The notes under the pieces are model-generated. The model did no database searches. It was not told the origin of the DNA and saw only the letters and a list, made by a program, of their open reading frames with translations. From Hyphomicrobiales bacterium (GTDB lineage: Bacteria > Pseudomonadota > Alphaproteobacteria > Rhizobiales > Rhizobiaceae), in the NCBI GenBank assembly GCA_900472785.1, contig UCJH01000028.1:45031-109030 (forward strand): a DNA stretch of 64,000 nucleotides. Direction: 5' to 3'. The stretch's first letter is position 1, and each line of letters begins with the position of its first letter. Of this stretch, positions 1-64,000 are shown one piece after another. The position numbers were made by a program, and so were the translations under genes.

Positions 1-36
1 TGACGAAGCACGCGTAATTTTTGCCGCGTGTCTAGA

Positions 37-525
37 TTAGCGGCGAGCACCCGCGGCTTGCGCGAGTGGCTGTACCGATTGTCGTGCCATGGTTTTTACC
101 ACCGTACGCAGCGCCGCCGTTTGCTCGAGTATCGATCCGTCGAGCTTGAACTGGTTGACAAGCTCACGAAGCTTTTGAGCCTCCTGGGCCAGCGAAGCGG
201 ATGCCGCAGTCGACTGCTCTACCATAGCCGCGTTCTGTTGTGTCGTTTGGTCCATCTGATTGACCGCGATATTGACCTCGCCCAAGCCGATTGATTGCTC
301 CTTTGCGGATGTAGCGATAGAATCCATGTGCTGGTTAACCTGAGAGATAAAGGCTCCAATCGTCTTCAAGGATACGCCAGTGTCACGCACGAGTTTCACG
401 CCGCTTTCCACCTCTTTTGACGAATTCTGGATTAGCCCCTTTATCTCCTTGGCTGCAGTGGCCGAGCGTTGCGCGAGTTCGCGTACCTCCTGGGCGACGA
501 CAGCGAAACCTTTGCCGGCCTCGCC
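37..525 (-). pseudogene. Methyl-accepting chemotaxis protein, C-terminal remnant
   Basis: The reverse strand encodes the conserved signalling hairpin tip of a chemoreceptor, with EAGKGFAVVAQEVRELAQRS followed by the second helix and a short tail that ends at the stop at 37. In frame just before GEAGKGF there is a TGA stop (526-528), and no chemoreceptor sequence (membrane segments, HAMP domain, first signalling helix) is recognisable beyond it. An intact receptor would run several hundred codons further upstream. An ATG at 411 could start a 124-residue fragment, but that would lack the tip and could not signal normally. I read it as the 3' end of a gene cut by a rearrangement near 526. Confidence 0.75.
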
Positions 526-649
526 TCACGCACCACAGGCATCATTGAAGTTTTGAGAAAGGCAAATATAACATCAACGCGGCTCGTCTCCGGATGATAG
601 GCGCGATAGATTTTTCAATATGCGCTGAGCATTATAGCGAAAGACCAAT

Positions 650-2092
650 ATGCCCAAACAGAAGCAGCCTGCTATTGTCAGCACTGGTATCGTCGGCCTG
701 AATGAAATCCTGCGCGGTGGGCTACCTGCGTCGAACCTTTACATGCTTCAGGGTGCGCCGGGATCGGGCAAGACAACAGCCGCACTGCAGTTTTTGCGCG
801 CCGGTGTCGAGGCCGGCGAGAGCTGCATTTACGTCACGCTATCTCAAACGGCCGCGGAGCTCGAGGCAATCGCCGTGTCGCACGGCTGGACGCTCGACGG
901 GATCCGGGTGGAAGAGTTGTCCACATCGGGCACCCTTAACGAGGCCGATGACCAGAGCATATTTCTGACCGCCGATCTCCGCTTGGACGAGACAAGAAAG
1001 ACCATTGAAGCCGCAATCGAGGAGCACAAGCCTCGCCGCCTCGTCTACGACTCCCTCCTTGAGATTCGCCTGATCACTGGCGATAGCCCGCGCTTTCGCC
1101 GCGAATTGATCGGCTTCAAATCGTTCCTTGCCAAAAAGAACGTTGTCGCATTGCTGCTGGATACACAGACGCCCGGCTATGACCGCAGCGGCGAGGAGGT
1201 CGAGGGGCTTGCCCACGGCGTTATCCGGTTCGACAAGTCGCTGGAGGAATATGGCGGCGTGCGTCGCCGTATCGAGGTCTCCAAGATGCGCGGCGTGCCG
1301 ATCGCCGACGGTTATCACGATATGGCTATCCGGGAAGGGGAGGGCGTCGTCGTGTTCCCCCGCATCATGCCAAGCGCTGCGTCGGAAAGCGCCAAACCGC
1401 AGCTGATCAAGTCCGGGGTTGCTGAGCTTGATGAGATGTTCGGTGGCGGCCAGGAGCCTGGGACCACGACATTGGTCATCGGGCAGTCGGGCACCGGCAA
1501 ATCCACGATGTCATCCCTCTATGCCACGGCAGCCCTCGAACGGGGTGAGAGTGTCGCACTCTTCCTGTTCGAGGAGCGGTTGGAAACTTTCTTCCGTCGT
1601 TCTGAAGGTCTGGGCATGGAACTCAGGCAGTTTCACACGGACGGCAAACTCATCCTGCGCGATTTCAATCCCAACGAAATCTCCCCCGGAGAGTTCGGCC
1701 AGATCGTCCAGGATGCCGTCACGCAGAACAAATCCCGCGTCGTGGTCATCGATAGTCTAACGGGATATCTGAACTCTCTGCCGCACCGCGAGAAGGCAGT
1801 TCGCGACATCCAATCGCTGCTGAAGTATCTCGCGCGCTCCGGTGTCCTGACCATGCTGATCGTCGCGCAACATGGGCTTATCGGGCAAAATGTCGGCATT
1901 GATGTTGATGTCAGCTTTCTCGGCGACACCGTTCTGCTTCTGCGGATCATGGAACATGAGGGGCGCCTGCGTCGAAATATTACTGTGGTCAAAAAGCGTC
2001 ACGGCCCACACGATCTCAATATTCGTGAACTGATCATCGCAAGCGGAAGCGTCAGTGTCGTTGCGTATAATCCCCTGCCTGATCCGAAATGA
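650..2092 (+). CDS. KaiC-like double-domain RecA-type ATPase
   Basis: 480 residues with two tandem KaiC/RecA domains. The first has a Walker A at residues 35-43 (GAPGSGKTT) and Walker B near 131-135. The second has Walker A at 278-286 (GQSGTGKST), the catalytic Glu pair at 308-309 (FEE) and Walker B near 364-368. In the first domain the position of the Glu pair reads Ser65-Gln66, so its ATPase chemistry is probably altered. At the cyanobacterial autophosphorylation site Ser is kept (S422) but the following Thr is Phe423. There is no kaiB nearby, so a circadian clock is not implied. KaiC-like proteins paired with kinases are known in other alphaproteobacteria. It overlaps the next gene by 4 bases (ATGA), so the two are probably translated together. 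Confidence 0.88.
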   Translation: MPKQKQPAIVSTGIVGLNEILRGGLPASNLYMLQGAPGSGKTTAALQFLRAGVEAGESCIYVTLSQTAAELEAIAVSHGWTLDGIRVEELSTSGTLNEADDQSIFLTADLRLDETRKTIEAAIEEHKPRRLVYDSLLEIRLITGDSPRFRRELIGFKSFLAKKNVVALLLDTQTPGYDRSGEEVEGLAHGVIRFDKSLEEYGGVRRRIEVSKMRGVPIADGYHDMAIREGEGVVVFPRIMPSAASESAKPQLIKSGVAELDEMFGGGQEPGTTTLVIGQSGTGKSTMSSLYATAALERGESVALFLFEERLETFFRRSEGLGMELRQFHTDGKLILRDFNPNEISPGEFGQIVQDAVTQNKSRVVVIDSLTGYLNSLPHREKAVRDIQSLLKYLARSGVLTMLIVAQHGLIGQNVGIDVDVSFLGDTVLLLRIMEHEGRLRRNITVVKKRHGPHDLNIRELIIASGSVSVVAYNPLPDPK

Positions 2093-3129
2093 AGACAGTG
2101 CCGAGCGAAAGCGAGCTCGACTGGGTGCTCGTCCTTGCTCCCTTTCGCAAGGACGCTGATTACGTCGCTGCCCTCCTTCGGGAACAGAAGATCGAGGTCA
2201 AGGCGGCCAAGGCGGACGGGGATCTGGTCGAGCATCTCGCTTTGTCTCCGGGGATCATCGTCATCACCCACGAGGCGTTGAACTCGCAGGTTGTTGCACG
2301 GATTGCCACGCATCTAGCGGGCCAGCCCAACTGGTCAGAAGTGCCAATTATCGTGCTTTTGGAGCGGACTGCCCCGATTGCACGGATCCGCAGTCAATTG
2401 CTGAATTCCTGGCCTGGTTCGCGTCTCTTGTTCTACACGCGTCCGATCGCGCCACTGGAACTCGTGAACGGCATCCAGTCAAATCTATTGGTGCGACTAC
2501 GCCAACGACAGGTCCGCGATTCCATCGAACGGGAACGCGAACTGCGGCTGGAGCTCAATCACCGGGTAAAGAATATCCTCGCAAGCGTCACGTCGATTTT
2601 TCAGATGACACGGCGCGGCGCCACGTCCGTCGAGGGACTGGCCAGCGATTTCGCGGATCGGCTGCAGGCACTGTCCAACGTCCATAGCGCCGTTTTTGAG
2701 GCTGGCGGCGAGGAAGTCTCGCTCTCGGCCGTCGTTGACCTGACGGTTTCTCCCTACAACAGCAATGGCGTGACCCGCATTAACATCATTGGGCCGGATC
2801 TTGTAGTTAGTCGCGACGCCGGAACCACGATCGCGCTTTGTCTGCACGAATTGATAACGAACGCCATCAAATATGGCGCCCTTTCGCATCCCGATGGACA
2901 TGTTGACTTGCTGTGGTCAGTTAGCAAAAACGGCAATTCCGAACTCTCCCTGAGCTGGACTGAACTCGGGGGGCCGGTTGTGCAAGAACCGACGCGGCAG
3001 GGCTATGGGACGCGATATGTGCGCTCCTCACTGGGATCGTTATTCGGCACGGTTCCAGAGATCGTCTTCGCTCCGGAGGGTTTTCGTTTTTCAGTGGAAG
3101 GGTCGCTGGCCCGCCTGGCAAGACAATAA
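2089..3129 (+). CDS. HWE-family sensor histidine kinase
   Basis: 346 residues, soluble. Residues 10-135 look like a degenerate receiver or other alpha/beta sensory domain. A short coiled stretch (137-155) leads to the HWE phosphoacceptor motif LNHRVKN with His158. The ATPase part has the family-typical His in the N box (CLHELITNA, H253, N258) and the WxE motif (W290-T-E292, then LGGP). HWE kinases phosphorylate receivers and are abundant in Rhizobiales. Translational coupling to the KaiC-like ATPase suggests that the ATPase is its sensory partner, and the receiver protein 160 bp downstream is the likely phosphate acceptor. Both links are inferred from position. Confidence 0.88.
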   Translation: MKTVPSESELDWVLVLAPFRKDADYVAALLREQKIEVKAAKADGDLVEHLALSPGIIVITHEALNSQVVARIATHLAGQPNWSEVPIIVLLERTAPIARIRSQLLNSWPGSRLLFYTRPIAPLELVNGIQSNLLVRLRQRQVRDSIERERELRLELNHRVKNILASVTSIFQMTRRGATSVEGLASDFADRLQALSNVHSAVFEAGGEEVSLSAVVDLTVSPYNSNGVTRINIIGPDLVVSRDAGTTIALCLHELITNAIKYGALSHPDGHVDLLWSVSKNGNSELSLSWTELGGPVVQEPTRQGYGTRYVRSSLGSLFGTVPEIVFAPEGFRFSVEGSLARLARQ

Positions 3130-3291
3130 ATTGTGAAATTTTCGTCAAGCCCACGCTGAATAGTCCTTCCCGGTAACACCCTGGAAGATAATCCGGTTCC
3201 TCCTTGGATCAATCCGTATTTCCGCGCGTTCATCCGGTTCGCTTATTAAAAAAGACACATATGCAAGCGTCAACTGCGGAGAGTATTAGGG

Positions 3292-3663
3292 ATGACGCAA
3301 ATGGGGATCACAGTCGTTGTCGTCGAAGACGAGGCGATCGTCCGGCTGGATATCGCAATGTCACTTGAGGCCGAAGGGTTCATTGTGCTCGAGGCTTCAA
3401 ACGCCGATGAAGCCATCGACATTCTGAATGCTCATCCGGAGATCCGATTAATGTTCACGGACATCGACATGCCGGGCAGCATGGACGGATTGATGTTGGC
3501 TTCTGCTGTTCGCGACAGGTGGCCCCCGGTCAAGATCCTCATGGCTTCGGGTCACCGTCAATTGAGCGATGAGCTTTTACCGGTTAAGGGCAAGTTTTTC
3601 AGCAAGCCTTACAATCATGCCCGCGTCATCGCGACGATGAGAGAAATGCTGGCGGCGGCGTAG
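3292..3663 (+). CDS. Single-domain response regulator
   Basis: 123 residues forming one CheY-like receiver domain with no output domain. The acidic pocket is Glu12-Asp13, the phosphoacceptor is Asp57 in FTDIDMPG, the switch Ser is S86 (MASGH) and the conserved Lys is K105 (SKPY). Stand-alone receivers of this kind usually pair with HWE kinases and act through protein-protein contacts. A second ATG lies nine bases downstream; the first has GGAG ten bases before it. It sits behind the KaiC-like/HWE kinase pair but is separated by 162 bp, so it may have its own promoter. Confidence 0.9.
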   Translation: MTQMGITVVVVEDEAIVRLDIAMSLEAEGFIVLEASNADEAIDILNAHPEIRLMFTDIDMPGSMDGLMLASAVRDRWPPVKILMASGHRQLSDELLPVKGKFFSKPYNHARVIATMREMLAAA

Positions 3664-3722
3664 GCATAAGCTGCGATCGGAAGCCCGCCTTTCGAGTCGA
3701 GCTCCCTGGTTTTCCAACCGCT

Positions 3723-3980
3723 TCAGAAATCCTTGCCAGCGCCGGGTGGAAGTGCCGGCGCCGCTTCATTCTTCGGCTTTTCGGCGATCATCACTTCGGA
3801 TGTGACCAGCAGGTCGACGACGGAAGCCGCATCGTGGAGCGCGGTACGGATCACCCTTTCCGGGTCGATGACGTCCTGAGCATAGAGATCGCCATATTCG
3901 CGGCTCTGTGTGTTCCGCCCAAAGAACAGATCGTTCTTTTCGCGCAGCTTGCCGACAATGATCGAACCTTCGGCGCCGGC
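3723..3980 (-). pseudogene. groEL 3' remnant (chaperonin C-terminus)
   Basis: The last 85 codons encode a clear GroEL C-terminal region: AGAEGSIIVGKL, then EYGDLYAQDVIDP, RTALHDAASVVDLLVTSE and MIAEKPK with a short AAPALPPG tail. A full GroEL has about 545 residues. The open frame continues to an ATG at 4115, but those codons show no chaperonin similarity, so the homology breaks at about 3980. The apical, intermediate and ATP-binding parts are missing, so no functional chaperonin can be made. It diverges from hsp20, which suggests a former heat-shock gene cluster that decayed. Confidence 0.8.
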
Positions 3981-4156
3981 ATGACTTGTACGCAGACTTG
4001 CGCGACCTTCGGGATAATGCGGGGGTTGACGAGCTAGATTGACTGGTGCCGGCAGCGGCAAAAGGGCCAGAATTTTTCCGGCCGCGCTCTTGAAACCGAA
4101 ATTCTTAAAAACCAAATCGATTGACGCCAGCCGCTAATGACAGGGCTGGCCTTGCT

Positions 4157-4208
4157 GGGAGCGTCGCTTTCGGCGCTTCCCATCCATGTTGCTTCAAGGA
4201 GGATATGG
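4157..4208 (+). promoter_or_regulatory. ROSE-like RNA thermometer in hsp20 leader
   Basis: Two successive hairpins precede the hsp20 start. The first pairs GGGA (4157-4160) with TCCC (4178-4181) and GCG (4161-4163) with CGC (4174-4176), leaving one bulged base. The second pairs CCAT (4184-4187) with ATGG (4205-4208). Inside it TTGCT (4189-4193) faces the Shine-Dalgarno AGGAGGA (4197-4203), with one unpaired G at 4191. The TTGCT motif opposite AGGA with an odd G is the hallmark of ROSE thermometers, which control rhizobial small heat-shock genes by melting on heating. Pairings were made by eye. Confidence 0.6.
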
Positions 4209-4209
4209 T

Positions 4210-4683
4210 ATGGCAACATCTAATGACTATGCACCGTTGTACCGCTCGAGCGTCGGCTTTGACCGCGTCTTCAACCTTCTGGAAAACGCCCAGCGTGCCC
4301 GCTCGATCAGCGACTGGCCGCCCTATGACATCGTCAAGACCGGCGAGGACAGCTACCGGATTTCCATTGCGGTGGCTGGCTTTTCACAAGACGATCTCGA
4401 CATCACGTTCCAGTCCAACCTTCTGACTGTCACCGGGAAGAAGCAGGAGACAGCCACTGACGGCTACCTGCATCGCGGCATTGCCGGTCGACCGTTTGAA
4501 CATCGGTTCGAGCTGGCCGGCCACGTCCGGGTGAACGGGGCGGACCTCAGCAACGGTCTCCTGTTGATCGATCTCGTTCGCGAGATCCCGGAGGCCCTGA
4601 AGCCGCGCAAGATCTCCATCCAGAGCGAGCCCGCTTTGATGTCGGCTGCCCCGGCGCAGATCGAAGCGCAAAAGGCGGCTTAA
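4210..4683 (+). CDS. Small heat-shock protein (Hsp20/IbpA family)
   Basis: 157 residues from the ATG at 4210, chosen because AAGGAGG lies seven bases upstream; an in-frame ATG at 4186 would fall inside the regulatory hairpin. The alpha-crystallin domain covers about residues 28-130, beginning WPPYDIVKTGEDSYRISIAV. The expected C-terminal anchor of the I-x-I type is present as RKISIQS. The protein would hold unfolded clients in the cytoplasm in an ATP-independent way. The leader carries a ROSE-like thermometer, so expression should rise on heating. It lies beside a groEL remnant on the opposite strand. Confidence 0.92.
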   Translation: MATSNDYAPLYRSSVGFDRVFNLLENAQRARSISDWPPYDIVKTGEDSYRISIAVAGFSQDDLDITFQSNLLTVTGKKQETATDGYLHRGIAGRPFEHRFELAGHVRVNGADLSNGLLLIDLVREIPEALKPRKISIQSEPALMSAAPAQIEAQKAA

Positions 4684-4755
4684 CCCATATTTCGGCAGAA
4701 CAGGGGCGCTGTGGCGACGGCGCCCATCAACATTCCGGGTGGGAAGGAGAGAGCG

Positions 4756-5136
4756 ATGAAACCCGATATGTTCAGACAGCCTGTTTACATACTTGTTGGC
4801 CTTGGCTTTCCAGCAGAGGTTCGAAGCGTGATGGATGCCTATCGACATCTCCTCGAATGGCCGGCTTCAATGCGAGACAACGCACATTCGATCGCGCTCA
4901 AGGCCTGCGGCGCGGCACTTCGCGGCGAGATCGAAGCGGAAACCGCGCGCGGCCTGTTTGCAGCCTTCGCAGATATACACAATCTGCTGGCACCTGATAC
5001 GAACGTGATCGCCGCGTCACGCCTGCCCTGCAGCGCGACCGGGATCCGCATGTGCGATGAGGAGACCGATGATACACGACATGCTGCAGCAGGCCGCCGA
5101 CAATGCGAGGCGATGGGACCACCGTTCCTGGTTTAG
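4756..5136 (+). CDS. DUF982 domain protein
   Basis: 126 residues from the ATG at 4756, which has GGAAGGAGAG just upstream; an earlier in-frame ATG at 4711 has no ribosome site. Residues 8-75 match the DUF982 pattern familiar from rhizobia: PVYILVGLGFPAEVRSVMDAY, a WP pair, an alpha-helical core rich in Ala, and EAETARGLFAAFADIHNLL. The domain has no known biochemical role. The last 45 residues are low in order and rich in Arg/Ala, and could be a frame extension beyond the native end. It follows hsp20 by 72 bp and might be co-transcribed with it. Confidence 0.7.
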   Translation: MKPDMFRQPVYILVGLGFPAEVRSVMDAYRHLLEWPASMRDNAHSIALKACGAALRGEIEAETARGLFAAFADIHNLLAPDTNVIAASRLPCSATGIRMCDEETDDTRHAAAGRRQCEAMGPPFLV

Positions 5137-5781
5137 GGCATGCAGCTTCCGCGGCCGATCGACGTGGTGAGAGCACGGGCTTTTCCGTAGATGACGAGCG
5201 AGCGATCCTCGCGGCCTGGCCTCCGACTTTTACGCTGTCGATTCGAAGCCGGCCCTTCGCCACCTGCCGGCTGCAGCAGAGCCAGTCTCTATCGATGATG
5301 AAGTGCAGTCGGCACTCAAGGCACTTGATCGGCGCTATAGTCTCTAAACGCCTGGGCGTTCAGGCGGCCTGCTTCATCGACTTGCCAAGCCGCTTGATCG
5401 CTTGACCGAGCGATCGCTGCTCGTCGCAACGACCTGCCAGACGCTTATATTCTAACGCAGAGCCGGAACGGTGCGGATCGTAAAAAGCTTCAAATAGAGG
5501 GTCATCTTCTTCACTTGGCCAAATTTCTTACTGCTGCCAATTTGACGGAGGTGCGAAATTCTTCGGGTCTTTGTCGTGCGGGTGTCGATGTCTCCGTTTC
5601 CGATCGCTCTTGGCAGGAATTCTCAATGGAAATACCGCGCTGTTCCGGGTCAGATCTAAATGGAAATCAACAGTGGGACCTAAGAAGGGGGGATTGACAT
5701 TGAAGCTACCAAGGTATTATCGCAGTGATGAGCAGGCTGCGAGGATAGTTCACAGGGAACAATACCTTGGATGCTTTCACT
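5137..5781. other. Gene-poor stretch with degraded coding traces
   Basis: No intact gene is seen. A perfect 6-bp inverted repeat (CGCCTG 5349-5354, CAGGCG 5361-5366) overlaps the end of the small reverse-strand frame listed separately. The forward open frames here have unlikely composition. The stretch between the DUF982 gene and the L,D-transpeptidase seems to be decaying sequence. Confidence 0.4.
5360..5527 (-). pseudogene. Short reverse-strand coding remnant, no start codon
   Basis: The reverse frame 5527 to 5360 reads 55 codons of protein-like sequence (for example DDPLFEAFYDP, then SALEYKRLAGRCDEQRSL, then AIKRLGKSMKQAA and a stop). It has no ATG, GTG or TTG start. The same frame is open for about 30 further codons upstream of a TAA at 5528-5530 and includes DKDPKNFAPPSNWQQ before that stop. 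This could be one small gene broken by a nonsense change, or two unrelated fragments. I do not recognise the family. Confidence 0.3.
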
Positions 5782-6852
5782 CTACATGAACTTGACCGAA
5801 ACGTCCCTTACCAGCAGTTTGGCCAGTTCTTCTGCATCCCAATTTGTTAAGCGAACGCATCCGTGTGACCCGGTCTTATCGATCCGGCTTGGTTCCGGGG
5901 TGCCGTGAATACCAAAGGTCGGTTCTGATAAGTCGATCCAGACTGTGCCAACGGGACCGTTAGGACCGGGAGGAAGCGTAAGCACTGTGCTGTTGTCACC
6001 CTGCTGAAAATTAACCTTGGGATTATAGGTGTAGTTGGGATTGATCACGACGGTTTTGACGGTGTGCGTCCCCGAGGGAGACGGGTTGGTCTCACTTCCG
6101 ATCGTTGCTGGATATGCAACCAACAAAGTGTCATCGGCCGCATAGGCTCTGACCTGCCCCTCCGCCTTATCCACTTCAAGCCTGACGGCTCTGCCTTCTT
6201 TGTTTTCGCCAAGATCGGCTACGAATATCGTTTCCCCTTCCAGGAATTGCGCATTGGGATTGAGTGCCTTTAGGAAGTCCTCCCCCATATGGAAGCGTTC
6301 AGCCAACCCCTCGGTCACAGTTGAATATCCCAGGTATGTCATCTGCGCCATCAATGCGTAGTCTTTTGGAATGGCACCAACAACGACGGAGATATCCTCG
6401 GCAGTGATGACATAGCTGCCAATGACCTGCTCTGGATCCTGGATCGCACCAATAACTTGAGACCCGATTTTGCCGTCGACTGGCAAGCCATGCATGGCTT
6501 CAAATGCCGCAATCGCGCTTCGAAGGTTCCCACCGTCAAGCCCGTCGATGATCCCTGGAGACGCTCCGGCTCGGTCAAGCAAAACCTGGAGACGGGCGAC
6601 CGATGCTGATTGTGCATTCGTGTCGAACGGTAAGGCGACAGCATCCGAATCCGTCGTCGTATCGACTATGCTTGCCGTTGTGATCGTATCGATCTCTTTT
6701 GGCGTCGCCGTAAAGATCGCGGGGATGACATCCAAAGATGCGGTATTGATCGCCTCCGGCGAAAGATCACTCGCCGCTGCAGTTTGAAAACCGACCATCG
6801 CCAGCACTGACACCATGCTTGCGAACATCAGAGGGCCGACGGTGCGTGACAT
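5782..6852 (-). CDS. Periplasmic L,D-transpeptidase (YkuD) with peptidoglycan-binding domain
   Basis: 356 residues from the ATG at 6852, chosen for AAAGGAA upstream and because it places a signal peptide (about residues 1-27, cut after AAA) at the N-terminus; the open frame extends 11 codons further. Residues 84-137 form a PG_binding_1-like helical domain (RLQVLLDRAG, AIAAFEAMHGLPVDGKIG). The catalytic YkuD domain spans about 220-356 with His316 and the SHGCVRL motif (Ser329, His330, Cys332, Arg334). Cys332 would form 3-3 crosslinks in peptidoglycan or attach proteins to it. The product acts in the periplasm. It appears monocistronic. Confidence 0.92.
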   Translation of the reverse strand: MSRTVGPLMFASMVSVLAMVGFQTAAASDLSPEAINTASLDVIPAIFTATPKEIDTITTASIVDTTTDSDAVALPFDTNAQSASVARLQVLLDRAGASPGIIDGLDGGNLRSAIAAFEAMHGLPVDGKIGSQVIGAIQDPEQVIGSYVITAEDISVVVGAIPKDYALMAQMTYLGYSTVTEGLAERFHMGEDFLKALNPNAQFLEGETIFVADLGENKEGRAVRLEVDKAEGQVRAYAADDTLLVAYPATIGSETNPSPSGTHTVKTVVINPNYTYNPKVNFQQGDNSTVLTLPPGPNGPVGTVWIDLSEPTFGIHGTPEPSRIDKTGSHGCVRLTNWDAEELAKLLVRDVSVKFM

Positions 6853-7210
6853 GGGGATTCCTTTGGAGCAGGCGACCTCCGCCAAACATCTAAAAGGTAC
6901 AGGAATGGTTAACGGATCGATAAGGACTACCTGCGAGTAACCTCGAGGAGCACCTTTGCTAGCCGCATGTGGTGATTGCGAAACGGAACATGGCAGTATC
7001 TCGACAATCCGCGCCTACGCGCGTGGATGAAAGCATGGCCCTCGTTGCTGTCCTGACATTCACGTCAGCGTTTAAATACGCGACCCATAAATGCTTTTCT
7101 TCCACAGCGCAGAAGGTTCCAAGGTTTCCCCAACCGTGTGTACTCCAAATCCAAAATCATATGCCGGCGACCTTCCTTGTGTGCCTGCGTAAAAAAACCA
7201 TGCCCATTGA
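6853..7210. other. Intergenic region
   Basis: Between two reverse-strand genes. It must hold the promoter of the L,D-transpeptidase and the 3' end of the xylD operon. A run of seven T on the reverse strand (as A at 7193-7199) follows the xylD stop, but the preceding stem is too short to call a terminator with confidence. No other gene is seen. Confidence 0.35.
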
Positions 7211-8995
7211 TCAGTGGTTGTGCCGCGGCAGCTTTTCAGCAAGCTTGCGGAATTCCGGGGCGCCATCGATGACTGCCCCATCGGACAGCTGGGTCACGGT
7301 GCGCCGGTACAGCATCTGCCATGGCGTGGCATCGGCCGGCACGGCGGGAATGCCTTGCCCCTTGCGCCGCTCGATCTCCTGCGCCTCGACCAGTATGTCG
7401 CAGCGGCCGTTGTTGAAATCAATGCGGATGATGTCGCCAGTGCGCACATAGGCAAGACCGCCACCGGCGGCACTTTCCGGTGAGGCGTTAAGGATTGACG
7501 GGCTATCGGCCGTGCCCGACTGGCGGCCGTCGCCAATCGTCGGCAGGCTGAGAATGCCCTTTTTGATCAGGTGATCCGGAGGCTGCATGTTGACCACTTC
7601 AGCCGATCCCGGCCAGCCGAGCGGGCCAGCGCCGCGGATCACGAGGATCGTCCGCTCATCGATGTCCAGCGACGGGTCGTTGATGCGTTTGTGATAATCC
7701 TCGGAGCCATCGAAAACCACCGCCTTGCCGTCGAAGACGCCTTCCTTGTCCGGCTCGCTCAGGTAACGTTCGCGGAAACCGGCTGACACGACGCTCATTT
7801 TCATGATCGCGAAGTCGAACAGGTTGCCCTTCAGCACGAGGAAACCGGCACGCTCTTTCAGCGGGGTCTGGAAAGGCAGGATAACTTCGCGGTCGGTCGC
7901 TTCCCGGCCCTCCAGGTTCTCCGCCATGGTCTTGCCGGTCACCGTCGGACAGCCGCCCTCCAGCTTGCCCGCCTGTAGCAGTTCCCACATAATGGCGGGA
8001 ACGCCGCCGGCCCGGTGGAACCGCTCGCCGAGATAGGCGCCGGCAGGTTGCACATTGGCCAGCAGTGGAATGTCGAAACCGTGGATCTGCCAGTCGTCGG
8101 GATGCAATTCGACGCCCGCATGCTTGGCCATGGCGGCCAGATGGGGCTGTGCATTGGTCGAGCCGCCGATCGCCGAGTTCACCCGGATTGCATTGAGAAA
8201 CGCCTCACGGGTGAGGATATCCGATGGCTTGACATTCTGCCGCACCAGTTCAACGGCCCGCTGTCCGGTGCGATAGGCCATCTGGCCGCGTTCGCGGTAA
8301 GCGGCCGGGATGGCGGCGCAGCCGGTCAGCGACATGCCGAGCGCTTCCGCCATTGCATTCATGGTCGAGGCGGTGCCCATGGTGTTGCAATGGCCGATCG
8401 ATGGCGCGGAATCGAGCGCCGATTGCAGGAATTCCTCGCGAGTGATTTCGCCCGCCGCATATTTGCGGCGCGATCGCCAGATCACCGTACCGGATCCGAC
8501 CAGATCGCCATCATGCCAGCCGTCGAGCATGGGGCCGCCGGAAAAGACGATTGCGGGAATATCGACGGTCGAGGCCGCCATCAGTGCCGAAGGCGTTGTC
8601 TTGTCGCAACCGGTGGTCAACACCACGCCGTCCAGCGGATAGCCATAAAGGATTTCAACGAGGCCGAGATAGGCAAGGTTGCGGTCGAGCGCCGCGGTCG
8701 GTCGCTTGCAATTCTCAAACAGTGGATGGGTCGGAAACTCGATCGGAATGCCGCCGGCATCGCGAATGCCGTCGCGGACGCGCTTGGCAAGCTCGATATG
8801 ATGGCGGTTGCAGGGATTGATGTCGCTGCCCGACTGGGCAATGCCGATGATCGGCTTGCCGGAGCGAAGCTCTTCCGGCGTCGTGCCGTAATTCATGAAG
8901 CGCTCGAGATAGAGCGCCGTCATATCGAGATGATCCGGATTGTCGAACCAGTCCTGCGAACGCAGACGGCGCGCGCCCTTGCTATCCTCGGCCAT
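7211..8995 (-). CDS. xylD: D-xylonate dehydratase-type IlvD/Edd family dehydratase
   Basis: 594 residues, the usual length of sugar-acid dehydratases. It begins [20 protein letters not shown], contains [18 protein letters not shown] and ends KLPRHNH, all close to my recall of Caulobacter XylD. Iron-sulfur cluster cysteines are C62 (NPCNR), C130 (TTGCDKTTP) and C203 (GHCNTMG). The reaction would remove water from a pentonate to give 2-keto-3-deoxy-pentonate in the cytoplasm. It is the last gene of a three-gene reverse unit; its ATG overlaps the preceding stop by one base. The XylX-type gene across the divergent promoter supplies the next Weimberg step. The true substrate could be another C4-C6 aldonate. 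Confidence 0.85.
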
Positions 8996-9912
8996 TATTT
9001 CTCCTCCCCGCCTGACGCGGCGTTCATCGCTTCCAGATGCACCAGCAAGGCGCTGTGGTCCATGTCGCCGCCGCCCCCTGCCACGAAGTCCGAAAATTCG
9101 ATCCGTACCTGCTCGGTTAAGGGCAGGTCCAGCGAAAACAGATCGGCCATCTCCTTGACGGCGTTGAGGTCCTTCAACTGCAGCTTCGATGGACCGCCGG
9201 GTGTGAAATCGCGCTTCACCATGCGCGCACCTTGTAGTTCGAGAATCCGGCTCTCCGCAAAGCCGCCGCGGACGGCGTCCCGGAACTTTTCCCGAGAAGC
9301 GCCGCCAGCTTCGACCAGCAGCATCGCTTCGGCAACAGCACCGATGGTGATGGCAACGATCTGCTGGTTGGCCAGTTTGCAGATCTGCCCGGCACCGGAC
9401 GGCCCGACATGGGTCACGCGGCCAAGGTCTGCGAACACCTCGACAAGTCCATCGATCACTGCCGCGTCGCCGCCCGCCATAATGGCAAGCGTTCCTGCCT
9501 GCGCACCGACCACGCCGCCGGAGACCGGTGCATCGACATGCGCAATGCCAAGCGCCTTGAGGCGGGTGGCGTGATCCCTGGCGACCGGCGGTGAGATCGA
9601 GCTGCTATCGACAACGATGGCGCCCTTGGTCAGCGCTTTGGCCACGCCCCCGTCAAACAGCACGGCCTCGACGGCCTTGCCATCGCTGAGCATGGTGAAG
9701 GCAATATCGCAGCCTTTGGCCGCCACAGCGGCCGTTTCGGCCACCACCGCGCCATCGGTAGCCAGAGCTTGCGTCTTGGTGACGTCACGGTTCCAGACCG
9801 TGACCTGATGGCCGGCGGCGAGCAGCCTTCGTGCCATGGGCGCACCCATCAGTCCTGTTCCGAGAAATGCGATCCTGCGGCGCCGCTTCCGATCCGGACC
9901 TGTTGCGCTCAA
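8995..9912 (-). CDS. NAD(P)-dependent beta-hydroxyacid dehydrogenase
   Basis: 305 residues of the 3-hydroxyisobutyrate dehydrogenase family. The dinucleotide site is [12 protein letters not shown] near residues 15-26, the substrate motif is [19 protein letters not shown] and the catalytic Lys lies in [11 protein letters not shown]. The start is TTG at 9912, with GGAGG six bases before it, overlapping the upstream stop by 4 bases. Family members oxidise or reduce 3-hydroxyacids such as tartronate semialdehyde, 3-hydroxyisobutyrate or L-threonate. Beside a DenD-like gene, an LtnD-type L-threonate dehydrogenase or a GarR-type reductase are the best guesses. Confidence 0.8.
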
Positions 9913-10892
9913 AGCTTTCCTCCCAGTTCGTCCTCGATATGGACGCGGATGATCTCTTCAAAGGAGGTTTCTGCGGTAAAGCCAAGCGCTTTCGCACGGG
10001 TCGCCTCGAAGCCCGGAGCCCAGCCGGCGACCATCTTGATGATCATTTCGTCCGGCTCGCGGCGGATCAAGGCGACGGCCTCATCACCGGCAACACGACG
10101 TAGTGCCTCGATCTGTTCGCCAACAGTAGCACTGAGGCCCGGCATGGAGAGAGCCCGGCGCGGCCCGACCGTCTCCAGATCGATGGTTGCACCATGGATG
10201 AGGAAGCCCATGGCCGAGCGCGGCGAGGTGTGCCAGTGACGGACGTCATCGGAGACCGGCAGGACCGCTTCCTTGCCGACCAGCGGTTCACGCAGGATAT
10301 TGGAGAAAAAGCCGGACGCCGCCTTGTTCGGCTTGCCGGGACGGATGCAGATCGTCGGCAGGCGGATGGCAATGCCGTCGAAGATGCCGCGACGGCTGTA
10401 GTCGGACAGAAGCAGTTCGCAGATCGCCTTCTGGGTGCCGTAGCTCGTCAGCGGCGTCGTGTGATAATCGTCCGGGATCGGATAGGGCAGGGGGGCACCA
10501 ACCACGGCGATTGACGATGTGAACACGACGCGCGGCCTGTAGCCATCGACGCCATTTGCAAGGCGGATGGCGTCGAACAGATAGCGCGTGCCATCGAGAT
10601 TGATGCGATAACCCTTCTCGAAATCAAGCTCCGCTTCGCCGGAGACGATTGCCGCCAGATGAAAGATCACATCCGGCCGGGCAGCAACGAGCGATTCAGC
10701 TTCGCCTGGTGTCGATAGATCGGCCTCCTTGGCGTTGACCTTGCCGGCAAAGCCCTCAGGGGCCTCTGGGGTCACGACATCCACCAGGGTCATCTGCGAA
10801 ATCGGCTTGCTGCCGAGCTGTCCGTCCGTCGTCAGCTTGGCTAAAAGTTTGCGGCCGACCATGCCAGCTGCACCGATGATCAGGATATGCAT
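9909..10892 (-). CDS. DenD-like NAD-dependent epimerase/dehydrogenase (D-erythronate dehydrogenase family)
   Basis: 327 residues of the extended SDR class. GAAGMVGRKL near the N-terminus is the NAD-binding glycine motif and the active site reads YGTQK after TPLTS. The motif FHLAAIVSGEAELDFEKGY and the C-terminal layout resemble D-erythronate dehydrogenase (DenD), which forms 2-oxo-tetronate. The ATG at 10892 has GGGAGGTGA eight bases upstream; a TTG directly before it is an alternative. The usual partner genes for tetronate use (OtnK, OtnC, OtnI) are absent here, so the substrate may be another sugar acid. It is the first gene of the reverse operon. Confidence 0.75.
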   Translation of the reverse strand: MHILIIGAAGMVGRKLLAKLTTDGQLGSKPISQMTLVDVVTPEAPEGFAGKVNAKEADLSTPGEAESLVAARPDVIFHLAAIVSGEAELDFEKGYRINLDGTRYLFDAIRLANGVDGYRPRVVFTSSIAVVGAPLPYPIPDDYHTTPLTSYGTQKAICELLLSDYSRRGIFDGIAIRLPTICIRPGKPNKAASGFFSNILREPLVGKEAVLPVSDDVRHWHTSPRSAMGFLIHGATIDLETVGPRRALSMPGLSATVGEQIEALRRVAGDEAVALIRREPDEMIIKMVAGWAPGFEATRAKALGFTAETSFEEIIRVHIEDELGGKL

Positions 10893-10975
10893 CAAGTCTC
10901 ACCTCCCTGGGCTTCGACCACCCTGAAACGTCGTGGAAACGCGTCGATAAACGGCGGTCGAAATTTCTATTGTAA

Positions 10976-10990
10976 GGTTGTCTGATAACC
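10976..10990. promoter_or_regulatory. Predicted GntR-type operator in divergent promoter region
   Basis: A 15-bp near-palindrome GGTTGTCTGATAACC lies between the DenD-like gene and the FAD oxidase gene. It fits the FadR-subfamily pattern TnGTnnnAnnA. A similar sequence occurs before the XylX-type gene at 13423, so both may be bound by the GntR regulator encoded at 12598. It was found by eye; no score was computed. Confidence 0.5.
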
Positions 10991-11099
10991 TTATATGGTC
11001 GGGTTGAAAACAGAATATTTAGGACCGCCGACGAAAATCGCCTGCTCCTTGAGAGTTGATAAACGGTCCCGAAGCGGCAGTCCGGGAGGAAGGTAAGGA

Positions 11100-12545
11100 A
11101 TGGGCGCGAACGTCATGGGCATATCTGCGGATCTGCAGGCATCGCTGTGCGCGGCATTGAACGACGACATGGTCCTGACGGACGCGGATGAGATGCTGCG
11201 ATTTTGCCGGGACTGGCATGGCGATGTGACCAGCAGCGCCGTCGCGGTGTTGCGTCCGCGCTCGACCGGGGATGTTTCCGCTGCAGTTCGCGCCTGCCGG
11301 ACACTCAACCTTTCGATCGTTCCCCAAGGAGGCAATACCGGGCTGGTGCTCGGCGGCATTCCCGACCAGCCGGCCAATCAGGTGATCATCAGCCTGGAAC
11401 GCATGAACGCCATTCGTAATATCGACGCCGACGACTTTTCGGCCATTGTCGAAGCCGGCTGCATTCTGTCGGAGATCAAGGATTGGGTCGCTGACAAGGA
11501 CATGTATTTCCCGCTGGCGCTTGGCGCTCAGGGCTCCTGCCGTATCGGCGGCAATGTCTCGACCAATGCCGGCGGAATCAACGTCCTGCGCTATGGCATG
11601 ACACGCGAACTGGTGCTGGGCCTTGAAGTGGTGCTGCCCGACGGGACGATCTTCAATGGCCTGTCGACCCTGCGCAAGGACAATCGCGGCATTGACCTGA
11701 AGCAGCTCTTCATTGGCGCCGAAGGCACGCTCGGCATCGTCACCGCCGTGTCCATCAAGCTGACGCCCTTCCCCGATCAGGTCGTCACGGCTTTGCTCGG
11801 TTTGAACTCTCTCGATGATGCCATCAAGCTTTACCGGCGCGCGCGGCGCGACTGCTGCGACCTGATGTCCGCCTTCGAATTCATGCCGCCGCTCGCCTTC
11901 GTTCTGGCAAAGGAAGCGATCCCGGATCTGCCGATGCCGATTGCCGGCGATTACGCAGCCTATGTGCTGATGGAAGTTTCCGGGTCGGGCCTCGTCGATA
12001 TTTCCGACCTGATGGAACGCTTTCTGGGGGGCGTCATGGAGGATGGTCTGGTGGTGGACGGCGTCATTGCAGCCTCGCAGGCCCAAGCCCGCAATCTCTG
12101 GCTTTTCCGCGAAGGCATGAACGAGGGGCAGGCCAAGCGCGGGTCGCATTTGCGCACCGATGTTTCCGTGCCGCTCTCTCGCCTTGCCGACTTCGTGCGC
12201 GATGCCGAACAGGGCGTATCGGACGCGCTTCCGGATTGCATCAGCGTGTCATACGGCCATGTCGGCGACGGCAATGTGCATCTTAACGTATTGCCGCCAC
12301 CCGGCCTCTCTCCTGAAGAGGCTGCCACCAGGATCTACTCAGCCAAGACGGTGGTGAATGCGATTGTCGACAGCTACAATGGCAGCATCAGCGCCGAGCA
12401 TGGCATCGGCCGCCTGAAGCGGGTCGATTTTGAAAAGCGGCTTGATCCGTCGCGGCGCGCGTTGTTGACGGCCCTCAAGCAGGCCATCGATCCGTCGATG
12501 GTGATGAACCCCGGCTGCCAATTGAATTTCACCGGCACCTCGTAG
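11100..12545 (+). CDS. FAD-linked D-2-hydroxyacid oxidase/dehydrogenase (GlcD-like)
   Basis: 481 residues. An N-terminal FAD-binding_4 (PCMH) domain carries VPQGGNTGLVLG (about residues 79-90) and the GSCRIGGNVSTNAGG stretch that holds the flavin. The C-terminal FAD-oxidase domain has SYGHVGDGNVHLNV and AEHGIGRLKR, typical of D-lactate, D-2-hydroxyglutarate and glycolate dehydrogenases. The ATG at 11100 follows GGGAGGAAGGTAAGG. Such enzymes oxidise D-2-hydroxyacids and pass electrons to a quinone or electron-transfer flavoprotein. In this cluster it may oxidise a hydroxyacid made during aldonate breakdown. It precedes the GntR gene by 52 bp. Confidence 0.85.
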   Translation: MGANVMGISADLQASLCAALNDDMVLTDADEMLRFCRDWHGDVTSSAVAVLRPRSTGDVSAAVRACRTLNLSIVPQGGNTGLVLGGIPDQPANQVIISLERMNAIRNIDADDFSAIVEAGCILSEIKDWVADKDMYFPLALGAQGSCRIGGNVSTNAGGINVLRYGMTRELVLGLEVVLPDGTIFNGLSTLRKDNRGIDLKQLFIGAEGTLGIVTAVSIKLTPFPDQVVTALLGLNSLDDAIKLYRRARRDCCDLMSAFEFMPPLAFVLAKEAIPDLPMPIAGDYAAYVLMEVSGSGLVDISDLMERFLGGVMEDGLVVDGVIAASQAQARNLWLFREGMNEGQAKRGSHLRTDVSVPLSRLADFVRDAEQGVSDALPDCISVSYGHVGDGNVHLNVLPPPGLSPEEAATRIYSAKTVVNAIVDSYNGSISAEHGIGRLKRVDFEKRLDPSRRALLTALKQAIDPSMVMNPGCQLNFTGTS

Positions 12546-12597
12546 AATACCCCTTCTTGTCGTAGAAGGTTTGGCAGCATCAGGGGCGGACAACAGC

Positions 12598-13314
12598 ATG
12601 ACGGCGGACTTCAGCCAGATCAGACGGAACGAGCATCTTCCGGCGCGCATAGCCAGCCATATCGGCAAGGAGATCGCCGAGGGCCGCATCGTCCCCGGCG
12701 AAAAGCTGCCGACGGAGCACATTCTGGCCAAGACCTTCGGCGTCAGCCGTTCCGTGGTGCGAGAAGCGATTGCCCAACTGCGCAACGAAGGGCTGGTCGA
12801 GACCCGTCAGGGCGTCGGCGCCTTTGTCCTGGAAACCCTGGGGCGGGGCTCCATTCGCATCGAACAGGCCAACCTTTACGATCGCGAGAGCTTCCGTCGT
12901 CTCTTCCAGCTCCGTATGCCTCTGGAGATAGAGGCCGCCGGTCTTGCCGCTGTCCATCATGATGATGCCGATCTTAAGAAGCTGGATGAGTCGCTGGCTC
13001 AGATGACAGGTGCCGAGAAATGGACCGATCAGGGGATCGTTGCCGACCTCGTTTTTCACCGTGCTCTCGCAAGCGCGACCCACAATGAATATTATCTGTT
13101 GTTTATCGGTTTCGTTGCCGAACGCATCAGCCTTGCCATCAATGCAGCGCGTGCCGCCGCCATCCTTGAGGAGATCGTCGAAGTGACGATTGCAGAACAC
13201 GTCGCCATCCGGGACGCTGTCGCGACGCGGGATCCTCTGATTGCCCGCGCCGCAATGCGCGATCACATCATTGGGGCTGCAGACCGGCTGGGCCTGACAC
13301 TCGAAACATACTGA
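12598..13314 (+). CDS. GntR/FadR-family transcription regulator (FCD domain)
   Basis: 238 residues from the ATG at 12598; an in-frame TTG at 12571 lacks a well-placed ribosome site. The N-terminal winged helix includes GEKLPTEHILAKTFGVSRSVVREAIAQL and the wing VETRQGVGAFV. The C-terminal FCD helical domain (about residues 95-230) has the usual metal/ligand His residues, including FHRAL and AEHVAIRDAV. FadR-subfamily proteins of this type usually repress sugar-acid operons and release DNA on binding the acid. Two similar predicted operators flank it, at 10976 and 13423, so it probably controls both arms of the cluster. Confidence 0.88.
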   Translation: MTADFSQIRRNEHLPARIASHIGKEIAEGRIVPGEKLPTEHILAKTFGVSRSVVREAIAQLRNEGLVETRQGVGAFVLETLGRGSIRIEQANLYDRESFRRLFQLRMPLEIEAAGLAAVHHDDADLKKLDESLAQMTGAEKWTDQGIVADLVFHRALASATHNEYYLLFIGFVAERISLAINAARAAAILEEIVEVTIAEHVAIRDAVATRDPLIARAAMRDHIIGAADRLGLTLETY

Positions 13315-13422
13315 AGCCACCGGCTCGTCAGTCGACCTTCCAATGCTATCCGCGGTTTTTTACGCCCCTGCAACTTGGCCTCTGGACAGGCGGAATAACT
13401 CATACTAGAAACGCGGGAGAGG

Positions 13423-13443
13423 AGTTGTCAGACATCCTGACAA
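13423..13443. promoter_or_regulatory. Predicted GntR-type operator upstream of the xylX-TRAP operon
   Basis: The segment AGTTGTCAGACATCC at 13423-13437 matches the site at 10976 in most positions, sharing GTTGTCnGA. It is also part of a larger perfect inverted repeat, TTGTCAG (13425-13431) and CTGACAA (13437-13443) with a 5-base gap. It lies about 55 bp before the start of the XylX-type gene. Confidence 0.5.
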
Positions 13444-13497
13444 TAGGCGGGCTGCGCTGGAGGGCGGGCCTTTCCCGGAGAGTGGGAGGGACGAGAT

Positions 13498-14667
13498 TTG
13501 AATTCCGAGCGTGTACTGCATGCAGAGTCCATCTTACCGGATGACGCCGCCGACGCGCTTCTGGTCGGGCGGGTCTGGTCGAAGGCAAGCGCTGGCCCAT
13601 GCCCTGTGATGATTTCCGGTGGTCGCGTTCTGGACCTGACGGGTATTGCGGCCACGATGTCGGCCCTTCTCGAAATAGAAAACCTCGTTGATGTTCTGCG
13701 CGCTGCATCCGCTCTAACAGATCTCGGTACACTCGACAGCTTCCTGTCCGGCGACAGGGGAACGGTTCTTGCCCCGATCGACCTGCAGGCTGTCAAGGCC
13801 GCTGGCGTCACCTTTGCCGACAGCATGCTGGAACGTGTCATTGAGGAGCAGGCCAAGGGGGATCCTTTGCGGGCCCAGGCGATCCGCGGCAAGCTCGCGC
13901 CTGTTCTCGGTGACAGTCTTCGCGGTCTGGTTGCGGGATCGGAACAGGCGGCCAAGGTCAAGGCACTGCTTCAGGATATGGATCTCTGGTCGCAATATCT
14001 GGAAGTCGGCATCGGTCCTGACGCTGAAATTTTCACCAAGTCCCAGCCGATGTCCTCGGTTGGTTGTGGCGCGCTTGTCGGCATTCATCCGATCTCGCAA
14101 TGGAACAATCCTGAGCCGGAAGTCGTGCTTGTGCTGCGCTCCGATAGCACGATCGTCGGCGCCAGCCTCGGCAATGACGTTAATCTGCGCGACGTAGAGG
14201 GACGCTCGGCGCTGTTGCTTGGCAAGGCCAAGGACAACAATGCATCCTGCTCGATCGGCCCGTTCATTCGGCTGTTTGACGACAGTTTCACGATGGAAGA
14301 CCTGAGCCGCGTCAGGGTCAAGCTCGTGGTTCATGGCGAGGATGGTTTCGAGATGACGGGCGAAAGCCCGATGGAAGCCATCAGCCGCTCACCGGAAAAC
14401 CTTGCCTCTCAGCTTAGAAACCGAAATCACCAGTATCCAGATGGCGCAGTGCTGTTCCTTGGAACCATGTTCGCTCCGATTAAGGATCGGCGCGGGACCG
14501 GGCAGGGATTTACACATGAAATCGGCGACCGCGTGGAAATTTCTACAGCTAGGCTTGGCAGCCTAGTGAACTGGGTGGAACGTAGCGACGTGTGTCCGGA
14601 ATGGACATTCGGCGTTGGTGCCCTCATCCGCAATCTGGCCGGTCGCGGTCTTTTGGATAAGGCATAA
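13498..14667 (+). CDS. xylX: 2-keto-3-deoxy-D-xylonate dehydratase-type FAH-family protein
   Basis: 389 residues of the fumarylacetoacetate hydrolase fold. Blocks such as LWSQYLEVGIGPDAEIFTK, WNNPEPEVVL, LGNDVNLRDVEGRSALLL, AKDNNASCSIGPF and HQYPDGAVLFLGTMFAPI match my recall of Caulobacter XylX. The Glu residues in NPEPE bind the divalent metal. The reaction dehydrates 2-keto-3-deoxy-pentonate to 2-ketoglutarate semialdehyde. The start is TTG at 13498, since GGGAGGG lies about nine bases before it and no ATG is near. With the XylD-type gene it gives two consecutive Weimberg steps; the final semialdehyde dehydrogenase is not in the window. Confidence 0.85.
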   Translation: MNSERVLHAESILPDDAADALLVGRVWSKASAGPCPVMISGGRVLDLTGIAATMSALLEIENLVDVLRAASALTDLGTLDSFLSGDRGTVLAPIDLQAVKAAGVTFADSMLERVIEEQAKGDPLRAQAIRGKLAPVLGDSLRGLVAGSEQAAKVKALLQDMDLWSQYLEVGIGPDAEIFTKSQPMSSVGCGALVGIHPISQWNNPEPEVVLVLRSDSTIVGASLGNDVNLRDVEGRSALLLGKAKDNNASCSIGPFIRLFDDSFTMEDLSRVRVKLVVHGEDGFEMTGESPMEAISRSPENLASQLRNRNHQYPDGAVLFLGTMFAPIKDRRGTGQGFTHEIGDRVEISTARLGSLVNWVERSDVCPEWTFGVGALIRNLAGRGLLDKA

Positions 14668-14670
14668 GTC

Positions 14671-15204
14671 ATGCAGAAGGCGACCGATCTATTTTTCCGT
14701 TTTCTTGAACTCCTGCTCATCCTGCTTCTTTCGGGCATGGCGATCATGGTCTTCGTCAATGTGATCATGCGCTACGGTTTTAATTCGGGCATCAACGTTT
14801 CCGAGGAACTGTCGCGCTATTTCTTCGTTTGGCTGACCTTCATCGGCGCAGTGGTCGCGTTTCGCGAGCACAGTCATCTCGGCATCGAGACCTTGGTGAT
14901 GTTTCTGTCGCGCCGCGGCCGGGTCATCTGCATGTCTCTGTCAAATCTGGTGATCATCGTCTGCTCGGCCATCTTCTTCTGGGGGACCTGGAAGCAGTTT
15001 CCGATCAATGCCAGCATGGCAGCGCCGGTGACAGGCATGTCGATGATCTGGGTCTATGGCGTCGGCTTGTTCACAGGCGCCGGCATGGCGATCATCGCGA
15101 TCGAGCGATTGTTTCGATTGGTGACCGGACGCGTGACAGATGAGGAGATCGAGGCATTCGCCGGTGAAAACCTGACCATCGAACAACTGGCGGAGCGTAC
15201 CTGA
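14671..15204 (+). CDS. dctQ: TRAP transporter small permease (DctQ)
   Basis: 177 residues with four predicted membrane helices (about 10-30, 48-68, 88-108 and 128-150). It has the DctQ-typical stretch NVIMRYGFNSGINVSEELSR and FVWLTFIGAVVAFREHSHLG. It is the small integral-membrane subunit that joins the large permease in a sodium-driven TRAP importer. It lies three bases after the XylX-type gene and overlaps the next start by one base (TGATG), so all three transporter genes are probably one operon with that enzyme. Confidence 0.92.
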   Translation: MQKATDLFFRFLELLLILLLSGMAIMVFVNVIMRYGFNSGINVSEELSRYFFVWLTFIGAVVAFREHSHLGIETLVMFLSRRGRVICMSLSNLVIIVCSAIFFWGTWKQFPINASMAAPVTGMSMIWVYGVGLFTGAGMAIIAIERLFRLVTGRVTDEEIEAFAGENLTIEQLAERT

Positions 15205-16481
15205 TGACCCTTCTCGTTTTTATCGGGTCGTTGCTTGGCGCGATGGCGATCGGCGTGCCCGTCGCCTTCGCATTGATGTTCTGCGGCGTCATTCTCATGT
15301 GGTTCATGGGCATGTTCAACACGCAGATCATCGCGCAGAACATGATCGCTGGGGCCGATACCTTCACGCTGCTGGCCATTCCCTTCTTCATCCTTGCTGG
15401 CGAGTTGATGAATTCCGGCGGCCTGTCGCGCCGCATCATCGAGTTCGCGATTGCCTGCGTCGGCCACATTCGTGGCGGTCTGGGTCTTGTCGCCATCCTG
15501 GCGGCCATTATCATGGCCAGCATTTCCGGCTCGGCCGCAGCCGATACGGCAGCACTTGCAGCCATTCTGCTCCCCATGATGGCCAAGGCTGGCTACAATG
15601 TGCCACGATCGGCGGGTCTGATCGCAGCAGGCGGCATCATTGCGCCGGTGATCCCGCCTTCAATGGCGTTCATCGTCTTTGGTGTTGCCGCAAACGTTTC
15701 CATCACCCAGCTTTTCATGGCCGGTATTGTGCCGGGGATCATGATGGGTCTGGCTCTGGTGGTCGCCTGGCTGATCGTCGTGCGCAAGGATAAGGTGGAG
15801 CCGCTGCCCAAGGCGCCGATGTCGGCGCGACTGACAGCCACCGGCCGAGCCCTTTGGGCACTCGGCATGCCGGTCATCATCCTCGGCGGCATCAAGGCCG
15901 GTATCATGACGCCGACTGAGGCTGCCGTGATCGCCGCCGCCTATGCGATGTTCGTCGGCATGGTCATATACCGCGAGCTCAAGCCGAGGGACCTGCCACG
16001 AGTCATTTTGCAGGCGGCCAAGACGACGTCGGTCATCATGTTCCTCGTTTGCGCAGCACTCGTCTCGGCGTGGCTGATCACCGCCGCCAATATCCCGGCA
16101 GAAATCGCCGGTTATATCGAACCGCTGATCGATCGTCCCATGCTCTTGATGTTCGTGATCATGATCCTGGTCCTGGTCGTCGGAACGGCGCTCGACCTGA
16201 CGCCGACCATTCTGATCCTGACGCCTGTCCTTATGCCGATCATCAAGCAGGCTGGCATCGACCCGGTCTATTTCGGCGTCATGTTCATCATGAACAATTG
16301 CATCGGTCTGATCACACCGCCGGTTGGTGTCGTGTTGAACGTCGTCAGCGGCGTCGGTCGGGTTCCGCTTGGCAAGGTGACGGTCGGGGTGTGGCCGTTC
16401 CTTCTGGCGCAAACGATCGTGCTCTTTCTCTTGGTTCTGTTTCCGGACCTCGTTCTCGTGCCTGCCCGCTGGCTGCATTAG
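15204..16481 (+). CDS. dctM: TRAP transporter large permease (DctM)
   Basis: 425 residues with about 12 hydrophobic helices. It shows the family blocks ADTFTLLAIPFFILAGELMN, GSAAADTAALAAILLPMM, IAAGGIIAPVIPPSM and NCIGLITPPVGVVLNV. The subunit carries substrate and sodium ions across the inner membrane. The gene starts at the stop of the small permease and is followed 45 bp later by the binding protein gene. The substrate is probably an aldonate or other sugar acid used by the neighbouring dehydratases; that is inferred from context. Confidence 0.93.
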   Translation: MTLLVFIGSLLGAMAIGVPVAFALMFCGVILMWFMGMFNTQIIAQNMIAGADTFTLLAIPFFILAGELMNSGGLSRRIIEFAIACVGHIRGGLGLVAILAAIIMASISGSAAADTAALAAILLPMMAKAGYNVPRSAGLIAAGGIIAPVIPPSMAFIVFGVAANVSITQLFMAGIVPGIMMGLALVVAWLIVVRKDKVEPLPKAPMSARLTATGRALWALGMPVIILGGIKAGIMTPTEAAVIAAAYAMFVGMVIYRELKPRDLPRVILQAAKTTSVIMFLVCAALVSAWLITAANIPAEIAGYIEPLIDRPMLLMFVIMILVLVVGTALDLTPTILILTPVLMPIIKQAGIDPVYFGVMFIMNNCIGLITPPVGVVLNVVSGVGRVPLGKVTVGVWPFLLAQTIVLFLLVLFPDLVLVPARWLH

Positions 16482-16526
16482 CCGCCGGCGACCCACAGTC
16501 TCACTCAACCATCCAGGGAGGATATT

Positions 16527-17531
16527 ATGAGAAAACTGCTTCTAGCCACCACCGCGATCGCATTCGGCCTGGCGGCCGCGGCTCCGGCCTTTGCCGAGTT
16601 TAACGACCGCAATATCCGCATTTCGAACGGCATCAACGCCGATCACCCGGTCGGCAACGGTATCAAGGCCATGCAGGCTTGCCTGGATGAAAAATCCGGC
16701 AAAAAGCTGCAGATCACCGCCTTCTGGGGCGGTGCGCTTGGTGGCGACCTGCAGGCTACCCAAGCCCTGCGCTCGGGCGTGCAGGAAGGCGTCGTCACCT
16801 CGTCCTCCCCGCTTGTCGGCATCATTCCGGCGCTGGGCGTCTTCGACCTGCCCTTCCTGTTCGCCACGCCGCAGGAAGCCTATACCGTACTTGACGGCAA
16901 GTTTGGCGACATGATGAACGAGAAGCTGGAAGCGGCCGGTCTCGTCAATCTCGCCTATTGGGAAAATGGCTTCCGCAACCTGTCGAACTCCGTTCGTCCG
17001 GTGACCAAGTGGGAAGACTTCGAGGGGATGAAGGTTCGCGTCATGCAGAACAATATCTTCCTCGACACGTTCCAGAACCTCGGCGCAAACGCCACCCCGA
17101 TGGCGTTCGGCGAAGTCTTCTCGGCTTTGGAAACCAATGCGATCGACGCCCAGGAAAACCCCTATGTGACGATCGACACTTCGAAGTTCTTCGAGGTGCA
17201 GAAGTACATCACCGAGACGAACCACGCGTATACGCCGTTCCTGTTGCTATTCTCGAAGGCGATCTTCGACACCTACACGCCGGAAGAGCAGACGGCTCTG
17301 CGGGAGTGCGCGGTCGTTGGCCGTGACGAGGAGCGAAAGGTCATTCAGGAACTGAACAAGACGTCGCTCGATAAGATCAAGGCCGCCGGTCTGGAAGTCA
17401 ATGTTCTGTCTGCTGAAGAGCAGGCCCGTATTCGCGAAAAGTCGATGATCGTCTATGAAAAGCACAAGGCCGAAATCGGCGCCGATGTCGTCGACGCGAT
17501 TCTTGCGGAGCTTGCAGAGGCACGCAAGTAA
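16527..17531 (+). CDS. dctP: TRAP transporter periplasmic substrate-binding protein (DctP)
   Basis: 334 residues with a signal peptide cut after residue 23 (PAFA). The family features are NADHPVGNGIKAM, an FDLPFLF block, WENGFRNLSNS and the carboxylate-binding Arg171 in GMKVRVMQN. It binds the acid in the periplasm and delivers it to DctQM. AGGGAGGAT precedes the ATG. It is the last gene of the xylX-dctQMP operon, since a strong terminator follows 27 bp after the stop. The order enzyme, small permease, large permease, binding protein is less common than binding protein first. Confidence 0.92.
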   Translation: MRKLLLATTAIAFGLAAAAPAFAEFNDRNIRISNGINADHPVGNGIKAMQACLDEKSGKKLQITAFWGGALGGDLQATQALRSGVQEGVVTSSSPLVGIIPALGVFDLPFLFATPQEAYTVLDGKFGDMMNEKLEAAGLVNLAYWENGFRNLSNSVRPVTKWEDFEGMKVRVMQNNIFLDTFQNLGANATPMAFGEVFSALETNAIDAQENPYVTIDTSKFFEVQKYITETNHAYTPFLLLFSKAIFDTYTPEEQTALRECAVVGRDEERKVIQELNKTSLDKIKAAGLEVNVLSAEEQARIREKSMIVYEKHKAEIGADVVDAILAELAEARK

Positions 17532-17557
17532 TCTCTGACTGGCTGAAGAATCAGGAA

Positions 17558-17589
17558 GGGGACCGGGCATTGATGCCCGGCCCCTTTTT
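17558..17589 (+). terminator. Intrinsic terminator of the xylX-dctQMP operon
   Basis: GGGG (17558-17561), a bulged A, then CCGGGCAT pairs with ATGCCCGG and CCCC (17573-17584) across a two-base loop, followed by TTTTT (17585-17589). The stem is 12 bp with one bulge. Confidence 0.9.
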
Positions 17590-17622
17590 CATGTCGGCCT
17601 ATATCGGGCGGCGGTTTTAACA

Positions 17623-18540
17623 TCACTCCGGCACAGCAGGCAGAACAGTTGCGCGCGTCTTCAATTGCCGCTCGCGGAAGAAGATGAAAAGTCCGGAGGC
17701 GACGATAAGCGCCGCGCCTGTCAGCATGCTCAGCCGCGGTACATCGCCGAAGAAAATCCAGCCGAACACCACCGCCCAGAGCAGCAGCGTATATTGCAGC
17801 GGCGCCACCGTTGCCGCATCCGAGATCTTCAGGGCACGGTTGACCAGCATATGGGCGGCCATCGCGATAATACCGAGGAGACCGAGCAGCGCCAGGTCGA
17901 CACCGGACGAAATCGGCGCCCAGTCGAACGGCACGAAGGCAAGGCCGGCAAGGGCTGCCCCGGCCACCTGAAAGAAAACCAGGGTCTTGTCCGGCGTGTT
18001 GCGCAGGCCGCGACCCGACAGCAGCATGAAGGCGAAGGCCGCGCTGCCGACGATCGAGATGAGGGCAGGGAGGGTGAACATCGCCCTCGACGGTTCGAGC
18101 GTGATGATAACGCCGACAAAACCGGCGGCAATGGCGCACCAGCGCCGCCAGCCGACTGTCTCCCCCAGCAAAAGAGGGGACGCCGCCGCAACATAAATCG
18201 GTGCCGCCAGCCAGTAGGTCATGACATCGGCCAGCGGCAGATACATCACCGCATAGTAGAAGCAGAAAACCTCCAGGGTGGAAAACACCACACGGGCGAA
18301 CTGCATCCATGGCTGCTCGGCCGAGGTGATGGATTTGAGGCCGGCCTGCCAGAGGAATGGCGCCAGAATGACGAGCGCCGCCAGACTGCGGATCAGGATG
18401 ACCTGTCCGAGCCCGTAGCTCGCCACCAGCCATTTTCCCATCGCATCGTTAAGGGCAAACATCAGCATGCCCAGGAGCATGATCAGCGGACCTGCAAGCG
18501 GCGAAATTGTCGTCCCGGCACGGGTTTCCGGAGTAGTCAC
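17623..18540 (-). CDS. DMT-superfamily transporter (EamA)
   Basis: 305 residues with about ten membrane helices arranged as two EamA repeats. It has characteristic stretches such as MFALNDAMGKWLVASYGLGQV, RSLAALVIL and LQYTLLLWAVVFGWIFFGD. The start is GTG at 18540, with GGGAGG six bases upstream. EamA proteins move small metabolites, often exporting them. It lies 40 bp after the enolase-superfamily gene on the same strand, so the two are likely co-transcribed. The substrate is unknown. It converges with the TRAP operon, with the terminator between them. Confidence 0.85.
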   Translation of the reverse strand: MTTPETRAGTTISPLAGPLIMLLGMLMFALNDAMGKWLVASYGLGQVILIRSLAALVILAPFLWQAGLKSITSAEQPWMQFARVVFSTLEVFCFYYAVMYLPLADVMTYWLAAPIYVAAASPLLLGETVGWRRWCAIAAGFVGVIITLEPSRAMFTLPALISIVGSAAFAFMLLSGRGLRNTPDKTLVFFQVAGAALAGLAFVPFDWAPISSGVDLALLGLLGIIAMAAHMLVNRALKISDAATVAPLQYTLLLWAVVFGWIFFGDVPRLSMLTGAALIVASGLFIFFRERQLKTRATVLPAVPE

Positions 18541-18580
18541 GCAAGACCTCCCAATCTTCTTTTCTCAGGCGTACGATGCT

Positions 18581-19783
18581 TTACAGGCTGGCCGCATCCG
18601 AAAGGCGGCGGCTGACCGTGAAGGCGCGATCCAGTTCCGGGTTGAGTTCCATGCCAAGGCCGGCGCCGGGGGGAACGGTGATCATCCCGTTTTTCACCTC
18701 CGGCAACGCCGTCACCAGATCCCGATACCAGGTGCGGTAGAATGCGCGCACGCTTTCCTGGACCAGCGCGTTTGGCGCGTTGAGAGACAGATGGGTGGAT
18801 GCGCACAGGACGACGGGTCCGGTACAGTCGTGGGGTGCGACCGGCAGGTGCCAGGCCTCGGCCATCGCGGCGATCTTGCGTGCCTCCGAGAGCCCGCCGC
18901 ACCAGGAAATGTCAAGCATGATCACCCCGGCCGCGCCGGTTTCCAGAAGATCGCGGAACGCCCAGCGCGAGCCGAGCGTCTCCGACGCCGAAATCGGTGC
19001 GGGCGACACGGCTGCATAGCGTGCAAGGCTAGACAGGCTGTCCATCTTGATCGGGTCTTCGTGCCAGAACGTTTTATACGGTGTCAATTCCTTGGCGATC
19101 TGCATGGCCGGCAACAATTGCCACATGGAGTGAAACTCGACCATGATATCCATCCTGTCGCCGACGGCTGTGCGGATCTTCTCAAAAGGCTCAAGCGCCT
19201 TTTTCAGGTCCGGCATCGAGATATATTGCCCGCGGGTCTTTTCCGCCGCCGCATCGAAGGGCCAGATCTTCATCGCCGTGATGCCCTCTTCAAGCAGCGA
19301 TTGGGCAAGTTCGTCGGCATTGTGGAGGAAGCCGTTGAGGTCGTCGTAGTCCTTGCCGTCCGAAAGGCCGTAATTGGAGGTCGTCTGTCCGGTGGCTTTC
19401 TTGATATATTCGCTCCCGGCACAGGTATTGTAGGTGCGGATCCCCTGACGGGTAAACCCGCCCAGCAACTGTGCGATCGGCATACCCGTCGCCTTGCCGA
19501 AAATATCCCAGAGCGCGATGTCGAAGGCGGAATTGCCACGCACTTCGGCCCCCGACGACCGAAACCCGAGATAGCCGACAAGGTCGGCGGCCAACAGGTC
19601 AATCTGCAGCGGATCACGGCCGATCACCCTTGGTGCAATATATTCATGCACGTAGGCCTCAACCGTCTGTGCACCGAAGAAGGTTTCTCCGAGACCGGTT
19701 AGGCCTTCGTCGGTATGAACCAGCAACCAAAGCAGGTTGGCACGCTCTGCAACGCGCACGGTTTCGAGGCCGGTGATTTTCAT
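18581..19783 (-). CDS. Enolase-superfamily (mandelate racemase/muconate lactonising) sugar-acid dehydratase
   Basis: 400 residues. Metal ligands appear as E216 (VEFHS), E242 (HEDP) and E268 (SETLGSRW). Asp291 (DISWCGG) and His318 (APHDCTGP) form the dyad expected of the mandelate racemase group, and Lys172 lies in MKIWPF. Most relatives with this pattern dehydrate aldonates (for example galactonate, gluconate or mannonate) in the cytoplasm. The exact substrate cannot be told from the sequence. It sits between a GntR gene and a DMT transporter on the same strand, forming a small unit beside the XylD/XylX cluster. Confidence 0.83.
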   Translation of the reverse strand: MKITGLETVRVAERANLLWLLVHTDEGLTGLGETFFGAQTVEAYVHEYIAPRVIGRDPLQIDLLAADLVGYLGFRSSGAEVRGNSAFDIALWDIFGKATGMPIAQLLGGFTRQGIRTYNTCAGSEYIKKATGQTTSNYGLSDGKDYDDLNGFLHNADELAQSLLEEGITAMKIWPFDAAAEKTRGQYISMPDLKKALEPFEKIRTAVGDRMDIMVEFHSMWQLLPAMQIAKELTPYKTFWHEDPIKMDSLSSLARYAAVSPAPISASETLGSRWAFRDLLETGAAGVIMLDISWCGGLSEARKIAAMAEAWHLPVAPHDCTGPVVLCASTHLSLNAPNALVQESVRAFYRTWYRDLVTALPEVKNGMITVPPGAGLGMELNPELDRAFTVSRRLSDAASL

Positions 19784-19804
19784 GGGTGGATTCTCCTGGA
19801 TGTC

Positions 19805-20518
19805 TCAAACCAGGCCTGCGGTAAGCAGTGCCTTGATGCTTTGATCGAAATGCCGGTTCATCAACACGGCCGCGGCCTGCGGATTGCCGTCGACGATTGC
19901 CAGCGCGAGGTCCTCGTGCAGCGCATTCATCGCCCGACGTTCATCATCATCGACACGACTTTTCCAGCCGATCGGCCATGTCTGGCGGGTCACGCCCTGG
20001 AAGGCCCCAATGATCAACGCGAAGACCGGGTTACGGGAGGCGCGGGCGATGGCTGCGTGAAAGGCGATATCATGCTCCATGATCGCCATGGGATGGGCGA
20101 TGGCTTGTGCCATGGCCTGGGCGTGATCAAGGATCAGCTGCGCTTCTGCCTCTGTGCGCCGGAGTGCGGCCAGCGTCGCCGTGCGTGCCTCGATCGTGCG
20201 GCGCACATCGTAGATCTGCAGGATGTCGATCTGGTCTGTCACCACGCCATGTTCGATCATCATCGCCATCGAAGCATCGTCAAGTGGGGCAATCGTCGGC
20301 CTTTTGCCCACGCCCAGATCGACAAGACGCAAGGCGGCCAGCGAGCGCAGTGCTTCGCGAGTCACTGTCCTGGATACCTGAAACTGTTCGGAAAGAGCCG
20401 CCTCGGCCGGCAAATGATCGCCCGGTTTAAGCTCCTTGTCGCGTATCAGGCGCGTTATCGATGCAATCGCACCTGCGACAAAATCGCAATGGACAAGCGG
20501 AACAGCGGTATTGCCCAT
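19805..20518 (-). CDS. GntR-family regulator (FCD domain)
   Basis: 237 residues. The winged helix is DHLPAEAALSEQFQVSRTVTREALRSL, with the wing reading LGVGKRPTIAPLD. The FCD domain follows, with HDIAFHAAIARAS and HEDLALAIVDGN carrying the expected His ligands. It is the first gene of the unit with the enolase-superfamily dehydratase and the DMT transporter and most likely controls them. A 23-bp palindrome directly upstream (20538-20560) is a likely self-operator. It differs clearly from the GntR protein at 12598. Confidence 0.88.
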   Translation of the reverse strand: MGNTAVPLVHCDFVAGAIASITRLIRDKELKPGDHLPAEAALSEQFQVSRTVTREALRSLAALRLVDLGVGKRPTIAPLDDASMAMMIEHGVVTDQIDILQIYDVRRTIEARTATLAALRRTEAEAQLILDHAQAMAQAIAHPMAIMEHDIAFHAAIARASRNPVFALIIGAFQGVTRQTWPIGWKSRVDDDERRAMNALHEDLALAIVDGNPQAAAVLMNRHFDQSIKALLTAGLV

Positions 20519-20537
20519 GAGGTGTCCTCCATCTTAC

Positions 20538-20560
20538 GGAAAGCTATAGTACAGCTTTCC
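20538..20560. promoter_or_regulatory. Palindrome upstream of GntR gene, probable operator
   Basis: GGAAAGCT (20538-20545) and AGCTTTCC (20553-20560) form a perfect 8-bp inverted repeat with a 7-base centre. It lies 20 bp before the start of the reverse-strand GntR gene, where an autoregulatory operator would be expected. Confidence 0.45.
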
Positions 20561-20692
20561 ACAAATATGAAGGCTTTACATGGCTCGCGCTGCGCTAACG
20601 CAAACCGAAACCGGTGCCGCCGCTTGCATTTGAGGCGCGTTAACGGGGCCGGGTGGCTCCGGTTGTCATTAGATAAATGGCATAGAGCGACT

Positions 20693-20962
20693 GCGTGTCT
20701 TCGCAGCCGGATCCATGTTCCGCTCAAGATGGAAGGAGATGTGATCGGTGCACTGAGCTGTTCGTCACATCAGGTAAGGCTCTATACGATGGAAGACATC
20801 GTCAACGCCCGCTCCCTGGCGGATTTTCTTTCACCCTATTTCTTCGCTTTGCGGGCAGCCCCGCAGGCCCAGCAATCGGCGATCGTGGAGGCAGAGTTCC
20901 TCATTTTCCAAAGATTCCGACGAGGGGCAAAGGAACTGGCAAGTTTGTATGGGAAAGGCTGA
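20693..20962 (+). pseudogene. GAF-domain protein, C-terminal remnant
   Basis: The frame ending at 20962 reads HVPLKMEGDVIGALSCSSH, then YTMEDIVNARSLADFLSPY. It has the shape of the last strands and helix of a GAF domain, where a GALSLSS-like strand is followed by a D-I helix. The rest of such a protein is missing: the upstream part of the open frame runs across the reverse-strand GntR gene and is not related. An ATG at 20729 could start a short product, but it would be only part of a domain. Confidence 0.5.
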
Positions 20963-21324
20963 CGGCAGCAATGCGGCATGGGGCGGCTGCCGGTAGGCTT
21001 GGTCGAGGAAAGAGAATGAAAATGGAACGCCATCCCGCAGGAACTCTTCGAGCATATTACGGGCAGACGTCGATAGATTTTCTAGCCGAGATCGTCTCTG
21101 GAAAACTTACAAGGTACGCGAATGGTGATTGGGCGCGAAACTGATGGCGCTGGATTATAGTGCATGCGCGCAGGTGCAATTGAGCAACCCATCACCCACG
21201 TCGAACCTACGGCGACCCTTTCCCGGTCAATTGAAAGGTATTTAGGTCTCCGACTTTCTTCGGCGATGCGTCAATCTGGGCAAAAGTGACGTGGTTACAG
21301 GGGGAATACAATATGCGCCCGATC
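20963..21324. other. Intergenic region between GAF remnant and amide operon end
   Basis: No convincing gene. A forward frame from 20971 to 21144 could encode 57 residues, but it has no clear ribosome site or family. The 3' end of the reverse-strand amide operon must terminate here; I see no strong stem followed by T residues. Confidence 0.3.
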
Positions 21325-23004
21325 TTAACTTCGCAAATTCCTTCGATAGACCTCAGGGTCGGGGATCGGAACGGCTCCGATGAGCTCTCGGGTATAGCTA
21401 TCACGCTGTTCTTCGAACACCTGCCGGCGTGTGCCCATCTCCACCAGTTCGCCGTCGCGCATGACCGCAACGGAGTGAGCCATCTTTTCGATCACGGCCA
21501 TGTCGTGGGAAATGAAGAGGTAAGCGAGCCCCATCTGCTCTTGTAATTCCAGCATCAGGTCGAGCACGCGGGCACGGACCGAGACATCCAGTGCCGCCAC
21601 ACTTTCATCGGCAATCAGAAGCTTGGGTTCGAGCGCGAGAGCTCGTGCAATACAAATGCGCTGACGCTGGCCGCCGGAAAATTCGTGTGGGTAGCGTTCC
21701 GCCGCATCTGGCGTCAGGCCAACGCGCTTGAGGAGGGCCGCTACCCGATCGCGGCGTTCGGAGGCGTTGTCGATGTTGTGAATGACGAGAGGTTCGGCGA
21801 TCGCCGTGCCAACATTCATGCGCGGATCGAGCGAGGCATAAGGATCCTGAAAGATCATCTGCGCGGTGCGGCGGATCGGCTGCATGGCGCGGGCGGAGAG
21901 GCCGGCGATATCCTGTCCGTCAATACGCACGCTGCCCTTGAACGGGATGAGACCGAGCACGGCCTTGCCGGTGGTCGATTTTCCCGAGCCGCTTTCACCG
22001 ACGAGGCCCAAAGTCTGACCGGCCTGCAGCCGGAAGCTGATGCCTTTCACCGTCGGCTGTGCTTCCGCGCCACGGCCGAACCAGCCGCTTTTGCCGGCAT
22101 AGGTCACGGTGAGATCGGAGACTTCGAGGACGGGTTTGGGGAAATGCGGGCGGACCGGGGCGGAAGAAACACGCGGAGGTTGGTCCGTGCCGGCATAGGT
22201 GCCGAGCCGCGGGACTGCGGCAAGCAATTCGCGGGTATAGGCGGCCGCCGGGCGGCGAAAGATTTCCAACACATCGCCCTGCTCGACGGTCTTTCCATTC
22301 TGCATGATCACCACGCGATCAGCTATTTCGGCGACAACGCCCATATCGTGAGTGATCATGACGATTGAGGTACCGAATTCCTGCTTCAGTTCGCGCATCA
22401 ACTTGAGGATCTGCGCCTGCACGGTGACGTCGAGCGCGGTCGTCGGCTCGTCGGCGATCAACACCTTCGGTCGGCAGGAGAGCGCCATCGCGATCATGAC
22501 ACGCTGACGCATGCCACCGGAAAGCTCGTGCGGATATTGCGTCATGCGGCGGGTAGGATCGCGGATGCGGACGGCATCAAGCATGCGCCGCGCCACATCT
22601 TCCGCATTGGCCGTATCCTGATGCTCGCGGATCGCCTCGACAAGCTGGGTGCCGACGGTCATGACCGGGTTGAGCGAGGTCATCGGCTCCTGGAAAATCA
22701 TCGCCACGTCGCCGCCACGCACCTGCCGCATCGCCCTTTCAGACAGGCGTAGCAAGTCGATTTCGCCGAGCCGGATTTCACCGGAGGCAACCCGCAACGA
22801 AGCTTTGGGCAAGAGCCCCATGATCGCAAGGGAGGTCACAGACTTGCCGGAGCCGGACTCGCCGGCAAGGCAAAGCGTTTCCCCTGCGGCGAGGTCGAAG
22901 CTGATACCGTCGAGGATGCGCTTCAGCCCGCTCGGCGTGCGTGCGTCGATCGAGAGGTCGCGGACCGAAAGGACGGTTGCGGGGCGGGACGTGGTGTTGC
23001 TCAT
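21325..23004 (-). CDS. ABC transporter, fused double ATP-binding protein (DppD-DppF type)
   Basis: 559 residues with two complete ABC domains. The first has [16 protein letters not shown] and [11 protein letters not shown]. The second has [17 protein letters not shown] and [11 protein letters not shown], so its Walker B region has Ser in place of Pro, as in many Dpp/Opp ATPases. It energises the peptide-family importer encoded upstream. It is the last gene of the reverse-strand amide operon and overlaps the formamidase gene by 4 bases. Fusion of the two ATPases is common in rhizobial Dpp-type systems. Confidence 0.93.
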
Positions 23005-23945
23005 ACGAAGACGATTCTCGGAAAGTAGAAGGAAACGACCCAGTTCGGCATATCGACGATCTCGCTGATCCGGAGATCGCCGCAGACCGAGCAGAGCATA
23101 TAGGCATCGACCGGGTTCATGCCGTGTTCGGCGGTGAGCAGATCGACCATGCGCATGACGGCTTCGCGGGCGCCGGTCATCAGGTCGGGGCCGATGCCGG
23201 TCGTCACCTCGTAGCCGGCGCCATCGAGATGGCGGGTCACGGGTTCGAAGGTGGTGAAGCGGGGGGTCTGCAGATTGGCGCCCTTGACGAGATCCAGCGT
23301 CAGCTCGACGTTCATCTGACTTTCGATGGCGGTGCCGCAGACTTCGCCGTCACCCTGGGCCGCATGGGTATCGCCGACCGAGAAGAGGGCGCCCTGCACC
23401 TCGATCGGCAGATAGAGCGTCACGCCTGCCGAGAGATCGCGGATATCCAAGTTGCCGCCGACACGGCGGGGCGGAACGACGGAGTGCAGGCCGGCCTCTG
23501 CCGGGGCGACACCGATCGTCCCGGTAAAGGGTTTCAACGGAACGCGACCACCGGGGCCGAAGGCGGACGGCGCCATCAAGGCAGTGTCGTATGTCCAGAT
23601 ATGCAGAGCAGGATCCTTGAACTGATCCGCCAGCAACCCGAAGCCAGGAATATTGGCGGTCCAGCCATAGCCGCAAGGATGAAACTTGCGGATGGTTACC
23701 TTCAGGGCGTCGCCTGGCTCAGCGCCTTCGATATAGACCGGCCCGGAGACCGGGTTGATCTTTCCAAAATCGAGATTTGTGAGCGTATCGAGCGTCGCAT
23801 CTGGGCCAAGCTGGCCCCCGGACGAATCCAGGCATTCGAACAGGATCGTTTCACCCGGCTTTGCGGTCAGCGCAGGCGGAAAATCCTTGTTCCAGCCGAA
23901 ATTGTGCTGGGCGCTGTGGATTGTGTATTTGCAAGCGACACACAT
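23001..23945 (-). CDS. Acetamidase/formamidase family amidohydrolase
   Basis: 314 residues, the typical length for the FmdA_AmdA family. It begins with HNFGWNKDFPPALTAKPGETILFE and has GPVYIEGAEPGDALKV, the GDTHAAQGDGEVCGTAIE block with metal-binding acidic and His residues, and a final PNWVVSFYFP. It hydrolyses formamide or short aliphatic amides to ammonia and the acid. It is embedded between the binding protein and the ATPase of a peptide-type ABC importer and downstream of AmiC/AmiR-like regulators, so amides are the likely imported substrate. Confidence 0.88.
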   Translation of the reverse strand: MCVACKYTIHSAQHNFGWNKDFPPALTAKPGETILFECLDSSGGQLGPDATLDTLTNLDFGKINPVSGPVYIEGAEPGDALKVTIRKFHPCGYGWTANIPGFGLLADQFKDPALHIWTYDTALMAPSAFGPGGRVPLKPFTGTIGVAPAEAGLHSVVPPRRVGGNLDIRDLSAGVTLYLPIEVQGALFSVGDTHAAQGDGEVCGTAIESQMNVELTLDLVKGANLQTPRFTTFEPVTRHLDGAGYEVTTGIGPDLMTGAREAVMRMVDLLTAEHGMNPVDAYMLCSVCGDLRISEIVDMPNWVVSFYFPRIVFV

Positions 23946-24026
23946 GGCGATGCCTCGACGTTTCTTGGTTGTTTCCTCGATAGGGTACCTTCCCCCGCGC
24001 GGGCGGGAGAAGGCATGTGTTTCAGC

Positions 24027-25646
24027 TCAGGGCTTCACGAAGATCGCGTCGTAATTGATAACGCGGGTCGGATCGATGTAGATGTTGTCCGGGCCACCCA
24101 TGCGAGCGGACTTGGCGACGACACGGCGTTCGTTGATGACCGGCACCCACGGCGCGTCCGCCATGATATCGGTGAAAATCTTGCCCCAGACAGCCTGACG
24201 CTCGGCAACCTGAGCCGGGTCGGACATGGCGTCGGCCGCCGTCGCCCGCTTGTCGAGATCCTCGTTGCAATACCACGACCAGTTCCAGCCGCCCTGCACC
24301 GCGCCGGCGCAACCGAGGATCGGGCCATAGAAGTTGGACGGATCCGGGAAGTCGGCAATCCAGGCCATGCCGCCCGACCAGATCATCGGTGCTTCGCCTT
24401 CCGTTCCGCCGGCTGCAATCACGTTGCCCTGCGCCAAAGCACGGATTTCAGCCTTGATGCCGATGGCGGCGAGATCCTGCTGGATTGCCTGGGCGATACG
24501 CGGCTGCGGATCGGTGTTGGTGGCATAGAGCACCGTTTCGAAGCCATCTGCGTAGCCGGCTTCGGCCAGCAGGGCCTTCGCCCTCTCGACATCATAGGCA
24601 TAGCCGGTGAAGGCCTTGTCATAACCCGGCATCAGCCGAGGCAGCGGCTGAGTGGCGGCCGTGGCGCGGCCGTTCAGGATGCGGGTGATGCGCTCCTTGT
24701 TAATGGCCATGTTGACAGCCTGACGCACCTTCACGTCGTCAAACGGCTTTACCTTAGTGTTCAAGGTAACATAACCGGTGTGCAGTTGTTCGCCGTCGAC
24801 GATCATCTGCGCGCCTTCGGGCGAATTCTTGATTTCGAGGAACTTGGCCGGCGGAATGCCGTCGCCGGCGATATCGACTTCACCCTTCTGGAGGCGCAGC
24901 AGCGCTACCAGCGGCTCCTGGCCGACTTCGACCTTGAAGCTGTCGATATGCGGCATGTCCTTGACGAAATAATCCTTGTTGCGCTCGAAAACGAGCTGCT
25001 GGCCGATCGTCCAGTCCTTCAGGATGAACGTGCCGGAACCGACCGGCTTCTTGCCGAAGTCACCGGCGGCCGCTTCAACGGCTTCCTTCGGTACGATAGA
25101 GGCGAAGTTGATCGCCAGCACATGCAGGAAGGTCGCATCCGGGCGTGACAGCTTGAAGATGACGGTGCCGTCATCCGGCGTCTCGATACCCGAAAGTGTC
25201 TCGGACTTGCCGCCGGTCACATCGTCGAAACCGGCGATCGCGCCGAAGAAGCCGGCGCCGGGGCCTTGCGTCTTCGGATTGACGGCGCGTTCGATCGAAT
25301 ACTTGACGTCGGAAGCGACAACTTCGCGACCGTTCGAGAACTTGACGCCCTTGCGCAATTTGAACTCATATGTGAGGCCGTCCGGCGCAACGGTAAAGCT
25401 TTCGGCAAGCGACGGAACGATCTTGGCGGTACCCGGCTCGTAATCGACGAGACGGGAGAACAGGCTCTTGATCATCGACCAGTTGACCCAGTCATAGCCG
25501 ATGGCCGGATCGAGCGTGGTGATGTCGTCCTTGTAGGTGACGACGATATCGCCGCCCTGGGCAGGTGCATCCTGCGCGCTGGCTGCGAACGGCATCAGCG
25601 CGAGAAACGCCGCTGCGGTGGTGCTGAGAAGCATGCGTCTGAACAT
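24027..25646 (-). CDS. ABC transporter periplasmic binding protein (SBP family 5, peptide/amide type)
   Basis: 539 residues from the ATG at 25646, which begins a signal peptide (MFRRMLLSTTAAAFLALMPF, cut after ASA). The frame stays open far upstream, across the permease gene, but that part is not protein-like. Family 5 features include DITTLDPAIGYDWVNW, GLTYEFKLRKGVKFSNG and VRQAVNMAINKERI. It binds the substrate in the periplasm. The neighbouring amidase and AmiC-like sensor suggest an amide or amidated peptide. It lies 29 bp after the DppB-type permease gene. Confidence 0.92.
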   Translation of the reverse strand: MFRRMLLSTTAAAFLALMPFAASAQDAPAQGGDIVVTYKDDITTLDPAIGYDWVNWSMIKSLFSRLVDYEPGTAKIVPSLAESFTVAPDGLTYEFKLRKGVKFSNGREVVASDVKYSIERAVNPKTQGPGAGFFGAIAGFDDVTGGKSETLSGIETPDDGTVIFKLSRPDATFLHVLAINFASIVPKEAVEAAAGDFGKKPVGSGTFILKDWTIGQQLVFERNKDYFVKDMPHIDSFKVEVGQEPLVALLRLQKGEVDIAGDGIPPAKFLEIKNSPEGAQMIVDGEQLHTGYVTLNTKVKPFDDVKVRQAVNMAINKERITRILNGRATAATQPLPRLMPGYDKAFTGYAYDVERAKALLAEAGYADGFETVLYATNTDPQPRIAQAIQQDLAAIGIKAEIRALAQGNVIAAGGTEGEAPMIWSGGMAWIADFPDPSNFYGPILGCAGAVQGGWNWSWYCNEDLDKRATAADAMSDPAQVAERQAVWGKIFTDIMADAPWVPVINERRVVAKSARMGGPDNIYIDPTRVINYDAIFVKP

Positions 25647-25675
25647 TTTGGTTCCCCTTTTTTGATCGCTGGGCT

Positions 25676-26596
25676 TCAGTTTGAACGGATGCGCGGGTCG
25701 ATGACCGGCGCGAGGAAATCGGCGACGAGGTTGCCGATAATGATGGCAAGCGCAGAGGTGAGCGTGACCCCCATGATGATCGGGATGTCCACCTGCTGGA
25801 TCGCCTGCCAGGCAAGCTGGCCGATGCCCGGCCAGCCATAGACGGCCTCCACCACCACCACGCCGCCCATGAACTGGCCGATATCGATGCCGATCATGGC
25901 GATGATCGGCAGCACGGCGTTGGGCAGCACATGGCGCAGGATGATGCGGCGCTGGGAAAGCCCCTTGGCGCGGGCGGTGCGGACGTAATCCTGATTGAGC
26001 ACATCGACGACAGCGGAGCGCACCATGCGCGCATACCAGCCAGCGCCGAGAATACCGAGCGTGGCGGCCGGCAGGACGACATGGGCAAGCGTGCCGTAAC
26101 CGGACATCGGGAACCAGCCGAGCGTCGCGGCAAAGACATAAAGCAACAGCAGGGCGACCACGAATTGGGGTGCAGACACGCCGACGAAAGCCGTGGTCAT
26201 CACGGCGCGATCGATGAAGCGTCCGCGGTTGAGCGCTGCCAATGTTCCGAGCGTCACGCCGATAATGACTTCGATCAGGATACCGGCGGCCATCAGGGTG
26301 AGCGTCGCAGGCAAGCGGGCGAAGATGAGGGCGATGACTTCGGTCTTCTGCGCATAGGAGCGGCCAAGGTCGCCCTGCACCAGGCCGCCGATATAGTGCA
26401 TGAACTGGACGAGCAGTGGCTGGTCGAGGCCGAGTTCGTGGCGGATGTTGGCGACCGTCTGCGCCGTTGCGCTGCGACCCGCCAGCATCCGTGCGGGATC
26501 GGCCGGCAGCGCATAGAGCAGCACGAAGGTGATGGCGGCGACACCGAAAAGGATGAGCGCGGACTGCACGAGCCGCTTGGCGAGGACGGATAGCAT
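25676..26596 (-). CDS. ABC transporter permease (DppB type)
   Basis: 306 residues with six predicted membrane helices and the DppB N-terminus (RLVQSALILFGVAAITFVLLYALPADPARML). The EAA-type loop is YVRTARAKGLSQRRIILRHVLPNAVLP. It forms half of the membrane channel with the DppC-type protein, whose gene overlaps it by one base. Confidence 0.93.
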   Translation of the reverse strand: MLSVLAKRLVQSALILFGVAAITFVLLYALPADPARMLAGRSATAQTVANIRHELGLDQPLLVQFMHYIGGLVQGDLGRSYAQKTEVIALIFARLPATLTLMAAGILIEVIIGVTLGTLAALNRGRFIDRAVMTTAFVGVSAPQFVVALLLLYVFAATLGWFPMSGYGTLAHVVLPAATLGILGAGWYARMVRSAVVDVLNQDYVRTARAKGLSQRRIILRHVLPNAVLPIIAMIGIDIGQFMGGVVVVEAVYGWPGIGQLAWQAIQQVDIPIIMGVTLTSALAIIIGNLVADFLAPVIDPRIRSN

Positions 26597-27444
26597 CAGC
26601 CCCTCCCCCGCTGGGTCGGGTCGAGGATATCGCGCAAGGCATCACCGACGAGATTGAAGGCAAGTGCAGTCAAAAGGATCACGGCGCCAGGGAAGAACAC
26701 CAGCCAGGGAGCGGCCTGAAAATAGCTCTGGCTTTCGAAGATGATATTGCCCCAGGACGGGTCGGGCGGCTGCACGCCGATGCCGAGGAACGAGAGCGTG
26801 GCTTCGAGAAGCACCGTGGTCGCGATGCCAAGCGTACCCCAGACGATGGCCGTCGGAATGAGATGTGGCAGGATATGCAGGAACAGAATGCGACCATGCC
26901 CGGCGCCGAGAGAGCGCTCAGCCAGGATGAAATCGCGCTCCACCAGTCCGCGCGTCTCGGTATAGACGATACGCGCAACCTGCACCCAGTTGACCAGCGC
27001 GATGACCATTGCGACGATCCAGAGGCTGGGCTTCAGAAGAGCCGCGAGCACGATGGCGAGCAACAGCGCCGGGAAAGCCATCATCAGATCGGTGAACCGC
27101 ATCAGCAGATTGCCGGCCCAGCCGCGAATGTAACCGGCGGTTATACCCACAAACAGGCCGATGGCAACGGCGATGCCGTTGGCGACAAGGCCGATGATCA
27201 GCGATGTGCGGGCACCGAACAGCATGCGCGAGAACAGGTCACGCCCGAGCGTATCGGTGCCAAGCAGGAACGGACCACCGGGTGGCATTGGTGCGCCCTC
27301 GAGCGTCAGGCCGTCGAACATCTGTTCATCCGGATTGAACGGGGCAATAAGGGGAGCAGCAATCGCCATGACGATGACGGTGACAACGACGGCAAGGCCA
27401 AAAAGCGCGGTCGGCTGCCGGCAGATCTCGTTCAGGACACGCAT
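26596..27444 (-). CDS. ABC transporter permease (DppC type)
   Basis: 282 residues from the ATG at 27444, which overlaps the stop of the AmiR-like gene (ATGA); the open frame reaches further upstream, but only across that gene. It shows LLGTDTLGRDLFSRMLFGARTSL, typical of DppC, and the EAA loop FILAERSLGAGHGRILFLHILPHLIP. There are six membrane helices. The 4-base overlap with the antiterminator gene shows that regulator and transporter are one transcription unit. Confidence 0.93.
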   Translation of the reverse strand: MRVLNEICRQPTALFGLAVVVTVIVMAIAAPLIAPFNPDEQMFDGLTLEGAPMPPGGPFLLGTDTLGRDLFSRMLFGARTSLIIGLVANGIAVAIGLFVGITAGYIRGWAGNLLMRFTDLMMAFPALLLAIVLAALLKPSLWIVAMVIALVNWVQVARIVYTETRGLVERDFILAERSLGAGHGRILFLHILPHLIPTAIVWGTLGIATTVLLEATLSFLGIGVQPPDPSWGNIIFESQSYFQAAPWLVFFPGAVILLTALAFNLVGDALRDILDPTQRGRG

Positions 27445-28025
27445 CAGCCGACATCCTTCAGGGCTTTCGAGCCGCCAAGAAACAGGGCAGCAAGCTGCTC
27501 CATCGGCATGCGCCGCTCCATCGCGCATTCCCTGAGCAGCCGGTAGGCCTCCTCGTCATCGACCTGCCGCTCCGTCTTCAGCCGGTTGATCGCGGCGAAC
27601 ACCACGGGACGCAGGCGCAGGCGTTCTTCGAGTTTCGCCACGCGCGCGTCAGCCTCCATGCGCTGCTGATGGGATGCGACGGCCAGAACCAGCGCCGGAT
27701 AGATCGCCGAGGCGGAAACGGGTTTCGGAATGATCGCGGAGGCCCCGCAACCGATGGCCCAGGCGATCCGGCCGGGCGCTTCCGAGCCCAGAAGTGCTGC
27801 AACCGGGCGGGCCGGCTTTCCTTCCGGCCAGGGCAGCAACTCGTCCCAGCCGCGATCGGCATCGACGATGACCAAATCCGGCAGGTCGATGGGAGAGAGA
27901 GGCAGCCATTGCAGGGAAGTGGAAACGCCCAGTAGCGCGAGCTGGCGGCGCAGCCTGTCGGTATTCCCGTCTTCCTCGGCGAGGATCGTCGCCCGCCAGC
28001 CGGCAAAATTCGGGGTGTTGATCAT
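27444..28025 (-). CDS. AmiR/NasT-like ANTAR-domain antitermination regulator
   Basis: 193 residues. The N-terminal part (about 10-120) is a receiver-like fold without a clear phosphoacceptor pocket, as in AmiR. A coiled stretch (about 118-140) leads to a C-terminal ANTAR helical bundle with AINRLKTERQVDDEEAYRLLRECAMERRMPMEQLA. ANTAR proteins bind paired small RNA hairpins and stop transcription termination. The gene overlaps the AmiC-like gene by 4 bases, as in the Pseudomonas amidase operon, where AmiC holds AmiR inactive until amide binds. The leader upstream has a matching terminator. Confidence 0.88.
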   Translation of the reverse strand: MINTPNFAGWRATILAEEDGNTDRLRRQLALLGVSTSLQWLPLSPIDLPDLVIVDADRGWDELLPWPEGKPARPVAALLGSEAPGRIAWAIGCGASAIIPKPVSASAIYPALVLAVASHQQRMEADARVAKLEERLRLRPVVFAAINRLKTERQVDDEEAYRLLRECAMERRMPMEQLAALFLGGSKALKDVG

Positions 28026-29158
28026 GACACTACCCTGAGCGACGGCGCCGCGCGGGTTCGCTCCCCGGTCAGATAGGGATCGGCAACGATCGCCGGCCGC
28101 GACGCGATGACATCGAAGCCACCCTCCGCATTGATCCGGCCGAGATGGAACGGCAGCGCCGAATGGTTGGTCGCCGGGTCGATATCCAGATTACCGAGCA
28201 CTGAAGGCCAGGTGCGGGACGTGACCTCGCGACGGATCGCCATCGGATCATCGCTGCCGCAGGACTGGATTGATGCAATGCAGAGTGTCACGGCCGCATA
28301 GGCGCTGGCGAAGATGCTGGAAATATGGGTAATTTCGGGTCGCCAAGCCTGCACGCGCCTCTTGAACGCACGGTTTTCGGCGGTGTCGAGGCTGTCGAAA
28401 TAGGGAAGCGCGCAAAGCTGACCGACGGCAACGCCCTTTTCGATATCGGAGAGCTCGCATTCCGTCAGGTCGCAGCTCGCGACCGGGCAGTTTTCCGGGA
28501 GGAAGGCCGGGTCCTGCTCGCCGAGCCGGCGCAGGGCACTGAGGAACGCGTAGCTCGATGGGCCGATCAGGTTATTGAGAATGAAGCTCGGCCGCTTCTC
28601 GGCGATATCGGCAATGATGCGCTCGACGGCCGTCTCCTCCAGTGGCAGATATCGTTCGCCGAGAATCTGACCGCCGGCCTTGGTGATCAGCTCGCGGGCA
28701 AGGCGGTTTGTCTCCCAACCCCAGACATAGTTCGCGCCGAGCAGATAGGGCCGGTTGCCATAGCGTGGAATGAGATTGTCGAGCAGCGGAATGAGATGCT
28801 GGTTCGGACATCCGGCGATGTAGATGACATTCTCGTTTGCCTCGAAACCCTCATAAGGGCACATATACCAGAGAAGCCCGTCGTGCTTCTCAACCAGCGG
28901 AATGACTTCCTTGCGGGCCGAAGACGTGATCGTGCCGACGATATTGCGGCAGCCACGATCCTTGATCAGGCTGCGCGCACCTTCCAGATAGGCTGAGAGA
29001 TCGGCATGGGCATCGACAAAGACCAGATCGACACCCTCACCGCCGGCAGCCTGCCAGTCGTGAAGCGCGCATTCCGCACCGGCCCAGCCATCCCGCCCCA
29101 ATGCGCCATATGGCCCGGTGGTCGAGTAGAGAATGCCAATCTTAGCCGTGTCCCGCAT
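28022..29158 (-). CDS. AmiC-like amide-sensing binding protein
   Basis: 378 residues from the ATG at 29158; upstream in-frame codons fall inside the leader terminator and were rejected. It is a periplasmic-binding-protein fold without a signal peptide, starting AKIGILYSTTGPYG. WYMCPYEGFE, NYVWGWETNRLARE and SASCxL-type blocks match AmiC and the related UrtA/FmdD group. As a cytoplasmic amide sensor it would bind the AmiR-like protein and release it when amide is present. The lack of an export signal and the coupling to the ANTAR gene favour a sensor over a transport protein. Confidence 0.82.
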   Translation of the reverse strand: MRDTAKIGILYSTTGPYGALGRDGWAGAECALHDWQAAGGEGVDLVFVDAHADLSAYLEGARSLIKDRGCRNIVGTITSSARKEVIPLVEKHDGLLWYMCPYEGFEANENVIYIAGCPNQHLIPLLDNLIPRYGNRPYLLGANYVWGWETNRLARELITKAGGQILGERYLPLEETAVERIIADIAEKRPSFILNNLIGPSSYAFLSALRRLGEQDPAFLPENCPVASCDLTECELSDIEKGVAVGQLCALPYFDSLDTAENRAFKRRVQAWRPEITHISSIFASAYAAVTLCIASIQSCGSDDPMAIRREVTSRTWPSVLGNLDIDPATNHSALPFHLGRINAEGGFDVIASRPAIVADPYLTGERTRAAPSLRVVS

Positions 29159-29173
29159 CGGTTTTCCAAACAC

Positions 29174-29216
29174 AAAAAACCCACAACGCGGATCCCGGAA
29201 ACCGGGGCGTTGTGGG
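29174..29216 (-). terminator. Leader terminator before the AmiC-like gene (antitermination target)
   Basis: On the reverse strand CCCACAACGC (29216-29207) pairs perfectly with GCGTTGTGGG (29189-29180), with an inner CCGG/CCGG pairing, followed by TTTTTT (29179-29174). It lies 15 bp before the AmiC-like start and downstream of a likely promoter. An ANTAR protein would be expected to prevent this stop. Confidence 0.8.
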
Positions 29217-29227
29217 GCGATATTGCC

Positions 29228-29313
29228 CTTCGACAAACGAAGTCATGTGAAACGCAGCTTACGCTGCCTAATCTTCAGGCTTGCATGAAAGACAGGCACG
29301 CGACGTTTGTCAA
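29228..29313 (-). promoter_or_regulatory. Promoter and hairpin leader of the amide operon
   Basis: Reading the reverse strand, TTGACA (29313-29308) and TTTCAT (29290-29285) with a 17-base spacer make a plausible promoter. Three small hairpins follow before the terminator: GCCT/AGGC at 29280-29266, GCAG(C)/(G)CTGC at 29267-29254 and CTTCG/CGAAG at 29242-29228. The first two share two bases. ANTAR targets are tandem small hairpins, though I could not fit the consensus hexaloop (A at 1, G at 4) cleanly to these loops. Confidence 0.45.
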
Positions 29314-29320
29314 GAAACTA

Positions 29321-29877
29321 ATTTGCAATATGCATGGTCGCCCCGCTCTGGCTTTCAACGAATGAAAGCCTGCAATCATCAGTTGCAAAGGCGGGTGACA
29401 AGATTCGTGATGGCCCGCGAGCCTTGACGCCGCGCAGGTCGATCTTCTCTCGCACCAATTACCAGTGATAGCACGGAGGAGGTGCTTGCGCTGAAAGGGT
29501 GAACCACTATCAAGCCGTTCTATTGGGATCCGCCGCGGGCATCGACCTTGCCTGTCTCCCGATACGCGGCAGCATGACGGCGGCAGTGCCCGGTTTTCAA
29601 AAGAATGGCGCGCTTGAGGTGTTTTAACCGCACTTTAGCGGCCGAAACGCATTTAATATCTCCGCTTTTCCTCCGTCGCTCCTCGGAAGCTGCCCATCCG
29701 CTCTCGGCCCCATATCATCCAGTCCCGAGCAAGTAGCTACCCCTACACAGAAATTTGGCCCCATCCTATCGGCTAAACCGCTAGGTCGATGGTTCAAATC
29801 CTCTCAAGGCGGTAGGCTCTGTGTGAAACACACTGGTCTGGATACGTCGGTTGACTATCTTTACCAGGTTAACGAAC
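29321..29877. other. Intergenic region, no gene identified
   Basis: Between the divergent amide operon and the toxin-antitoxin pair. Short translations look random. A segment near 29790 (GGTTCAAATCC) resembles a tRNA T-arm, but no cloverleaf can be drawn around it. TGCAA and TTGCA half-sites occur at 29371-29387 with a 7-base gap. Confidence 0.3.
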
Positions 29878-29906
29878 TTGACGAGTTGACATTGACTGGC
29901 TACATT
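29878..29906 (+). promoter_or_regulatory. Predicted sigma70-type promoter of the Xre/RES pair
   Basis: TTGACG (29878-29883) and TACATT (29901-29906) are separated by 17 bases and end 21 bp before the antitoxin start. The match is reasonable but was made by eye. Confidence 0.45.
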
Positions 29907-29927
29907 GCTTTTGAAAGGTGGATTGTC

Positions 29928-30590
29928 ATGCCAGTCACGAAATCGTCAGCAAGCGAAACTCCAAACATCGCGCTATCGATGAAGCTGCCCCGCAAGGCCG
30001 ATTTCGAAAAAGCGCTGCTCAATCAGTACACCAAGGCGGTGCAGTTGAGCCAGAAGGCTGGCCATCAGGTGAGTTTCCGCGTCGTCGTGGATCCGCGCGC
30101 CGGAGCGCAGACAATTTCGGTCGTCGAGGAAGACCCTTTGGTTGGAGACGGTGCGTTTCCAGTCGAAGAAGTTGGAGAACCGGATGACGAGCTGAAGGCA
30201 GCCCTGTCCGCCGCACGACAGCGCGGCCATCGCCGCGTTGCAGAGATTCTAAGCGAGGACGACATGCTGAGCGCCGACGCCTTTTCCGATCTTCTTGGCG
30301 TTTCGCGGGTCACGGTCAATACGAAGCGTCAGAACGGCCAGGTTCTCGGCCTGGATGGCGCCAAGCGAGGGTTCCGGTTTCCGGCCTGGCAGCTCGATCA
30401 TGACGGCCGGCCCTATGCGGCGCTTCCAAAACTGCACGAGATTCTGGCAGGTGCCTGGGCCGTTTACCGCTTTCTTGTTTCGCCCCACGGCGCTCTTGAC
30501 GGTCGTACCGGGCTCAACGCCTTGAAGCGGGGCCAGGATAGCGGCGTGATCGCCGCAGCCGAGGGCATTGCCCGCGGTGACTTTCGCTAG
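29928..30590 (+). CDS. Xre/MbcA/ParS-type antitoxin of a RES toxin
   Basis: 220 residues from the ATG at 29928, which follows GAAAGGTGG; an upstream GTG at 29823 would place the promoter inside the gene. The middle holds a helix-turn-helix (DMLSADAFSDLLGVSRVTVNTKRQNGQVLGLDGAKRGFRFPAWQL is split across residues 114-158). The C-terminal part resembles the domain that neutralises RES toxins, with WAVYRFLVSPHGALDGRTGLNAL. It would bind the toxin and repress their shared promoter. The toxin ATG directly follows its stop codon. It is longer than the usual 130-150 residues because of an extra N-terminal region. Confidence 0.75.
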   Translation: MPVTKSSASETPNIALSMKLPRKADFEKALLNQYTKAVQLSQKAGHQVSFRVVVDPRAGAQTISVVEEDPLVGDGAFPVEEVGEPDDELKAALSAARQRGHRRVAEILSEDDMLSADAFSDLLGVSRVTVNTKRQNGQVLGLDGAKRGFRFPAWQLDHDGRPYAALPKLHEILAGAWAVYRFLVSPHGALDGRTGLNALKRGQDSGVIAAAEGIARGDFR

Positions 30591-31208
30591 ATGGCGGGTG
30601 TCAAACCGCCTGCCGGTTTCGAGCGTCAGCCGCTCGATATCGAAACTATTCCGTCAGGGCGTCGCTTTGGCCGGATCTACGCAAGCGCCTTTCCGGACCC
30701 GCTGGGATTTGGAAAAGCGGCGAGCCGTTTCAGCGATCCCCGCCGACGTGATGCAACGAAGCGATTCGGCGTTCTTTATCTCGGCGAAACACTCAAGGTC
30801 TGCTTCCTTGAGGCGGTTCTGCGTGATCGCCGCGACGGTCTTGTCGGCGATCTTCCGATTGAAGAAAAAGAGATCTATGCGCGGCGCTACGCTGAGGTCG
30901 AGACGATCGCAGACCTCAGCCTTGTTGACCTGCGTGACGATCACCCGATCAGGATGGGGGTTCCAACTGACGTGGCGAAATCATCGCGTCAGAACTTGGC
31001 GCGTTCCTGGGCGCTAGCATTCTACGAGCATAAGTCGCTTCCCGACGGCATCATCTATCCATCTCGCCTGAACGGCCACACGAATGTCGCTGTCTTTGGG
31101 CGTGCCGTCCCCAAGCTGGCGCCGGTACGCGTTGTGCCACTGATCGGTGCACCGGGGCTAGCCGCGGTCATCAATGACCTGCGGGTGAGTCTGGTCGATT
31201 TCCCTTGA
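30591..31208 (+). CDS. RES-domain toxin (NAD-degrading type)
   Basis: 205 residues covering one RES domain. The name-giving residues are visible as Arg28 (RRFGRIYAS), Glu66 or Glu74 in the YLGETLKVCFLEAV helix, and Ser158 in IIYPSRLNG. Characterised relatives degrade NAD and stop growth. Its start codon directly follows the antitoxin stop, typical of a tightly coupled toxin-antitoxin operon in which the Xre-like antitoxin comes first. All core residues are present, so the toxin may be functional. Confidence 0.85.
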   Translation: MAGVKPPAGFERQPLDIETIPSGRRFGRIYASAFPDPLGFGKAASRFSDPRRRDATKRFGVLYLGETLKVCFLEAVLRDRRDGLVGDLPIEEKEIYARRYAEVETIADLSLVDLRDDHPIRMGVPTDVAKSSRQNLARSWALAFYEHKSLPDGIIYPSRLNGHTNVAVFGRAVPKLAPVRVVPLIGAPGLAAVINDLRVSLVDFP

Positions 31209-31282
31209 AACATTGCCGGTTTATGTGCTGCTCGTTCATCCCGGTTCGGGTGAGGAGCTGCTCTCGTCCGCCACTGACGGCC

Positions 31283-31933
31283 TCACTTTTGAAATTGTCT
31301 CTCGTCGTTGAAAGACAAATTCAGCGTTTCCTGCAGCTTGCCCAGCGTTCCGTCCTTTCGAAACCGAATTCCAGACACCATGAAGCTGACGCTGCTGCCG
31401 CCAGAATATAGCGTTACGCCCGTAACGGACAGCCGCAACAGTTTCCCGCGGCTTCCGGAAGTCACGATGTCTCCATGCACGATACCAAGGATGGACCGGG
31501 CAAGCGCTGATCGTTCCGCTTCGAGTTCGGTATCCCATCGCTTCAACTCTGTTTCGACATGGCGGAACGCGTCTCGCGCGGCTTGAAAGGGACGTTCCTC
31601 CCCAAACCACAGGCGATCCACCACCGAAAGGATTTCTCCCGGGACCTCCCTCTGCATTGCGTAAGCGGCGGTGCTCATCATCTCGTGGATCCGTTCCGCC
31701 TCTTGCAGGTCGCGAAGCCGATCCGCATAGGGCGTGATTGCCATCCTCGAAATGACCGGCAAGAGCACCTTGTTGGAAGTGAACAAGAAGTCGACCGGCA
31801 TCACCTTCCGCAGGCTGATCCTGTTGGTCCCGTACCGCTCAGGCGGCTCTTCCTCGCGCCAAGACTTGCGATTCCATTCCACCCAGATCTCGCGAGCAGA
31901 AACACAAAGCCAACTCTCCAGGAACAAGTGCAA
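31283..31933 (-). CDS. Hypothetical protein
   Basis: 216 residues from a TTG at 31933; ATG codons further in (for example at MPVDFLF) are alternatives, and the true start is uncertain. The product looks protein-like: a central amphipathic helix region (RLRDLQEAERIHEMM and FRHVETELKRWDTELEAERSALA) followed by a beta-rich end (KLLRLSVTGVTLYSGGSSVSFMV). There is no signal peptide, membrane helix or motif that I recognise. It converges with the RES toxin, 74 bp apart. No function is proposed. Confidence 0.5.
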   Translation of the reverse strand: MHLFLESWLCVSAREIWVEWNRKSWREEEPPERYGTNRISLRKVMPVDFLFTSNKVLLPVISRMAITPYADRLRDLQEAERIHEMMSTAAYAMQREVPGEILSVVDRLWFGEERPFQAARDAFRHVETELKRWDTELEAERSALARSILGIVHGDIVTSGSRGKLLRLSVTGVTLYSGGSSVSFMVSGIRFRKDGTLGKLQETLNLSFNDERQFQK

Positions 31934-32196
31934 TTCCGGGGGTTAGAGGGGGTGCGTCGACCAGGCGTGATCTGCCGCCGTCAGCGGCATCACTACATGC
32001 TGGAGCTCTCGATCCCTGACCATCGCCGAAAGGGCGGCAATCCTTTCCTAGAGTGACGCTGTCAGCCGGACAAAGATCACCGGCCCGTCACCCATCAAGG
32101 ATGTCCGCCCTCGGTCTCGAATGCCACGAGTTGCTGCCGCGCCAACGGCAATATGCGCTCGACGAATTTGGCAACGCTGTTGCGAACAGACGGTCC

Positions 32197-32574
32197 TCAG
32201 CGCGTGGCGAAGCGACCTTCCTCCACCCAGGCCTGCGCTCGGCTTTGAATGAGCAGCAGGACCTGTGCTGCCACATCGCGATCGAGATTAGCGAGCGGCC
32301 TGGCCCCTGGCGGTGGAGCAATACCGCGTCGCTTGGTGTCGAGTCCCTCGCGGAAAGCAACCAGGGCTGACCGGCGTGGTCGCGGCCCGGCTTGCATGCG
32401 AGTCCAATAGCCACGAGGCGGCTTTGGGACCTGCAGCTTGGTGCAGAGTTTACCGATCGCCACGTCCGAAAGGCCAAGTTCCTTCGCAATCTCGCTGGTC
32501 GGTTTCTCCCATACGAGAGCGAAGAGTTCTTCTCTGGATAGTTTCCGTCGTGGCATCTTCGAGCATTTTTTCAT
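32197..32574 (-). CDS. Helix-turn-helix hypothetical protein, possibly truncated
   Basis: 125 residues from the ATG at 32574, with GTGAGG seven bases before it. The N-terminal half (LSREELFALVWEKPTSEIAKELGLSDVAIGKLC is split over residues 12-44) is a helix-turn-helix followed by VPKPPRGYW, a pattern I know from a widespread group of uncharacterised proteins that are usually longer. After the TGA stop the same frame continues for about 33 codons of plausible sequence (VAKFVERILPLARQQLV). The gene may therefore be shortened by a nonsense change. Its function is unknown. Confidence 0.55.
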   Translation of the reverse strand: MKKCSKMPRRKLSREELFALVWEKPTSEIAKELGLSDVAIGKLCTKLQVPKPPRGYWTRMQAGPRPRRSALVAFREGLDTKRRGIAPPPGARPLANLDRDVAAQVLLLIQSRAQAWVEEGRFATR

Positions 32575-32626
32575 GCGAGCGCCTCACCAAGGCGACACCT
32601 ATGAATTGAAGCGGGATATTTTGGAG

Positions 32627-33424
32627 CTAGCCGTTGGACTTCGGCCTTGCCTTCCCCTTCATGCGCACCGTGACGATCTTCGGGCTGTCGGCGCTTCGTT
32701 CCACGTCCACGATGCCGGAAGCCTCGACCAGGTCGGTGAGGCGGGCAAAACCGTAGTTGCGCGCATCAAAGTCCGGCGATTGCTTCGCCAAATGGGCGCC
32801 AACACGCGCCAGGTGGGCACGGCCGTCTTCATCGGCCGATGCCGTCACGGCATTCTCAAGCATCTTCAAGGCGGCAGCGTCAAGCTTCGGCTTTGCCGGC
32901 GCCTTGGTTGGGGATGGCTTTGCCTCCTTCGCCTTTACTACGGCAGCCGGTTGCGGATCTTGTCGCGCCTCGGGCTCGACGGAGTTGGCGTTGAGGACGT
33001 CGAAATAGACGAATTTGTCGCAAGCCGTAATGAAGGGGCGCGGGGTTTTGCGTTCGCCGAACCCGTAGACGGTTACGCCCTGTTCGCGGATACGCGACGC
33101 CAGCCTGGCGAAATCGCTATCGCTGGAAACGATGCAAAATGCGGAAAAACGGCCGGTATAGAGCAGGTCCATCGCGTCGATGATCATTGCGCCGTCCGTG
33201 GCATTCTTTCCCGTCGTGTAGGCGAATTGCTGGACCGGTTGGATGGAATGCTCCAGTAGGCACTCCTTCCAGCCATTGAGGTTGGGCTTGGTCCAGTCTC
33301 CGTAGATGCGCTTGACGCCGGCGGTGCCATAGGTGGCGATCTCGGCCAAGAGCCCACTGACAATTTTTGGGGAGGCATTGTCGCCGTCGATGAGGAGAGC
33401 CAACGTGTCGGATGTGCCGGTCAT
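32627..33424 (-). CDS. NYN-domain protein with C-terminal LOTUS/OST-HTH-like domain
   Basis: 265 residues from the ATG at 33424; the longer frame to 33481 lacks a ribosome site. Residues 5-150 form a NYN (PIN-like) nuclease domain: LALLIDGDNASPKIV with the first acidic residues, IYGDWTKPNLNGW, KNATDGAMIIDAMDLL and CIVSSDSDFARLASRIRE with the later Asp residues. A Pro/Lys-rich linker (about 160-190) leads to a domain that includes AHLARVGAHLAKQSPDFDARNYGFARLTDLVE, matching the OST-HTH/LOTUS RNA-binding type. It is probably an RNA-acting protein of the LabA/DUF88 group. Confidence 0.85.
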   Translation of the reverse strand: MTGTSDTLALLIDGDNASPKIVSGLLAEIATYGTAGVKRIYGDWTKPNLNGWKECLLEHSIQPVQQFAYTTGKNATDGAMIIDAMDLLYTGRFSAFCIVSSDSDFARLASRIREQGVTVYGFGERKTPRPFITACDKFVYFDVLNANSVEPEARQDPQPAAVVKAKEAKPSPTKAPAKPKLDAAALKMLENAVTASADEDGRAHLARVGAHLAKQSPDFDARNYGFARLTDLVEASGIVDVERSADSPKIVTVRMKGKARPKSNG

Positions 33425-34537
33425 TTTGGAGCCTTTTGGTTGCAGCCACCTTTTTTGCCTTAAAAAAGCATGTTCCGCCACTTGGATCCTTGAAGCTGAG
33501 CCCTGCTCGCGGGCAAGGCAATTTGCTGCGCCGAAACGATGGGAGTTGATCGTGTGGAAGGGTTGCGTCGGGGGCAGTCGGTCCCTCCTTCCGCTTCGCG
33601 GCGCTATGCTAAGGCTCCTGCGGCTGCTCCTCTCCGGCGTAACCGTGTCGAGAATTCCCGCTTTCCCGTCCTTTAGGGGACGGCGCTATGCCAAAAGCTC
33701 CGATACTCTTCTTCTTTTCTTCCAAGCGGGTGCGCCCTTGATCGCGAAGGATTGTCTCGGCCTACGTCGGCGAGCAAGCAAGACAGGAGATACCACGGTA
33801 GGCCGCCATAACACAGCGCCCTTCATAACAGTGTTCGTTGCGCGGGCTCGACCACAGCAGGATACCCACTGTCCCGCGACGAACGCTCGGCCTGAGCGCT
33901 GAACCGGATGTCGACATCCCGATCCTGGGAGAGGTCCTCCAACGGCTGTTGACCAACACGGTCCCAGCCCTTGCCACGATCGGGACCAGATGGAACCCGT
34001 GACCGCAGACCCGGCTGGCTGCTCCAGGCCAATAGGTTTTCAAAGGATTCTGCATTGAGAAGATCGCGCAAGTGATGGGCGGTCACAGAGGCATCGGGCC
34101 ATCGCTCTATCGAATATCAATCCGTTGCGACCAATGGCATTGCCGAACCCAGCTCCAGTTGATGTAAGCTACGCATTGATCGATGGCGGAAGCCAATGCC
34201 TGGGGGAATGCACCTTCGATCACATATGAAGGGGCTGGTAGGTTTCAAAGCGTTGAACGGCGCCAAGTTGCGACATTTGAAACCCGGATCAGGCTACCGT
34301 GCCCGGATAGAGACGAGTATTGGGATCAGCGGCAATAATTCCCAGATATACAATTACTTAGGCCATCTTCGGAACGTGGCGCTGGGTTCGGATCCGTTCA
34401 AGGCGAGTCAAGCTTTAGCACGAGCAACTCCCCCACGGACGAGAGAACGGCTGAAATTATAAGAGAAGGTAAGCAAGCCGATTTACAGAGGTTTTACAGG
34501 TCATATATGGTCTTTGATGTTCTTATCGAGGATCACA
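33425..34537. other. Long gene-poor region
   Basis: About 1.1 kb without a gene I can support. Open frames on both strands (for example 33823-34086 reverse and 34196-34462 forward) lack ribosome sites and family features. Two similar segments, GGCGCTATGCTAAGGCTCC near 33600 and GGCGCTATGCCAAAAGCTCC near 33682, look like an imperfect direct repeat. A small hairpin CCGTCC-TTTAGG-GGACGG lies beside the second. Confidence 0.35.
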
Positions 34538-35155
34538 ATGAAAAACGCCATACCCGATCTTGAGACGATCGAATCCAGGATCGTTTATGAGAACAGGTGG
34601 ATGAAAGTGAAGGAAGATCAGATCCGGCGCCGTGACGGTACCACCGGTATCTACGGTTTTGTCGATAAACCGGACTTCGCAGTGATAGTCCCGTTCGATC
34701 ACGGACGCCTTCACCTTGTTCAGCAATTCCGCTATCCGACCGGCCAAAGACAGTGGGAATTCCCGCAGGGTTCGTGGGAAGAAGATCCAGACGCCAATCC
34801 GGAGAATCTCGCACGCGGCGAACTTGCCGAGGAAACCGGACTCACCGCTAATCGGATGGAGCAGATCGGACAGTTGTTTCCACTATACGGCACTGCAACG
34901 CAGTCCTATAGGGTCTATTTTGCAACTGGGTTATCTCAGGGCCCATCCCGGCTGTCCCTCGAAGAGCAGGACTTGGTGTCGGCGTCATTCAGCGTGGAAG
35001 AGGTTGAATCCATGATTCTATCCGGAGAACTGCGAGACGCCGCAACGGTTGCAGCGCTATCGATAGCAAAGCTCCGCGGGTTGATCGACGGCCGGTCTTC
35101 GATCATACGGGGAACTGAAGTTCAATCGTCGTTCCTTCACCAAGAACAGAAATGA
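34538..35155 (+). CDS. Nudix hydrolase (ADP-ribose pyrophosphatase-like)
   Basis: 205 residues from the ATG at 34538, preceded by GAGG; an ATG at 34514 is less likely. The fold starts with ESRIVYENRWMKVKEDQI and RRDGTTGIYGFVDKPDFAVIVPF, typical of ADP-ribose/NDP-sugar hydrolases. The Nudix box is GSWEEDPDANPENLARGELAEETGL, with the REUxEE core present as RGELAEE. It would hydrolyse a nucleoside diphosphate linked to another moiety. Its 3' end overlaps the convergent kinase gene by 53 bp, which is unusual. Confidence 0.87.
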   Translation: MKNAIPDLETIESRIVYENRWMKVKEDQIRRRDGTTGIYGFVDKPDFAVIVPFDHGRLHLVQQFRYPTGQRQWEFPQGSWEEDPDANPENLARGELAEETGLTANRMEQIGQLFPLYGTATQSYRVYFATGLSQGPSRLSLEEQDLVSASFSVEEVESMILSGELRDAATVAALSIAKLRGLIDGRSSIIRGTEVQSSFLHQEQK

Positions 35156-37199
35156 TTCGGGCGTCGCCCCCGCTCTGACGAACAAACCCATAAACGACGG
35201 CAAGTCCGAGGCCAGCGCCTCCCTCGTCAACACGCGTCGTGAAGTACGGTTCAAATGCCTTATCCATCGCCTCCGGCGACATACCTTTACCGTCGTCTTT
35301 TACTGCAATGCTCACCGCAGCTTCGCCCGCGGCGCGGCATCGAACGATTATTGTTCCGCCCGATGGCATCGCCGCCGCAGCGTTCAGGCACAGGTTTAGG
35401 ATGGATTGTTCGAACAGCGCCGGGTCTAAAGTAACCTTCGGTAAATTCTCCTCGATGTCGAAGACCAGAAGGCATTGTTCACCGATTGCAATCTCAAGGA
35501 CGTCCGCCATTCCACGCAGCAGAGCGCCAACCTCGACGGCATCGGGATTAATCGGCTGTTGGCTTCCTATGGAAAGCATGCTTCCCGCCAACGAGCGGCC
35601 GCGGTCGGCTGCCTTGCGGATACGAGCGATGTTGCGCTTTTGCCGATCGTTGAAGCCGGTTTCCTGCTCCAATAGTCCGAGGCTGCCGGTGATGATGCCA
35701 ATCATGTTTCCAACTTCATGACTTACTTGGTGCGTCATGCGCATGATTCCATCGAGTCGCAGCGCCCTTGCGGTCTCCGCCTCCTGTCTGTCGAGGTCTG
35801 TAACATCTCGGGCAAGCAGTGCTATTCCCCCGTCCGGTTGTCGTGAGATCGATATTTCAGTTGTCCGCCCCTCTGGCGACCGATGCCGAACGACGGTGCG
35901 GTCGACAAGCGTTCCTGGCTGATCGTCGAAGGGTAGTAGCAACGGATCAACCTCGGGAATCGGTGAGACGAATTTCCGCAACGGCAGCTTTCTCGCCGAG
36001 CCGGTCCATCCGACGAGAGCCATCATACGCCGGTTCATCGTTATCGGCCGACCGATCGGGTCAAACAGAGCGATACCTTCGTTCATATTGCGGAAGGTTG
36101 AACGGATCGTGCGCGCCGCCGCCTCTGCCGTGCGCCGAAGTCGCGAGACCCGCTCCACGCTTTCGCGAAACGCCTGAAAGGCTTCAAGCAGACGCACGAG
36201 CTCTGTTTCCGTGCCTCTGTATTCGGGGGCAACGACATCCTTGCTGCCTTCTGCAAGCGCGTTCATGCCACCGGACAGCGCAACGATCCCGCGTGAGACC
36301 CGCATGACGGATCGGATCGAAAAGATCGCCATGACCAAAACCAGTAGGGATGCGACTGCGACAGTGAGAAGCACGCGGCTAAGAGCTTCCGAGGTCGAGG
36401 CAAGATCGTCAGTGAGGCTGAGGGCAATGGCTTCGCTTTGGGACTCGGTTGCTTGCGAGAGCGCGCGGGAGACTGAGTGCAGCCGTGTCACGGCCGCGCG
36501 TATTGCAAACATTTCCAAGAGATATTGCGTCTGGGCTTCAAAGATTCGTTCGTAAGGTACCAGCTCTGTTGAAGATACTCGCATGTCCGGCGGCGCATGT
36601 GCAAGCCGCGGTGTTATTTCCGCAATATAGCGGCGGCGCAGTTCGCCTAGCTGAAATAGGCTGTCGGAATTCGACGCTGACTGAACCAAAGCGTTGAGAC
36701 TGCGCCGGATATCGATATCGGCGATACCGCCGCCCGTCGCGATCTCGCCCAGCGCCGCTGCGGCCTCCGCCTTATGCTGTTGGGCGGACTCCGCGTCACC
36801 GGCAAGGGCTGTCGTCTGCATGCGGATCGAATCAAGCAGTTCAACAATACGCGCGCTACCAGAGCCTTGGAAGCCAGTTCCTTCTCGTTCAGGCTTCATC
36901 GCCTGCAACAGATTGTCGACTTGCAAAACGACGGCCCGGCTTTCGCTTGACACCCTGTAGGGTGAGGCTGCGTTCATAAGAAATGGGGCGCTTGATACAA
37001 GGTCGGATACCTGGCGCGACACGAGCGAGGCCTTGGCGAGGCTGGAAAAGGCCTGCAACCCGTATTCCGCCATTTCCTCGCGGGCGCGTTGCAGCCCATA
37101 AACGGCTATTGTTGCAAGGCTGAAAGCCAGAATGCAGATGAAGGCAATGGCGAAAGGCAGCCGGAAAGCAATCGAGGAGAGGAAAGGGCGATTGATCAC
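35103..37199 (-). CDS. Membrane sensor histidine kinase (PgtB-like)
   Basis: 698 residues. A membrane helix at about 12-34 and a second at about 277-297 enclose a helical sensory region of about 240 residues. A HAMP-like stretch (298-350) and a PAS domain (about 365-470, NMNEGIALFDPIGRPITMNR) follow. The kinase core has His494 (SHEVGN), N box Asn602/Asn606, G1 DDGKGM (635-640), F box FEPYFTT and G2 GAGLGL (661-666). It overlaps the regulator gene by 4 bases. Divergence from an AfuA-type binding protein pair suggests it senses a substrate-loaded binding protein, as PgtB does with PgtC in phosphoglycerate sensing. Confidence 0.88.
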   Translation of the reverse strand: MINRPFLSSIAFRLPFAIAFICILAFSLATIAVYGLQRAREEMAEYGLQAFSSLAKASLVSRQVSDLVSSAPFLMNAASPYRVSSESRAVVLQVDNLLQAMKPEREGTGFQGSGSARIVELLDSIRMQTTALAGDAESAQQHKAEAAAALGEIATGGGIADIDIRRSLNALVQSASNSDSLFQLGELRRRYIAEITPRLAHAPPDMRVSSTELVPYERIFEAQTQYLLEMFAIRAAVTRLHSVSRALSQATESQSEAIALSLTDDLASTSEALSRVLLTVAVASLLVLVMAIFSIRSVMRVSRGIVALSGGMNALAEGSKDVVAPEYRGTETELVRLLEAFQAFRESVERVSRLRRTAEAAARTIRSTFRNMNEGIALFDPIGRPITMNRRMMALVGWTGSARKLPLRKFVSPIPEVDPLLLPFDDQPGTLVDRTVVRHRSPEGRTTEISISRQPDGGIALLARDVTDLDRQEAETARALRLDGIMRMTHQVSHEVGNMIGIITGSLGLLEQETGFNDRQKRNIARIRKAADRGRSLAGSMLSIGSQQPINPDAVEVGALLRGMADVLEIAIGEQCLLVFDIEENLPKVTLDPALFEQSILNLCLNAAAAMPSGGTIIVRCRAAGEAAVSIAVKDDGKGMSPEAMDKAFEPYFTTRVDEGGAGLGLAVVYGFVRQSGGDARIISVLGEGTTIELQFPV

Positions 37200-37936
37200 G
37201 GCTCAGACTCGCCGTCGTCCAGGTCGAGGACGTAACCTTTTCCTCGCCTCGTCTTGATATGACGTGGCAGATCCGGGTTGCGCTCGATCTTTCGGCGCAG
37301 TCTCAGCACGAGGACATCGACATTGCGGTCGATGTAACGTTCGCTTTCAGAGCCGAGGCGATCCAGGATATGCGCGCGGCTAACGGGCGTGTTAGGCTTC
37401 TCGGCGAGGATTTCGAGGAGGGAGAATTCGGCGCTCGTCAGCGATTTCGTCGAGTCTGTTGCGCAGACAGCGCGACGGCGCTTGAGATCGACCGACCAAT
37501 CGCTGAGCTTCAGGGATGCGGGCTCGTATTCGCGTTCGATCTCCCTTTCTGGTTTGAGCGATGGAAACGTACGGCGCAACACCGCCTTTATGCGCGCGGT
37601 TAGCTCGATCGGTTCAAAGGGCTTGACGACATAATCGTCAGCTGCTGTTTCCAGTCCCAATACCCTATCGGCAGCACTGCCCGCCGCTGTAACCATGATG
37701 ATACCGAGGTTCAGCTGGGCACGAAGCCGCTGTGCGAAGGTTCGGCCGGACGTCCCAGGGAGATTATGGTCGACGAGAACAAGATGCACTGTTTCCCGTG
37801 CCAAAATGCTTGCTGCTTCCTCCGCCGAGGATGCCCTCATGGGAAGCCACCCTTCCGCCTCCATCAGATCGGAAATTAATTCCGCCATATCCGGATCGTC
37901 TTCGACGATCAGAATCCGTACGCTTTCACTCAGCAC
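37196..37936 (-). CDS. OmpR-family response regulator
   Basis: 246 residues if it starts at the GTG at 37936, which has GGGAGGA nine bases upstream; in-frame ATG codons upstream at 37960 and 37984 are alternatives. The receiver domain has the VEDDPD acidic pocket (residues 11-16), phosphoacceptor Asp56 (LVDHNLPG) and KPF near 106. The C-terminal winged helix (about 140-240) has LTSAEFSLLEILAEKPNTPVSR and DVLVLRLRRKIE with RGKGYVL. It most likely activates the divergent transporter operon. It is the first gene of the unit with the kinase. Confidence 0.9.
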   Translation of the reverse strand: MLSESVRILIVEDDPDMAELISDLMEAEGWLPMRASSAEEAASILARETVHLVLVDHNLPGTSGRTFAQRLRAQLNLGIIMVTAAGSAADRVLGLETAADDYVVKPFEPIELTARIKAVLRRTFPSLKPEREIEREYEPASLKLSDWSVDLKRRRAVCATDSTKSLTSAEFSLLEILAEKPNTPVSRAHILDRLGSESERYIDRNVDVLVLRLRRKIERNPDLPRHIKTRRGKGYVLDLDDGESEP

Positions 37937-38006
37937 ATGCAGTCCTCCCATGTTGATCATAGGCGCGGCGGCGGCAATGATCAAAGCAACTAGCGTTATG
38001 ACGATT

Positions 38007-38068
38007 GCAACAATTGTAATCTTTGTAACGTTCGCCGCGATCCCGGGGGCTGGTTGTAAGATCCGTAA
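38007..38068. promoter_or_regulatory. Direct-repeat array, probable response-regulator binding site
   Basis: G[C/T]AA is repeated at 38007, 38016 and 38025 (9-bp steps), and again at 38056 and 38065 (9-bp step). The two groups lie 40 bp apart (38016 to 38056). OmpR-family regulators bind tandem direct repeats spaced about one helical turn. The array lies in the divergent region between the regulator and the first binding protein gene, 80-140 bp before the latter. Confidence 0.5.
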
Positions 38069-38150
38069 TCATTCTTCGATTGCGGTGCGCGGTGGATGTG
38101 ACATCCTGACTGCGGAGATTGGGGCGTTAGCGCTTCAAATGGAGGACATC

Positions 38151-39173
38151 GTGAGACTTTTCACCGCTTTCGGCGCGGGCTTAGCCTTTTGGCTGGGTAG
38201 CGCTTTTACAAGCACCGCGGCGCCTTCGCTCAACGTTTTGTGCGGCGTCGACGAGGCATGGTGTTCCACAATGGAGAAGGCGTTTGAAGCGAAGTCGGGC
38301 CTCGATATTACAATGTCTCGCAAGAGCACCGGCGATATTCTGAACCAGATTCGTGCAGAGAAGAGTGCTCCGACTATCGACGTGTGGTGGGGAGGGACGG
38401 GCGATACCCATTTGCAGGGCGGATCGGAAGACCTGCTCCAGCCGTACCAACCGGCCCATAAGCGTGACCTCCTGCCTTGGGCGCAGAATTTCTTTTCAAT
38501 CTCGGGAGGTCGTTCTGCCGGCATCTATGCCGGTGCCCTTGGGTTCGCGTATAATTCCAACTTGCTTCGCAAACTGAAACTGCCGGCGCCTACGTGTTGG
38601 CGCGATCTGACTGACCCGGTTTACAGAGGTCATGTCCGTAGCGGTAATCCAAACTCATCTGGTACCGCGTTTACGATGCTCGCGACGTTGGTTCAGCTAT
38701 TTGGCGAGGACGAAGCATTTCGCTTCATGGCAAAGCTCAATCAAAACATCGATCAGTATACGTCTGCAGGCTCCGCCCCGGTCAAGGCGGCGGCACGCGG
38801 CGAGACGCTGATCGGAATTTCCTTCATGCACGACTCAGTCACTCTGAAGTTGGCAGGCGCACCGCTGGTGATCGTTGCCCCATGCGAGGGCACCGGATAC
38901 GAGATCGGCGCAGTCAGCATCATCAAGGGCTCACGCAACCCTGGAAATGCAAAGCTATTTGTCGATTTCGCATTGAGTCCGGAAGGGCAGGGCACAGGGG
39001 CCGTATCGGGTCAGAACCAGGTGCCATCGAATGCTCTGACGGCATTGCCGCTCTCTGCCCCGGACATCTCGCTGATCAAAATGGTTGATTACGACTTCGC
39101 CACCTTCGGGTTGCCGGGAGAACGAAGTCGCTTACTCGAAAAGTTCGATACCAGCATCATCGCGACGAACTGA
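38151..39173 (+). CDS. AfuA/FbpA-type periplasmic binding protein, first paralog (PgtC-like)
   Basis: 340 residues from the GTG at 38151, which follows GGAGGACATC and places a signal peptide at the N-terminus (cut after about residue 25). It shares with the next gene IDVWWGGTGDTHLQ, GIYAGALGFAYN, GNPNSSGTAF, QYTSAGSAPVKAAARGET, GISFMHDS and CEGTGYEIGAVSIIKGS. AfuA-type proteins bind sugar phosphates and FbpA-type proteins bind iron. It is the gene nearest the divergent two-component system and may be a sensory binding protein comparable to PgtC, with the second paralog serving transport. That division of labour is inferred. Confidence 0.82.
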   Translation: MRLFTAFGAGLAFWLGSAFTSTAAPSLNVLCGVDEAWCSTMEKAFEAKSGLDITMSRKSTGDILNQIRAEKSAPTIDVWWGGTGDTHLQGGSEDLLQPYQPAHKRDLLPWAQNFFSISGGRSAGIYAGALGFAYNSNLLRKLKLPAPTCWRDLTDPVYRGHVRSGNPNSSGTAFTMLATLVQLFGEDEAFRFMAKLNQNIDQYTSAGSAPVKAAARGETLIGISFMHDSVTLKLAGAPLVIVAPCEGTGYEIGAVSIIKGSRNPGNAKLFVDFALSPEGQGTGAVSGQNQVPSNALTALPLSAPDISLIKMVDYDFATFGLPGERSRLLEKFDTSIIATN

Positions 39174-39294
39174 CCGAGATCGCCTGACATCACCCCTATT
39201 GGAATTCTCAAGAGCCGCTCTTGCGATCGTCCGATCGCCTCGACGTGTCTCTTTCATACCAATGTCAAAAACTACAACAACAGGAGAAAACACC

Positions 39295-40323
39295 ATGAAA
39301 CTAAAACCTCTTGCCCTCATGCTTTTCGCTGGGACGACACTTGCCGCATTTTCGGCACAGGCCGCCGGCGATCTCAATCTGATCTGCTCGGCCGACGTCG
39401 TGATCTGCGAGCAGATGAAAGGCGATTTCGAAAAGGCTCATGGCGACATCAAGGTCAACATGGTGCGCCTATCTTCGGGCGAAACCTATGCCAAGATCCG
39501 CGCAGAAGCCCGCAACCCTAAGACCGACATCTGGTGGGCCGGCACGGGCGACCCCCATCTCCAGGCTGCATCCGAAGGCCTGACGCAGGAATACAAGTCG
39601 CCGCTGCTCGACCAGTTACAGGATTGGGCAAAGAAGCAGGCGGAAAGCTCAGGCTACAGGACGGTTGGCGTCTATGCCGGTGCGCTTGGCTGGGGATACA
39701 ACACCGAAATCTTCAAGGCCAAGGGCTTCAAGGAGCCAAAATGCTGGGCTGATCTTCTGGATCCTGCCTTCAAGGGCGAAGTCCAGATTGCCAATCCGAA
39801 CTCGTCGGGTACTGCCTATACAGCACTTGCCTCACTTGTCCAGATTATGGGCGAGGACAAGGCCTATGACTATCTCAAGAAGCTGAACGTCAATATCTCG
39901 CAATATACCAAGTCGGGCTCCGCACCGGTAAAGGCCGCCGCGCGCGGTGAAACAGCGATCGGTATCGTCTTCATGCATGATGCCGTTGCCCAGACGGCAG
40001 AAGGCTTCCCGGTCAAGTCGGTAGCACCTTGTGAAGGTACCGGTTACGAGATCGGCTCGATGTCGATTGTCAAGGGAGCAAAGAACCTCGACAATGCCAA
40101 AACTTGGTACGACTGGGCCCTGCAGCCGGACGTGCAGTCGCGCATGAAGGATGCGAAATCTTTCCAGCTTCCGTCCAACAAGACGGCTGAGATCCCCAAG
40201 GAAGCGCCGCGCTTCGAGGACATCAAGCTGATCGACTACGACTTCAAGACCTATGGCGATCCGGCTAAGCGCAAGGAACTGCTCGAGCGCTGGGATCGCG
40301 AAGTCGGCGCAAGCGCCAACTGA
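39295..40323 (+). CDS. AfuA/FbpA-type periplasmic binding protein, second paralog
   Basis: 342 residues from the ATG at 39295, preceded by ACAGGAGAAAACACC, with a signal peptide cut after QAA (about residue 23). It keeps the paralog blocks TDIWWAGTGDPHLQ, GVYAGALGWGYN, ANPNSSGTAYT, QYTKSGSAPVKAAARGET and CEGTGYEIGSMSIVKGA. The well-matched ribosome site and position beside the permease gene suggest that it is the transport binding protein. Annotations as iron(III)-binding are common for this family, but the neighbouring phosphatase and the AfuA likeness favour sugar phosphates. Confidence 0.87.
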   Translation: MKLKPLALMLFAGTTLAAFSAQAAGDLNLICSADVVICEQMKGDFEKAHGDIKVNMVRLSSGETYAKIRAEARNPKTDIWWAGTGDPHLQAASEGLTQEYKSPLLDQLQDWAKKQAESSGYRTVGVYAGALGWGYNTEIFKAKGFKEPKCWADLLDPAFKGEVQIANPNSSGTAYTALASLVQIMGEDKAYDYLKKLNVNISQYTKSGSAPVKAAARGETAIGIVFMHDAVAQTAEGFPVKSVAPCEGTGYEIGSMSIVKGAKNLDNAKTWYDWALQPDVQSRMKDAKSFQLPSNKTAEIPKEAPRFEDIKLIDYDFKTYGDPAKRKELLERWDREVGASAN

Positions 40324-40473
40324 GCGCGGATACTGCGGGAGCGGGGCAACAGCTAATCCTGCTCTCGCCAACACTTCCCCGGCCCGGAAGCCGCTCCCAA
40401 GTCCCTCCACAGGCGGGATGCGGTTTCCGGCCACCACTCCAAATCGACGCCATGAAAAGGCGCGGGGATCGTC

Positions 40474-42702
40474 ATGGACAATCGCAACCGAAGACTGGAC
40501 ATTGCCCTGACGCTTGGCATCGCAGCGTTTCTGCTCTTGCCCTGGTACAGGATCGAGGGCGGATTCCTGGGTTTCGGCTGGCTTGCCGGTTTTCCGGGCG
40601 AGGCCGCCGTTGCCCCGGGCATCCTTCAGATCTTCGGTTCTGGCCGCTTCTGGCTTGCAATTGCCGCCGCGCTGCTGGCCGTGGCTACCGCGGCCCGGTT
40701 TGTCCGTGATCCCATGCGGCGCGGCACGCTACTCGCCTCGGCCGGTGCCGCCGGCGTGTTGTTCCTCACATTGCAGGGCCTAGCCATCGGCTTTTCCGGC
40801 TGGACCTGGACGATCAGCGAGACCTTGTTCGGCGCGCTTGCGGACGGGCAACCATCGATGGGCGCTGGGGCGATCCTGTTGTCACTCGTGTTCGTGCTGA
40901 TCTTCTCCTTCGGCCTTGCCGAACGCGGCGTGATGAAAGGCGATGCCTTCGTCGTTGCCTCGATTGCCACGCTTGTCTTTCTTGTCGCAATCTTTGTCTT
41001 CTACCCCGTTGGTTCAATGCTGGTGGGTGCCTTCCAGGATTTCGACGGTTCGTTCAATCCCGACGGTTTTACGCGCAACATCCAGGATAGCTCGATCTGG
41101 AGCCTTGGTTGTGTCGTGGGCGGCGAGCGCTGCGGTGTGGCCTGGCGCACGCTGTGGCTGGCGATCATGACAGCGAGCGGTTCGACGGTCATGGGGCTGG
41201 CCTTCGCGCTGGTCGCCACTCGCACCCGTTTCCCGTTCAAGAAGGGCTTGCGGCTTCTGACAGTGCTGCCTATCATCACCCCGCCCTTCGTTATCGGTCT
41301 CGCGCTCACGCTTCTGTTCGGTCGCGCCGGCGTCATTACGCAAGGACTTTCAAGTCTGTTCGGTGTTGAGCCCGGCCGCTGGCTCTATGGTCTGACCGGC
41401 ATCTGGATCGCGCAGGTTCTGTCGTTTACGCCGATTTCTTTTCTCGTGCTCATAGGCGTTGTCGAAGGCGTCAGCCCATCGATGGAAGAGGCATCGCAGA
41501 CGCTGCGCGCCGATCGCTGGCGCACCTTCTGGCGCGTGTCGTTGCCGCTGATGAAGCCGGGCATCGCCAATGCCTTTCTGATCGGTTTCATCGAGAGCAT
41601 GGCAGATTTCGGCAATCCACTGGTGCTGGGTGGCAGTCACGGTGTTCTCTCGACGGAAATCTTCTTCGCGGTCGTCGGTTCGCAGAACGATCCCTCCCGT
41701 GCGGCCGTTCTCGCCATAATCCTGCTTTGCTTCACGCTGACAGCCTTTCTTGCCCAACGCTACTGGCTGGCTGGCAAGAATTTCGCCACCGTCACTGGCA
41801 AGGGCGACAGTGGCTCGCACATCGCCCTGCCGAAGCCGCTGTCCATTGGCGTGCATGCCTTGGTCATCCCGTGGATGCTCTTCACGATCGTGATCTACGG
41901 GATGATCCTGTTCGGCGGTTTCGTGAAGACCTGGGGTCTCGACAACTCGCTGACGCTGGACCATTACGAGCGGGCCTTCTCGGTCGAGTTCCGCGATGGC
42001 GTGCTGGCCTGGACCGGTGTTGCCTGGAATTCCTTCTGGACGACGATGGAGATCGCTCTGATCTCGGCGCCGCTGACGGCTGCTGTCGGGCTGCTGACCG
42101 CCTATCTCATCGTTCGTCAGAAATTCGCCGGCCGCAATGTCTTCGAATTCGCGCTGATGATGAGCTTCGCGATCCCCGGCACGGTCATCGGCATCAGCTA
42201 CATCATGGCCTTCAATCTGCCGCCGCTGGAAATGACCGGCACGGCGCTAATCCTGATTGCCTGCTTCGTCTTCCGCAACATGCCGGTCGGTGTGCGCGGC
42301 GGGGTGGCGGCGATGAGCCAACTTGACAAGAGCCTGGACGAAGCGTCGCTGACACTCCGCGCCACCAGCTTCCGCACGATCCGCAAGGTCATCCTTCCAC
42401 TCCTGCGCCCGGCGATCACGGCCGCGTTGGTCTATTCCTTCGTCCGCGCCATAACCTCGATCAGTGCCGTCATCTTTCTCGTCAGCGCCGAATACAATAT
42501 GGCGACCTCCTACATTGTCGGCCTTGTCGAGAACGGCGAATACGGCGTGGCGATCGCCTATTCCTCCATGCTGATCGTCGTGATGGTCGTGATCATCGCC
42601 GGCTTCCAGCTTCTTGTCGGCGAACGCAGGCTGCGGCGCGAAAATCGCGTTGCCGGCGTCACCGCCCCCTCCCTTCCCCTCGCCCAGGAGAAAACCGCAT
42701 GA
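40474..42702 (+). CDS. ABC transporter fused double permease (AfuB type)
   Basis: 742 residues with about 14 hydrophobic segments: an N-terminal hydrophobic region, then two binding-protein-dependent permease modules. Two EAA loops are visible, EEASQTLRADRWRTFWRVSL near residue 340 and DEASLTLRATSFRTIRKVIL near 630. Both halves of the channel are therefore on one chain, as in AfuB/FbpB proteins. It overlaps the ATPase gene by 4 bases. The long hydrophobic N-terminal extension before the first module matches AfuB rather than the shorter FbpB. Confidence 0.92.
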   Translation: MDNRNRRLDIALTLGIAAFLLLPWYRIEGGFLGFGWLAGFPGEAAVAPGILQIFGSGRFWLAIAAALLAVATAARFVRDPMRRGTLLASAGAAGVLFLTLQGLAIGFSGWTWTISETLFGALADGQPSMGAGAILLSLVFVLIFSFGLAERGVMKGDAFVVASIATLVFLVAIFVFYPVGSMLVGAFQDFDGSFNPDGFTRNIQDSSIWSLGCVVGGERCGVAWRTLWLAIMTASGSTVMGLAFALVATRTRFPFKKGLRLLTVLPIITPPFVIGLALTLLFGRAGVITQGLSSLFGVEPGRWLYGLTGIWIAQVLSFTPISFLVLIGVVEGVSPSMEEASQTLRADRWRTFWRVSLPLMKPGIANAFLIGFIESMADFGNPLVLGGSHGVLSTEIFFAVVGSQNDPSRAAVLAIILLCFTLTAFLAQRYWLAGKNFATVTGKGDSGSHIALPKPLSIGVHALVIPWMLFTIVIYGMILFGGFVKTWGLDNSLTLDHYERAFSVEFRDGVLAWTGVAWNSFWTTMEIALISAPLTAAVGLLTAYLIVRQKFAGRNVFEFALMMSFAIPGTVIGISYIMAFNLPPLEMTGTALILIACFVFRNMPVGVRGGVAAMSQLDKSLDEASLTLRATSFRTIRKVILPLLRPAITAALVYSFVRAITSISAVIFLVSAEYNMATSYIVGLVENGEYGVAIAYSSMLIVVMVVIIAGFQLLVGERRLRRENRVAGVTAPSLPLAQEKTA

Positions 42703-43760
42703 TCAACACACGCGCCGGCTCCGTCGTCTTCCAGAATATCAAAAAGCAGTTCGGCAGCTTCACCGCCATTCACGATCTGTCGCTGACCATCGAACCAGGC
42801 CAGCTGGTTACCCTGCTCGGCCCTTCCGGCTGCGGAAAGACGACGACCCTGCGCATGCTGGCCGGCCTCGAACACCCGACATCGGGAAAGATCCTGATCG
42901 GCGGCAAGGACGTCACTATGCTGCCGGCCAACGAGCGTGATGTCTCGATGGTGTTCCAGTCCTACGCCTTGTTTCCGCACATGACCTCGCTGGACAATGT
43001 GGCCTACGGCCTGGAATCGTCCGGTCTGAAGAAGAAGGAGGCGCGGGAAAAGGCGGAAGAAGGCCTGAAGCTCGTCGGCCTTGCCGGCATGGGCGTGCGG
43101 CTTCCCGCCGAGCTTTCGGGCGGTCAGCAGCAGCGCGTTGCCGTTGCCCGCGCGCTGGTGCTAGAGCCCCAGGTTCTTTTGCTCGACGAGCCATTGTCCA
43201 ACCTCGACGCGCGATTGCGCCGCCAGGTGCGCACCGAAATCCGCGACCTGCAGCAGCGTCTCGGTTTTACCGCCGTCTACGTGACCCACGATCAGGACGA
43301 GGCACTAGCCGTCTCCGATCGGATCATCATCATGAAGGACGGTGTGATCGCCCAGGAAGGCTCACCACGTGATCTCTACGAGGCGCCAGCCTCGGCTTTC
43401 ATCGCCGACTTTATGGGTGAGGCCAATGTCGTGACCTGCGATGTCATCAGCGTCGAAGGCGCCGATGCCACAATCCGCATCGGCGGGCTCGAACATCGCG
43501 TACCCAGCCGCAATGCCAAGTCCGGGCCGGCAAAGCTTGCGGTGCGGCCAAACTCGATCACGCTGGAGCCGGCATCAGATGCTGCCTTTCCGGGCCGGAT
43601 CACCCATGCCGCCTATCTCGGTGACCATGTCGAATACGAGGTGGAGACTAGCACAGGTAGGCTTTTCGTCGTCGATACGGCTGTAGAGCGGTCCCTGGCA
43701 CCGGCGACCGAAGTCGCTATCGGCTTCAAGGGACGCGGTATTGCCATCATCAACGGCTGA
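42699..43760 (+). CDS. ABC transporter ATP-binding protein (AfuC/FbpC type)
   Basis: 353 residues. Walker A is GPSGCGKTT (about 44-52), the signature is LSGGQQQR, Walker B is [13 protein letters not shown] and the H loop is YVTHDQDEA. The C-terminal TOBE domain covers about 270-350 (VRPNSITLEP). It powers the fused permease. The 4-base overlap with the permease gene and the 29-bp gap to the phosphatase gene indicate one operon. Confidence 0.93.
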   Translation: MINTRAGSVVFQNIKKQFGSFTAIHDLSLTIEPGQLVTLLGPSGCGKTTTLRMLAGLEHPTSGKILIGGKDVTMLPANERDVSMVFQSYALFPHMTSLDNVAYGLESSGLKKKEAREKAEEGLKLVGLAGMGVRLPAELSGGQQQRVAVARALVLEPQVLLLDEPLSNLDARLRRQVRTEIRDLQQRLGFTAVYVTHDQDEALAVSDRIIIMKDGVIAQEGSPRDLYEAPASAFIADFMGEANVVTCDVISVEGADATIRIGGLEHRVPSRNAKSGPAKLAVRPNSITLEPASDAAFPGRITHAAYLGDHVEYEVETSTGRLFVVDTAVERSLAPATEVAIGFKGRGIAIING

Positions 43761-43789
43761 GCCACACAATATCACAGAAGGACCATTTC

Positions 43790-44587
43790 ATGACATCGCA
43801 GATCTCCGGGCTTGACGTGCGCTTTACCCTGGCACAGGCCATCGCCAAAGAAGCCGGCGCTGTTGCTCTCGACTTTTACAACAGGCGCGAGACGCTGGTG
43901 ATCGAAACCAAGCGTGACCTGCAGGACGTTGTCTCCATTGCCGACCGCGAGGTCGAGAACCTCATTCGCGCCCGCGTCGCCGAGGTCAACCCGGGCGACG
44001 GGTTCCTGGGTGAGGAATATGGTCTTGCCCCCGGCGATTCTGGCTATACTTGGGTCGTCGATCCGATCGACGGCACCAGCCCTTTCGTCAACGGCATGCC
44101 GAACTGGTGCGTCTCGATCGCTGTGCTGCACAACAACGAACCGGTGATTGGCGTCATCTGTGCCCCCTGCCATGACGAACTCTATGCCAGCGCGAGCGGC
44201 AAGGGCGCGACGCTTAACGGCCGGGTGCTGACCCTTGACCCCTCCCGCACGATCCGCAACGCCGTTACCGGCATCGGCGCCAACAACTACGTGACGCCTG
44301 CCTTTGTCGGCAAGATGGTCGAGGACATTCTGGCAGCAGGCGGCAATTTCATCCGCAATGGTTCCGGCGCGCTGATGCTCGCCTATGTCGCGGCTGGCCG
44401 TCTCGTCGGCTATTACGAGCCTTACATGCATGCCTGGGATTGCCTGGCCGGCTACTGCCTGGTCAAGGAAGCCGGCGGCTGGTACCACCCCTTCCCCGTT
44501 GATGGCGATCGCCTGACCAATGGCGCGCCGGTGCTGGCCGCTGCCCCCGGAGCGCGCGACGATCTGATGAAAATCGCCGGCCTGTAG
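43790..44587 (+). CDS. Inositol-monophosphatase-family phosphatase
   Basis: 265 residues of the IMPase fold. Metal-binding motifs are seen as GEEYG (about 82-86), DPIDGTSPFVNGMP (about 98-111) and WDCLAGYCLVKEAGG near residue 218. The family includes inositol-1-phosphatase, histidinol-phosphatase (HisN) and fructose-1,6-bisphosphatase-like enzymes. As the last gene of an AfuABC-type operon it may remove phosphate from the imported ester, releasing a sugar or polyol. The exact substrate cannot be read from the sequence. Confidence 0.87.
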   Translation: MTSQISGLDVRFTLAQAIAKEAGAVALDFYNRRETLVIETKRDLQDVVSIADREVENLIRARVAEVNPGDGFLGEEYGLAPGDSGYTWVVDPIDGTSPFVNGMPNWCVSIAVLHNNEPVIGVICAPCHDELYASASGKGATLNGRVLTLDPSRTIRNAVTGIGANNYVTPAFVGKMVEDILAAGGNFIRNGSGALMLAYVAAGRLVGYYEPYMHAWDCLAGYCLVKEAGGWYHPFPVDGDRLTNGAPVLAAAPGARDDLMKIAGL

Positions 44588-44808
44588 TTTATCGGATCAA
44601 AGGGCGCTTTTAAGCCCAGGCGGCGACAGACGATCGCCTGGGGTAACATGCGGATAGCAATTGACGTTAGAATTCGGCTCAGTTCGCATTTGCACATTGG
44701 ATCTGACGTGGACGTGCATAGCCGACGCGACCCAATCAAAGGTGATTAACGTTCGCTTGATATTCAACAATCGGGCGATCAAGCCTGCGGACACTGGAGA
44801 ACCGATCC
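44588..44808. other. Convergent intergenic region with hairpin
   Basis: Between the phosphatase gene and the ugp operon end. A perfect 8-bp inverted repeat, CCCAGGCG (44615-44622) and CGCCTGGG (44635-44642), has a 12-base loop and no T-run. It may help stop transcription from either side. No gene is seen. Confidence 0.45.
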
Positions 44809-45855
44809 TCAGTCCAACCGGCTCCCTGACGCATCGAAAAAGTGCAGGCTTTCGAAATCTGCATGAATCGTAAGCGGCTCATCGACGACAATCCTCGACC
44901 GTCCCGGAACGCGAAACACGACTGACTGCTGTTTGGGCAGAACGCCGTGTACATAGCTTTCTGCGCCAACCAGTTCGACGGCGGCGACGGTTACATCGAT
45001 TTTGAACCCGCTGTCCGTGGCGCCCGGCTCTAGCAGATGCAGGTCCTCCGGGCGTACACCCAGTGTTGTAGTCCGTGAAGGAACTCTCGAGCCTTCTGCA
45101 AGTGACCAGGTTGTAGAGATTTCCATCGGTAACAGATTCATCGACGGAGACCCGATGAATGTCGCGACAAATGTCGTTTCCGGTTTCTCATAAAGTTCGA
45201 TCGGTGTGCCAACTTGCTCGATGCGACCGGCATTCAGCACCACCAGTCTGTCGGCAAGGGTCATGGCCTCCATCTGGTCATGGGTGACGTACACGCTGGT
45301 TGTCGCCAAGGAGCGCTGGAGCCGCTTGATCTCGACGCGCATCTGGACGCGAAGTTTTGCATCGAGGTTGGAAAGGGGTTCATCGAACAAAAAGGCGGCG
45401 GGTTCGCGCACGATGGCGCGCCCCATGGCGACGCGCTGGCGCTGTCCGCCGGAAAGCTGACGCGGTTTGCGTTCGAGAAATGGCTCGATTTCCAAGGCAT
45501 TCGCTGCAGCAGCAATCCGCCGCTCAATCTCATCCTTGGGCGTGTTACGGTTTTTCAAACCATAGGCGAGGTTTTGCCTCACCGTCATATGGGGATACAG
45601 CGCATAATTCTGGAACACCATGGCGATATCGCGCTCCGACGGCTCGAGATCGTTGACGACGCGGCCGCCAATCGAAATATCGCCACCGGTAATGCTTTCG
45701 AGCCCTGCGATCATGCGCAACAGCGTCGATTTTCCACATCCTGATGGGCCAACGAGAACCACGAACTCGCCGTCGGCGATATCCAGCGAAACACCCTTGA
45801 TCGCATCAACGGGACCGTATTTTTTGCGAACGTCATTGAGGACAATATCTGCCAT
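44809..45855 (-). CDS. ugpC: sn-Glycerol-3-phosphate ABC transporter ATP-binding protein
   Basis: 348 residues from the ATG at 45855, which overlaps the preceding stop by one base; the open frame upstream only shadows ugpE. Walker [10 protein letters not shown], signature LSGGQRQR, Walker [12 protein letters not shown] and a TOBE domain ([11 protein letters not shown]) are present. The MalK/UgpC type is clear from [13 protein letters not shown] and the 350-residue length. It is the last gene of the ugpBAEC operon. Confidence 0.9.
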
Positions 45856-46703
45856 TATTTCTCCGTCTCCACGAGGCCTTTGACAAACCAGCGCTGCATC
45901 AGCACCACGACCAGGATTGGTGGAATGATGGCCAATATCGCCGTGACCATGACGTAGTTCCACGGCGTCGATGCGTCTGTGAAGTCCACCATGCGCCGCA
46001 GCCCGATGATGATCGTGTTCATTTTCGCATCGTTGGTAACGAGCAGCGGCCAGAGATATTGGGTCCAACCATAGATGAACAGAATGACGAACAGGGCAGC
46101 GATATTGGTGCTAGAGAGCGGCAACAGGATATCGCGCATGAAGCGGAAAGGCCCTGCATTGTCGATGCGCGCCGCCTCGACCAGTTCTCCAGGGATGGTC
46201 AGGAAGAACTGCCGGAACAGGAAGGTCGCTGTCGCCGACGCCATCAGGGGCAATGTCAGTCCGGCATAGGTATCGATCAGGCCGAGATCGACGATGACCT
46301 TGTAGGTCGGCAGGATACGAACTTCGACTGGCAGCATCAGCGTGACGAAGATCATCCAGAAAAAGGCCATGCGAAAGGGAAAGCGGAAGAACACGATGGC
46401 GAACGCAGATAGGAAGGAAATGACGATCTTTCCGACGGCGATGGCGATGGCGACCACGAAGGAATTGAGAAGCAACCGTTCGAGGCTAACGCCAACGACA
46501 CGCTCAACACCTCCAGACATCGCGTCCGTATAGTTCTCGACCATGTGACCGCCTGGAAGCAACGACATAGGAGGGCGGATGATTGCCTCGGATGTCGTCG
46601 TCGAGGCGATGAAGGTATAGTAGATCGGGAATGCGACGGTGATGATCCCGAGGATCAGAATGAAGTGGCCAAACAGGCCGGCGATTGGACGTTTTTCGAT
46701 CAT
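45855..46703 (-). CDS. ugpE: sn-Glycerol-3-phosphate ABC transporter permease
   Basis: 282 residues with six membrane helices. It starts with [23 protein letters not shown] and has [16 protein letters not shown] and the EAA loop [25 protein letters not shown], all of the UgpE/MalG type. It pairs with UgpA in the inner membrane. It lies nine bases after ugpA. Confidence 0.9.
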
Positions 46704-46712
46704 CTCTTGCCC

Positions 46713-47594
46713 TCAGCCATAATGAACCCGTTTCTCTACGAAACGGAACTGGAAGGCTGTCAGCGCAATTACGATGATCATCAGGATGACGGATTGCGCC
46801 GCCGAAGATCCCAGGTTGAGATTGACGAAGCCATCATTGTAGACCTTGTAGACCAAGGTCTCCGTTGCCTTTGCCGGACCGCCGCCCGTGACCGAATGGA
46901 TAATGCCGAACGTGTCAAAAAAGGCATAGACGGTGTTGACGACCAGGAGGAAAAACGTTGTTGGCGCAAGAAGCGGAAAGACTATGGTCCAGAAGCGCCG
47001 GTTGCCGCGCGCGCCATCGATTGCCGCAGCTTCGATGAGCGATTTCGGAATGGCCTGCAGTCCCGCCACGAAGAACAGGAAATTGTAGCTGATCTGCTTC
47101 CAGGCGGCCGCCACAACCACGAGCGCCATTGCCTGATCGCCATTCAGCAGCGGGTCCCAAGCAAAACCGTTGCGCCGAAGCAGGTAAGCGAGTGTTCCCA
47201 TGGCTGGATTGAACATGAAGAGCCACAGCATTCCGGCGACGGCAGGCGCGACCGCATAGGGCCAGATCAAGAGTGTGCGATAAAAGCCCTGTGCTTTAAC
47301 AACCTTGTCGGCGGCGGTCGCCAGAAGCAGCGCGATACCCATCGAGACGATGGCAGTCAAAAGGCTGAAGACGACAGTCACCTGAAGAGCATGGATATAG
47401 TTAGGGTCAGACAAAACATTCTTGAAGTTGGCAAGTCCGACGAAGCCGCTCTTGAGGCCAAACGGGTCCTGGCGCACCATCGATTGGTATAGCGCCTGAC
47501 TGGCAGGCCAGAAGAAGAAAATCAGCGTCAGCACGATCTGCGGGGCCACCAGCAGGTAGGGCAGGATCTTGTTGGGAAACGCAACAGTATGCAA
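46713..47594 (-). CDS. ugpA: sn-Glycerol-3-phosphate ABC transporter permease
   Basis: 293 residues from a TTG at 47594, chosen because GAAGGATGAAG lies just before it and because UgpA proteins begin shortly before [17 protein letters not shown]. The longer frame to 47663 runs into the intercistronic hairpin. There are six membrane helices and the EAA loop [23 protein letters not shown]. It is the partner of UgpE. It starts 88 bp after ugpB, with a strong hairpin between them. Confidence 0.88.
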
Positions 47595-47630
47595 AGCTTC
47601 ATCCTTCCGGCAACGGGGCTGTGAACGCGA

Positions 47631-47669
47631 GATCCTATGCCGCCCGCGCGAGGCGAGCGGCATAGGATC
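47631..47669 (-). promoter_or_regulatory. Intercistronic hairpin between ugpB and ugpA
   Basis: A perfect 13-bp inverted repeat (GATCCTATGCCGC at 47631-47643 and its complement at 47657-47669) encloses a 13-base loop, 12 bp after the ugpB stop. It has no T-run, so it is more likely an mRNA-stabilising or partial termination element that raises binding protein levels over permease levels. Confidence 0.6.
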
Positions 47670-47681
47670 GGATGCCGTGCC

Positions 47682-48989
47682 TCAGTTACCGATAGCCTCA
47701 GTGATTGCCGCGTTTCCACGCTCGACCGCTTTGTCGAGCGCTGCTTTCGCGTCCTGCTTTCCGGCCAGCATCGACTCAAATTCCTCATTCATGATGTCAC
47801 GGACTTGAGGAAGGTTTACGAGGCGCACGCCTTTCGAATTCTCCGTCGGGGCCTTGCCCATCATTTGCAGGATTGGCGTTTCCCGACCCGGGTTCTTGTC
47901 ATAGAAGTCGGATTTTTTGGTCTCTTCGTAAGCAGCGTTCGTTACAGGCATATAGCCTGAAACTTGGTGGAGACGTGCCTGAATTTTGGTCTGCGAGAGG
48001 AAATTGAAGAACTGCGCAACGCCCTTGTATTCCTCGTCACTCTTGCCGCCGAAGACCCAGAGGCTGGCGCCACCTGGAATGGTGTTTTGCGGTCCATGCC
48101 CTTCGTAATAGGGCAGCTGACCGATACCGTATTTGACACCCGACTTGATGATGTCGCCCAAACCACCGGACGATTCCGTCAGGATGGCGCATTCGCCGGA
48201 CATGAAGAGCTGCTTGGCTTCGGACGTGCGTCCGCCGTAGCGGAACGTGCCGTCCTTGGCGAGGTCAGCGATCGCCTGGAAGTGCTGGACGAACAGCGGC
48301 GAATTGAATTCCAGCTTGACGTCGTTGCCGCCAAGCCCGTTCTCGTTCGTGCCGTAGGCGACATTGTTCCAGGCGGCGAGGTTCTCTGTCTGAATCCAGG
48401 TCAGCCACGTCGACGTGAAACCACAGGACGCCGCGCCGCTGGTCTTGATTTTCTTGGCCGCCTCGAACACCTCGGGCCATGTCTTTGGGGGATGTTCGGC
48501 GTCCAGTCCTGCTTTCGCGAAAATGTCCTTGTTAAAATACATGATCGGCGAGGACGAATTGTAGGGGAAAGACAGCATGGTGCCGTCGGGCTTTGAATAG
48601 TATGCTGCGATACCAGCTAGATATTGCGACTTGTCGAAGGTGTAACCACCTTTCTGTAGCACATCCGCAGCAGGCATGATCGCACCCTCAGCGCCCATCA
48701 TGACACCGCTGCCTGCGTCGAAGACCTGGATAATGGCGGGCGGTTGATTGGAGCGAAACGCTGCAATACCGGCATTCAGAGTTTCCGGATAAGTGCCCTT
48801 AAAAACGGGCGTGATCGTATAGTCGCTTTGGCTCTCGTTGAATTCCTTAGCCAGTTGATTGACGACCTCGTTGTTGGCGCCCGTCATCGCGTGCCACCAC
48901 TGCAGATCGGTGGCAGCGTAGGCGCCGACAGGCAGCGCAAGTGTCAACGCGAAAAGGGCCGTCGAGGCGGCCAGCGAACGTTTGAACAT
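47682..48989 (-). CDS. ugpB: sn-Glycerol-3-phosphate-binding protein
   Basis: 435 residues from the ATG at 48989, preceded by GTGGAGGAAATC; four upstream codons were dropped. The signal peptide is cut after YAA (about residue 25). Mature sequence begins TDLQWWHAMTGANNEVVNQLAKEFNESQ, and later FRSNQPPAIIQVFDAGSGVMM and PGGASLWVF match UgpB. It binds glycerol-3-phosphate or glycerophosphodiesters in the periplasm. It is the first gene of ugpBAEC, and no ugpQ is attached. No Pho box was found by eye. Confidence 0.9.
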   Translation of the reverse strand: MFKRSLAASTALFALTLALPVGAYAATDLQWWHAMTGANNEVVNQLAKEFNESQSDYTITPVFKGTYPETLNAGIAAFRSNQPPAIIQVFDAGSGVMMGAEGAIMPAADVLQKGGYTFDKSQYLAGIAAYYSKPDGTMLSFPYNSSSPIMYFNKDIFAKAGLDAEHPPKTWPEVFEAAKKIKTSGAASCGFTSTWLTWIQTENLAAWNNVAYGTNENGLGGNDVKLEFNSPLFVQHFQAIADLAKDGTFRYGGRTSEAKQLFMSGECAILTESSGGLGDIIKSGVKYGIGQLPYYEGHGPQNTIPGGASLWVFGGKSDEEYKGVAQFFNFLSQTKIQARLHQVSGYMPVTNAAYEETKKSDFYDKNPGRETPILQMMGKAPTENSKGVRLVNLPQVRDIMNEEFESMLAGKQDAKAALDKAVERGNAAITEAIGN

Positions 48990-49452
48990 GATTTCCTCCA
49001 CTAATGAAATAGAATGCAGTTGTTCTGTATTTCCCGTGCCAGTCCTCCTCGACCGACACGCAATCCATTGGGCTTAGGATGGCATCGCCGCCGTCAGCCT
49101 TTCCGAAAATCACATAGAGGCGAAGTGGTCGTTGTCCAGAGATTGTCGCAACGCGAACGCCTCGTAATCAGCTGGAAATGGCGCCTCCACCCCGGTTTTT
49201 GCAATCGTGTGCAAATGCTGCATCAGACGGGCTGGCCTGTCAAACTCTTTCGTTCTGAAATATTGTGAAGGACATCAGATGTGTCCTTGCACGCAATTGC
49301 AAAAATGTGCGACCGTCAATTGTTCTTGCAAAGTCCACGGCGAAACTCTGCAATAATTGATTCTGCCAATTTCGTCAGAGGAATTGTTTTTCCCAAACTT
49401 CAAGGCGAATGGCGCAAGGTGCTTAGAAACTTGATACCATCGACTGTCTCGG
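48990..49452. other. Upstream region of ugp with repeated TGCAA half-sites
   Basis: No gene is seen. TGCAA or close forms occur at 49200, 49210, 49219 (TGCAT), 49298, 49327 and 49349. The first three are spaced by 9-10 bp, on the same face of the helix. They may be binding sites for a regulator of ugp or of the Nudix gene. Confidence 0.4.
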
Positions 49453-49947
49453 ATGCAGATGTCTAAAAAGAAGACATACCTGGGACAACTCGCGGATGAG
49501 GCTAGGCTTTTCCAAGGTAAGCCGGCCGAGCAGTATGCCGCGCTATGCTATCGTGTTGTTTCAAGAGATGCGCCTAAGCTGGAGGTTCTTTTGATAACGA
49601 CGCGCGAAAGCCATCGCTGGGTTATTCCGAAGGGATGGGCGATGCCGGAGCGGTTAGCACATCAGATCGCTGAACGAGAGGCTTGGGAAGAGGCAGGTGT
49701 CAAGGGCAAGGCTCGGAAAAAGCCGTTCGGCTATTACACCTATCTAAAAAATCTGAACGGGCGAAAGAGAGTTCCCTCTATTGTCCAGGTCCACCTGCTC
49801 GAGGTCGAAAGTATGGCTTCCGAGTATCCGGAGAAAGGTCAGCGCACGTTGCAATGGTTTGCCCCCCATCAAGCCTCTGCGTCGGTCCGCGAGCCGGAAT
49901 TGCAAAGCTTGTTACGTCGGGTGGAAGCTGTCGTTCAAAACCTCTAG
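49453..49947 (+). CDS. Nudix hydrolase (diphosphoinositol polyphosphate phosphohydrolase-like)
   Basis: 164 residues; an ATG six bases further in is an alternative start and neither has a strong ribosome site. The fold shows AALCYRVVSRDAPKLEVLLITTRESHRWVIPKGWAM followed by the Nudix helix ERLAHQIAEREAWEEAGVKG. The REUxEExGU core is complete, but the first Glu of the consensus (GX5E) is Arg, with Glu one place earlier. The pattern resembles small alphaproteobacterial Nudix enzymes acting on diphosphoinositol or dinucleoside polyphosphates. It stands alone between ugp and the cyclitol cluster. Confidence 0.85.
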   Translation: MQMSKKKTYLGQLADEARLFQGKPAEQYAALCYRVVSRDAPKLEVLLITTRESHRWVIPKGWAMPERLAHQIAEREAWEEAGVKGKARKKPFGYYTYLKNLNGRKRVPSIVQVHLLEVESMASEYPEKGQRTLQWFAPHQASASVREPELQSLLRRVEAVVQNL

Positions 49948-50168
49948 ACAGCCTAGCCAGTCCCGCGATATTTGCTGGAAAGCCCAGAGCGACGAATATA
50001 CTAGGCAGGCGCCAGCCAAGGTCTACGGTCAAGGCTTTTGACCAGTTCGATGTAATTCAACCTCACGTGTCGTCGGTTCAATTCCGTTCAGGGCGGTGGA
50101 GCGCGCAGCCATAGTAGCTTCGCGCCCTTATCTGCTGGGCGTGTTCTAAAGTCGATATGCTGATCCGT

Positions 50169-51344
50169 TCAGACCGCGACAGGAGTAAGCCAAGGTTGAT
50201 CTTCAGCAGCCGTGCTATCGACCACTGCGTCCACGAATGCCACGCCTTTCAGGCCATCATAAGCGGTCGGAATATCGCGCCCGATGGCGGTTGGTTGGCG
50301 CTCATCATGCTTGGCGCGAATCGCCTCGGCAAAACCCGCATAGAGATTTGCAAAGGCTTCGAGATATCCTTCAGGATGACCGGGAGGCGTACGCGTGCGA
50401 ACTTTTGCGGCCTCGGATAGACCGTCGGCGCCGCGTTTGATGATTTCGGTGCGACTGTTGAGACGCGCATGGATGAGCTCGTTCGGCTGCTCCTGAAACC
50501 AGGTCAGCGATGCCTTATCACCGAACACCCGCAGCCGGACGCCATTGGACGAGCCGAGCGCTACCTGCGACGACCAGAGAAGTCCACGCGCGCCACCTTC
50601 ATACCGCAGCATCACGTGGGCGTTGTCGTCGAGGGCGCGGCCTTCCACGAACGTGGCAAGATCAGCTGTCAGGGAATCGAGCTTAAGCCCCGAGACGAAA
50701 CCGGCAAGGTGATAGGCGTGGGTGCCGATATCGCCGATCGAACCGCCGCGGCCGTTCTTCTTCGGATCGGTTCGCCAGGCTGCCTGTGCGTTTCCTTCGC
50801 TTTCGATCGCGGTCGCCATCCATTCCAGGGGGTATTCAACCTGGATTGTCCGGATCGTTCCGAGTTGCCCGGTGGAAACCATATGCCTGGCTTCATGGAT
50901 CATCGGATAACCGGAATAGGTATAGGTGACGCCCATGAAGCGCCCCGTCTCGCGAACGAGTTTTTCGAGCGCAATGGCGTCTTCGAGGGTCGCCGTCAGC
51001 GGCTTCTCGCAGATCACGTCGAACCCGGCTTCCAGAAATGCCTTGGCGATCGGGAAATGGGTGAAATTCGGTGTGCAGATCGCCACCGCATCGATGCGGT
51101 CTTCACGCGCACTTTCGCCGGCGATCATGGCGCGATAGTCGTCGTAGGATCGTTCTGCGCGCAGACCTTCATTTGCAGCGAAAGCATGTCCGCGGGCCGC
51201 ATCGACGTCGAACGCGCCCGCGACCAGATTCCAGTGTCTGTCCTGGCGGGCAGCAATACGATGGATGTTGCCGATGTAGGCGCCGCTGCCGCCACCGACC
51301 ATTCCAAGGCGGAGAGGTCTTTGCGAAGTGAAGTTTGACGTCAT
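50169..51344 (-). CDS. Gfo/Idh/MocA-family NAD(P)-dependent oxidoreductase
   Basis: 391 residues. The Rossmann start is LRLGMVGGGSGAYIGNIHR, and the family Lys lies in VICEKPLTA; the central domain includes GDIGTHAYHLAGFVSG with the usual D-x-x-x-H pattern. Relatives oxidise or reduce hydroxyl groups on sugars and cyclitols. It is the last gene of a four-gene reverse unit (IolD-type, SDR, TIM-barrel, this gene), three bases after the TIM-barrel gene. A second, IolG-like member is on the other arm, so two dehydrogenation steps or two stereoisomers may be handled. Confidence 0.87.
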   Translation of the reverse strand: MTSNFTSQRPLRLGMVGGGSGAYIGNIHRIAARQDRHWNLVAGAFDVDAARGHAFAANEGLRAERSYDDYRAMIAGESAREDRIDAVAICTPNFTHFPIAKAFLEAGFDVICEKPLTATLEDAIALEKLVRETGRFMGVTYTYSGYPMIHEARHMVSTGQLGTIRTIQVEYPLEWMATAIESEGNAQAAWRTDPKKNGRGGSIGDIGTHAYHLAGFVSGLKLDSLTADLATFVEGRALDDNAHVMLRYEGGARGLLWSSQVALGSSNGVRLRVFGDKASLTWFQEQPNELIHARLNSRTEIIKRGADGLSEAAKVRTRTPPGHPEGYLEAFANLYAGFAEAIRAKHDERQPTAIGRDIPTAYDGLKGVAFVDAVVDSTAAEDQPWLTPVAV

Positions 51345-51346
51345 GA

Positions 51347-52408
51347 TTATCCTCGATCAAGTCCGAGCATGGCTCGATTGGCGTCTCTGTTTGCGCCTGA
51401 TTTTACGAAATCATCGAAGGCGCGATCCGCCACCCTGATGATGTGGTCCCGGATGAATTTTGCGCCCTCGGCGGCGCCGTCCTCCGGATGCTTGATGAAG
51501 CATTCCCATTCGAGGACAGCCCAGCCGTCAAAGTCGTAGGTTGCAAGCTTCGTGAAGATCGCGCCGAAATCCACCTGACCGTCGCCAAGCGAGCGGAAAC
51601 GGCCGGCACGCTTCGACCAGGGCTGGAAGCCGCCATAGGCGCCTGTCTTGCCGTTCGGCCGAAACTCGGCGTCCTTGACGTGGAACATCTTGATCCGCTC
51701 GTGGTAGTGATCAATGAATTCCAGATAATCGAGCGCCTGCAGCACGAAATGGCTCGGATCGTAGAGGATGTTGCAGCGTGGATGATTGCCGACACGCTCC
51801 AGGAACATCTCGAAGGTCAGCCCGTCATGCACGTCCTCGCACGGATGAATCTCGAAGCAGAGGTCGACGCCCTGTTCATCGAAGTCGTTCAAGATCGGCG
51901 TCCAGCGTTTCGCCAGCTCGTCGAACGCCTCCTCGACCAGACCTTCCGGCCATTGGGGATAGGGATAGAGATATGGCCAAAGCAGCGATCCTGTGAAACT
52001 CACATGCCGATCGATGCCGAGATTGCGGGACGCGCGGGCCGCAAATCGCATCTGCTCCTCCGCCCAGGCGCGCCGCGCTGCCGGGTTGTTGTGAACATGC
52101 GCCGGGGCGAAGCTGTCCATGATCTGGTCATGAGCCGGGTGCACGGCGACGAGCTGACCGGTGATGTGTGAACCAAGCTCCGTCACCTCAAGGCCGCTTT
52201 CCGCAAGCACACCCTTCAGGTCGTCGCAGTAGGTCTTGCTCTCGGCCGCCTTCTTCATGTCGATCAGGCGGTTGTCCCATGTGGGTATCTGGACCCCGGC
52301 GAATCCTCTTGCCGCCACCCATTTCGAGAGGTCGGGCAGCGAGTTGTAGGGGGCATCATCGGCCGCGAATTGGGCAAGATAGATGCCCGGTCCCTTCATC
52401 GTTTTCAT
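51347..52408 (-). CDS. Sugar phosphate isomerase/epimerase-type TIM-barrel protein
   Basis: 353 residues of the AP-endonuclease-2 TIM-barrel fold (IolE, IolI and sugar epimerases). Likely metal ligands are in CFEIHPCE (Glu), ILYDPSHF (Asp and His), MFHVKDAEF (His, Asp) and AVLEWEC (Glu). The ATG at 52408 follows AGGTGAAAC. In an inositol pathway this place would be taken by IolE (2-keto-inositol dehydratase) or IolI (inosose isomerase), but it is longer than both, so its role is left open. It is joined on both sides by genes fewer than ten bases away. Confidence 0.82.
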   Translation of the reverse strand: MKTMKGPGIYLAQFAADDAPYNSLPDLSKWVAARGFAGVQIPTWDNRLIDMKKAAESKTYCDDLKGVLAESGLEVTELGSHITGQLVAVHPAHDQIMDSFAPAHVHNNPAARRAWAEEQMRFAARASRNLGIDRHVSFTGSLLWPYLYPYPQWPEGLVEEAFDELAKRWTPILNDFDEQGVDLCFEIHPCEDVHDGLTFEMFLERVGNHPRCNILYDPSHFVLQALDYLEFIDHYHERIKMFHVKDAEFRPNGKTGAYGGFQPWSKRAGRFRSLGDGQVDFGAIFTKLATYDFDGWAVLEWECFIKHPEDGAAEGAKFIRDHIIRVADRAFDDFVKSGANRDANRAMLGLDRG

Positions 52409-52415
52409 GTTTCAC

Positions 52416-53234
52416 CTATTCAGCGAGGGCTGTTGCTGGAGCAGGGGGGCCGCCATCATAGGCTCCCCAGACCGATTGGTCGAAATGAACGACCGAACCC
52501 GTCATCATTCCGGAATCGTCGGATGCAAGGAAAAGAACGGCTCGCGCGACCTCCTCGGGCGCGAGGATGCGTCCGAACGGTTGAGCGGCCGATGCCTTGG
52601 CGAGCCAGTCTGGATCGGCGCCATGATAGTCGCGCTGAACGCGATCTTCGCCGTCAGACGCCATCCAGCCGATATCGAGCTGGTTCACCCTGATCTGGTT
52701 GCGCATCAACGCATATCCGGAGTTTCGGGTCAGTGTCGCCAATGCTCCCTTGGAAGCAGAGTAGGGTGCCAGAAAGGGTTGCCCGGCGTGCTCCGATGTC
52801 GATCCGATGTTGATCATGCTGCCTTTGACGCCGTCGCGGATCATCAACCTGGCCGTCTCCTGCATGAGGAAGAATGGCGCACGCACGTTGATGGCAAACA
52901 TGCGGTCGAAGAGATCCGGCGTCGAGTTCAGGAGATTGCCGCGATCCGTGAGACCGGCCGCATTGACCAGAATATCGATCCTGCCGAACGCGCCATCGGC
53001 TGCGGCAACCACGGCTTGGCAGTCCTCCACTTTCCCAAGGTCGGCCGGAATGAAGATCACAGGTACGCCGGTGTCGCGGCTTACTGCGCTGGCAACGGCG
53101 TCTCCCTTATCGCGATTTCGTCCGCAGGTGACGATGCCTGCGGCGCCCGCTTCGGCAAAGAGCCGCGCAATTGCCGCACCTAAGCCCTGTGTGCCACCGG
53201 TGACGACGGCAATTTTTCCTTCGATCCTGTTCAT
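52416..53234 (-). CDS. Short-chain dehydrogenase/reductase
   Basis: 272 residues from the ATG at 53234; upstream in-frame codons overlap the IolD-type gene. Cofactor motif TGGTQGLG (about 12-19), NAAG near 92, and catalytic Ser, Tyr and Lys in GSTSEH and YSASKG are all present. It is a cytoplasmic NAD(P)-dependent alcohol dehydrogenase or ketoreductase. It lies one base after the IolD-type stop and seven bases before the TIM-barrel start, so it works in the same pathway. The substrate is unknown. Confidence 0.88.
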   Translation of the reverse strand: MNRIEGKIAVVTGGTQGLGAAIARLFAEAGAAGIVTCGRNRDKGDAVASAVSRDTGVPVIFIPADLGKVEDCQAVVAAADGAFGRIDILVNAAGLTDRGNLLNSTPDLFDRMFAINVRAPFFLMQETARLMIRDGVKGSMINIGSTSEHAGQPFLAPYSASKGALATLTRNSGYALMRNQIRVNQLDIGWMASDGEDRVQRDYHGADPDWLAKASAAQPFGRILAPEEVARAVLFLASDDSGMMTGSVVHFDQSVWGAYDGGPPAPATALAE

Positions 53235-53235
53235 G

Positions 53236-55086
53236 TCAGACGCCCACACGCTGTTTTGCGCGAATTTTCTCCTGATCGGCGCGTGCCTTCTGCACACTTT
53301 CCCGGTCGGAAACTTCCGGCACACCGACGTCCCAATCCGCGTCACCCGGAACCCAGGCATAGGCGTCGGTCACCAGGGTCACAATCGTCGTTCGGTCGGT
53401 CGTCTGCGCCCACTCCATTGCGGTTTTGAGATCGGCAAGGCTTTCGCAGCGACGCGCGAGGGCTCCCATGGATTCCGCATGTTTTACAAAGTCGACGGCG
53501 AAAGGCTCCTTCACGCGGCAGTCCTTGATAAGGTTGTTGAAGCCGGGCACACCCTTAAACTGCTGCAGGCGGTTGATGACGGCATAGCCGCCGTTGTCGC
53601 AGACGACGACGATCATCTTGTGGCCCGACAGAACAGTCGAATAGATATCGGAATTCATCATCATATAGGTGCCGTCGCCGATCATGACGATCGGCGTACC
53701 GTCGCCGGCCTTCGCCATCGCATGCCCCCAGCCAGCGGCGATTTCGTATCCCATGCAACTGAAGCCGAATTCGCAATCGAACGTGTTGGGATCCTTGACG
53801 CGCCAGCCTTTCGTCACTTCGCCGGGCGTTCCGCCGGCGGCGGCGATAACCGTATCGTTTGGCTTGGACGTTTCGTTGACGATCCCGATGACCTGGGCAT
53901 AGGTCGGAATCGGGCCATTGGTGATTGTCTGATGCTGATCAAGCAGCTTGTTCCAATCGGCAAACAGCGATTGAGCTTTTGGAAGTAGCGTCGGATCTGC
54001 GGTCCAGTCACCGAGCGCTTCGTCGAGTTCAGTCACGGTCTCCAAGGCGTCTCCGACGACGGCCAAAGCGCGATGCTTGACGGCGTCAAAGCGTGCAGCG
54101 TTGATCGAAATGAATTTGGCGTCCTGCCGGAAGGCGGTCCACGAGCCGGTCGTGAAGTCCTGCAGGCGTGTGCCGATCGCAAGAATGACATCGGCTTCAC
54201 CGGCAAGGGCGTTGGCGGAGGTTGAGCCGACGATGCCGATCGGGCCTGCATGAGCAGGATGATCGTGCGTCAACGCCCCTTTCCCCGCGATCGTTTCGAC
54301 GATCGGAACGCCACGCTTTATCGCAAACTCGGCGACCTTTTCTTCAGCCAGCGAATAGCGCACGCCGCCGCCGGAGATGATGAGTGGCTTTTTTGCGGAT
54401 TTCAGAAGCGCGGCCGCTTGGGCAAGCTTGTGCCTGTCTGCACGCGGACGCGGCACGGACCACAGGGTTGGCTCGAAGAACGCGGCCGGATAGTCGAACG
54501 CGATCTCCTGCGTATCTTGCGCGAGGCCGATGAATGCCGGGCCGCAGTCGGCAGGATCGAGCATGGCCGCAATGGCCTGCGGCAGGGATGAGATGATCTG
54601 TTCCGGCAGGACGATGCGATCCCAATAGCGGCTGACCGGCTTGAAGGCATCGTTGACAGTGACGGTCGGATCATTGAAGTGCTCGACCTGCTGCAAGACC
54701 GGATCCGGGATGCGATTGGCGAACGTGTCACCAGCGATCAGCAGGACCGGCAGTCGATTTGCATGCGCGGTACCGGCAGCCGTGATCATGTTGATCGCGC
54801 CGGGACCAATCGAGGCCGCTGCGACCATCAGTTGGCGACGGCGCTTGGCCTTCGCGAACGCGATCGCCGCGAGCGCCATGGATTGCTCATTCTGCCCGCG
54901 CCATGTGGGTAACGTGTCCTGAACCGCCTCCAATGCTTCGGAAAGGCACGTGACATTGCCGTGCCCGAAGATGCCAAACACGCCCGCAAATAGCGGCAGG
55001 CGTTCGCCGTCGATCTCCGTGAACTGGTTGCATAAATAGCGTACGAGCGCCTGCGCCATCGTCAGGCGTACAGTGTTCCGGGACAT
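53236..55086 (-). CDS. iolD: IolD-type TPP-dependent cyclohexane-1,2-dione hydrolase
   Basis: 616 residues from the ATG at 55086, which follows GGGAGGAGACCGG. It is a three-domain thiamine diphosphate enzyme. The cofactor-activating Glu67 is in RGQNEQSMA, and the TPP/Mg motif is GDGTYMMMNSDI with VVVCDNGGYAVINRLQ. Length and blocks such as GVFGIFGHGNVTCL and DPVLQQVEHFNDPTVTVNDAF match IolD, which opens the ring of 3D-trihydroxycyclohexane-1,2-dione to 5-deoxy-glucuronate. It is the first gene of the reverse arm. IolB and IolC, which normally follow this step, are not in the window. Confidence 0.87.
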   Translation of the reverse strand: MSRNTVRLTMAQALVRYLCNQFTEIDGERLPLFAGVFGIFGHGNVTCLSEALEAVQDTLPTWRGQNEQSMALAAIAFAKAKRRRQLMVAAASIGPGAINMITAAGTAHANRLPVLLIAGDTFANRIPDPVLQQVEHFNDPTVTVNDAFKPVSRYWDRIVLPEQIISSLPQAIAAMLDPADCGPAFIGLAQDTQEIAFDYPAAFFEPTLWSVPRPRADRHKLAQAAALLKSAKKPLIISGGGVRYSLAEEKVAEFAIKRGVPIVETIAGKGALTHDHPAHAGPIGIVGSTSANALAGEADVILAIGTRLQDFTTGSWTAFRQDAKFISINAARFDAVKHRALAVVGDALETVTELDEALGDWTADPTLLPKAQSLFADWNKLLDQHQTITNGPIPTYAQVIGIVNETSKPNDTVIAAAGGTPGEVTKGWRVKDPNTFDCEFGFSCMGYEIAAGWGHAMAKAGDGTPIVMIGDGTYMMMNSDIYSTVLSGHKMIVVVCDNGGYAVINRLQQFKGVPGFNNLIKDCRVKEPFAVDFVKHAESMGALARRCESLADLKTAMEWAQTTDRTTIVTLVTDAYAWVPGDADWDVGVPEVSDRESVQKARADQEKIRAKQRVGV

Positions 55087-55152
55087 CCGGTCTCCTCCCA
55101 TGGATCATGTTTTCCGAACGGTACGAAATATTAATTGACAAAGCAAGAGTTC

Positions 55153-55168
55153 CGCAACAATCATTGCA
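55153..55168. promoter_or_regulatory. Predicted RpiR operator in divergent iolD/iolG region
   Basis: CGCAA-CAATCA-TTGCA differs in one base from TGCAA-N6-TTGCA, which recurs at 59509, 59593 and 62991. Its 15-base core is the exact reverse complement of the site at 59593. It lies between the two divergent operons, 24 bp before the IolG-type start. Confidence 0.6.
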
Positions 55169-55191
55169 AAAATTCAATTGGGAGGATCCTG

Positions 55192-56199
55192 ATGCTAAAA
55201 ATCGCAGTTCTCGGCTGCGGCCGTATAGGTCGTATGCATGCCGAAAACATCGCGGCCCACCCGCGCGCAAGCCTTGCAGGTGTGTTTGACATCCATCGCC
55301 CTGCTGCGGACGAAGTCGGCGGCAAGCATGGCGTGACGGTCTTCGATTCGGCGGACGATGTCTTTTCTAGCGCGGCCGTCGATGCCGTGCTCATCGCAAC
55401 CTCAACGCCAACACATGCCGACTTTATTGAAAAAGCGGTGGCGGCCGGCAAGCCCATCCTGTGCGAAAAGCCGATCGACCTTAGCCTCGAGCGTGTTCAG
55501 CGTTGCGCGCAGACGATAGGCGAAACGGCAGTCCCCATCATGCTCGGTTTCGTCCGGCGCTTCGATCCAGGACACCGGGCGGCGCGAGATGCCATTCGCT
55601 CCGGAGACATCGGAGACTTGCATCAGGTTGTTATCACCTCTCGCGATCCAGGCATGGCCCCGGTCGCTTACATGGAAGCTTCCGGCGGCATCTTCCGCGA
55701 CATGACTATTCACGATTTCGACATGGCCCGGTTCATTCTCGGCGAAGAAGTGACGGAGGTCTCCGCCGTGGGAAGCCGGCTTCTAAATCCATCGCTGATG
55801 GAGCGGCTGGGTGATTACGATACGGTGACGGTGGTACTGGCGACCGCAACGGGCAAGCAATGCATCATCAACAACTCGCGCCAGGCGGCTTACGGGTATG
55901 ATCAGCGTGTCGAGGCGCTCGGCACCAAGGGCATGGTCATCTCCGAAAACCGCCGCCCCAATATGACGACGCTGCATCGCGCTGATTTTACCGGGAGTGG
56001 TGCCCCGCTCCTGAACTTCTTCATTGACCGCTATGCAGAGGCGTTCTCGGCCGAGATTAGCGCCTTCGTGGAGGCGATAGAGAGTGGAAATCCTCCTGAA
56101 GTCGGGTTCGAAGACGGTCGAAAGGCATTGGTCCTGGCCGAGGCCGCGATCAAATCGGTGGCCGAGGGCCGCACCGTGAAAACCAACGAGATCGGATAA
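55192..56199 (+). CDS. iolG: Inositol 2-dehydrogenase-type oxidoreductase
   Basis: 335 residues from the ATG at 55192, with GGGAGGATCCTG before it. The NAD-binding start is IAVLGCGRIGRMHAENI. Lys93 in CEKPIDL, Asp170 and His174 in FRDMTIHDFD match the Lys-Asp-His catalytic set known for inositol dehydrogenase, and length fits IolG. It oxidises myo-inositol or a related cyclitol to the 2-keto form with NAD in the cytoplasm. It is the first gene of the forward arm and is four bases before the aldehyde dehydrogenase gene. Confidence 0.85.
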   Translation: MLKIAVLGCGRIGRMHAENIAAHPRASLAGVFDIHRPAADEVGGKHGVTVFDSADDVFSSAAVDAVLIATSTPTHADFIEKAVAAGKPILCEKPIDLSLERVQRCAQTIGETAVPIMLGFVRRFDPGHRAARDAIRSGDIGDLHQVVITSRDPGMAPVAYMEASGGIFRDMTIHDFDMARFILGEEVTEVSAVGSRLLNPSLMERLGDYDTVTVVLATATGKQCIINNSRQAAYGYDQRVEALGTKGMVISENRRPNMTTLHRADFTGSGAPLLNFFIDRYAEAFSAEISAFVEAIESGNPPEVGFEDGRKALVLAEAAIKSVAEGRTVKTNEIG

Positions 56200-56203
56200 A
56201 TCC

Positions 56204-57640
56204 ATGTACCAGAATTTCGGACTTTTCATTGGTGGACAATGGCGCACCGCCTCCGACCGGGCGACCGCGGACGTGCTCAGTCCCGTCACACAGGAAGCGC
56301 TCGGCAGTGTTCCCGTTGCCACCGCCGCCGATACCCAGGATGCCTTGACTGCAGCGCGCGTTGGCTTCGATGCCTGGCGGACAACGTCCGCCTTCGCAAG
56401 AGCCGATGCCCTGCATCGGATCGCCGATGAGATGCTTCGACGCACGGACGAGGCGAAAAGGATGATATCATCGGAGACAGGCAAGCCCATCGCACAGTCG
56501 GAGCGCGAATGGGGCCTGTCGGTAGACCAGTTCCGATGGTTCGCGGAAGAGGCCCGTCGCATCTACGGCAGGATCATCGAGTCCCGCGTGCCGGGCGGCC
56601 GTTTCGAGGTCTCGCGCGAGCCCGTCGGTATCGTCGGCGCTTTCACGGCCTGGAATTTCCCAGCAGCACTCGTAGCACGCAAGGCAGCACCCGCTTTGGC
56701 GGCTGGATGCTCTATCATCATCAGGCCTTCGACCCAGACACCGGGCGTCGCCATGGTCATGGTCGACTGCATGCGTGCGGGCAATTTGCCCGACGGGACC
56801 GTCAACCTGGTCGTCGGACCGACGGCGGCGACCTATACGCCAATCATGGCGGACAAGTCGGTACGGAAAGTTTCGTTGACCGGATCGACTCGCGTTGGCC
56901 AGCAGATGATCCGCGATGCCGCCGAAACTGTGAAGAAGGTATCGATGGAGCTCGGAGGCAATGCGCCGCTGATCGTCTACGATGATGCCGATCTCGAGCT
57001 TGCGCTCAACGTCTCCGTCCCGACGAAATTCGCCAATTCCGGACAGGTGTGTGTTACCCCCGACCGGTTCTTCGTCCATGAGAGCCTTCACGATGCCTTT
57101 GTCGACGGATTTGTTTCGCGTGCAAACGCGCTGAAACTCGGTGACGGGCTGGATCCTTCCGTGCAGATGGGGCCGCTGATCAACGGCGGACGGCTTGCGG
57201 AGATCGAGGCGATCGTTGCGGACGCCGTTAAAGCTGGCGCGCGTGTCGTCGCAGGCGGAGAACGTGCCTCCGAGTTCAATGCCGGTCATTTCTACAAGCC
57301 GACGGTTTTGGCCGATGTCACCGACGATATGAAGGTTTTCGCCGAGGAGAATTTTGGCCCGATCGCCGCGATCACGCGGTTCAGGGATGAAGACGAAGTT
57401 CTGGGACGCGCCAATGCCTGCGACATGGGTCTGTCTGCCTATGCGTTCACACGTTCGCCGGACCGCGCCCGTCGGACAGTCGCTGCCTTGAAGGCGGGCA
57501 TGGTCGGAATAAACAGCTTCGCACTTGCCGCATCGGAAGCGCCATTCGGCGGCACCAATCATTCCGGGATGGGCCGCGAAGGCGGTATCGAGGGTATCAG
57601 CGACTACCTCGACACCAAGCTTGCACAGATTGTGTTTTGA
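56204..57640 (+). CDS. NAD-dependent aldehyde dehydrogenase
   Basis: 478 residues. Catalytic residues are Asn151 (TAWNFP), Glu249 (MELGGNAP) and Cys283 (NSGQVCVTPDRF). The Lys that normally holds the cofactor in KPS/KPA motifs is Arg174 here (IIIRPSTQTP), which may shift cofactor preference. It is not of the CoA-acylating MmsA/IolA type, whose Glu is absent, so it does not simply replace that inositol-pathway enzyme. It would oxidise an aldehyde, perhaps a semialdehyde made by the neighbouring aldolase. It lies 12 bp before the aldolase gene. Confidence 0.88.
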   Translation: MYQNFGLFIGGQWRTASDRATADVLSPVTQEALGSVPVATAADTQDALTAARVGFDAWRTTSAFARADALHRIADEMLRRTDEAKRMISSETGKPIAQSEREWGLSVDQFRWFAEEARRIYGRIIESRVPGGRFEVSREPVGIVGAFTAWNFPAALVARKAAPALAAGCSIIIRPSTQTPGVAMVMVDCMRAGNLPDGTVNLVVGPTAATYTPIMADKSVRKVSLTGSTRVGQQMIRDAAETVKKVSMELGGNAPLIVYDDADLELALNVSVPTKFANSGQVCVTPDRFFVHESLHDAFVDGFVSRANALKLGDGLDPSVQMGPLINGGRLAEIEAIVADAVKAGARVVAGGERASEFNAGHFYKPTVLADVTDDMKVFAEENFGPIAAITRFRDEDEVLGRANACDMGLSAYAFTRSPDRARRTVAALKAGMVGINSFALAASEAPFGGTNHSGMGREGGIEGISDYLDTKLAQIVF

Positions 57641-57652
57641 GGGGCAGCGAGC

Positions 57653-58462
57653 ATGATCAAGAACAAGTTGAAAGAAATCTGGGCCGGGGGCCGTCCGTCA
57701 ATCAATGGCTGGCTGTCGATCGGCAATGCGTTTACCGCGGAGATCATGGCCGCGCAGGGCTATGACTCGATCGCCATCGACGTCCAGCATGGAGCCTTGG
57801 ACTACAGCTCCGTGCTGCCGATGTTCCAGGCGATGCGCGCTTCCGGCGTTGTGCCGATGGCGCGCGTGCCCTGGCTAGAGCCGGGTATCATCATGAAGGT
57901 GCTCGATGCTGGCGCTTACGGCGTCATCTGCCCGATGGTCAACACCGCCGCGCAGGCAGCCGAATTCGTGAGCTACGTCCGCTACCCGCCCCATGGCCAG
58001 CGTAGCTTCGGCCCGACGCGCGTCAGCTTCGCCGCCGGCGCGAACTATGCGGCCGAGGCGAACGGCGAGATCCTCGCGTTTGCGATGGTCGAGACAAAGC
58101 AGGCGATGGACAACCTTGATGGGATAGCAGCGACGCCGGGATTGGACGGCATATACGTCGGGCCGGCCGATCTGACCTTCAGCCTTACGCAGGGCCGCCT
58201 TGCACCCGCGTTTGATCGTGAAGAGCCCGAGATGATCGAAGCGCTGAAGACCATTGTTGCCGCATGCAAGCGAAACAGCATCCGCGCCGCTCTCCACTGC
58301 GGTACGCCGGAATATGCGGCCCGCGCCATTGGCTGGGGTTTCGACATGACCACCGTCTCCGGCGACAGCCGACTTTTGGCCGCCGCCGCGGCCGCAAGCG
58401 TTGCGAAGTTTCGCGACGCCGTCGGCCATATCGCGGGCGCAGACCAGAAGGGGGCATATTGA
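57653..58462 (+). CDS. HpcH/HpaI-family class II aldolase
   Basis: 269 residues. Catalytic and binding residues are His46 in AIDVQHG (the more usual motif is D-x-E-H, with Gln45 here), Arg71 (ARVPW), Glu147 (AMVETKQA) and Asp173 (VGPADLTF). Such enzymes split 2-keto-3-deoxy or 4-hydroxy-2-oxo acids into pyruvate (or a hydroxypyruvate-type ketoacid) and an aldehyde, with a divalent metal. Together with the aldehyde dehydrogenase it can convert a ring-opened ketoacid to central metabolites. Its stop overlaps the next start by one base. Confidence 0.87.
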   Translation: MIKNKLKEIWAGGRPSINGWLSIGNAFTAEIMAAQGYDSIAIDVQHGALDYSSVLPMFQAMRASGVVPMARVPWLEPGIIMKVLDAGAYGVICPMVNTAAQAAEFVSYVRYPPHGQRSFGPTRVSFAAGANYAAEANGEILAFAMVETKQAMDNLDGIAATPGLDGIYVGPADLTFSLTQGRLAPAFDREEPEMIEALKTIVAACKRNSIRAALHCGTPEYAARAIGWGFDMTTVSGDSRLLAAAAAASVAKFRDAVGHIAGADQKGAY

Positions 58463-59430
58463 TGCCGCACATCCTTGTCGCCGGAAAGTTGCACCCCGCA
58501 GGCGTAGCACTTCTCAAAAGCGCTGCGGGCGTCACCTTCGACTACGTCGAAGAGGTATCCGAACAATCATACCGTCCCTTGATCGGCAAGGCCGATGCGC
58601 TCGTGCTGCGCACGCAGCCCCTATCGGCGCCAACGATCGCTGAAGCAGCTTGCCTCAAGGTCGTCTCGCGCCACGGTGTCGGCTACGACGCCGTTGACCT
58701 GCCTTTGCTCAACGAACGTGGCATAGCCCTCACGATCGTCGGGGACGTCAATTCCGTTTCGGTTGCCGAGCATGCCATGATGTTGATTCTGTCGGCCGCC
58801 AAGCGCGTTCTTCGGGGTGACCGTGCCGTGCGAACGCCCGCCGAATGGGGCTGGCGAAACCGTCTGGAAGCGGAGGAGATTTCCGGAAAACGCCTGCTGA
58901 TATTAGGATTTGGCCGCATCGGACGCCACCTCGCGCGAATGGCGGGGGGATTCGGGATGGAGATCAAGGCCTTTGACCCATATCTGCAAGCTCAAGGTTG
59001 GCCCGAAGGGCAGGTTCAGCCCGTGGACGATCTCATAAGCGGGTTGCAGTGGGCCGACGTCGTCTCCGTCAATATTCCCAAGGCTGACCGGCCGATCATC
59101 GGCGAGGTTGAGCTTGCGGCAATGAAGTCAGGCGCCATACTCGTCAATACTGCCCGCGGTGGGGTCGTCGATGAGAAAGCCTTGGTCGAGGCTTTGAAAT
59201 CCGGCCGTCTGGGCGCCGCCGGGCTCGATGTTTTCGATGACGAACCGCCAGGGGAAGACAATGATCTTCTTAGCTTTGACCAAGTCGTTCTCTCGCCGCA
59301 TATTGCGGGACTGACCCGCGAATGCGGAGAACGGATGGCGGTGGCGTCCGTACAGAACGTTCTCGATTACTTCTCAGGTCAAATCGATCGCAAATTGGTC
59401 GTCAACGCCGTTGCGTTGCACCAGCTCTAG
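58462..59430 (+). CDS. D-2-hydroxyacid dehydrogenase (SerA-like)
   Basis: 322 residues from the ATG at 58462; the open frame upstream shadows the aldolase. The NAD site is LILGFGRIGRHLA (about 146-158). The catalytic triad is Arg232 (NTARGG), Glu261 (DDEPP) and His280 (SPHIAG). The family reduces 2-ketoacids or oxidises D-2-hydroxyacids. No ACT domain follows, so it is not a regulated phosphoglycerate dehydrogenase. In this operon it may reduce a ketoacid released by the aldolase. A strong hairpin follows 25 bp after the stop. Confidence 0.87.
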   Translation: MPHILVAGKLHPAGVALLKSAAGVTFDYVEEVSEQSYRPLIGKADALVLRTQPLSAPTIAEAACLKVVSRHGVGYDAVDLPLLNERGIALTIVGDVNSVSVAEHAMMLILSAAKRVLRGDRAVRTPAEWGWRNRLEAEEISGKRLLILGFGRIGRHLARMAGGFGMEIKAFDPYLQAQGWPEGQVQPVDDLISGLQWADVVSVNIPKADRPIIGEVELAAMKSGAILVNTARGGVVDEKALVEALKSGRLGAAGLDVFDDEPPGEDNDLLSFDQVVLSPHIAGLTRECGERMAVASVQNVLDYFSGQIDRKLVVNAVALHQL

Positions 59431-59455
59431 TCATTCTTCGCTGAATGCAATGAAC

Positions 59456-59485
59456 GCTGGATGCCGGAGACAATCCGGTTCCAGC
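59456..59485 (+). terminator. Hairpin after the iolG-aldolase operon
   Basis: GCTGGA (59456-59461) pairs with TCCAGC (59480-59485), and CCGGA (59464-59468) pairs with TCCGG (59474-59478), around a 5-base loop. There is no T-run, so termination strength is uncertain. Confidence 0.45.
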
Positions 59486-59508
59486 GCTATCCGCGTTGCG
59501 ACGTTCAC

Positions 59509-59524
59509 TGCAATGAAAATTGCA
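59509..59524. promoter_or_regulatory. Predicted RpiR operator upstream of sugar ABC promoter
   Basis: TGCAA-TGAAAA-TTGCA, a perfect match to the TGCAA-N6-TTGCA pattern. It lies about 36 bp before the -35 element of the sugar ABC operon. Confidence 0.6.
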
Positions 59525-59559
59525 TCAGATAAAAACAGCACGGAACGTTGAAAAATACT

Positions 59560-59588
59560 TTGACTCATTGCCAATTGCTGTTTAGCTT
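59560..59588 (+). promoter_or_regulatory. Predicted promoter of the sugar ABC operon
   Basis: TTGACT (59560-59565) and TAGCTT (59583-59588) are separated by 17 bases. An operator-like site starts five bases after the -10, over the expected transcription start. Confidence 0.45.
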
Positions 59589-59592
59589 GTTC

Positions 59593-59608
59593 TGCAATGA
59601 TTGTTGCA
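59593..59608. promoter_or_regulatory. Predicted RpiR operator at transcription start of sugar ABC operon
   Basis: TGCAA-TGATTG-TTGCA, a perfect match to the repeated pattern and the reverse complement of the site at 55153. Its place just after the -10 element fits repression. Confidence 0.62.
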
Positions 59609-59704
59609 TAAACAGCAGTCATGGGACGGCAGAGGGTGCGCTGGGAGGCGATATCCGAGGAAAACTGCCGAACCCGAATTCAATTGTTTCATGGGAGGTA
59701 TGAG

Positions 59705-60781
59705 ATGGAACGACTGATCCGCGGCCTTTTGGCCACGACTATAATTTCCGCTGCAATGGGCGGCGCCGCATTTTCACAGGACAAGGCGAAGGTGTTCTTC
59801 CTTCTGCCAAACCAGACCACGATCCGCTTCGAAAGCCGTGACGCGCCGTTCTTTGTAGAGGCGATGAAGGAAAAGGCGCCCGACGTCGAAGTCGTCGTCC
59901 AGAATGCGCAGGGCGATCCGACCAAACAGCAGGCCCAGGTAGAAGATGCCATTGCTCAGGGCGCGAAGGCCATTCTTCTCACCTCCGCGGACGCAAATCT
60001 TGCAGCCGGCGGGCTCGCCGCCGCCGAGAAGGCGAACGTCCCCGTGGTCCTCTACGACCACGACGCAGTCGGCGGAAAAGCCGAAGCACATATCGTGTTC
60101 GATTCCCTGTCGGTTGGCCAGGCGCAGGGCAAACGCGCCGCTGAGCTGATCAGCGCAATGTCGAAGACACCGGTCAACGTCGCTCGCGTCAAGGGCAATC
60201 AGGGCGAGTACGGCACGGGTCAATACGAAAAGGGCCAGAATGAATTCCTGCAGCCGCTGATCGACTCCGGCAAGGTCAAGGTCGTCTGCGAACAGTACAC
60301 GCAGAATTGGGATCCGGTCCTGGCCCAGAACTTTGCCGAGGATTGCCTCACCAAGAACAACGGCGACGTCGATGTCTTTCTCGGGATGAACGACGGCACG
60401 ACGGGCGGTTCCGTCGCGGCGCTCATCTCCCAAGGCGCCAAGCCCGGCGACAAGCTCGTCACCGGTGGTCAGGACGCCACCGTGGAAGCCCTTCGCTACA
60501 TCGCTCAAGGCTGGCAGGATAACTCCGTCCTGAAGGACTTGAAGGTCCAGGCAACCGAAGCCGCCGAGGTCGTCGCGTCGATCGTCGCTGGCAAGGGCGT
60601 GCCTAAGGAACTGGTCAACGGTAAGGTCAACAACACCTTCATGGACGTGCCGGCGGTGTTCCTGCCTGTCAGCAATATCACCAAGGACAATCTCGGCGAC
60701 GTGGTCTCCAAGGGCGTTTGGACCTGGGCAGAAATCTGCAAGGGCATCGAAACGACCGACGTCTGCAAGAAAAACCTTTAA
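59705..60781 (+). CDS. Sugar ABC transporter periplasmic binding protein (XylF/RbsB type)
   Basis: 358 residues from the ATG at 59705, preceded by GGGAGGTATGAG; the signal peptide is cut after AFS (about residue 22). It has the family start KVFFLLPNQTTIRFESRDAPFFVEAM, then QAQVEDAIAQGAKAILLTSAD, VPVVLYDHDAVGG, and ends with a Cys-containing tail (WAEICKGIETTDVCKK). It binds a monosaccharide or cyclitol. Placement behind RpiR operators and beside cyclitol-type enzymes suggests an inositol-like ligand. Confidence 0.9.
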   Translation: MERLIRGLLATTIISAAMGGAAFSQDKAKVFFLLPNQTTIRFESRDAPFFVEAMKEKAPDVEVVVQNAQGDPTKQQAQVEDAIAQGAKAILLTSADANLAAGGLAAAEKANVPVVLYDHDAVGGKAEAHIVFDSLSVGQAQGKRAAELISAMSKTPVNVARVKGNQGEYGTGQYEKGQNEFLQPLIDSGKVKVVCEQYTQNWDPVLAQNFAEDCLTKNNGDVDVFLGMNDGTTGGSVAALISQGAKPGDKLVTGGQDATVEALRYIAQGWQDNSVLKDLKVQATEAAEVVASIVAGKGVPKELVNGKVNNTFMDVPAVFLPVSNITKDNLGDVVSKGVWTWAEICKGIETTDVCKKNL

Positions 60782-60858
60782 TTTTGGCCTTTGCGGCGGA
60801 GGAGGGCGGTTTGCCGCCAGCCTCCGTTTGCAAGGTCAAAAGCGTTTCGGAGGCTGAC

Positions 60859-61671
60859 ATGACCGCGACCGATAGCGGGGGTTTGGAGAACAAGTCCCTT
60901 CCACAGAAATCCGTGCCGCTCGTTTCGATGCGCAACATCCAGAAGTCGTTCGGCTCGGTCCACGCCTTGCGCGGCGCTTCCGTCGACGTTTATCCGGGCG
61001 AAATCGTCGCTCTCGTGGGAGACAATGGTGCCGGCAAATCGACCTTGGTGAAGGTGATGGCAGGCGTACACGCCGCTGACTCCGGAGATTTCGAAATTGA
61101 CAGCAAGCCGGCCAACATTAGAACGCCGGCCGATGCCACGGCGCACGGCATTGCCACGGTGTACCAGGATCTGGCTCTCTGCAACAACCTCGATGCCGTC
61201 CAGAACCTTTTTCTCGGGCGCGAACTCACGGGATCGAGCTTGTTCGGCCGGCGCATCCGCCGGGCCGAGTGCGAGGTGCGTGCGCGTGAGGTGATGACGA
61301 GAATGCGCTTAGGGAACTTGTCCCTAACACGGCCCGTGGGTGCGATGTCGGGCGGGCAGCGTCAGAACATCGCGATCGCAAGGTCGATTCTCTGGACACC
61401 GAAAGTCGTCATCCTCGACGAACCGACCGCCGCACTCAGCCACTCCGCGGCGCAGCAGGTTGCCGATTTAATCCGTGGTCTTGCCGATGATGGCTTGGGC
61501 ATCGTCATCGTCAGCCACGACATCCATCATTTCGTCGTCAACGCGACCGACCGGATCGAGGTCATGCGCCTCGGCGCCAACGCTGCGAGTTTCCGATCCA
61601 AGGACGTCACGGGAGAAATGGTCGTCAACGCAATGGTCGGCGGCAACGAAGGCGTCAATCTCGCCGGCTGA
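60859..61671 (+). CDS. Sugar ABC transporter ATP-binding protein (XylG type, single domain)
   Basis: 270 residues from the ATG at 60859, preceded by TCGGAGG. A single ABC domain: GDNGAGKST (Walker A), MSGGQRQN (signature), VVILDEPTAAL (Walker B) and IVIVSHDIHH (H loop). Most XylG/RbsA proteins have two fused domains, so this half-length form probably dimerises, like FrcA. It lies 77 bp after the binding protein gene. Confidence 0.92.
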   Translation: MTATDSGGLENKSLPQKSVPLVSMRNIQKSFGSVHALRGASVDVYPGEIVALVGDNGAGKSTLVKVMAGVHAADSGDFEIDSKPANIRTPADATAHGIATVYQDLALCNNLDAVQNLFLGRELTGSSLFGRRIRRAECEVRAREVMTRMRLGNLSLTRPVGAMSGGQRQNIAIARSILWTPKVVILDEPTAALSHSAAQQVADLIRGLADDGLGIVIVSHDIHHFVVNATDRIEVMRLGANAASFRSKDVTGEMVVNAMVGGNEGVNLAG

Positions 61672-61706
61672 TCAAATCCGCTTCCGTTTTTCAAGGAAAG
61701 AACATC

Positions 61707-62906
61707 ATGGCTTCCATTTCCACGACGGCCGCGCCGAAGCGGCGTACTTTCGGAGAACTTCTGAGCAGCGATCTCAGAGCTCTGCCCGTGGTCATCGCGC
61801 TCATCGCGTTGTGGATCTTTTTTTCAACCCAGAGCGATATCTTCCTTACGCCAAGGAATCTATCGAACCTGCTGCAGCAATCGACCGTCGTCGGCATCAT
61901 GGCGCTCGGCCTAATGTTCGTTCTCTTGGTGAAGGAGATCGACTTGTCGATCGCTGCGATCCACGGTGTCACATCTGTTCTGAGCGCGAAGCTTATCGTC
62001 GACTACGGATTTTCTCCATGGCTGGCACTTCCGGCCGCTATTTTGATCGGAGCCGCGATTGGCTCCTGTTCGGCGCGGTGGGTGAACTGGGTGGGCGTTC
62101 CCTCGTTCGTGGTCACGCTTGGACTTGGCTTGGCGCTCAACGGCATCCAATTGCTTCTGCTCCCTGCAACGGCGCGCTACGGACTGATGGGCACCGGTGT
62201 GGAATATATCGCCCAGACGACGATAGACGGGATGGGTGCCTGGATGACGTGGTTGATTGGCGTCGCGCTGCTCGCCAGCCTGATCCTCTCTGGTGTCGCC
62301 CGGCGCCGGCGCGCGGGTCTCGAGGTATCAACCCTTCACGGCGTCGTTCTTCCAATCGCGGGGGCGGGCGTGCTTGGCGCAATCGTCGTGCTGGTCCTGA
62401 ATGCCAACCAGGGAATTCCTCTGCCAGTTCTGATTTTCGTCTCCCTTCTCGGGATCGGTGGCTACGTCCTGAACGAAACTCAATTCGGTCTCTACCTTTA
62501 TGCAGTCGGCAACAATGACGAAGCGGCAAGGCGCGCCGGGATCAGGGTGCCGCTCATTCGCATGGCCGCGTTTGCGATCGCGGGAGGTATTGCTGCCGTC
62601 GCAGGCATCGTCGCTTCCTCCAGAACGCTCGGCGTCGGTGTCTTTTCCGGTGGCGGTGTCGGTGGTGGAACCCTGCTCCTGGAGTCAATCGCAGCGGCGG
62701 TGATTGGCGGCGTCAGCCTGTTTGGCGGCCGGGGCGCCATCCATGCCGCGCTGCTGGGAGCCTTGGTGATCGGCACGGTTCAAAACGGCCTCAATCTCAT
62801 GGGCGTCGAGAACGAAGTCAGGCTGATCGTAACAGGCCTTCTGCTGGTGCTGGCAGTCTCGATCGACAAGATCATCGAAAAACTGACCGGACAGCAATCG
62901 TTTTGA
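61707..62906 (+). CDS. Sugar ABC transporter permease (XylH type)
   Basis: 399 residues with about ten membrane helices. Family blocks are STVVGIMALGLMFVLLVKEIDLSI, VPSFVVTLGLGLALNGIQLLLL, AVGNNDEAARRAGIRV and GGVSLFGGRGAIHAALLGALVIG. It forms the channel for the binding protein and ATPase encoded just before. The length and long N-terminal part match XylH more than RbsC. Confidence 0.93.
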   Translation: MASISTTAAPKRRTFGELLSSDLRALPVVIALIALWIFFSTQSDIFLTPRNLSNLLQQSTVVGIMALGLMFVLLVKEIDLSIAAIHGVTSVLSAKLIVDYGFSPWLALPAAILIGAAIGSCSARWVNWVGVPSFVVTLGLGLALNGIQLLLLPATARYGLMGTGVEYIAQTTIDGMGAWMTWLIGVALLASLILSGVARRRRAGLEVSTLHGVVLPIAGAGVLGAIVVLVLNANQGIPLPVLIFVSLLGIGGYVLNETQFGLYLYAVGNNDEAARRAGIRVPLIRMAAFAIAGGIAAVAGIVASSRTLGVGVFSGGGVGGGTLLLESIAAAVIGGVSLFGGRGAIHAALLGALVIGTVQNGLNLMGVENEVRLIVTGLLLVLAVSIDKIIEKLTGQQSF

Positions 62907-62990
62907 TGGCTCGACACCGGGAATGAACGCACGTCCCGCCCGCTCTGTGACGGTTTTTCCATTGCCAACCTTTTGCAGTTCAGCGCATGA

Positions 62991-63006
62991 TGCAATGGAA
63001 TTTGCA
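62991..63006. promoter_or_regulatory. Predicted RpiR self-operator
   Basis: TGCAA-TGGAAT-TTGCA, a perfect match to the repeated pattern, ends 10 bp before the start codon of the RpiR-family gene, fitting autoregulation. Confidence 0.6.
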
Positions 63007-63016
63007 GGTATGAAGA

Positions 63017-63889
63017 ATGGCAGACATAGACCCCCCGCGCGACTACGAGGAATTCATCCGGCTGGTTCATGACCGCTACGACGGCATGAGCAAATCCTAT
63101 CAGAAAATTTCGGTGTACCTTACCCAGAGCCCGAACGATGTCGCCGTCCTGTCGGTTAATTCCATTGCGGAGCGCTGCGGCGTCCACGCGTCCAGTTTCG
63201 TGCGTTTTGCCCAGTCATTGGGATATGAAGGCTTCAAAGATCTCCAGGGTCTGTTCCAGCGCCGCCTCTCGACCGCCGCACCGGGTTTTGAAGCACGCAA
63301 GAAAGCGCTTGAAACGGAACTCGGAACACGGACGGACAAAAGCGAAGTTGGTTTTCTGAGGGATCTCGTCGTGCGCGATATCGCGTCCCTCCAGGATATC
63401 CTCTCGCAGATATCCGGTGGAGACCTGGCGACGGCAGTCGATCTTCTGGAAAAAAGCGAGACGATCTACCTAATCGGCCAATTGCGCTCGGCGCCTGTGG
63501 TTGAACTGCTGCGATATGTTCTGACCATGCTCGGGAAGCGTTGCGTCCTGCTTGATCCCGGCGGCGGGCTTGCGACTTACATGGCACGTACGATGAAGGA
63601 GAAGGACCTTCTGTTTGCCGTGTCATTCCGCTTCTATGCAACGGAAGTCGTCAACGTCGTCGAAGATGCGGCATCCCGGGGCATTCCGATTGTCGCGATT
63701 TCCGACAGCACATTGTCTCCACTCGCCAAATCGGCGACAGTTCTCTTCCCGGTCCCCGAGCACGAATATACATTCTCGCGTTCTCTCGCTGCGCCCATGT
63801 GTCTTGCGCAGGCGTTGACCGTTGCGCTTGCAAGCCGGCTGCAGGGCAGCGAGGATGACCCACGGATACCTATCGTGACCGGACAATAG
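63017..63889 (+). CDS. RpiR/MurR-family transcription regulator (IolR-like)
   Basis: 290 residues. The N-terminal HTH_6 domain (about 10-90) has SKSYQKISVYLTQSPNDVAVLSVNSIAERCGVHASSFVRFAQSLGYEGFKDLQ in consecutive blocks. The C-terminal SIS domain (about 130-260) has IYLIGQLRSAPVVELLRY and DLLFAVSFRFYATEVVNVV, which binds a sugar or cyclitol phosphate or keto form. RpiR-type IolR proteins repress inositol genes in rhizobia. Repeated TGCAA-N6-TTGCA sites at each promoter of the cluster and directly before this gene make it the probable repressor. Confidence 0.88.
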   Translation: MADIDPPRDYEEFIRLVHDRYDGMSKSYQKISVYLTQSPNDVAVLSVNSIAERCGVHASSFVRFAQSLGYEGFKDLQGLFQRRLSTAAPGFEARKKALETELGTRTDKSEVGFLRDLVVRDIASLQDILSQISGGDLATAVDLLEKSETIYLIGQLRSAPVVELLRYVLTMLGKRCVLLDPGGGLATYMARTMKEKDLLFAVSFRFYATEVVNVVEDAASRGIPIVAISDSTLSPLAKSATVLFPVPEHEYTFSRSLAAPMCLAQALTVALASRLQGSEDDPRIPIVTGQ

Positions 63890-64000
63890 GATTGGCGTCG
63901 GCTCCTTGAACAGCGGGCCTCGGCGTCGCGTATCCCATCGCACCGTTTTTTGTTGAAAGAAAGCGGTTTTGCCTTCAGGGGTTCCGCAGCAGTTCAAACC
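63890..64000. other. Window end, no gene identified
   Basis: The last 111 bases after the regulator stop show no start with a ribosome site on the forward strand. Reverse-strand frames here shadow the regulator gene. Confidence 0.3.

Follow-up and report, generated by a model that had tools for sequence, protein, structure and literature searches.

In a 64,000-nucleotide stretch of DNA from a soil bacterium of the Hyphomicrobiales (contig UCJH01000028.1; hereafter the window), a gene cluster encodes the IolD and IolG types of inositol-catabolic enzyme together with neither IolB nor IolC. The sequences suggest that the cluster probably specifies a second inositol-catabolic pathway, with an oxidative, phosphorylation-free lower half that would yield malonate semialdehyde and hydroxypyruvate.

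Gene content of the cluster

The region 50169-63889 comprises 12 genes, and the gene set and positions first described for it are confirmed. The genes and the copies of a repeated site are:

50169..51344, minus strand: GfoA, accessory Gfo/Idh/MocA oxidoreductase (PF01408/PF22725)
51347..52408, minus strand: TIM, xylose-isomerase-like TIM barrel, accessory or putative IolE stand-in (65% identity to 8ro4)
52416..53237, minus strand: SDR, NAD(P)-dependent dehydrogenase (NF004847, 426.8 bits, cut-off 240)
53236..55086, minus strand: IolD2, ThDP-dependent trihydroxycyclohexanedione hydrolase type (TIGR04377, 812 bits, cut-off 715)
55154..55167, unstranded: site GCAA-N6-TTGC in the divergent IolD2/IolG2 promoter region (motif match)
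55192..56199, plus strand: IolG2, inositol 2-dehydrogenase type (TIGR04380, 412.6 bits, cut-off 355)
56204..57640, plus strand: ALDH, non-acylating, SSADH-like (PF00171, 511.6 bits; TIGR01780, 481.5 bits, below the cut-off of 646.35)
57653..58462, plus strand: HpcH/HpaI metal-dependent 2-keto-acid aldolase (nearest solved structures are SwHKA entries)
58459..59430, plus strand: SerA-like D-2-hydroxyacid dehydrogenase (PF02826/PF00389)
59510..59523, unstranded: site GCAA-N6-TTGC upstream of the transporter genes, copy one (motif match)
59594..59607, unstranded: site GCAA-N6-TTGC upstream of the transporter genes, copy two (motif match)
59702..60781, plus strand: sugar-type ABC substrate-binding protein (PF13407; TIGR02634, 163.6 bits, below cut-off)
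60811..61671, plus strand: ABC transporter ATPase (translation read; start picked by hand inside the ORF)
61707..62906, plus strand: ABC transporter permease (translation read)
62992..63005, unstranded: site GCAA-N6-TTGC upstream of rpiR (motif match)
63017..63889, plus strand: RpiR/MurR-type regulator (PF01418 and PF01380)

The original prediction named an IolD-type and an IolG-type protein, both of which exceed their profile cut-offs, together with a non-acylating ALDH, an HpcH/HpaI aldolase, a SerA-like dehydrogenase, an SDR and a second Gfo/Idh/MocA protein, all recovered by profile or Pfam matches. The TIM gene (51347-52408), the ABC transporter (59702-62906) and the RpiR gene (63017-63889) go beyond that description. 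The predicted lack of iolB, iolC and a CoA-acylating mmsA holds for the cluster: no IolB or IolC match falls inside 50169-63889, the genome's matches sitting elsewhere, and the ALDH scores 199.9 bits with the MMSDH profile, below its cut-off of 448.5. The cluster also contains no IolE gene by TIGR04379 (TIM reaches only 60.7 bits, cut-off 290), and no gene for malonate semialdehyde disposal lies within 50169-63889.

The prediction further set these genes in the place that iolB, iolC and mmsA take in a classical inositol operon. This is correct for the cluster but not for the genome, which carries iolC-iolD-iolE-iolB on another contig (C28), with IolB, IolC and IolE matches over cut-off, and mmsA elsewhere outside the cluster. 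A classical set accounting for the same steps had been named as evidence against a variant pathway, and this was half borne out: the set exists, but it does not explain the second cluster away. IolD2 is 52.8% identical to the classical IolD of the same genome.

The module and its repeated site across genomes

IolD2 forms a separate clade (90 sequences, support 0.985). The surroundings of IolD2 were compared across 80 loci, chosen as the best among 226 relatives. Gene presence was scored by ORF translation and identity thresholds, and genes fused in a stop-to-stop reading can be missed. Neighbour counts refer to 61 of these 80 loci, the 19 cut by contig ends being dropped. Beside IolD2, the aldolase, the SerA-like gene and the SDR are each found at 57 of the 61, the ALDH at 56, an RpiR regulator at 52, IolE and a further oxidoreductase gene, Gfo2, at 51 each, and TIM at 25. 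ALDH, aldolase and SerA are present as a trio at 54 of the 61 loci, which argues that the arrangement is not due to chance, and IolB and IolC are found at only one. Each of the three ABC transporter genes has a homologue above 50% identity at 8 of the best 80 loci. Module loci span the alpha-, beta- and gammaproteobacteria, and the gene set is also carried on enterobacterial plasmids; a search of E. coli genomes for near matches to the Klebsiella copy found none. A DUF4147 gene, presumably of the glycerate-kinase type, is present in all 12 IolD2 genomes tested. An unsupervised clustering of all ORFs from the 80 loci was discarded, as 2316 ORFs fell into one group.

Each of the cluster's three longer gaps contains the site GCAA-N6-TTGC. 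Upstream of IolD2 it is found at 73 of the 80 loci (best 80 of 226), and at only 6 of 12 further loci outside the 80. The RpiR regulator probably reads this site and would thereby control the module separately from the classical iol genes. The classical regulator, IolR, is likewise RpiR-type, and both systems have a palindromic site of 4-6-4 layout. The classical sequence given in the available text of PMC2597717, GGAA-N6-TTCC, matches the window three times (1582, 16961 and 49380), and not inside 50169-63889.

IolC was counted in the genomes of 45 of the 80 loci, excluding 35 whose titles mark them as metagenome-assembled; IolB was searched in 8 genomes, MMSDH in sets of 8 and 14, and IolE in 12. 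A profile search places IolC over cut-off in 41 of the 45 module genomes and finds none over cut-off in four, from Acetobacter and Komagataeibacter. The same four are the genomes without an IolB match among the eight tested. Each contains one IolE over cut-off, as do all 12 genomes tested, and in K. rhaeticus it lies within the module (385 bits, cut-off 290). In two of the four, K. rhaeticus and K. diospyri, MMSDH is also not over cut-off, and the same-strand gene run ends with a homologue of malonate-semialdehyde decarboxylase (MSAD; 160 bits to 2aag in K. rhaeticus, the homologue in K. diospyri sharing 91% identity with that of K. rhaeticus). In another genome, G175, mmsA stands next behind ALDH-aldolase-SerA-Gfo2, approximately 150 bp on and on the same strand. 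An mmsA or MSAD homologue is present at 3 of the best 80 of 226 loci (L035, L076 and L083), in addition to G175; MSAD homologues also occur elsewhere, in 7 of 52 genomes: each of the four IolC-less ones, G003, G004 and G018. The four genomes lacking an IolC over cut-off and any IolB match support the predicted order, in which oxidation and ring opening are followed by aldol cleavage of a keto acid that carries no phosphate, and the adjoining MSAD and mmsA genes add to that support.

A missing IolC is not special to the module, because 27 of 44 Acetobacteraceae genomes in which all IolD genes are of other types likewise yield no IolC over cut-off. Seven loci of this kind (L139-L142 and L146-L148) and the sister-group loci L143-L145 (L144 being only 3.7 kb) contain no module-type ALDH, aldolase or SerA. 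IolD2 is present in 10 Acetobacteraceae genomes; of these, G103 and G179 show only IolD2-IolE within approximately 19 kb, and G086 has neither MMSDH over cut-off nor MSAD. In its available text, PMC9729256 names inositol once, as a vitamin, for other acetic acid bacteria including A. senegalensis 108B, and that of PMC13238706 reports no inositol fermentation for an Acetobacter indonesiensis strain outside the genomes examined for the module.

A candidate lower half without phosphorylation

The upper half would be shared with the classical alphaproteobacterial pathway (IolG-IolE-IolD-IolB-IolC, IolA), with IolG dehydrogenation, IolE dehydration and IolD ring opening to 5-deoxyglucuronate. This product is expected because IolD2, IolG2 and the in-module IolE of K. 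rhaeticus pass their equivalog cut-offs. In the strain studied here, the module of which has no IolE, the dehydration would have to borrow IolE from the classical locus or use the TIM protein. Unlike the classical system, the module has no isomerase or kinase and instead comprises the ALDH, HpaI aldolase, SerA and SDR genes and has the site GCAA-N6-TTGC; an oxidative half would replace the IolB isomerase, the IolC kinase and the phospho-aldolase, with no phosphorylation. Because the substrates of HpaI-type aldolases are 2-keto acids, C1 and C2 must be oxidized before cleavage. The ALDH is a candidate 5-deoxyglucuronate dehydrogenase forming 5-deoxyglucarate, and carbon 2 would be oxidized by the SDR, a candidate 5-deoxyglucarate 2-dehydrogenase, or by the SerA-like enzyme. 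The aldolase would then cleave 3,4-dihydroxy-2-oxoadipate, releasing malonate semialdehyde and hydroxypyruvate. The former, again the predicted product as in the classical pathway, is supported by gene context, and would exit via MmsA or, in some acetic acid bacteria, via a decarboxylase. Hydroxypyruvate is the putative second product, which the SerA-like enzyme may convert to D-glycerate; this protein, the nearest structures of which are phosphoglycerate dehydrogenases and glyoxylate reductases, is a candidate hydroxypyruvate reductase or 2-hydroxyacid oxidase.

The substrate may be another cyclitol (scyllo-, D-chiro-, methylated or aminated inositol), an option that we regard as plausible but tentative. 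IolD2 would then release a stereoisomer of 5-deoxyglucuronate that IolB could not use, hence the different lower half. The presence of IolC in 41 of 45 module genomes, such that the module often adds to the classical route, is consistent with this, as is the relationship of Gfo2 (51 of 61 loci, from the best 80 of 226) to scyllo-inositol dehydrogenase (259 bits, with a best match of 281 bits to an unassigned oxidoreductase). However, the cut-offs set for myo-inositol enzymes are exceeded by IolG2, IolD2 and the IolE of the K. rhaeticus module, and no route other than the module is recognised in the four genomes lacking IolC over cut-off. The two readings overlap, and differ in substrate.

Among solved structures the aldolase is closest to SwHKA of Rhizorhabdus wittichii, of the same family, PF03328 (197 bits compared with 128 for GarL; 39.6% identity). 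Five SwHKA active-site positions (His, Arg, Ser, Glu and Asp) are conserved in 74 of 74 sequences, including that of the window. The available text of PMC11194214 describes the His, Ser, Glu and Asp residues and a SwHKA structure crystallized with hydroxypyruvate. The gene context of SwHKA differs, with SDR, alpha/beta hydrolase and cupin neighbours. At the position of SwHKA Phe210, 73 of 74 module aldolases have His; this substitution was dropped as a mark of the module, being also present in the non-module relatives L100, L101 and the garD-linked L102.

Members of the aldolase family are found in other contexts as well: one relative (63.9% identity) overlaps an enolase-superfamily gene and another (47.3%) is near a galactarate dehydratase, so pyruvate is a possible product. 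It would arise, together with malonate semialdehyde, if 5-deoxyglucarate were first dehydrated to a 2-keto-3-deoxy acid, which we consider unlikely. Both relatives fit this course, as does pyruvate carboxylase, found at 4 of the best 80 of 226 loci (50% threshold) and annotated in one plasmid copy. Yet none of the six plasmid loci, the set inspected for this gene, has an annotated sugar-acid dehydratase beside the module; the SerA-like gene, present at 57 of 61 loci, would be left with no evident task; and TIM is present at only 25 of 61. That IolD2 merely feeds 5-deoxyglucuronate to the classical IolB and IolC, with ALDH, aldolase and SerA forming an unrelated sugar-acid pathway, is very unlikely: iolB, iolC, iolE, iolD and mmsA do exist in the same genome, but four module genomes lack IolC over cut-off and any IolB match, the trio stays with IolD2 at 54 of 61 loci, and the repeated site occupies all three longer gaps.

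The IolM/IolN/IolO inositol route of Thermotoga maritima is likewise not known to use IolB or IolC, nor is it known to include an IolD-type step. Among the matches listed from the open-licence PMC literature, no description of the module route was found, and searches of that literature for 5-deoxyglucarate and related terms found no papers. If correct, the phosphorylation-free route would add an inositol pathway without a kinase step, a natural role for SwHKA-related aldolases and another inositol regulon that has a site of its own. Direct tests are possible in strains that seemingly have no other inositol route. In its available text, one survey (PMC9430895) credits a genome with inositol-catabolic genes when three or more of the genes iolB, iolC, iolD and iolE are clustered; strains that have the module alone, the four genomes from Acetobacter and Komagataeibacter among them, would be scored as negative.

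The TIM and GfoA add-on

TIM and GfoA are considered an add-on to the module because they occur together at 30 of the 80 loci (best 80 of 226). TIM is similar to the 2-hydroxy-3-keto-glucal hydratase 8ro4 (553 bits, 65.0% identity over 349 amino acids), to which a TIM paralogue at G000:C73 is 73.6% identical; the module TIM proteins group apart from both. We infer that 8ro4 is the AtHYD of PMC10628242, the available text of which describes a four-enzyme O-glycoside route, GlycDH-OGE-HYD-Gfo, in Agrobacterium tumefaciens. The hydratase of that route is akin to TIM, and TIM is likewise followed by a Gfo oxidoreductase, whereas profile and Pfam matches assign neither GlycDH nor OGE to any of the 12 cluster genes.

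A broader scheme appears distinctly improbable as a whole. It joins a phosphorylation-free inositol pathway across alpha-, beta- and gammaproteobacteria, running via 5-deoxyglucarate to malonate semialdehyde and hydroxypyruvate, with a role for TIM and GfoA in the IolE-less variant. These proteins would take glycosylated or O-methylated inositols, with oxidation next to the substituent and β-elimination giving the IolD substrate directly, so that IolE would not be needed.

GfoA itself may be a 3-keto-sugar reductase, as its pairing with TIM suggests, or a scyllo-inositol-dehydrogenase-like enzyme. Its best PDB relatives are 3v5n, 3dty and 7d5n; the available text of PMC5969746 groups the first two with a scyllo-inositol dehydrogenase in one clade. 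GfoA is 51.6% identical to the Gfo protein adjoining the TIM paralogue at G000:C73.

Composition of the cluster and classical inositol genes elsewhere

The twelve-gene cluster at 50169–63889 appears, from its sequence, to be a recurrent second inositol module whose lower half is predicted to proceed without phosphorylation. We regard it as a variant of a pathway rather than a novel type of system, and no description of it was found in the papers searched. The window covers positions 45031–109030 of contig C111 in a 5.38 Mb draft genome, and the cluster is arranged in two runs:

Leftward run: GfoA (a Gfo/Idh/MocA protein), TIM (a xylose-isomerase-like TIM barrel), SDR, IolD2 (IolD-type hydrolase)
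Rightward run: IolG2 (IolG-type dehydrogenase), ALDH, aldolase (HpcH/HpaI type), SerA-like dehydrogenase, three ABC transporter genes, RpiR regulator

Intergenic gaps in both enzyme runs span −4 to 12 bp, and the three longer gaps of the cluster measure 105, 271 and 110 bp. IolD2 and IolG2 pass the NCBIfam equivalog cut-offs in a profile search. The gene list of the original prediction, a variant cyclitol pathway, is correct in that the named genes are present; it left unmentioned the TIM, transporter and regulator genes and the missing IolE gene. The closest matches come from Rhizobium (94% IolD identity to Rhizobium sp. CF122 in a scan of genome contigs, and 96.8% to a Rhizobium indigoferae plasmid). 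A separate sugar-type ABC transporter run (binding protein, two permeases, ATPase) adjoins the cluster at 44809–49001; only its ATPase has a counterpart of >50% identity, in one of 80 loci (best 80 of 226 relatives).

Classical genes are located on other contigs of the genome:

Contig C28: iolB, 325 bits
Contig C28: iolE, 368 bits
Contig C28: iolD, 929 bits
Contig C28: iolC, 696-aa frame, 407 bits
Contig C55: MMSDH, 655 bits

The length of the iolC frame alone suggests a putative IolC-DUF2090 fusion, as described in PMC9007349. The prediction had named a full classical set elsewhere, accounting for these steps, as a refutation. Such a set is present on C28 and C55, and other genomes were used to test whether it accounts for the cluster.

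Conservation of the module and genomes without IolB and IolC

A single scan of genome contigs yielded 226 relatives, of which the best 80 loci were retained (IolD2 identity 73–94%); neighbour counts rest on the 61 that reach far enough on both sides. Among these 61 (best 80 of 226), SerA, SDR and aldolase each occur in 57 and ALDH in 56, with the ALDH–aldolase–SerA trio complete in 54. RpiR is present in 52, IolE and a further Gfo protein (Gfo2) in 51 each, IolG2 in 43, TIM and GfoA in 25 each, pyruvate carboxylase in four, malonate-semialdehyde decarboxylase (MSAD) in two, and classical IolB, classical IolC and MmsA in one each. In a tree of 122 sequences spanning classical and other IolD types, IolD2 forms a single clade of 90 (support 0.985). 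Its sister clade (L143, L144 and L145; 56–57% identical) has no recognised module neighbours at these loci, L144 spanning only 3.7 kb.

The iolE gene lies between iolD and SDR in five of six annotated plasmid loci (the exception is a Shinella locus), and is absent from this position in the window and its six nearest relatives. TIM is found in 10 of 14 loci without recognised IolE, the TIM-positive ones coming from few lineages and two of the remaining four being cut short; IolE over cut-off is encoded elsewhere in all seven tested genomes with such loci. TIM may replace IolE functionally, or serve to bring in substituted inositols. Its identity to 8ro4, a 2-hydroxy-3-keto-glucal hydratase, is 65.0%, and that of a paralogue on contig C73, adjoining a Gfo gene and putative transporter genes (read from translation), is 73.6%; the authors of the Agrobacterium hydratase study themselves call the evidence preliminary (PMC10628242). 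The relatives of GfoA among solved structures, 3v5n and 3dty, share a clade with scyllo-inositol dehydrogenase (PMC5969746), so GfoA is a candidate cyclitol dehydrogenase and, equally, a candidate 3-keto-sugar reductase.

Large enterobacterial plasmids also carry the module: Klebsiella aerogenes pC9_001 (L096, typed as conjugative), a Pantoea plasmid (L095, non-mobilizable) and one of K. pneumoniae (H122). Most of the query sequence is contained in three database records, and a near-identity search of an E. coli genome collection with the Klebsiella copy gave no match. A pyruvate carboxylase gene, perhaps for anaplerosis, lies in or beside the module at L093:2006-5440 and at L026, L029, L038 and L048 (four of the best 80 loci). 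An Acidiphilium multivorum plasmid has a second SDR–iolE pair close to the module (L094:2919-4639).

IolC scores over cut-off in 41 of 45 module genomes tested, and in none of Acetobacter malorum, A. senegalensis, Komagataeibacter rhaeticus and K. diospyri (genomes of unstated completeness). These four also have no IolB match, IolB being matched in all four other genomes tested alongside; a single IolE over cut-off is present in each of the four. The module is open to testing in strains without classical iol genes. Within their family, Acetobacteraceae, IolD2 at ≥72% occurs in 7 of 150 genomes scanned (one only partial). With three other named genomes these make a set of ten, two of which have IolC over cut-off, both with a second IolD (about 50%) on the same contig as IolC. 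Of 44 Acetobacteraceae genomes whose IolD proteins are all of other types, 27 also have no IolC over cut-off; the family thus contains further IolC-less arrangements, which weighs against a simple reading of the absence of IolC. In G103 and G179, only IolD2–IolE is recognised within about 19 kb. Seven Acetobacteraceae loci (L139, L140, L141, L142, L146, L147 and L148), from genomes without IolC over cut-off, encode an IolD 51–53% identical to IolD2 and have none of the module ALDH, aldolase or SerA; they are perhaps a further IolC-less variant. At L139, mmsA lies behind IolE.

Predicted lower pathway and its products

HpaI-type aldolases use 2-keto acids. Taking 5-deoxyglucuronate as the IolD product, ALDH would oxidise its aldehyde, SDR or SerA would oxidise carbon 2 to give 3,4-dihydroxy-2-oxoadipate, and the aldolase would cleave this into malonate semialdehyde and hydroxypyruvate.

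The best evidence for malonate semialdehyde as the predicted product is that genes of two unrelated enzymes for that compound, MSAD and MmsA, adjoin the same genes. The Komagataeibacter same-strand run comprises ALDH, aldolase, SerA, Gfo2, further genes, an MFS sugar porter and a small ORF. The K. rhaeticus ORF matches the MSAD 2aag (160 bits) and keeps Pro1, Asp37, Arg73 and Arg75, which we take to be the catalytic residues; the K. diospyri copy is 91% identical to it, and neither genome has MMSDH over cut-off. In G175, of the same family, mmsA directly follows the ALDH–aldolase–SerA–Gfo2 run, and a second mmsA is close to its other IolD. At L035 (one of the best 80 loci of 226 relatives), mmsA lies near ALDH. 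MSAD homologues at other positions are also encoded by 7 of 52 genomes, namely the four IolC-less ones and three more; in G086, where IolD2 is on a contig of 6 kb, there is no MMSDH over cut-off and no MSAD.

The hydroxypyruvate half of the cleavage is one that we infer. The nearest solved structure to the aldolase is SwHKA, the hydroxyketoacid aldolase of Rhizorhabdus wittichii, yet at only 39.6% identity; its crystal structure was obtained with hydroxypyruvate (PMC11194214). The gene of a 63.9% identical relative overlaps an enolase-superfamily gene, and a 47.3% relative has a galactarate dehydratase nearby, so the family also works in contexts with pyruvate as the probable product. According to a review, enzymes of this family invariably give products with the S configuration at carbon 3 (PMC7610986). 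Myo-inositol would be expected to yield a 3S,4R keto acid (derived by hand); its carbon 3 conforms to that rule, and its carbon 4 departs from the S,S products reported for the R. wittichii aldolase. A DUF4147 gene, presumably of glycerate-kinase type, is present in all 12 IolD2 genomes tested.

A palindromic site at the module

In the window and six relatives, a conserved GCAA-N6-TTGC motif lies in the region between the divergent IolD2 and IolG2 genes. The window contains five sites (shuffles: mean 1.85, five reached in 5 of 100), four of which fall in the three longer gaps of the cluster (about 447 of 64,000 possible starts). Among the best 80 of 226 loci, the motif lies between −130 and +30 relative to the estimated start of IolD2 in 73, and in 67 of 74 after removal of the six nearest relatives, from which it was first recognised. 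It ranks first of 1,280 palindromes tried, the second (44 of 80 loci) being its own core. Of 12 further IolD2 loci, six have it (L093, L095, L097, L098, L133, L137) and six do not (L094, L096, L134, L135, L136, L138). We infer that the RpiR protein binds this site. No GCAA-N6-TTGC occurs in the genome's classical iol locus, which has one GGAA-N6-TTCC, the published motif of alphaproteobacterial inositol genes (PMC2597717); the module and the classical set are therefore probably under separate control.
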